A stretch of DNA of 26,991 nt, taken from NCBI GenBank assembly GCA_000310025.1, contig FN649742.1:3653378-3680368 (forward strand), written 5' to 3'. Numbering within the stretch: the first letter of the stretch is position 1; each line of letters opens with the position of its first letter. Source of the DNA: Ectocarpus siliculosus. Taxonomy: Eukaryota > Sar > Phaeophyceae > Ectocarpales > Ectocarpaceae. Position numbers and translations under genes: made by a program. Positions 1-26,991 of the stretch are shown piece by piece. The notes beneath the pieces were generated by a model that was given only the letters and a program-made list of their open reading frames with translations, ran no database searches and was not told the DNA's origin.

Positions 1-939
1 GGGGGGGGGGGGGGGGGGCGAGGGGACCGGGGTCGTACTTATGTTTTGCATGCCTTAGCGGGCAGATATTTGACCACGTGTCGTCAAGGGAACGGTTGTG
101 AGGGGTGTTGATGTGAGCGAGAAGCGGTTGGCATCCTCACCCATACGACTACAATACCTGCCGCCTACGGTGTCCGTTAAGACGCCCCTCGCGAAAATCG
201 AATAGGGCAGACCCTACACGCAGCAGATCGCCGCAACAGCAGTGACATCTAAATAGACATCTAAATAGGAAGAACGGCAGGCAGGCGGGTCACACACACA
301 CATGCTCTGTTCCGGGTGCAACAAAAACATGTGAAAGAACCACATGCATGGGAGGAACGAGAGAAAACGCGTTGGGATCGACTGGACGGCTGTGTAACGG
401 GCAAGAACAAGAGCACGCCGTACGTGTCTTTCGGCATGTTGCGGAAAGAAATTTCTCGCGCGAGCGAGGGAGGCAGAACTCGTCTACACCTACGGACACG
501 TCCTTTGCGGCGACAAAAACTGCTTCCATCTTCATTTCTACTTCTTGCACAACACCGGGTATTTGACGGGAGAGATGAACTTGAAAAAGGGAAGTATACA
601 ACGAAGGTTTCTTTCGCGTTCGTGTCGCGGTTTCCGCTTCGTGGCACTTCAGACAAGGACACCCAACGAGCGCTTCGCTGCTCGCTTTGGGATGTTGCTC
701 GACCTTGCCAGACAGAAACAAAACAGAAGCCACCAATCGCCGTCTCGTGTTTGACAAAGGGCATCGAATTGCTTCGCTCGTCGTCAGCTCAATTCCAAGA
801 CCGGAAAGCATCCCTCAAATATGGAATCCCATCTACAAGAGAAAGGAATAGAAAGAGACAGAAAGAGATGCACCGAAAAACCGTCGCCCCCTAGCCACCC
901 CGACTTGTCAAACGACGCTCGGTGCCCTCGCTTGCCCAC
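1..939. other. presumed sufD intron 7; no gene recognised
   Basis: No SufD C-terminal helix or other protein family was recognised on either strand. The window opens with an 18-base G run. A small direct repeat (GACATCTAAATAG twice) lies at 245-268. Both strands have long open frames here, but they have no family resemblance and mirror each other. Confidence 0.55.
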
Positions 940-1131
940 CTGGATCTTGCTGATCCCGCGGGACATGAGGTAGAACAGCTCCTCGTCCTCGAGGTCGCAG
1001 ATGGTGGCGCCGTGCGTGCACTTCACATCGTTGGCGATGATCTCCATCGACGGCATCACCGTCACCCGGGCCTTGTCGCTCACCAGGAGGGTGCGGCACA
1101 GCTGGTTCGCGTCAGTCTTTTGCGCGACTTG
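940..1131 (-). CDS. sufD: sufD exon 7 (last exon seen)
   Basis: Acceptor CCCCAG|CAAGTC, donor CCAG|GTGGGC, phase 0, 64 codons (456-519). It codes AQKTDANQLCRTLLVSDKA, MPSMEIIANDVKCTHGAT and DEELFYLMSRGISKIQ, the most conserved stretch of the family. A donor consensus at SKIQ implies at least one more exon at lower coordinates. Confidence 0.93.
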
Positions 1132-2062
1132 CTGGGGACCGACCGGGGGGCGTGAAACAAGCAGAACAACGATCACACGCGAGAGTTGTGAGGTTTGTCT
1201 TCCTTGTGCCGGTGTTGCCGGGAGTTTCTGCGCGATTCGCGCGCGCGGGGGTGGGCGTGGCCATGCGTCTGACTATCATGCATGGCCATGTATTCCCAAG
1301 ACCATCGCGTTGTGTTGGGAGAGAGTGGAACGAAAGAAAAAAAAACATTCGTGTTTAACCCCCCGGAACGGGGGGGGGGGGGGGGCACGCTTGCCTCGCT
1401 CACGCCCATGAGACGGGCCAAAACGGGCAACACAACACGGCAGTGAGTGACAGGAACAAAACATCGAAACGTCTTTTCGTCAAAACGGAGGAACGGTGTA
1501 GATTGCATAGCTGTGAAAACCAGACCCACATGTCAAGCCCATGAAACCCAACAAACAAACGTAAAATTCTTACATGTGGACGAGGTGAACTTTTTGTAAA
1601 AAAAAAAGAGACGATGTGGGGACCACCACCACCCAGCGAGCGAGAAGGAACGTACTCTAAACCACACCAAGCTACGCGTATGTATTCATTGCACCATTGG
1701 CGAGGCGATATAGCGGCAGCAGTACCCGCTCGAGACAGCCAGCGAACTGCCTGAGGGGAGAGACGAGATACAGCGGTAACAGTAGCTGGTCAAGACAGCT
1801 AACTTCCTGAGGCGACGGACGAGATACTAGCCGCTCGAGACAGCCGCCTGACTCACGTCGATGACGATGCGGCCCTTGAAGACGCAGTCGGCAGTGTCCG
1901 AGACCACGTTGCGCTGCTCCTGGAGGCACGTGGTGCCCTCGGCCTTGTGGCGGATGGTGGAGTGCACGTCCTGCCTCTGGTTGTTCGTCGTCAGGGCGGC
2001 CGTGAATATGTTGCAGTGCGACCCCGTTTCCAAGAGGTCGATCTGCAAACAGACAAGACAGT

Positions 2063-2098
<36 letters not shown>

Positions 2099-3996
2099 CA
2101 TGGCTTAGCGGTTAGACCATCACACGTCCTCGAGAGGACGGAATGGGGGGGGGGTGAGATGGCAGACGAAAAGGGTGAGGGAAGGAGGAAGTGGCAGCAG
2201 CAGCACGAGCAGCACGGTGGGATGAATCAATTGTTCGGTGAATCCACGGCCCGAAAGCTGCTGTAAACCGTGTGAACGAAGATGATTGGAATTGGGGTCG
2301 GCATTGTGTCGATGTCGGTGCTGCGCGAACCTGGTTCGTGGCAGCATTCGAGACAAGATTTTTGCCTAGCACGTGGAGGCCCCGGTGGTGAGCTTGGCGG
2401 CAAGATCGGTCGTCGGTCGTCGTCGTACAGAGCTTTTTCGAATCTCGCACGACGGCTGTAGATTGAAACTATCGTATGCGTAACGTCAAAGGAGCGCCCG
2501 TTCAAGAACAAATTACCCCGTTCGAAGGTGTGTTGGAAGTGGAAGTCGTGCATATGCAACAAGTAGTCTCAGTCTTTGCATTGACAGTTTGAGAGGGAAT
2601 TGAATGGGCGCTCCTTTGATGTTACGCTTAAGAAAGTTTCAATCTACAGCCGTAGTGCGAGATTCGACGTAAAGCTCCATAAACCAACACTTTCTCAATT
2701 CTACTTTCCTTCTCATACACATTTCATGACCTTATTTGACGACATCTCAACCAGAACTAAACCCAACCCTGCTTTCAGAGCCAACATTCTCAAGTCCATT
2801 CCAAGATATCTCGGCAAATTGCTCTGAGGAACACCAGGGAAGTTGACAAAAACCATACCACATGTATATCATTTGAAAACTTTCGTGCTTTACTGATGTT
2901 GTTTGCCAACACCAAACATAACAAGAAACAAGCTAGCATGACAGAACCTGAATGCTATGCCCTACCTACCATACACCAGGGGTACCATTCTCATCTAAGC
3001 ATCACTGACACGTTACCCCAGAGGATCAAATACGCTTTGTAAATTCAAAAAACGGTGGGAAACAACTGCCCGTAAAATTAAAAAATCTGTAGTTTTGGAA
3101 ACGAGTAGCTCTTCCTTCCATGATTTTTACAAAAATAATATTCCTAAAATATAACAAACCAGCAAGCTGTCAATAGACACTGCGCCGTGTTCCCTGTGAA
3201 GGATACATTTTACAACACACGACACAACGGAGGGGTCCTCCCCGATATTTTGTCGTTGACCCAGCAGAGAACTACAGGGATGTATAGTATAATGTAGGAA
3301 ACCTATACAGATGTTTTTGTACTTTGCACCAGCTGGCATCACTGACATAAAAATCATCATTGTATAGAATTAAAAAGACTCGAAATAAGTCCAGTACCCA
3401 GCAGGTTTTCCTCCACTCACTGAAAAGACTCCACCACATCCCGTTCGACTGTGGGTATATCTCGAATGGGTAGTCTTTCTGTGTGTGTATTTATTTTTCC
3501 TTAATTCCATCACAACTCAACATATATACTGTGATTAAACTACCCCAAGTCTTCTTTCACTCACTAAAAACTAGGGTTGACTTATTGCACGACAGAATCA
3601 GAAGGGGTTTCCGCAATCCCCGCTTTTCCATTGGAAGCGTTTTCTCGGCGCTTTTCTTCTCGGCGCGCAGGCAGCCCTGGTTACCTTTTCTGCTCGTACC
3701 GCGAGTACCGCGTCCCGTGCCTCCCCGACAAGTAAAAACCATACCTGCAGAAACAGATTCCACTCGCCACTCATTCCCTGCAGGACACTTTTCGGCACGC
3801 CATGACAATTCCCTCACATGCACAATATTCCGGTTCGGCATTTAAAACAAACCGTTTGATTTAGCCGCTGCTGTACTGTGCAACGTTCGGGGCGGCATCG
3901 TCACGAACGTGACGCCCTCTGCCCACAGATGTGGACTACCCGGGGGGCGCCATGCAAGCAGGTGGAATATTGTGCTTGTGAGGGAATTGTAGTTAT

Positions 3997-4065
<69 letters not shown>

Positions 4066-5223
4066 AGAGAGAGATGGAAGGGGGTTGTGCCGCTGCGATG
4101 GCGCGCCCGCCCCCCTGTTTCAGTATTCGACCGCCCTGCTGTTCCCAGCCCACCAAGGCCTAAGAAACACACAGCATCTTCGAGACGCGCACACACACGG
4201 CCCCACCGGCACATCTACACAAAACAAATATCTACGCGCGAAAGGCCACCGCCGGCCGATTCCACGTCAATTCCCCCGCAATCCCGCAACCGACCTCCCC
4301 TCCGAGCACCGGCGAAAAAAAGAGCAGCAGGAGCGGAGACTAAGAACATCCGAAGCAAGGTGTGTCAAACAGCTCTTGGAGAGTAGCAGAGGCACGTTCT
4401 TGTGGCATTGCGTACAATACACCGTAGGAGTTGAGATCCAGTTCTTGCTCGGAGCGTACCACAAATCAACGGCGGTACATTTCGAGCACCCAATGGTAGA
4501 AATAAGCTTGCCACGTGCACTTGGGTAGTGTGGCGCAGCCTAATGCCGACGGTACGGCGTTGCCAGGATCGATGGATACATCTCACAGAAGGATTCATCC
4601 AATAAATATTTGTGCGCCACTAAGTATGACTATACTCAACCTCAAAATTGTTTCGGCAGCCGCAACCGCTGTCCGAGTAAGGAAATCAAATCACACCCGG
4701 GAAAGAACGAAGCAGAAGAAGACCAAAAACAATTCTGGGGAGAAAGAAAACAAGGAAGGAATGCACCGCAAATTAGCAAATCAATTGTTCTGTGTGTTCG
4801 GGGTTGCCACTTCGGATGCACGGAGGTAAGGCCACAGGCGACGTAGAAAGTTGATGACGGACACACACGTTGGACAATCAAAAAGCAACACAATTAAACT
4901 GGATCAGCGAGAGAAGAGAAACTGACTGGTACGACAAACTTGTAGGGCGATGGCGCAACACTAGCACCTTCCCACGCAAGCGGCTAACACCTCCTTCAAA
5001 GAGTCGACCACGACCACATCCTCAACAGCAACGGCAACGCGAGCGCGTACAGGCGTCAAATCACCCCAAATAAATCACCTGGAAGTTGGCCCGGGCGTCG
5101 AAGGCCCCGGAGAGGACCTGGTTGACCGAGTAGGTGGAGTTGGTGGTCTGGTCGACTGAGACGGTGTCGACGAGACGGTCGGAGGCGCTCATCTCCTCCG
5201 CGTAGTCGTGCGTCTTGTGTCGG

Positions 5224-5258
<35 letters not shown>

Positions 5259-8200
5259 CAAGTTTCGTGAGCCATCCCAAGAGAAATCACAACGCGGCAG
5301 AGAAAAGCGTGTACGCAAGATTATACGGTAGTTGCGTCCATGAGGGGACACGCAGACACGAGGGTGGAAACGCACGAGATGGGGGCGGAGGGGGAGCGAG
5401 GCTGTAGTGAGGGGTCGTGAGCAAGCCAGCGGGGGGAGGTGGGGGTACCAAAATTTGTGGCTAGGGGGGTCGAGTACAAATACAGATTCCACTGCTACTT
5501 GTGTGCATTGCTGGTACCGAGCCTGCGGCACGGACCGGCACAGGCCAGCTGCGGGCGGATCGTACGTCATCACCAAATAACGACGGTCAACACAGCCTGG
5601 TTCTGTTATTTTCTTTTCGTCCTCCGTGCTTTCGGGACGGCACGAGAAAAAAAAAGATAGAAAAAAACATCGACAACTTGTAGAGCGGCAGGATAAGCCA
5701 GGGTATTCTCACCATACGTACGCGCAACACAAGTTTCAGTGGCATTTGCCATCTTTCCAGTGTGTGTTGCTCTGTATGGTACCATGAGCGTTTTCGGCGA
5801 CACACCTTCGCCGAAAAGAAAAGTGGAACACATGGGCACCAATACACTCGAGAGGGGAAGAAAGAGCCTATCGATTTCTTTTGTGCTCGCGATTATCCAT
5901 TCATGGCAACATTTCTCAAGCACGCCAAGCGAAGCCCGTGCAGTAACCCCTCCCCCCCTCCCACTGAGAACCTTGCCTTGCCACCCAATACCAACATGCA
6001 CCTAAAACGTAAACACTCATTTCGTTATCTCTTTCTCACGATCAAACCGCCCCAAAACCCCGCCGCCCGCCCACCCTCCCCACGTAGGCCAAGGTTTCAC
6101 ACCTCAACTCACCACGGTGGCGCGATCTCCCACAAGCACCCTCGTGAAACCGTTGGCGAGGCACACGCCGCCCCGGCTGAGGTAGCTCTGCGTAAGGGTC
6201 ACATGCGAGTCCGCTCCGGCCTTCACGACAAGCCGGGGGTGGCTCACCGTGGGCCCCTCCTCCCCCTCGGAGAAGAAAATTACCTATGGAGCAGTAGTAG
6301 AGATGCGCGGGTTATTTATGGGCGGGGACCTCGGAAAGTTGGTGGTTTGTAAGCACGTGCAAATATGCACGCGCGTGCACCAAATGCGTGAGGGAAGGAG
6401 GGAGGGAGGGACGCGATTAACGGCAGCACCCTCAGGTGCAGGCTTGTTGACGCTGCTTACGACCCTCGCATGCGCTTATTCACGAAAGTCACGAAACGGA
6501 TATATTGATGAAATACTAAATCGATAGATAATATGGTGACGAGACTGTCCAGTCTATTCCTCGTTCACAGAAAAGCTGCAGCGTCGTATCTAGCACAAGC
6601 ACAGAGAAACGAATCACACCAACAGCAGCGGGCGGAGTATTTCACGCTTGGGGGCTGCTGCGTCCTCTGTTGAATACGCTTCAAACCTAGACACCCACAC
6701 AGACGAAACACCCAACGACAACTAGAGTGTTCGCCACGATCGATCTTTCATCCATTACCACAAGACGAGACAGCACCCTCTCCACTACCGCCGTGACCTC
6801 CTCTAGAGAGGACTACGAATGTGCGTCGAAACCGCTCTGCGAAACAAACTCATGATGGAAAACTCACACGACACAGACCCAGACACAAAGACGGACAGCA
6901 GTGCCAGAGTCACAATCTACAGAGGAACGAGAATCCGGGGCGCGGTGCGTCTGCGTACCACACAGAAGATTTACGAATGTTTTTACCACAAAGCTCGTCG
7001 AACACCTACACACACACTGCTGTCGGTAGAACCCTTATCCTTTGACCAGAAAAAAGTGTTCGTGTGTCTCATCTATTTAGCTACAATGGCTGACATCGTT
7101 TTCATTGGTCGGTCGGATAGCACGGTCGATCCTACCAAAAAAATTACCCAGCTATAACACAAGACTGACGCATTTTCATTGGTCGGTCGGTTAGAACGGT
7201 CGATCCTAAAAAAAAAAATTACCCAGCTACAATACAAGACTGACGCATTTTCATTGGTCGGTCGGTTAGAACGGTCGATCCTACCAAAAAACTTTCCCAG
7301 CTACAATACGAGACTGACGCATTTTCATTGGTCGGTCGGTTAGAACGGTCGATCCTACCAAAAAAATTACCCAGCTACAATACAAGACTGACGCATTTTC
7401 ATTGGTCGGTCGGTTAGTGCGGTCGATCCTATCAAAAAATTACCCAGCTACAATACAAGACTGACGCATTTTCATTGGTCAGTCGGTTAGCACGGTCGAT
7501 CCTGACAAAAAAATTACCCAGCTACAACACAAGACTGACGCATTTTCATTGGTCGGTCGGTTAGAGCGGTCGATCCTACCAAAAAAATTACCCAGCTCCA
7601 ATACAAGACTGACGCATTTTCATTGGTCAAGCCGGTTAGTGCGGTCGACGCCAACAATAAAACACACCTGGATGGGCTTCTCGACGGTAACGCCGTCCGC
7701 CACCATGATCACCCCCGCGTCGGCAAAGCAGGCCTGGTTCAGGCTGGCGAACGCCAGAGACCCCTGAGTCGTTCGGAAGTCGGCGTCCTTCTCCGGCAGG
7801 TACGACAACATTTCCTTTGCCTGGGTGGGACGTTTCGCGAGGCCACGACAGCAGCAGTAAAAGGTTAAGGTTTCCAACACGAAAAAAAACAAAAACAAAC
7901 AAGAACGTGCTGGATTTTGTTGCCCAAAGGCAAGAACGCCGCTCTCAAGAAACACGGGGAGAGGCGGGGGGGGTACAAACGAGTAACATTTGAACAAAAA
8001 TGGAAATAGACAAAAAAAAAACGTAGATATATACCCCAACTCCGATTTTTTTACAAAAGTTGGGGGGCTCAACGAAAAAACCACCTCGCGACAGCGACCG
8101 TCCCGTGAGCGAATCCAACCCCTCCAATAGTCAGTATGGTGCCTAGAGAACATGGTCAGGGCCCATGCACAGCATGAAAATCATTTCTTTAACGGATTTT

Positions 8201-11200
8201 TCTTCCACGTCTTTAGGCACAACACCATGGCGGAACACAAGGCCTCAACAAGCTGCCCTATTTTGCCCCAAACTCCTGAGGGTATACCCTCCGAATCCAC
8301 GATTTGCTTTTTCAGTCACCCACACAGCTTGTTTTACCCTTTGTGTACACTTCCGAGACTGTTTCGTATGTTGCGCCGTGCGGTGGCGTGGAGATCTACC
8401 TTTCGAGGACCCAAAAGTGGAAAAATGTGGGTAAATATTTCGGACACAACTGGGTCGAACAATAGACGAAAGTGGGTGGTCGAAAAACACGTGGCAGTAG
8501 AGTTCGGTGGGCATAAACCACTGAGTTTCGGACAAAATAGGGCAACCCGTTGGAGGCCTTTTGCGCCGCCGCGTTGCTTGGCCTGTAGACGTCCAAGAAG
8601 ATCTGTAAAGTGCGCTTGCTGTACATGGGCCCTGACCATGTTCTCCAGGCATCAGGTTGACAATTAAAGTGGTTGGACTCGCTCACAGGCGGTCGCCGCG
8701 AAGCAATTTTTGTACCTTTCAGCCTTTGTGTGGAAAAGGGGCCGATATACCAACTTTCGTCTATTTCCCGACAAAAAAAAAAAAACTCAAAACGCCCTCG
8801 AAGCCACACACCAAAAAATCACCTGATCGAGCGGAGCCCCCTCGATAGCCCCGATGTGGCCGGCCACCAGCCCCTCCACGCCCCCCAGCGCCGACACGTC
8901 GCTGAGCTCGTCGCTGAACACCCCGTTCACGAAGACCATCTGCTGGCCCTGGCTCGCCTCCAGCAGGTGCGGCTTTATCGCGGCCGCTGTCTCCGCTGCC
9001 GTTGTTGTTGGCGCCGCTGACGTGAAGTCGGTCCGGTAGAGAGACTCCAGGTCCGTGTAGCGGTAGGGCTCTTGCTTGCGGGTGGGCAGGGCCAACTCTG
9101 CGAGCTCGGCCTCGCCCGCTCTTGGGGGGGTGTTTTTGAAGATGACACGTTTTTCAACCGAAGGTATAGATAAAACGACGAGTGCGGTAGGGGCAGGGGA
9201 CAGGGGCCACGTGAGGAGGGGGGGGGGTGTTGGGCGGCAGAAAAGTCGCCGACGGATGCGTGGAAAGAAGAGGGAAACACGCTGGGCTGTTATATAAAAT
9301 ACATATTTCGAAGTAGTATCGCCAGACGCAATGGTTAGTTGGGGCTGAGTCGCGAAAGATCGGAAGAATGCGCATGAAAAGTATCGCCAGGCAGCGGAGG
9401 TTGTGGTTCGTGTGACGGGTCTGCACTGAGTCCCCGTAAGCCCATCGCGCAGCATACGCCTGCGTTGGTACGTTTCTAGATTTACCTGGGCAGACCCTGT
9501 ATTCTGTCGTTTCCAAAATCTAAACAAAATATCCAGATGGCGAGTGTTCGGCAGGAGGCACGTTGTCACCTTGTTTGATAAGTCCGGCGAAAAAAACAGC
9601 TGTCCTCTTGTATACTCATATTTCGTTTAGTGACATGCCCCCTTCACTTTTGATTTGATTTTGCAAGTGGCAACTGGGGGGGGGGGGGGGGGGGGCGTCT
9701 CTCGATCCCTTTGGGTGGAATCCTTAAATCCTTCCGTACAAGGGCGGAGAAAAAATCGACATCTTGTCGCGCGCTTCGTCAGCGCGCACGTGTCTTCACG
9801 GCGATACCCGTAGCGCTTGGGCGCCCTGTTGTTGATGCACCCAATACCATGCCTGTATCTTACGGCTTACACCGAAAATAGAGCCGGTCCCCCGGTGGTT
9901 CAGTTGGTAACCTTAGCCCCGTTAACCTTCCGACTCTGGATTGCGGGTTCGAACGCTCTCTCTCAGGAGCATACGAATCTTAGAAACACAGAGGTGGAGA
10001 GCGCCAAATGGTAATCGTGCATAAACCCAAATGCAGGGAGGGAGCTGCTGCTGAACCCCTTCTCCGATTAAAGATTGAAGGCAAGCAATGAAGGGGAAAG
10101 GCGGAAACATGTGTATACCTCAACGTGTAGACTGGGGTACTGACTAGATGAGACCGAAGCGCCCGCACAATCTGGTGCAAATCCAAGTGACGGGGATGGC
10201 CTTGGCTGGTCGTGTGAAAACCATGTCGCTCTGTACGGGTAAAGTTATGTTTACCGCCCAACGTATTGTGGATCTTCGCTCTCGAGATATGCATACCTTC
10301 ATTCATTTGATCGTTTGACCTGGTGCCACGAGGTCTACTCTGTACAAGTGGTGTACTGCTGTGTGCGTCCCTCTTTAAACTTCTCATGAAGCACAGCAGC
10401 AACGTCCTCCGTGTCATTGCTTGGAAAAAAAAAGCATGTGTGTGAATGTCAATGTGTGAAGTCAACTCAGCGACAAACCTGGAGACAACCGTCCCATGTG
10501 AATCCCATGTGAATGCATTTGTGTGTGGAACACATTGTAGGACAAGAGCGGGATGTTTTCCAGCTTGAATTTTCATCTCTTGACACGACCAAAAACAACC
10601 AAAAAGGCTCACTAACCATGGTATTGCAACCTTCGAAACTCTGAAGGCCGCGAGAACCTCCCTCCGACAAGCCCCTTGTGACCGCAGTCAAGGCAAACAG
10701 TTAGCTCACAAACATCGCTACATCCACCCAGTACACCTGCTGTTTACCTAGTACAGCAGTAGTCCAACAGCAGTCCAACATTCAATCTGCTACCCAACTT
10801 GAGCCTGCAAATCCCAACTAACTTAGAATGTAGGATGCATGCGAAAACATGCCGCCACCGAGTGTAGGATTTCACGGTAGGTTGTGGCATGGTCTACACG
10901 TGTTGACTTCGAGCGCAGCGAAGAAAATATGTTGTTTCACTCACTTAGAAAGCTCGACAAGCGAGTCTGGTCGAGGAACCGCCCCTTCCCTGATGGCATC
11001 GAACCACATCCGGGGGTCGCGCCTCGGTACGCGCACGAAGGGCTTCATCTCGTTGTTCGACACCCCCTTCTGCTGCGTCTCCAGCAAGCTCCCGGCCACC
11101 GCTCCCTGGTTGTCCTCTGTCGCAACGCCCGTGGCCGACAGAACCCCATCCCCCTGGCGCCCCGCTTGCGCCGATCGCGCTTCTCCTGTGCTTCGACGAC

Positions 11201-11366
11201 GCAACCCTTGCGCCGCCCCAGAGCCTCCTGCTCCTTTCATGGGCGCGGAGAGGAAAGAGTCGGCGGTGGGTGCCAGGGAGAGCAGCCCCGCCGCAACCGC
11301 CAACAAGGTCGATACCCTTCGGGACTCGGACCCGCCATTCCGGCTTCGTTGTGCTGTTCGCTCCAT
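940..11366 (-). CDS. sufD: SufD, plastid Fe-S cluster assembly protein (seven exons, 3' end missing)
   Basis: SufD partners SufB and SufC in the SUF scaffold that builds Fe-S clusters in plastids; SufB and SufC are typically plastid-encoded in red-lineage algae (family knowledge). Seven exons join in one frame to 519 codons. Residues 1-17 are basic and polar, 18-37 form a hydrophobic signal peptide, and ADS-FLSAP at 35-42 matches the ASAFAP-type cleavage motif with Phe at +1. The mature part starts with a variable stretch, then LPTRKQEPYRYTDL (152-165), the family's N-terminal signature. The beta-helix core includes RQDVHS (416-421), FKGRIVI (448-454) and KCTHGAT (492-498); the His there is probably the one important in bacterial SufD (from memory). 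The last visible residues are SRGISKIQ, so a C-terminal helix of some 30-50 residues is missing. The first intron is phase 2, the other five internal introns phase 0. ATG 11366 is the first Met in frame. Identification is strong. Confidence 0.93.
1370..1385. repeat. G16 homopolymer
   Basis: Sixteen consecutive G on the plus strand inside sufD intron 6, a likely source of length error in sequencing. Confidence 0.95.
1703..1856. repeat. degenerate ~60-bp tandem repeat, about 2.5 copies
   Basis: CTCGAGACAGCC-like cores recur at about 1729, 1789 and 1834. Each is preceded by GA(G/T)ATA(C/T)AGCGG-like sequence and the first two are followed by CTGCCTGAGG or TTCCTGAGG. The last, shortened copy runs into the exon 6 splice donor. 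Confidence 0.7.
1857..2042 (-). CDS. sufD: sufD exon 6
   Basis: Acceptor TTTGCAG|ATCGAC, donor CGAC|GTGAGT, phase 0, 62 codons (394-455). It carries LLETGSHCNIF, NNQRQDVHSTIRHKAEGTTC and FKGRIVID, which are SufD core motifs. Confidence 0.93.
2063..2100. repeat. (CAGG)n microsatellite at the intron 3' end
   Basis: About nine CAGG units on the plus strand. On the sufD strand it reads as CCTG/TGCC repeats just upstream of TTTGCAG|exon 6, so it occupies the place of the polypyrimidine tract. Confidence 0.93.
2431..2676. repeat. inverted repeat, ~75-bp arms, ~95-bp spacer
   Basis: The reverse complement of 2431-2505 matches 2600-2676 with a few mismatches; the common core is GGGCGCTCCTTTGA...GTTTCAATCTACAGCCGT...GTGCGAGATTCGA. 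Both arms therefore encode the same peptide in mirror frames, which explains two open frames that look related. Probably a decayed hairpin transposon. Confidence 0.85.
3999..4073. repeat. (GA)n microsatellite
   Basis: About 37 GA units with two GGGA interruptions near the right end, inside sufD intron 5; read as (TC)n on the sufD strand. Confidence 0.97.
5079..5213 (-). CDS. sufD: sufD exon 5
   Basis: Acceptor CACAAG|ACGCAC, donor CCAG|GTGATT, phase 0, 45 codons (349-393). It reads VDTVSVDQTTNSTYSVNQVL and GAFDARANFQ, matching the SufD repeat before the RQDVHS exon. A (AAC)12 microsatellite sits just upstream of the acceptor on the coding strand, so the acceptor could lie a few codons away. 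Confidence 0.86.
5214..6112 (-). other. sufD intron 4
   Basis: Intron between exons 4 and 5. Apart from the GTT microsatellite at its 3' end no gene or clear repeat was seen. Confidence 0.8.
5223..5258. repeat. (GTT)12 microsatellite
   Basis: Twelve perfect GTT units, (AAC)12 on the sufD strand, ending about 9 bases before the proposed exon 5 acceptor. If exonised it would encode poly-Asn. Confidence 0.97.
6113..6283 (-). CDS. sufD: sufD exon 4
   Basis: Acceptor CCATAG|GTAATTTTC, donor GTG|GTGAGT, phase 0, 57 codons (292-348). The acceptor was chosen because EKPIQ from exon 3 then continues as VIFFSEGEEGP, as in the family. It contains HPRLVVKAGADSHVTLTQSY, a conserved beta-helix turn of SufB/SufD. 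Confidence 0.9.
6284..7667 (-). other. sufD intron 3
   Basis: Intron between exons 3 and 4. The left half shows nothing recognised; the right ~570 bases are a tandem array. The open frame at 6819-7157 runs into the array and has no family resemblance. Confidence 0.8.
7081..7651. repeat. 74-bp tandem array, about eight copies
   Basis: The landmark TTTTCATTGGTC starts at 7099, 7173, 7248, 7322, 7396, 7469, 7543 and 7617, a period of 73-75 bp. The unit has GGTCGGTCGGTTAG, CGGTCGATCCTACC, an A run, TTACCCAGCTACAATACAAG and ACTGACGCA. Copies differ by few substitutions and A-run length; the last is cut off at about 7651, near the exon 3 donor. Confidence 0.96.
7668..7820 (-). CDS. sufD: sufD exon 3
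   Basis: Acceptor CACCCAG|GCAAAG, donor CAG|GTGTGT, both phase 0, 51 codons (241-291). It contains SLAFASLNQACFADAGVIMV and GVTVEKPIQ, the typical SufB/SufD segment before the beta-helix core. A 74-bp tandem array starts about 17 bases beyond its donor. Confidence 0.92.
7821..8822 (-). other. sufD intron 2
   Basis: Intron between exons 2 and 3. More than half of it is the foldback element at 8137-8655; A-rich tracts lie around 7880-8070 and 8770-8820. No gene seen. Confidence 0.8.
8137..8655. mobile_element. foldback-type element with very long inverted arms
   Basis: The left end GAGAACATGGTCAGGGCCCA (from about 8148) returns in reverse complement near 8622-8645. Similarity continues inward: CCCTATTTTG near 8261 and its complement near 8533, and CACCCAC near 8318 and near 8472. 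The two arms are about 230-250 bp each, very roughly 75% alike, with little loop. Open frames on both strands share ALFCPKL-type peptides because they are mirror copies. No transposase is present. End coordinates are approximate and no clear target duplication was found. Confidence 0.8.
8823..9120 (-). CDS. sufD: sufD exon 2 (N-terminal SufD signature)
   Basis: The acceptor CCAAG|A supplies one base to finish the Lys codon split by intron 1, and the donor is CAG|GTGATT. It codes residues 141-240, with LPTRKQEPYRYTDL near its start and FVNGVFSDELSDVSALGG further on, as expected for the SufD N-terminal domain. Confidence 0.9.
9676..9695. repeat. G20 homopolymer
   Basis: Twenty consecutive G on the plus strand in sufD intron 1. 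Confidence 0.95.
9885..9965 (+). other. tRNA-like or SINE-head sequence with A and B boxes
   Basis: TGGTTCAGTTGG near 9896 fits the pol III A box and GGGTTCGAACGC near 9946 fits the B box. GGTT-CAGTTGGT-AACC can form a 4-bp D arm. A proper acceptor stem and a five-pair T stem cannot be drawn and the A-B spacing is long, so it is probably a tRNA pseudogene or the head of a tRNA-derived SINE rather than a working tRNA. Confidence 0.4.
10945..11366 (-). CDS. sufD: sufD exon 1 (bipartite plastid presequence)
   Basis: Codes residues 1-140 plus two bases. It holds the signal peptide (RVSTLLAVAAGLLSLAPTADS), the FLSAP transit-peptide start and a Gly/Ala/Arg-rich linker, ending in LVELS. The donor is AA|GTGAGT (phase 2). 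The longer open frame upstream starts at a GTG, so ATG 11366 is preferred. Confidence 0.88.
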
Positions 11367-11780
11367 GTTGGCTAGCACGTCCAGAGGTGGTGGTCCTAGC
11401 TAATGGCGCAGGACAGGAAGCCACGGCTGCTGCCAGCTCTACAGCAGAGGCAATGGTATATGACATTTTTTTTTTTTTATTGTCATATACCATTGAGCAG
11501 AGGGAGGATCGGAGGGGGCTCCGTGACATACATATAGAGAGGTGACCCATCACACGTCATGTATGTGTTGCATGATCGGCCCCTGCTGCGCCATCACATT
11601 GTGGTGTGGATACGGCCGTCCCATGCGCTGTGGCTGGGCGCAACAAGCTCCATCCGCTACGCGTTGTGGTCAGGAAACGGTGGCCAACTGCAGTCAAGTT
11701 TTTCTTGTAGAGGGGATTGGCAGCAAATAGAATGCACTTGCTGGCGAACAGACAGCAGCCAGAGTACGCCAGCCAGCGTG
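11367..11780. promoter_or_regulatory. sufD upstream region, left flank of the retrotransposon
   Basis: Noncoding stretch between the sufD start and the LTR element. It must hold the sufD promoter unless that lies beyond the insertion. No TATA box is convincing. It contains a strong hairpin (11451-11495). Confidence 0.45.
11451..11495. repeat. perfect 15-bp inverted repeat with T-rich loop upstream of sufD
   Basis: CAATGGTATATGACA (11451-11465) and its exact reverse complement (11481-11495) flank 15 bases that are almost all T, 85-130 bases upstream of the sufD ATG. It could be a tiny MITE remnant or an RNA hairpin in the 5' leader. Confidence 0.9.
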
Positions 11781-11785
11781 TCTGG
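11781..11785. repeat. target site duplication, left copy (TCTGG)
   Basis: TCTGG directly precedes the 5' LTR and directly follows the 3' LTR (17489-17493), the 5-bp duplication expected from an integrase. Confidence 0.95.
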
Positions 11786-12273
11786 TGTTGGATGTACTCA
11801 CAGCATTGACAGATTATTGCAACCGAGGAATGTTCCTAGAAGATGGAGCGGGGGATTTTGGGGGTTCCGCAGTTGTAATAAATTGGGGGAATGGTGGTAC
11901 CATCTTTGCCACATATTATTGTTTTCTGGGTATGCGTGTCAGCAACGGTGTTGGCCACGTGCCCTTGATTTATTCATCTTCCTTTTTCCCGGCTATCACG
12001 CCCTGGGCTATCACGCCCGTGCCCATACTACCTATCCACCATCTATCACGCTGCCAGGCTTTCACGCCTCTAGGCTATCACGCCATCACAACAGCTATCA
12101 CAGCACCAGCGTCAACACATCAGAGCTATCACGCTCCGGAACATCATAGATGCGGCGGGTTACCACACCCGTGGGCAGTTTACTGTATTTTATCGTTGCC
12201 GGCAAACTCGCCAGCGCGGTTCTTTTATTTTTGCCCGTCTACAACTGCGCCGGGCGCACCAAGCCACCCAACA
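11786..12273 (+). repeat. 5' LTR (488 bp)
   Basis: Begins TGTTGGATGTACTCACAGC and ends CCACCCAACA. By eye it differs from the 3' LTR only by two extra bases, in GCCAGCGCGG versus GCCGCGCGG and TTGCCCGTC versus TTGCCGTC. It contains an early AATAAA (11877-11882) and a cluster of CTATCACG motifs. Confidence 0.96.
11991..12140 (+). promoter_or_regulatory. CTATCACG motif cluster in the LTR
   Basis: Five exact CTATCACG copies plus the variants CTTTCACG and CTATCACA occur in 150 bases, irregularly spaced, several as GGCTATCACGCC. The same cluster is in the 3' LTR (about 17208-17357). Repeated short motifs in an LTR often are enhancer or factor-binding sites; that role is inferred. Confidence 0.65.
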
Positions 12274-12420
12274 CGCTAGCGTAATAGATCAAGAAAGTGG
12301 CTGCTGTGTCTGCGCGAATAAGACGGCTGGAGGAGATGGACGAAGACCTCCGCGGGGACCAGGGACTAGTTCCTCTCCCCACGGGGAAGAACAACGGGGG
12401 GGAAGGACGAGGTTCGTTGA
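12274..12420 (+). other. 5' leader of the retrotransposon
   Basis: The primer binding site should start here, but no TGG-initial tRNA-complementary sequence follows the LTR. The first bases form the palindrome CGCTAGCG (12274-12281). An ATG at 12336 opens a short frame (EMDEDLRGDQGLVPLP) one register away from gag; it could be the real gag N-terminus. Confidence 0.5.
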
Positions 12421-13668
12421 ACCTCCCCAGATGTGGACCAGCAGGGAGGAACGAAAGCAGCCGCGGATGGAGGGGAACAAGATCCAACTATCGCCCTTGT
12501 CGACCTCCTCCGCCGGGTTGCCAACTTCGCCTCCCAGACTCCGGGACATGACGTCCGCTCAGGCACGTCTAGTTCCCAGCCCATAGAGTTGAAGCTGAGA
12601 GAGAGAGTCGAAGTACCTGAGTGGAATGATGCTTTCTTGAAGGATCGAAGTGTGACTGTCGCGTTCCGAATTTTTACGAGTTGTTTCTCAGGGTGGATGG
12701 ATGCAGAGGGTCTTGAAGAGATCATGAGAGGAGAAGAGATTCCTGTGGGTTCGTTGCACGTCGATAAGACTTGGTTGCGGCAGAGGTATGGCGATGAAAG
12801 TGTTCGAAAGGCCACGAGAGTCTGGATGTGCTTGATCACGAAAATCAACGTTCAACCTATACTAGACCAGATACTAGCTTCAGAGAGTCCACAAGCAGGG
12901 TGGAGAGTGTTTCAGTCCTACTACACTACAAACAGGACGCATGAGAGAGAAATCCTGGACGGCACTTGGAACTGCCTTAGACAGAAGCATGGAGAGACTC
13001 TGGTCGACTACTGGGGAAGGGCGAATACTGTGTGGATGCAATTACAGTCTTGTGGGGACAATCGAGAGGAGACGTTAATGTCGAGACACTTTGCACGTGG
13101 CTTGCTCCCAATGTACGACGATGTCAAAGACCGTATTCTGTTCCACCCCATGCTTTCGAGAGGTACTCTGGAAGAGACGCTGAGGCTGGTCGAGCACGAG
13201 CAGAGGATCAAACGGAGGTGTGGGGAGGGGATCGAGGACACGAGGCATGCGCCCGTCGCTGCCGGCGCAGGCCGGGACGGCGGCATGAGGAGAGCAGCTG
13301 CTGCGGGAGCGGATGGCGGACCATCTCATGAGCAGAGAGGTGCCTTCTTCTGCCAGGTTCACGGAGCGAACTCCTCCCACAACACCCCAGACTGCCATAA
13401 ACTTCGCAAGGACTTCTTGTTCCACTACAACGACTTCATGGCGTTCATTCGCGAGAGGGACGGTATGCGGGGACCAGGTTTTCCTCAGGCCGGGGGGCAA
13501 GAATCGGGGCGCTTGTCGGGCGGATCATATCGAGAGCAGCTGCACCAACTCGACCAAGGGGCAAGCTGGGGTCGGGGCCGCCCGTTCTGTCCCCGTTCTG
13601 CAGGGCCCGACGCTGATGAGCAGCGAGTCTTCAACGAGGCCTTTAGCACCGCTACTCAGCCGGCGACT

Positions 13669-13718
<50 letters not shown>

Positions 13719-14091
13719 CATCGGCGCTAATCCAACGACCTCTGCCTCCTCGACGGCGACCCCCTCTCCACCTCCGGGCGACACTCCTCCAGCAAGTGGC
13801 GCCCCTCTTCGTCTCTTCCTCACACGTAGTGTGAATTCTCTAGGCGAGTCTGATTCTGTGTCTGGAAATGAGATTAGAGTTGTTAGTGATGGGGAGGTGT
13901 CTGGTGTTCCCGTTGCTGGTATGTCTGTGCCTGATGTTCCTGTGGTTCCTGTGGTGAAGCCTGCTGTGACCTTTCAAGCCCCGGTATGGCACACTAGGAT
14001 GTCAACACCCAAAGGTGGTGAGCAGTTGCAGGGAGACCTCGGGCGACGAGTGCGGGGATGTTTTGATGCGAGGGGAAGGTGTTGCGTCTAA
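12421..14091 (+). CDS. gag: retrotransposon Gag polyprotein (Copia-like), N-terminus uncertain
   Basis: Capsid-like protein of the LTR element. Counting from a GTG at 12433, residues 50-260 are helical and match the Copia gag pattern: GWRVFQSYYTTN at 156, LRQKHGETLVDYWGRANTVW at 182, FARGLLPMYDDVKDRIL at 220. A zinc-knuckle-like C-x2-H-x5-H-x4-C lies at 307-321 (C307, H310, H316, C321). A Gln tract follows at 413-430, then a Ser/Thr/Pro-rich tail. The frame opens after a TGA at 12418 and has no ATG until 12697, so translation may start at 12336 in another register (frameshift), at a non-ATG codon, or this copy may be mutated. The stop is TAA 14089-14091. Confidence 0.85.
13670..13716. repeat. 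(CAG)n tract in gag
   Basis: Uninterrupted CAG repeat coding about 18 Gln near the C-terminal third of Gag. Confidence 0.95.
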
Positions 14092-14096
14092 GTGTG

Positions 14097-14564
14097 ATGT
14101 GGCTGTGTTGGGTCGTGCCGAACCAAATGGATGTTGACGGTTTCCACCACCGCGCTGGCTACTTTCCCCAACCCGTTTTGAGTTTGACTGCCAAGCAACA
14201 AGGGAACACCCTCCCCAGGGAGTTGGGACCCGGGGCCATCGCCGCTTCGCAGCCCGCTGCCACCGCTGCGCCTTGGCCTGTAGCCGCCGCCGCCGCCGCC
14301 GCCGCCGCACCACCGCCGCTGCCGCCAAGTCCCGGGGCACCCGTGCCGCCTGCATCCTCGCCGGATGTCGCCGCGCTGCCGGACCCGCGGATGACTGCGA
14401 CGAGGACTACCGCCGCTCCGCTGCCCGCCGCTGTTACTACCGCCGCGCCGTTGCCGACACGCAAATCGGTGCCGACCTCCGAGGCCGATGGACCACATCC
14501 ATCTCCGACGGCGCGTATTGAACGGCAAGCCGATGATTTGGCCTGGGATGATACGGACCGGTGA
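14097..14564 (+). CDS. small Ala/Pro-rich open frame after gag, doubtful
   Basis: Its first ATG is 6 bases after the gag stop, in the -1 register, giving 155 codons. The sequence is low complexity with a (GCC)n-coded Ala run followed by Pro-rich stretches and ends DDLAWDDTDR. No protease Asp-Ser-Gly or integrase zinc motif is present. It may be noncoding GC-rich spacer rather than a protein. Confidence 0.25.
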   Translation: MWLCWVVPNQMDVDGFHHRAGYFPQPVLSLTAKQQGNTLPRELGPGAIAASQPAATAAPWPVAAAAAAAAAPPPLPPSPGAPVPPASSPDVAALPDPRMTATRTTAAPLPAAVTTAAPLPTRKSVPTSEADGPHPSPTARIERQADDLAWDDTDR

Positions 14565-16211
14565 GCTGGGGGAAGGCGAGCTGGGGGGCGACGAGATGGA
14601 GGGCGGTGGAGAACAGGATGTTTGGGAGGGGTGCATGTGGGAGATCAAGAACAACCTGCTGGGGGTCGCCCCTCCGAGCGGGGCACTCCGTTTGGGCTCG
14701 TGACGCGCCTTGCATCGCGCGACGACATCGAGTCTGATCTAACAATGTGGGTTTCGTGTTTAGTTTAGTTTTTTTTGCCTTTCTTTCTGGCAGCGCGTTT
14801 TACTTTTGCACTGGTTTTTTCTTCTTTGTTGCTGTTTTTATGTACATCCAGAATCATGGGGGGGGGGATGTCATGTGTGACCATGATTCTAGAGGGCATG
14901 AACAGCAATTCGATTTGTTTTTGTTTCCCCATATGAACAGCTACCTTTGCAGGGGGGCTGTCTCCATGTTTGTTAGTTGGCATTTTGATATTCGCGGAGT
15001 GTTCTTGCATGAACTCTGGAAATGTAAGGGGTATGTTTCGGGATGTGACAGCGGGGGGCTGTCTATATGTTTGTTTAGTTTTCTATCCGTTTCGTGGACA
15101 GCAACGGCGGCACCGATTTGCGTGTGCGCACTGTTTAGTTTGGTGCTCAACGACTATACTGGAGCAAGGAGTTGGCAGGAGTGATTGTTAGGGCCTATGT
15201 GCTTTCCGAATACTCGTTTCTGTCGTACAAGAAATTGTAACATTGTTTCGTTTGAGTTTTTGTGCCTACTCTTTGAAGCTGTTTTCCTCAGAATTGTCCG
15301 TCCCCATTCCGATGTTTTTCTGATGCAGCGCTGCCGCTTGTTTGGTATTTGTCTGAGAATGGTTCTGTGCTGTTGACGGTTTGAGATAATTTCCAGAGAA
15401 GGATGCATCGCCCAGCGGGGATGGAAACCACGGGCAACGGCGGTTTAGTGACAGATGTATGCGGGTTTGTGGATCCGGAATTGTTTTTTTGGTTGGTTTT
15501 TGGTTTTGGCTTGTTTCGGCGTTCTTTCGGATTTGATTTTGCGATTGAAATTGCACCTGCAAGAATATTTGACGGCATGAAGGCTGCGTTGAAACTGTTC
15601 AGAAAGGATCATGATGATGGAATAGGGTTATTGGTTTGAATCCTTGCGGCCATGTCGCGAAGGCCGCTACTATGGTTGTGCTTGTTGTTTTTGTTTTTTC
15701 CTTCTGCGTGTGGCATTTTTTTTAGGTAGAAGGCTCTATCTACATTGTTGTTGTCCCCTGTGTGTTTGGCGCGCCTCTCCATGTACCATCGGCCAGGGGT
15801 AACCCCTCTATTTATATAAAATGCTATGTCTTCGATGCTGTTGTCAATTGGTCATTGGGGGGGGAATTGGTGTGTCATGACAATTAACTACAGCAATGTT
15901 ACGAAGAATGGAATGTTTCGTCTGTTTTCGATGTTCGATTTGCAGAGTTCGGGATTTGACAATGCAGGTTGCGATTTTGGGGTTGTTTCCAGTACCCAAA
16001 TGTCACAAGATGCGTTTATCAAGTAGAGGGTTGATCCCTTCACGTCTGGTGTTCGGAGAAGGGGGGCCGCAGCCAGACATGCATGGGTAGGGTATGCAGG
16101 AAGAAAATAAAAGGTATTGTAGGAAACTGAACGAACGGAGGTTTGTTTGTGTTTGAGGAAAAATAATGAAAGAAGAAGGGGGGCCTATCTTTGTAGCACT
16201 CCATGACTCCA

Positions 16212-16310
16212 ATGTACCTCGCGCTGTCAACCACGCAGGCAGGGCACGTAGCGATGTCACATGTTTCAAGGAGATTTTGTTTCTGAGGCAGGTTTGGTGT
16301 TGCTCCCATG
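16212..16310 (+). pseudogene. fossil of Copia RNase H domain, frameshifted
   Basis: In one frame MYLALSTTQAGHVAMSHVS resembles the Copia RNase H motif region (typically ALSTTEAEY...). After about 16267 the similarity continues in another frame as KEILFLRQVW, the usual next segment. A one-register break and substitutions at key positions show it is dead. The length is short, so the match is suggestive rather than certain. Confidence 0.6.
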
Positions 16311-16649
16311 TTGCTGAGGTATTCTGGTTTGTAATTTCATCGTGTTTGTTGGACATTGAATTCAAGATTGGCCGATAGAAAATACTCGAAAGGGTTTTTT
16401 TGTATTAATGGTCTTCGTGTTGTTATGAGGATGAGGTATTATTGTGGAGTCGAGCATTTTTGTGCAATCATGATTCTTGTGCTACGTGTGGATTTGAAGT
16501 CTCCTCGGAAAGTGATTTGTCCCGGACGGTGTTGGATGTGTTTGCATTTGTGTTCGTTTTCATTTGTTCCTGATATAACCCATTGCGGTTGTTTCCACGA
16601 TTTGAGTTTTGGATGATTTGATATTGGGAATTTGAAATTCATGAGCGAC

Positions 16650-16865
16650 CGATGGAAATTGTTGGTGGTGTTCCTGGTTTAATGGTTTGGAACCGATGGG
16701 AATTGCAATCAAGTGTTTCTGGTTTAATGGTTTTTAGTGAATGTTTTGATCTTTGGAGATTCTGGATACAATGGAGACCGATGGAGATTCTGGTAGTAGG
16801 TGTTTCTGGTTCGTTTGCGATCAAATGGAAGTTCGAACTAGTCTCTCTGGTTTAATGGTTTATGG
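16650..16865 (+). repeat. short interspersed repeats before the 3' LTR
   Basis: CTGGTTTAATGGTTT appears near 16674, 16719 and 16847, and ACCGATGG three times near 16648, 16691 and 16777, each followed by (A/G)(A/G)ATT(G/C). They look like two interleaved degenerate units. Confidence 0.7.
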
Positions 16866-16987
16866 TTGTTGCAAGAGGATGGGAGGAGAAACGACTGTTG
16901 CACAATGACATTGATTTCTGGAGTTTTTGGGGATGGGTTTCGTGTGATGCATAATATAAGCAAGTTCGGGTATAATCTTGACAATGC

Positions 16988-17002
16988 AGCGAGCAGGGGG
17001 GC
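16988..17002 (+). other. probable polypurine tract
   Basis: GCGAGCAGGGGGGC directly precedes the 3' LTR at 17003, where the plus-strand primer is expected. It is short and interrupted. Confidence 0.5.
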
Positions 17003-17488
17003 TGTTGGATGTACTCACAGCATTGACAGATTATTGCAACCGAGGAATGTTCCTAGAAGATGGAGCGGGGGATTTTGGGGGTTCCGCAGTTGTAATAAAT
17101 TGGGGGAATGGTGGTACCATCTTTGCCACATATTATTGTTTTCTGGGTATGCGTGTCAGCAACGGTGTTGGCCACGTGCCCTTGATTTATTCATCTTCCT
17201 TTTTCCCGGCTATCACGCCCTGGGCTATCACGCCCGTGCCCATACTACCTATCCACCATCTATCACGCTGCCAGGCTTTCACGCCTCTAGGCTATCACGC
17301 CATCACAACAGCTATCACAGCACCAGCGTCAACACATCAGAGCTATCACGCTCCGGAACATCATAGATGCGGCGGGTTACCACACCCGTGGGCAGTTTAC
17401 TGTATTTTATCGTTGCCGGCAAACTCGCCGCGCGGTTCTTTTATTTTTGCCGTCTACAACTGCGCCGGGCGCACCAAGCCACCCAACA
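17003..17488 (+). repeat. 3' LTR (486 bp)
   Basis: Same ends and sequence as the 5' LTR apart from two 1-nt deletions; followed directly by the right TCTGG. Confidence 0.96.
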
Positions 17489-17493
17489 TCTGG
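17489..17493. repeat. target site duplication, right copy (TCTGG)
   Basis: Matches 11781-11785 exactly. Confidence 0.95.
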
Positions 17494-17789
17494 TGCGCGG
17501 AAACGCGGCCGGCCGCGTTTGTCAAGGTCGTTTGTTCATACAGTATGTACGTTCATACAACTCGTGGCCGCCTCTGCTACTACGACTGACCCCAGATATC
17601 CGCAGCGCGTGCAAAGTTGTGAATCCTGAGAATTTGCAATTGACCAGAGCGTACGTCGAAGCTAACGCCGCTAATGGATGGTGAGTGAAGCATGTGACCG
17701 AGAGTTAGAAAAAAAAGTCAACAAGACCGACGACCTCCCTCATACGCATACATCCGACACTAAGGGAGATCGTTCCTAAACTAGTAGAT
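17494..17789. other. gap between LTR element and MITE
   Basis: Contains a perfect 20-bp palindrome at 17501-17520. A short open stretch 17601-17682 ends at GATG|GTGAGT and follows GACCCCAG, so it could be a small plus-strand exon (ENLQLTRAYVEANAANG), but no family is recognised. Confidence 0.4.
17501..17520. repeat. perfect 20-bp palindrome
   Basis: AAACGCGGCC followed by its exact reverse complement, starting 7 bases right of the retrotransposon target duplication. Confidence 0.95.
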
Positions 17790-18010
17790 TACCGTATATG
17801 ACACAAGATAACACACCCCCTTGGCCGATTTTCAAAGCTCAATTTCTCAACAGCAGGAAGAGTCACAGCGCCGAAAACGGCGGCGTTGGAACCGTCTCGT
17901 CGAGAGCTGTTCGAAAACGTATTGTTTCGTTTATGCATCCTCTTCATCGTGGAGTAATCGAGCTTTGAAAATTGGTCCAGGGGGTGTGTTATCTTGTGTC
18001 ATATACGGTA
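17790..18010. mobile_element. MITE with TA target duplication, Tc1/mariner type
   Basis: Inverted ends start CCGTATATGACACAAGATAA at 17792 and return in reverse complement ending at 18008. Similarity runs about 50-60 bases inward (ACACACCCCC, then TTTTCAAAGCTC) with few mismatches. TA dinucleotides flank both ends (17790-17791, 18009-18010). At 217 bp with no transposase it is non-autonomous. The small open frame inside (17821-18015) reads through the right arm and is not taken as a gene. Confidence 0.88.
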
Positions 18011-18736
18011 AGTGACAAAAGGAGATGAGATCTCGAGCACGTCAATCAGTTGAAGATAAGGTCCTGGAGTACCCCCAACAACAAAGCGATGCCGATCAGT
18101 TGCAAAGGCATCAGAGCAAAGCCGTGAGTGTTAACCGATCCTCGCGACAAGAATACAGGCCACGTGGATGCAAGCATCTACTCACTGCTGTAGAGTACAG
18201 TATATACTGTACAGCGTAGAGGCCGTCAGTCTACATCCTGTCCGACTGACAGCTGTGTGCCCAGCCTCGGTTTGCTCCACGCAGAAAACGAACATGTAAG
18301 ACTCTCGTGGTTGTATCACAGAATATACCTTGTGCAAGCAAGTACATGCAACGTACATATATTGCGAGGAAACGTCTGGATCGTTGCCGATGTTCAGTTG
18401 TTTAGTGTTGATATCGATAGTTAGACTGGCCCATATCGTCTACGGTACAGCAGTACATAGTCCACAAGCACGTGGTACATTTTTCCTGAAAAGAGGGAAT
18501 TCACACACACACACACACACCTCAATGCACAGCTACCGGCATGCTTTCATTGACAAGCCACGGTACTTCCAATGCAAACTAAATAAATAAATACACACGC
18601 ACGCACGCACGCAGAGTGAATACATACATAGCCAGCGGTTGTTTCGCTCTCGCGGCTTCTTCGCTGTGGTACAGCAGGACAATTCAGAGCTTGGTCGAGA
18701 GTATCCCGCGAGCCTCCCCCGCTTCCAACCCCACGT
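18011..18736. other. intergenic, downstream of the TPR gene
   Basis: No gene recognised. Contains an 18-bp palindrome (18195-18212), an (AC)n tract near 18502-18520 and (ACGC)n near 18597-18613. Confidence 0.6.
18195..18212. repeat. perfect 18-bp palindrome
   Basis: GTACAGTAT followed by its reverse complement ATACTGTAC. Confidence 0.95.
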
Positions 18737-19211
18737 CTACCCTTCGCCTACGTCGGCTTCACCCTGGTGCTCGTCGGTCTGATCTGCTGGCCTTGGCGAA
18801 ATCATCCCCCCAAGGACTAAGTCGCCGTCGAGTGGATCGCTAATTTTCATCAACTCCCTGCGGGGATCCTTCGCCATGTCCTCTTCCGCCGCCTTCGCCT
18901 CTGCCTCCACCTCTGCCTCCACCTCTTCTCCCACTTCCGCCTCTGCTCCCACGTCGGCCCCTGCTTCCGCTTCCGCTTCCGAACCCGCGTCCTTGGCCTC
19001 CGTTGTCGTCGCTGGCTTTTCTGCCGCCGGTGGTGGTGCGGGCTCGAGAGCCGTACTCTGCATGAGTCCCCTTGCGACCCGATCAGTTTCGGCCTTATCG
19101 TCGTCACCACGCTCAATTTCGTTGTCGGCCTTCTCGTCAGCACCACGCTCAATACTTGCTTCATTCTTGCCCTCCGGTGGACGCTTGTGTAGGCGTTCGT
19201 CTTGATGTTCA

Positions 19212-19243
<32 letters not shown>

Positions 19244-19268
19244 ATCCGTCTGCTGCGGAGTGGCAATG
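18737..19268 (-). CDS. TPR gene last exon (acidic tail)
   Basis: Acceptor CCACAG|CATTGCC supplies one base to finish the split codon. The frame then gives a Gln run from (CAG)n, KRPPEGKNEASIERG, a long Glu/Ala-rich region and a natural TAG at 18737-18739. Another frame is Ser/Arg-rich and open too, but has less sensible codon use. Confidence 0.6.
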
Positions 19269-22200
19269 CTGTGGCGGCGGTGGTGCGTTGTGCCACGAAG
19301 AAGGCAAAGGGTAATAGGTGTGGTGGTTGCGCTGAGAGTGTGGCACATGTAGCGACAGTTGGGCACTTACTTCTGTAGTAGGGACACTCGGAGCTTGACC
19401 TGAGTTCCTGAGGACGCTCGTGCTCTCAACGTCCGAACCGATTTACACATCGTTTCACCATGGCTTCTTTACGCAAGCCCAAAAAGACACAAGGATAAGA
19501 CACAGAGACACTGCCGGACAGAGAAATCGACCACCTCTCCCCGGAGTTCTAGTGCAAAGTTCTGGAAGGGTGATACCAAAAGGCATACAAGGATTTCACA
19601 ATGTACGAAAATGGTATGAAGTTGCCGGGAGGGACATCCCGACCGCCCATGACGCCGTTCCGCTCGAAGCGAGGAACAGTACACCACCTTTACAACACAG
19701 ATACGTACAGTGGCTGAGGGAGAAGAACACAACCCACAGGCAGCGCGTACGTGCACCCGTGCCCACCTAGCGGCGGAGAGGGCGTGGCTCAGCACGCCTG
19801 TCCCTACGTTGGAGTTCGGTTGTCGCGGGCGGCCAGCTCGCTCCCCTCCTCCGCAAGCGCCCCCCCGTGGCCTCCGATTGCCGCGACGGATCAGATCCTC
19901 TCGCACTTTACTATCTCTAGCGCTTATTGCTCGCCGCGCGGCCATGGTGGAGTTGCGGAGCGTGACGGTGACGGCGTGGTTCCCACCCAGGTACTTCTGA
20001 GCCACCTTCATGTCACAGCAACGGGGAAATAGGGGCAAGCACAGAGATCTTTTTATCCTCCGGCATGAAGAACCCCATATGATTTGATGGGCTCATGGAA
20101 AAAATCACTGAGACCTAATCTTTGCTGGGGCCTAACCTTGCGGATGGAGGGCGCGAAAGGATGTGCCCCACACCATGTTTTTTGTTTTGCGGGTCCTCCC
20201 CTCGCTTAGTGGTAACGGGGCACCGAGCCTCGATCTTGAGCGATCTACAAATGCCAAACGCCGTACCCCCGCGAGGGAACTCAGAAAGGACTCAATCGTG
20301 CCGTCACCTCGACTCCTTTTCTGTAGGATTGCAGGCTGTGCTCAAACTTCTTGAGAAACTCCTGCTCCACACCCATGTTATGGTAGGCGATGGCCAGCAC
20401 GGCGATTCGATCCGCCCGCGGGGGCTGGTCCCCGCCTTCCCCTCCAGCGTCCCCAACCGTGGCCCCGCCTCCAAACAGCTCTTCTTGCAGGAGAATGAGC
20501 GCCGACTGGGCGTGCTCCAGCGCTCCTTGATGTCGCCCGATTTGCGAAAGCACCGCGCATGTGTTGAGGTGGGTGTCAGCCGGGTGCTCTACCCGCGACC
20601 CCTTCTCGGTTCCGCCGTCGCCGTCCAAATCGCAGACACGAAAAATGGTTAGCGTACATGATACATATAGGGGTTAGTTGTGGCACGGTTTTTCCAAGTC
20701 AATGGCAGAGTTTGGTAGCTGAGTGCGGGCGACCGCTTTGATTTGTCCTTTGAGGGCTTCAATGTGGCAAGTTTCCACTGAAAAACCAGAGTTCCCCGTC
20801 GAGAATGCTATTAAAGCTAGCTCCAGCGCCACCACAAACGTCAATCATGAGTTGTTGCTTGTTGCTTCCGTGTTGACTTTGTTGCTGATAATTAGAAAGT
20901 TGGAGAGTGGCTTAAAAGCACCACAAATCACCGCCTATTCCCCTCGTGTCAGTCTAGATTCTCTTCTTGGATTGACGTCTTGCACGTAAATCACACAAAT
21001 ATGTGACAATTTCATGTCGAACCAAGCAACAAGGCAACACAGAAAAAAACTGGACGCAGTACAAAAACTGGACGGGAACAAGGAGAGCCGAACTCAAGTC
21101 TGCAGCACGCACTACGCTTTAAGGCAGTTTTTCTGGTTGTCGTGCCTTTTGAAGGAAATGCGAATGCCCGTAATCTGTGAAGCTTGGTTTCATGACTTCA
21201 AACGCCTGCCGACTAAGGAAGTGCGTGCAAGCAGAGGGTATCGAACCTTGGGTAGACTGATTCTCCGTTGGGTTTGGATTCCAAACATACCAAACCTTGT
21301 GTTGATCACTTCCTCAACCAACCGTGTTGTGTAGATTAGGATGTTGGCACACATATCTCGCTTGGGTGACTTGTTGCAGAACACAGCATTTTCTTTACAT
21401 TCGAATCCCAGCTGCAACATCTGACATGTTTACGTTACCATCCGATGCAATAACTACTATTGTCTTATGCCCAACACCGGCATCGCTGCTGGCTGTCTAG
21501 ATACTAAACAAATTGACAGAGACCAATATCGAGGGAGCATTCCGAGGAGTAAGCTAAGCACTCGACGCAAGTAATCCCAAATGAGCAAGTAATTTTTCTC
21601 ACTCAAAAACATGCTCGCCATTGATTATGGACCAAACCCACCATTTTCGCTTCGATCTTGAGAGCCTTGTGGAGGTATTGTAGCGCGGAGTGCAGCTTCC
21701 CGCGTCGACGGTAGTAACACGCGAGGTTGTTGTACGTCACCGCTCGCCCGGCATCATCCCTCTCGGTAAGAATTTCCGCCTTCTTCAACAGCTCAAGCAC
21801 CATGCCGAAGTCCTCCTGCTGCAGGTAGGTCATGGCGAGAAGGTTGCACATCTCCCCGACTATCTTACAGGCGCTCCAAACTTCCTCACTGTCGCTCCCA
21901 AAGAAGTGCTGCCGAAGCACGAGGCCCCTCTCCATGCATTCCAGCGCTTGCAAGTAGTCCCCCTGTGTTGTGGAGGAATCACATGATCATCAGGAATGAT
22001 GGTACAATGTATGCTATGCATGACGTGTTGAAGGCTGGCGTATCTACAGTGCACATGGGAAGATCTTTTGGGGCGTGAACAGGCGTGAACAAGAGTCACA
22101 CAACATCGATAGAGACCCTTTGGAAAGTGTCTCAGCGGCGGGCGTGTTAGTCACTACAGGTTATCCAATGGCTGACTGGACGGCTTTGTTTCGAGGTCTG

Positions 22201-22459
22201 CGGTAAAACAATCAAGACTTCGGGGGGTAGAGCATGATTGGGCGCCGTGGACGGGATCCGTCGTCGGTATTTCAGTATTTGGATACGGAAGCCAATGCGC
22301 TTGTGAGCTTTTCCGAACCTGCTGCTGAAGCTGCATGCATGTTTCATCGATGCGCTGCAAGGCCAGCAACTCTACGCTGTCCGTGGCCATCGCACCCCCT
22401 TTGGGTTTGCTCGAGCCTCGCTGCTGCACTCGCCGGCAAGTTCTCGCCATCTGGTTCAT
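18737..22459 (-). CDS. tetratricopeptide-repeat protein with acidic tail (six exons)
   Basis: A probable protein-binding scaffold. Six exons join in phase to 472 codons: 22319-22459, 21642-21962, 20308-20604, 19907-20005, 19371-19399, 18737-19268. Residues about 33-286 form TPR helices, with typical Trp/Leu/Gly/Tyr/Ala spacing: GDYLQALECMERGLVLRQHF, VTYNNLACYYRRRGKLHSAL, THLNTCAVLSQIGRHQGALE, LAIAYHNMGVEQEFLKKFEH and LGGNHAVTVTLRNS. After them come a Gln run and a 150-residue Glu/Ala/Asp-rich tail ending EADVGEG-stop. ATG 22459 is the first Met; ATG 22390 (MATDSVELL) is a credible alternative. No catalytic domain is seen. The family resembles TPR proteins widespread in flagellated eukaryotes, but I cannot name an orthologue. 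The first three exons are safer than the last three. Confidence 0.78.
19371..19399 (-). CDS. TPR gene exon 5, a 29-nt microexon (proposed)
   Basis: Acceptor CTCAG|GTCAAG and a perfect donor GTAAGT. It reads VKLRVSLLQ plus two bases, an amphipathic continuation of the last helix. The phase fits both neighbours. Confidence 0.5.
19907..20005 (-). CDS. TPR gene exon 4
   Basis: Acceptor CATGAAG|GTGGCT, donor AAA|GTGCGA, phase 0, 33 codons: VAQKYLGGNHAVTVTLRNST then MAARRAISARDSK. This closes the TPR domain; similar GxxHxxTxxLRN segments end other TPR arrays. The donor is the weakest point. Confidence 0.7.
20308..20604 (-). CDS. TPR gene exon 3
   Basis: 99 codons, with HPADTHLNTCAVLSQIGRHQ and LAIAYHNMGVEQEFLKKFEH; a Gly-rich loop separates the two TPR parts. 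The donor is GAG|GTGACG. The acceptor is unclear: GAG|AAG (20604) or AAG|GGG (20601) both keep the frame, but neither has a pyrimidine tract. Confidence 0.78.
20605..21641 (-). other. TPR gene intron 2
   Basis: About 1 kb between exons 2 and 3; no gene or clear repeat. A B-box-like GGTTCGATACCC lies on the minus strand near 21240 without an A box. Confidence 0.7.
21642..21962 (-). CDS. TPR gene exon 2
   Basis: Acceptor ACACAG|GGGGAC, donor AAATG|GTGGGT, phase 0, 107 codons. It codes about two and a half TPR units, from GDYLQALECMERGL to LHKALKIEAKM. Confidence 0.85.
22319..22459 (-). CDS. TPR gene exon 1
   Basis: 47 codons, ending DETCMQLQQQ. The donor is CAG|GTTCGG, phase 0, not the usual +3 to +5 bases; chosen because the first TPR helix then continues smoothly as GDYLQALECM. 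Confidence 0.65.
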
Positions 22460-22696
22460 GTTTTATTTTCGTCGGAAAGGCCCCCCATCATAATGTAACC
22501 GCCAGGTGGGTTTCTACCAACCGCTGGAGGCTTTTAGATGCCCCCTACACCTATTATAAACCCGCTAGGGGGAGGGGGCCCCGCTGGCTCACTCGACAAA
22601 TTCAAATCGGTGAGCCAGCAGGTGAACAGAGACTTGCTTGCGTGACCAGCTCTCCTTTCTCTCTCGGGCGCACCCTCTGTGCGCTTTGAGATCCCT
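22460..22696. promoter_or_regulatory. shared divergent promoter region
   Basis: The 237 bases between the proposed starts of the TPR gene (minus) and the coiled-coil gene (plus). A TATA-like ATTATAAAC lies near 22553, about 140 bases before the plus-strand ATG; a GC-rich block AGGGGGAGGGGGCCCC follows at 22567-22582. Confidence 0.5.
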
Positions 22697-22895
22697 ATGA
22701 CTGGCGACGTCTATGGTGGAGACAGGCTCCACCAAGTCTATGGTCGAGACCGTACGCACAACCCAGCAGCTGCTGCACCACGAGGAGGAGGAGAACGGAT
22801 CGGCAGCAGCAGTGACCTCGGTTCGGGGACGGTACAGCGGCGACGGGAGGATCTTGGCATCAGCGGGGACCAGACAGGAGCACTGGAGAGCCGAG
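22697..22895 (+). CDS. coiled-coil gene exon 1 (proposed)
   Basis: From ATG 22697 (MTGDVYGGDRLHQVYGRDR) to donor CCGAG|GTGAGC, 66 codons plus one base, phase 1, as exon 2 requires. A second open frame here (from 22713) ends in phase 0 and does not fit. A near-repeat GTCTATGGT(G/C)GAGAC gives the doubled VYG(G/R)DR. Confidence 0.5.
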
Positions 22896-24558
22896 GTGAG
22901 CACCTGCATAGTGCGTGGCCTATGGATTTCAGCACAAGTGAGCTATTCCGGGAGTAGTGCCCTGCCTTGGGGATCCAAGGTTGGCTACAAATTTTTGACT
23001 CAATTTTCAAACCGGTGACTGCTTGCTGTGCAACGTCGGTCCTTCACGACTGCAGTGTCGACGGTGGTGGAGGACGTAGAATGCAAAGCACATTTGCCGG
23101 TTACATATTTACAGAGAGGCCCTTCAATGCTGCCTTCATTTTCTGCGTTTCTGCGGTTCCCTCCGGTCAGTGGATCGGTCGCAGCAGAAGGGTGCATATT
23201 TCAGCAATTACGTGTACATACCGGCACAGCAGCTCTCTCCGAACGACAGCAGTAGTGTCTCAGGAGGAGTTCATCCAGCATGTGTCTGCTGTATACGGCT
23301 GTGCGCTGCGCGGTGTGCAAGAGGGCATATCGTTCCGTACCTGGTGGAAACACCAACCACGGCGTTGCCGCCCAAGTTTCACCATGTAACTTCGAGATAC
23401 CACTGCTCTACGGGGCTGGCTCTGGTTTGGGTCACAGCTAATTAACAGCAGAAAGTACCGCAAACATTAGAACAACACTGCAAGCTCAAGCACGACCATT
23501 TACAGCAAGAGCAAGACGTTGGCCGTGGCCGCTGACCACTTGCTGCTTGGCCATCCGCTGCGCCGCTCTTGTCCCCACAGGGTCGCCTTACTCTGCGGGA
23601 TCGTTTTCGAACGCCGGTCCCCCGCCGCTGCCGCCGGGAGGGCACCACCAGCCCCAGGGACGCCTCTCCGCACCGCCGCCAAGGCCGGGCCAACGCCCTT
23701 CGTTCGACGCCAAAGTGGCCTCTGAGTTCCTTCGACTGAGAGAATCCAGGGTTTCTCCCCGTGACAGCCCTGCTGAAATTACTAGCGGAGGAAGGTGGGC
23801 AGGAGCACCGGCACCGGAAGCGTTCGAGTCGGACGTGGCGAGAGCCATGCGTGATCTCGAGGTTCGGCTGGCGACGGCGGCGGCGGCGGGGGGGGGAGAA
23901 GCAGGGGGGAGGGGAGGCGATGATGCTGCTGCTGCCGTTGACGGCGGCGGGGGGAGGTGGGTGAATGGATCACGGCAATCTTCTTCGTCTTCGTTGCGGC
24001 CTCCTCCTCCTGCTCCTCCTCCGCCAGCAGTGTCGGCGCGACCGGAGCATTCTGACGACCTCTCCGCGGGCGGCGAAGGCATGCTGTCTCAGATGGACAT
24101 GCACAGGGTGGTCTCGCGCGGAGGCAAAGGAAAACCCGGTGGGCTGAGGGGTATGTGGAACGACGACGGTGGGGTTGAAAGAGACGAAACTGGGGCGCGT
24201 CGGCCCAAGCCGCAACGAGGAGGAGACTTAGTGGGCATGCAGGATGAGCAGGTTAACGCTCCTCCCGAAACCAGGGGCGCGATGCCTTTCCCCCTTGGCG
24301 ACGGGCGAAGGCACTCGTCTGTGCAGCAGACGCGAAGGCAAGGGCCTGGGCTAAAGGGCATGTGGGGCGGAGACGACCCCGCAGCTGCTACTCCCGCCTC
24401 TTCTCTCCGCCCGCAGCGGCAAGGGCCCGGCCTCCGGGGGCTGTGGTCCGGCCCGGACATGGCGGCGGCCGACATTGCGAGGAGCGAAGCCCAGGCGGCG
24501 TATTTCGACGCGTTGACCCGGGACGTCCAAGAGAAGCGGGCATTCTCGAACAATCCAG

Positions 24559-24594
<36 letters not shown>

Positions 24595-26884
24595 TGCATG
24601 AGTCAGTTCTCGGAAGAAGCTCATCCTACGGCGTGAGCGGCAACAGCGCCATAGAACACGGAACAAGCCTCGCCGGAATCGGGACACCGCGGGGGGGGGG
24701 GAACGCCTCGCTTCAGCAGCAGCTGCTGCTGCGCGGCGGGTCGACCGTGCGAGGTGGTGGTGGCGGGGACGACAGCACGGACAAGGCCATAGACAGGGCG
24801 AAGAAGGCGGCGTACGCGGAAGAGCTCCGCAAGCAGATGGCGGAGAAGGAGGCGCGCAGGGCGGCGATGGACGATGACGGCGCGGCGGGTGGCCGTCGTC
24901 GCCGAGCTTCCACAGGCGGTCGCGTGGGCGGCGGCGGTGGCGACAATCGCGCGCTTTTCACGCCGCGATCGGACGGCCGAGAGAACCGTCCCGTCCACAG
25001 CGTGGGAGGGCCTTCCGCGGGGTCGCCTTTGAGAGACGGCTGGCCTTCTGACGCGTGGTCGACCCCTCCCCCAAGCGGCAGCGGCGGCGGTGCCGTAGAC
25101 GGCGGCGGCGGCGGCGGCGGCGGCGGGGGCGCCCGCGGTGGACCGGGCAGCGGCAGCGACGGCCAGCTTTCCGCCGCCCGCCGCCGGCTGGTCGAGGACG
25201 TATACGGCGGTGGTGGAATGGGTGCCGCCTTGGGTGGCACGGGCTACCGCCGCGCCTCGACGGTCAACTACGGTGCCCGTAGCGGCGGCGCCCGCCCCCA
25301 AAGCGCGACGGGGCCAGGTGTCATGGGTGGAGAGCTTCTCGTTGACGCTAGAGCAGCCGGCGGGGTGGAAGGGGCGGCAGTGACGGCGGGCGGGGGTCCC
25401 TCGTTCCTGCGAACGGGGGCGGGTGTGCAGAGCCTCCGTGAGTCCGAACACGGCGACAGCAAGTTGCAGAGGAGGGCGGCGGCCCTGGAGCAGCAGCGAG
25501 CGCTGGAGGCGCAGATCGCCGCGAAGGCCAGGGCTAGGAAGCAGGACGAGGAGGAGAGGAAGCGGGAGGAGGAGGAGGAAGCAAGGTGCGCGATTGGCGT
25601 GTTGCTGAGCAACGGTCGTGGATTTGTTTGTTGGGTCTCATCCGCATGTATTTGCTGTCGAATCATCTGTAGGCTCTCTCTGCAGGTGTCAACGTTTAGA
25701 AAGGAGTGTGAAAGATGTGGGCACTGGCCGGGTGTTGAACCTGCTCGCAGGCGATGGTTCCGATTTTATGCCCATGCAGGTTTCAGTAGCTGAAGCCGTT
25801 CCTATTGTCAGACACCGTCCGTGAGGGACACAGCAGTAGGGTGTTCGTGGTGCGGACATGTTTCACTACTCTTTTCCGTGACTGCACCGAATGACACCTA
25901 GCACCCGTCCATGTGCCCGCACGCAGGCAACAGCGTGAACGGCTTCTCCAGGTAGAGGCCGAGGCAGAGGAGGAAAGGCGGCGGAAACAGCTGGAGCAAC
26001 AGCAGCAGCTGCAGGGCTTGTACCGACAGCAAGAAGAAGCCTTGCGGAAGAAACGCGTTGGTGGCGGTGGTCGCCGCCAATCGCCGAAAGACGACGGGGA
26101 AGATGCCGCCTACTCCCGCGCCCCTGTGCACGGCGGCAACACGTCCGTCGCGAACGATAGCAGCAGCGTAGGCGTAGCGGCAGGGCACTTCCCACCGAGT
26201 GGTGGGGGCGGACGCGGCGATGGCGACATTCGACAAGGCGAGCTACAGCACAGGCAAGCAATCGACGGCGCGTTCCCCTCGGCCCGTGGGGGCGGCAATG
26301 CCATTGGCGGCAGCGGCGGCGGCCGCCAGGCTCGACACCGACGTAGCATCATCCCGGACGTTGACGATCTCCCAGCGGGGGCGTACGCACGCGCGCAAGT
26401 CCTGCGGAGTAGCCCCCCCAATCGCACCCCCGCTGGCACCTCCATGCCTAGCCCTTCCTCGTGGAGACCGGTGTCGGCAAGGAGCGCCGTTGGCGGCGGC
26501 GGCGACGACGGCGGCGGCGGCGGGTTGGTGTCAAAGGAAAGGCGCGGAGGTCGTTCGCATGCTGCTTCTGCTGCTGCCGATGACTTTGATGAAGGCACTG
26601 GTCGCAGGGGAGACGTGCCGGCGGCGGAAGAGAATTTTCCGGGCCGCCGCAGGACAACACCAGCACCGGCGTTTGGAGGCGACCGCGACGACATCGCACG
26701 CGGATCTCCACTGCGAGCGCGCTCCACTCTCGTCCCGCTGTCCAGCCCGACGCTGTTCCCCCCATTTCCCGGTGACACCGACGCCGACATCGTGCGGGGG
26801 CCGCCGACCGACAGTCCGGGGCTGGCGCAGGAGTCTTTTGCCGGAGGCCGGGGGGCGGTCCACCGGGATCGGGTGTCTCCCGCC

Positions 26885-26927
<43 letters not shown>

Positions 26928-26991
26928 GTGGGGTCCACCCCCCGCAGGACGAAATGGACGCGTTCGTGACGAGGTGGCAAGTCGAGCACCT
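22697..26991 (+). CDS. large low-complexity coiled-coil protein, CSPP1-like (3' end outside window)
   Basis: Three exons join in phase: 22697-22895, 23581-25585, 25927-26991, about 1089 codons with no stop before the window ends. Residues 1-250 are Gly/Pro/Ser-rich. A motif G-L-(R/K)-G-(M/L)-W occurs three times (254-259, 323-328, 350-355). Short charged helices of one pattern, Ala-x-Tyr-x3-Leu then Glu-Lys, lie at 373-387 (AYFDALTRDVQEKRA) and 476-493 (AYAEELRKQMAEKEARR); a long Arg/Glu/Gln coiled coil spans about 695-780. These helices recall the repeats of CSPP1/CCDC66-type centrosomal and ciliary proteins, but the match is by eye. Exon 3 ends in a poly-Ala tract and then DEMDAFVTRWQVEH, a further helix. 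A cytoskeletal or basal-body role is inference. Confidence 0.7.
22896..23580 (+). other. coiled-coil gene intron 1
   Basis: GTGAGC...CCCCACAG. No gene seen inside. Confidence 0.6.
23581..25585 (+). CDS. coiled-coil gene exon 2
   Basis: The acceptor TCTTGTCCCCACAG|GG is strong, with a good pyrimidine tract; the open frame extends further left only through a TTG codon inside the intron. The donor is GCAAG|GTGCGC, phase 2. It codes the Trp motifs, a Gln tract, Gly-rich linkers (a run of about 10 Gly near residue 580) and the start of the coiled coil. Confidence 0.85.
25586..25926 (+). other. coiled-coil gene intron 2
   Basis: GTGCGC...CACGCAG, 341 bases, clearly less GC-rich than the exons. 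The exon 2 frame stays open for about 200 bases into it by chance, ending at a stop near 25793. Confidence 0.8.
25927..26991 (+). CDS. coiled-coil gene exon 3 (open to the window edge)
   Basis: After acceptor CACGCAG|G the frame has no stop for 1065 bases. It continues the coiled coil as QQRERLLQVEAEAEEERRRK and QQLQGLYRQQEEALRKKR, then becomes Gly/Ser/Pro-rich with RRSIIPDVDDLPAGAYARAQ and SPTLFPPFPGDTDADI, a poly-Ala run and DEMDAFVTRWQVEH. There is no Met start, so it is visible only as a continuation of exon 2. Open frames on the other strand are shadows of its GC-rich codons. Confidence 0.82.
26884..26926. repeat. (GCG)n tract coding poly-Ala
   Basis: About 14 Ala codons, nearly all GCG, near the right end of exon 3; a likely site of length variation. 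Confidence 0.93.

Follow-up and report, generated by a model that had tools for sequence, protein, structure and literature searches.

A young gag-bearing, non-autonomous Copia family of Ectocarpus siliculosus with ordered pol remnants and a candidate helper

Gag-only LTR elements and the element in the window

LTR elements that carry gag and no enzymes are already known. The TR-GAG elements of plants have two LTRs, a single GAG ORF, no enzymes and a potentially autonomous relative, and one of them moved in Arabidopsis ddm1, according to the available text of two accounts (PMC8704663, PMC10552921), the second of which also names BARE-2 and LARD. For Ectocarpus, the accessible parts of the literature describe two gag-only Copia families, Copia-N1_Ec32 and Copia-11_Ec32 (PMC12477816), as well as the "large GAG-related elements" (LGA) of E. 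siliculosus, which were called a novel type, have an LTR structure and an ORF of ~400 aa with a C-terminal zinc finger, and for which it was left as a question whether the proteins permit self-transposition (PMC3145265). The remark in the original prediction that such elements are little described in brown algae does not hold in view of these reports. BARE-2 and LARD are LTR elements without autonomy that rely on a partner, BARE-2 having no working Gag and LARD lacking all genes. The element described here is likewise non-autonomous and probably partner-dependent, but, unlike them, gag is the part that it has kept. The TR-GAG elements of Chaparro et al. 2015 were, as first described, reportedly under about 4 kb; the present element shares with them the two LTRs, the gag ORF and the lack of enzymes, though it contains small pol remnants and, at 5703 bp from LTR to LTR with a 2.3-kb 3' region, is larger.

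Compared by description only, the element resembles Copia-N1_Ec32 and Copia-11_Ec32 as a gag-only Copia, and LGA in its LTR structure; it also has a C/H motif. The accessible account of the former contains no pol remnants or named helper, whereas the present element has remnants and a candidate helper. Set against the ~400-aa ORF given for LGA, eight of the 11 sister copies have their gag embedded in a frame of 712-929 codons. The remnants, together with a relative that has both gag and pol, favour a helper-dependent deletion derivative of Copia. The question of LGA self-movement would thus become testable, as the anatomy of this element suggests that the answer is no and names a candidate helper. 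In our view the source and driver of gag-only LTR elements are not often visible; here, origin and candidate helper can both be read from one genome, which contains the pol remnants in order as well as a gag-pol relative whose terminal signals are the same. We regard the element as probably a non-autonomous LTR retrotransposon of the Ty1/copia type that is young and descends, as a satellite with gag, from a gag-PR-IN-RT ancestor; a family termed family A is its most likely helper.

Within the window, by which we mean the whole 26,991-nt stretch of DNA that was analysed, the element is flanked by the TCTGG copies of the original prediction at 11781..11785 and 17489..17493 (a target-site duplication, without strand). 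Its LTRs lie on the + strand at 11786..12273 (488 bp, TGTTGG...CCAACA) and 17003..17488 (486 bp); both start with TGTTGGATGTAC and end with AGCCACCCAACA, and their alignment has 0 substitutions and two 1-nt gaps, exactly the two indels that had been claimed. The presumed primer-binding side starts with CGCTAGCG (12274..12281, +) directly behind the 5' LTR, and a polypurine tract, AGCAGGGGGGC (16992..17002, +), stands just before the 3' LTR. The TG...CA LTR ends, the polypurine tract and the 5-bp target duplication are Ty1/copia hallmarks. A tRNA that might act as primer was sought within the window, where no tRNA gene was found, and a search of the whole window against Rfam at gathering scores gave 0 matches. 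Two ORFs of the 3' region (14735..16991, +) were scanned against Pfam and contain no recognised gene; this region is present, at some loci partly, at 23 of 23 gag loci among the matches listed, and part of it is 72-73% similar to at least nine other places in the genome.

A young family that has multiplied without pol

At least twelve places, spread over ten contigs and differing in their flanks, contain the internal sequence as a unit running from LTR to LTR; the eleven other full-length copies match the internal region of the window copy at 97.8-99.7%. All 11 testable copies have matching 5-bp target duplications (the remaining one, L025, belongs to a tandem), and the LTR pairs are free of substitutions in eight of the twelve. 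The family is thus young, multiplied, gag-bearing and non-autonomous, as had been proposed. Twelve places with different flanks and matching duplications also refute, for the element, an assembly artefact in the form of a duplicated LTR or a collapsed repeat, an outcome that the original prediction had allowed for; N runs occur in some related loci and single extra bases specific to the window copy hint at base errors, but an artefact is practically out of the question as an account of the element.

The window copy itself probably contains base errors. Its coding part has seven extra single bases relative to the 11 sister copies (12390, 12428, 14040, 14041, 14061, 14072 and 14123), each missing from 10 or 11 of 11 sisters, and its frame is disturbed near 12.39-12.43 kb and 14.04-14.12 kb compared with the 712-929 codons found in eight of the sisters. 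Because substitution divergence from the nine closest copies is merely 0.15-0.28%, we suspect that the seven bases are sequencing or assembly errors, so that the two indels between the LTRs may be spurious as well.

The gag frame (12421..14091, +) is long and open, as predicted, with 556 codons from stop to stop and its first in-frame ATG at codon 93. It includes a C-x2-H-x5-H-x4-C motif, CQVHGANSSHNTPDC (13351..13395, +), which we take to have a zinc-binding role; the motif is matched by no Pfam profile and has the same spacing in the aligned family A gag. Matches of gag to PF14223 (E 0.19) and PF03732 (E 0.0069) are both under the cut-off. By reading of frames, gag is unbroken beyond the C/H motif in nine of the 12 full-length copies, among which its variants comprise 12 synonymous, 13 nonsynonymous and 1 stop (pN/pS 0.33; binomial P 0.006 in a rough codon test that ignores transition bias and shared descent). 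Stop codons fall within the gag match at 8 of 23 gag loci among the matches listed and others are split, so many copies are damaged. A gag that appears conserved and would be made without enzymes could also serve mainly to restrain related elements in a dominant manner, as a restriction-type Gag, with the family's spread incidental; yeast Ty1 provides a precedent in its self-restricting Gag. The gag-only family has, however, spread recently, and family A is likewise young and multiplied, and a braking role is therefore very unlikely.

The distance from gag to the 3' region is short and leaves no room for pol at 23 of 23 gag loci among the matches listed (810-851 bp at 22 loci; 1002 in C11, where the gag match is 65 residues short). 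For these loci this excludes the possibility, raised with the original prediction, that all copies are pol-bearing and this one has a single deletion. The genome was searched with the LTR, as had been suggested, and 40 of 157 candidates were scored (96-100% identity): 33 adjoin a gag-only body of the family, 6 are solo LTRs flanked by duplications, and the remaining one (C33:4256485) is solo without a duplication. At least 12 copies are full-length, and no pol-bearing element with the same LTR was found around the 40 LTRs that were scored, the scan for pol covering flanks other than those of solo LTRs. In the corresponding gag search, 78 of 1353 candidates were scored and no gag of 55%-86% identity is among the matches listed. 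These results argue against the window copy having arisen by one internal deletion from an autonomous family with the same LTR; the pol remnants described below do show former pol in the lineage, but this origin is highly improbable. Close to the C26 copy (L038) lies an element with RT, which was considered as a partner and rejected, being a separate Copia with 219-bp repeats.

Pol remnants in the order of a gag-pol relative

Of six element ORFs compared with Pfam at E values up to 1, none matched an RT, IN or protease profile, yet the original description of pol as absent was overstated, as short pol remnants persist after gag. They are best seen by comparison with family A, whose gag, 43-52% identical, is the closest relative among the matches listed. 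Family A has the Copia order of gag, PR-like, IN and RT, with Pol_BBD, integrase core and RVT_2 above the Pfam cut-off and the protease named from Pol_BBD plus a presumed protease motif; because its gag precedes PR-IN, the Copia affiliation of the element is indirectly supported even though its own gag stays below the Pfam cut-off. A protease-like remnant (13996..14055, approximate limits, +) is seen in sister copies as the stub PKGGEQLQGDSG and is out of frame in the window copy; it matches family A just ahead of Pol_BBD at 12 of 18 residues (E 0.005, two-sequence comparison) and contains a DSG motif that is presumably protease-like. It is followed by MDVDGFHHRAGYFPQPVLSLTAKQQGNTL (14127..14226, +), a remnant without a Pfam match that is called pre-integrase-like from its position before the integrase core and from a motif that we assume to be of this kind; in sister copy L025 it is identical to family A pol at 28 of 67 residues (E 2e-8, two-sequence comparison). 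An Ala/Pro-rich linker (14284..14451, +) matches the family A stretch between IN and RT at 70% over 175 bp, which is weak evidence alone given its low complexity. Finally, PSERGTPFGLVTRLASRDDIESDL (14670..14734, +), an IN-to-RT linker remnant, is 81.5% identical over 65 bp (E 3e-13) to the family A sequence just upstream of RT, and no RT follows it in the element. The protease, pre-integrase and IN-RT linker remnants are collinear with the gag-PR-IN-RT relative, in an element that itself has no catalytic domain, and the lineage therefore once had pol.

We infer that at least three internal deletions took the protease body, the integrase core and RT, presumably together with RNaseH, and spared gag, the pol pieces between them and the terminal signals. 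The LTR would then drive transcription of the satellite RNA, which the satellite's own Gag would package, and PR, RT and IN would be supplied by a related element, most likely family A. The RT and IN of family A may recognise the common primer side, polypurine tract and first LTR bases, and integration would leave the 5-bp duplication.

Family A as candidate helper and the TAG in its RT

The original prediction also expected an autonomous partner with the same LTR ends. Among the 40 scored LTRs no same-LTR partner was found, but the terminal signals are common to the element and family A. The family A LTR (522 bp) is distinct and 77% similar to the element LTR over the first 161 bases, of which the first 21 are identical; the 8 bases of CGCTAGCG are identical beside the family A LTR, 95 of 126 aligned bases behind the 5' LTR match, and only three positions differ in the last 36 bases ahead of the 3' LTR (33/36). 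To judge from at least 40 scored LTRs at 99-100% identity and an RT piece at 96% or more in at least 14 places, family A is young. It is known here from partial reads of its copies. In the C3 copy, integrase is followed by an N run, gag and pol occupy separate frames and RT contains an in-frame TAG (C3:981626), so that the autonomy of family A is putative; frames over 2,500 codons suggest N runs at other places too. Family A is the best candidate helper and, as the copies of the element are young yet have no enzymes, would mobilise it in trans; it is more distant by gag (43-52%) than the highly similar relative given for the Arabidopsis TR-GAG in the available text.

Help from another Copia family, or from several families without specificity, is less likely. 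In its favour, RT-bearing Copia places are numerous in the genome, with 150 RT matches scored of 519 candidates, a family with a gag 31-32% identical has long open frames with RT near by, and cross-family help is raised for a different Arabidopsis element in the accessible part of PMC8704663. Family A is nevertheless the closest by gag among the matches listed, is itself young and has the LTR start, primer side and polypurine tract in common with the element, the ends having been compared for family A only.

Between the element and family A, the preferred helper, gag has diverged to 43-52% identity, whereas the start of the LTR (21 bases) is unchanged, as are 33 of the last 36 bases ahead of the 3' LTR. 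A possible but doubtful extension is that the element represents a long-lived satellite lineage keeping only its own Gag, under purifying selection, and short terminal signals. Because the partner RT lies behind a conserved TAG, it may come solely from read-through and be scarce; if so, a satellite with its own shell could compete for it.

The RT of family A and of related elements contains a TAG, present in 138 of the 143 listed matches spanning the position. No description of a stop codon inside a copia RT was found in the available portions of the open-licence literature, including PMC12477816 and PMC2806351. As far as the accessible text goes, most diatom Copia elements have no more than one stop or frameshift, located where gag passes into pol (PMC2806351), and Tca2 has a UGA between gag and pol (PMC2194720), whereas the family A TAG lies within RT. 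The gag-only element could prove less important than this conserved TAG in the RT of the candidate helper's clade.

Structure and copies of the element

The element extends from 11786 to 17488 (5703 bp, LTR to LTR). Its LTRs of 488 and 486 bp start with TGTTGG, finish with CCAACA and are free of substitutions relative to each other, differing by two single-base gaps, and TCTGG immediately flanks both outer ends, in agreement with the original prediction of near-identical LTRs with two 1-nt indels and TCTGG on each side. With the LTR as query, 40 of 157 candidates in the genome (189 Mb, 492 contigs; the window is C17:3653378-3680368) were scored and 42 matches listed: 40 have 96–100% identity and two weak ones 76–77%. 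The 40 strong matches among those listed comprise 12 pairs spaced 5.2 kb and 16 singles. Internal regions of the 11 other paired copies are 97.8–99.7% identical to that of the window copy. Ten of the twelve full-length copies, the window copy among them, differ from one another by 0.06–0.28% substitutions, and sister copies L026 and L027 diverge from these ten by 1.07–1.45%. Eight of the twelve LTR pairs have no substitutions, the other four having 1, 2, 2 and 3. Ten of the 11 sister copies have their own 5-bp duplications, making 11 of 11 testable copies with the window copy. The remaining sister, L025 (C48:236187-242499), has a tandem arrangement (internal tail, LTR, internal, LTR), in which the sequence ahead of the first LTR belongs to the element itself, so that it falls outside the testable set for outer duplications. 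Among the matches listed, seven of the 16 single LTRs are solo LTRs, six with matching flanks (C290, C33:1151160, C26:4344864, C21, C38 and C20) and one without (C33:4256485); the other nine adjoin internal sequence of the gag-only family on one side. At 11993-12134 the LTR contains six YTNTCACGC motifs, compared with a maximum of one in 2000 single-base shuffles. These are possible promoter elements, and by eye comparable repeats can be made out in the LTR of family A, a young gag-PR-IN-RT Copia relative in the same genome.

The coding frame of the window copy is disrupted by seven extra single bases found only there (12390, 12428, 14040, 14041, 14061, 14072 and 14123, compared with ten or eleven of the eleven sisters), which look like sequence errors; L025 has a frame of 801 codons. 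Across 530 gag codons in the 12 copies there are 12 synonymous variants, 13 nonsynonymous variants and one stop. The resulting pN/pS of 0.33 (binomial P 0.006) suggests, by this rough test, that the Gag of the family is in use.

Remnants of pol

A gag protein search returned matches at 86% identity or more that group into 23 loci (78 of 1353 candidates scored), with stops inside the gag match at eight of them; the next best among the matches listed are at 55% or less. The 3' region, which lies at 14735-16991 in the element, was found whole or in part at all 23 loci (40 of 146 candidates scored). It is 810–851 bp from gag at 22 loci and 1002 bp at the C11 locus, where the gag match stops 65 residues early. 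This spacing is far too short for RT and RNaseH, and the alternative that all family copies carry pol is contradicted at each of the 23 listed gag loci.

The description of pol as absent has to be corrected for short remnants that persist, collinear with family A. The gag part of the L025 frame is identical to family A gag at 200 of 460 residues (43%; core 52%). In two-sequence comparisons, a piece around a DSG motif matches family A at 12 of 18 residues (E 0.005), and a piece preceding the integrase core is identical at 28 of 67 (E 2e-8). We label these protease and pre-integrase because of their position beside Pol_BBD and the integrase core in family A, together with motifs that we take to be those of the two domains; there was no match to a pre-integrase profile. 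DNA matches to family A lie at 14284-14451 (70%, low complexity), 14509-14546 (weak, 76% over 38 bp) and 14670-14734 (81.5%, E 3e-13), the last stopping shortly upstream of where RT begins in family A. Since the remnants keep the family A order, the simplest history would involve at least three deletions, of the protease body, the integrase core, and RT onward.

Family A as candidate helper

An autonomous partner with the same LTR ends had been predicted as probable, and none carrying the LTR itself was seen: none of the 40 strong LTR matches listed was seen to bound a pol-bearing element, in a scan covering flanks other than those of the solo LTRs. Family A has a different, 522-bp LTR, for which 41 matches were listed (40 of 160 candidates scored), 40 at 99–100% and one at a place of the gag-only family; its RT piece occurs at 96% identity or more at at least 14 places (150 of 423 candidates scored). 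In the copy on C3, gag occupies an ORF of 774 codons; another ORF, of 630 codons, matches Pol_BBD (E 8.8e-9) and the integrase core (E 2.6e-9), each above cut-off, and a linker and RT (RVT_2, E 1.5e-17) come after it. On C29, gag and PR-IN occupy a single 1792-codon frame, although such frames may include N runs. At the LTR start the first 21 bases are identical between family A and the element, as are 124 of 161; the remaining LTR aligns with a score of 236 versus a maximum of 147 in 200 shuffles. On the primer side 95 of 126 bases are identical; over the 70 bases that lead up to the 3' LTR the count is 52 of 69, including 33 of the last 36. Anatomy, family, pol remnants and the relationship to family A are shown by the sequence, and we infer that Gag is probably supplied in cis by the gag-only family and the enzymes in trans from family A. 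Helpers other than family A are a less likely alternative; among Copia families, the comparison of ends covered family A and the element.

Family A and the gag-only family have also been joined physically. On C3 (979155-991357) and C26 (359144-369748), a piece of the gag-only family sits in reverse orientation inside a family A element; two of the nine single LTRs that adjoin internal sequence lie within these composites. Both composites are joined at the identical base, at CGCTAGCG behind the family A LTR. Each is bounded on either side by family A LTRs and has a duplication of its own (TATCT on C3, ACCGC on C26), so at least one round of copying through the family A ends seems to have taken place; two independent insertions at one site are a possible alternative. 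Complex elements that arose through template switching have been described in cereals (PMC1950507), but the inverted joint is not met in the available part of that account.

ORF1 of family A is closed by a TAG that lies within the N-terminal portion of RT, and a 473-codon open frame follows in the same frame. The context CCC TAG CAA CCA at C3:981626 (minus strand; exact place read in this one copy) fits UAG CAR YYA, a form of leaky stop. Searching with 75 residues in which X stands for the stop yielded 151 matches, of which 150 are listed (150 of 320 candidates scored); seven listed rows start beyond X and 143 span it. By hand count, TAG is present in 138 of these 143 rows (44–100% identity), which are non-independent copies of a few families, family A and related Copia families, the five others being C458, C27:1085465, C119, C455 and C489:1160917. 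Programmed read-through between gag-PR-IN and RT is possible at this TAG.

Published elements and the rest of the window

A gag-only LTR element is of a kind already known, since the available portions of earlier reports describe several Ectocarpus Copia families with a single gag-related ORF (PMC12477816, which notes that this had been reported earlier), LGA elements whose autonomy was left open (PMC3145265) and a mobile Arabidopsis TR-GAG with a potentially autonomous relative (PMC8704663). In the parts of the literature searched, no published description of the pol remnants, candidate helper or composites was found.

Elsewhere in the window, the minus strand of 8787-11399 has a SufBD_N match at 8787-9623 (E 3.4e-5). 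Its first exon may be an ORF without a Pfam match that could start near 11366, some 420 bp away from the element. ORFs at 20281-21986 (minus) have TPR matches above cut-off at 21603-21983 and below it at 20281-20670, and an open frame of 783 codons at 23442-25793 (plus) has only a weak CCDC66 match below cut-off. A direct tandem repeat at 7064-7702 has seven register copies at 73–75 bp spacing. Inverted repeat pairs at 2438-2667, 8102-8689 and 17789-18011 (63–73 nt, 84–91% complementary) are possibly small inverted-repeat transposons; the last sits some 300 bp beyond the 3' end of the element.
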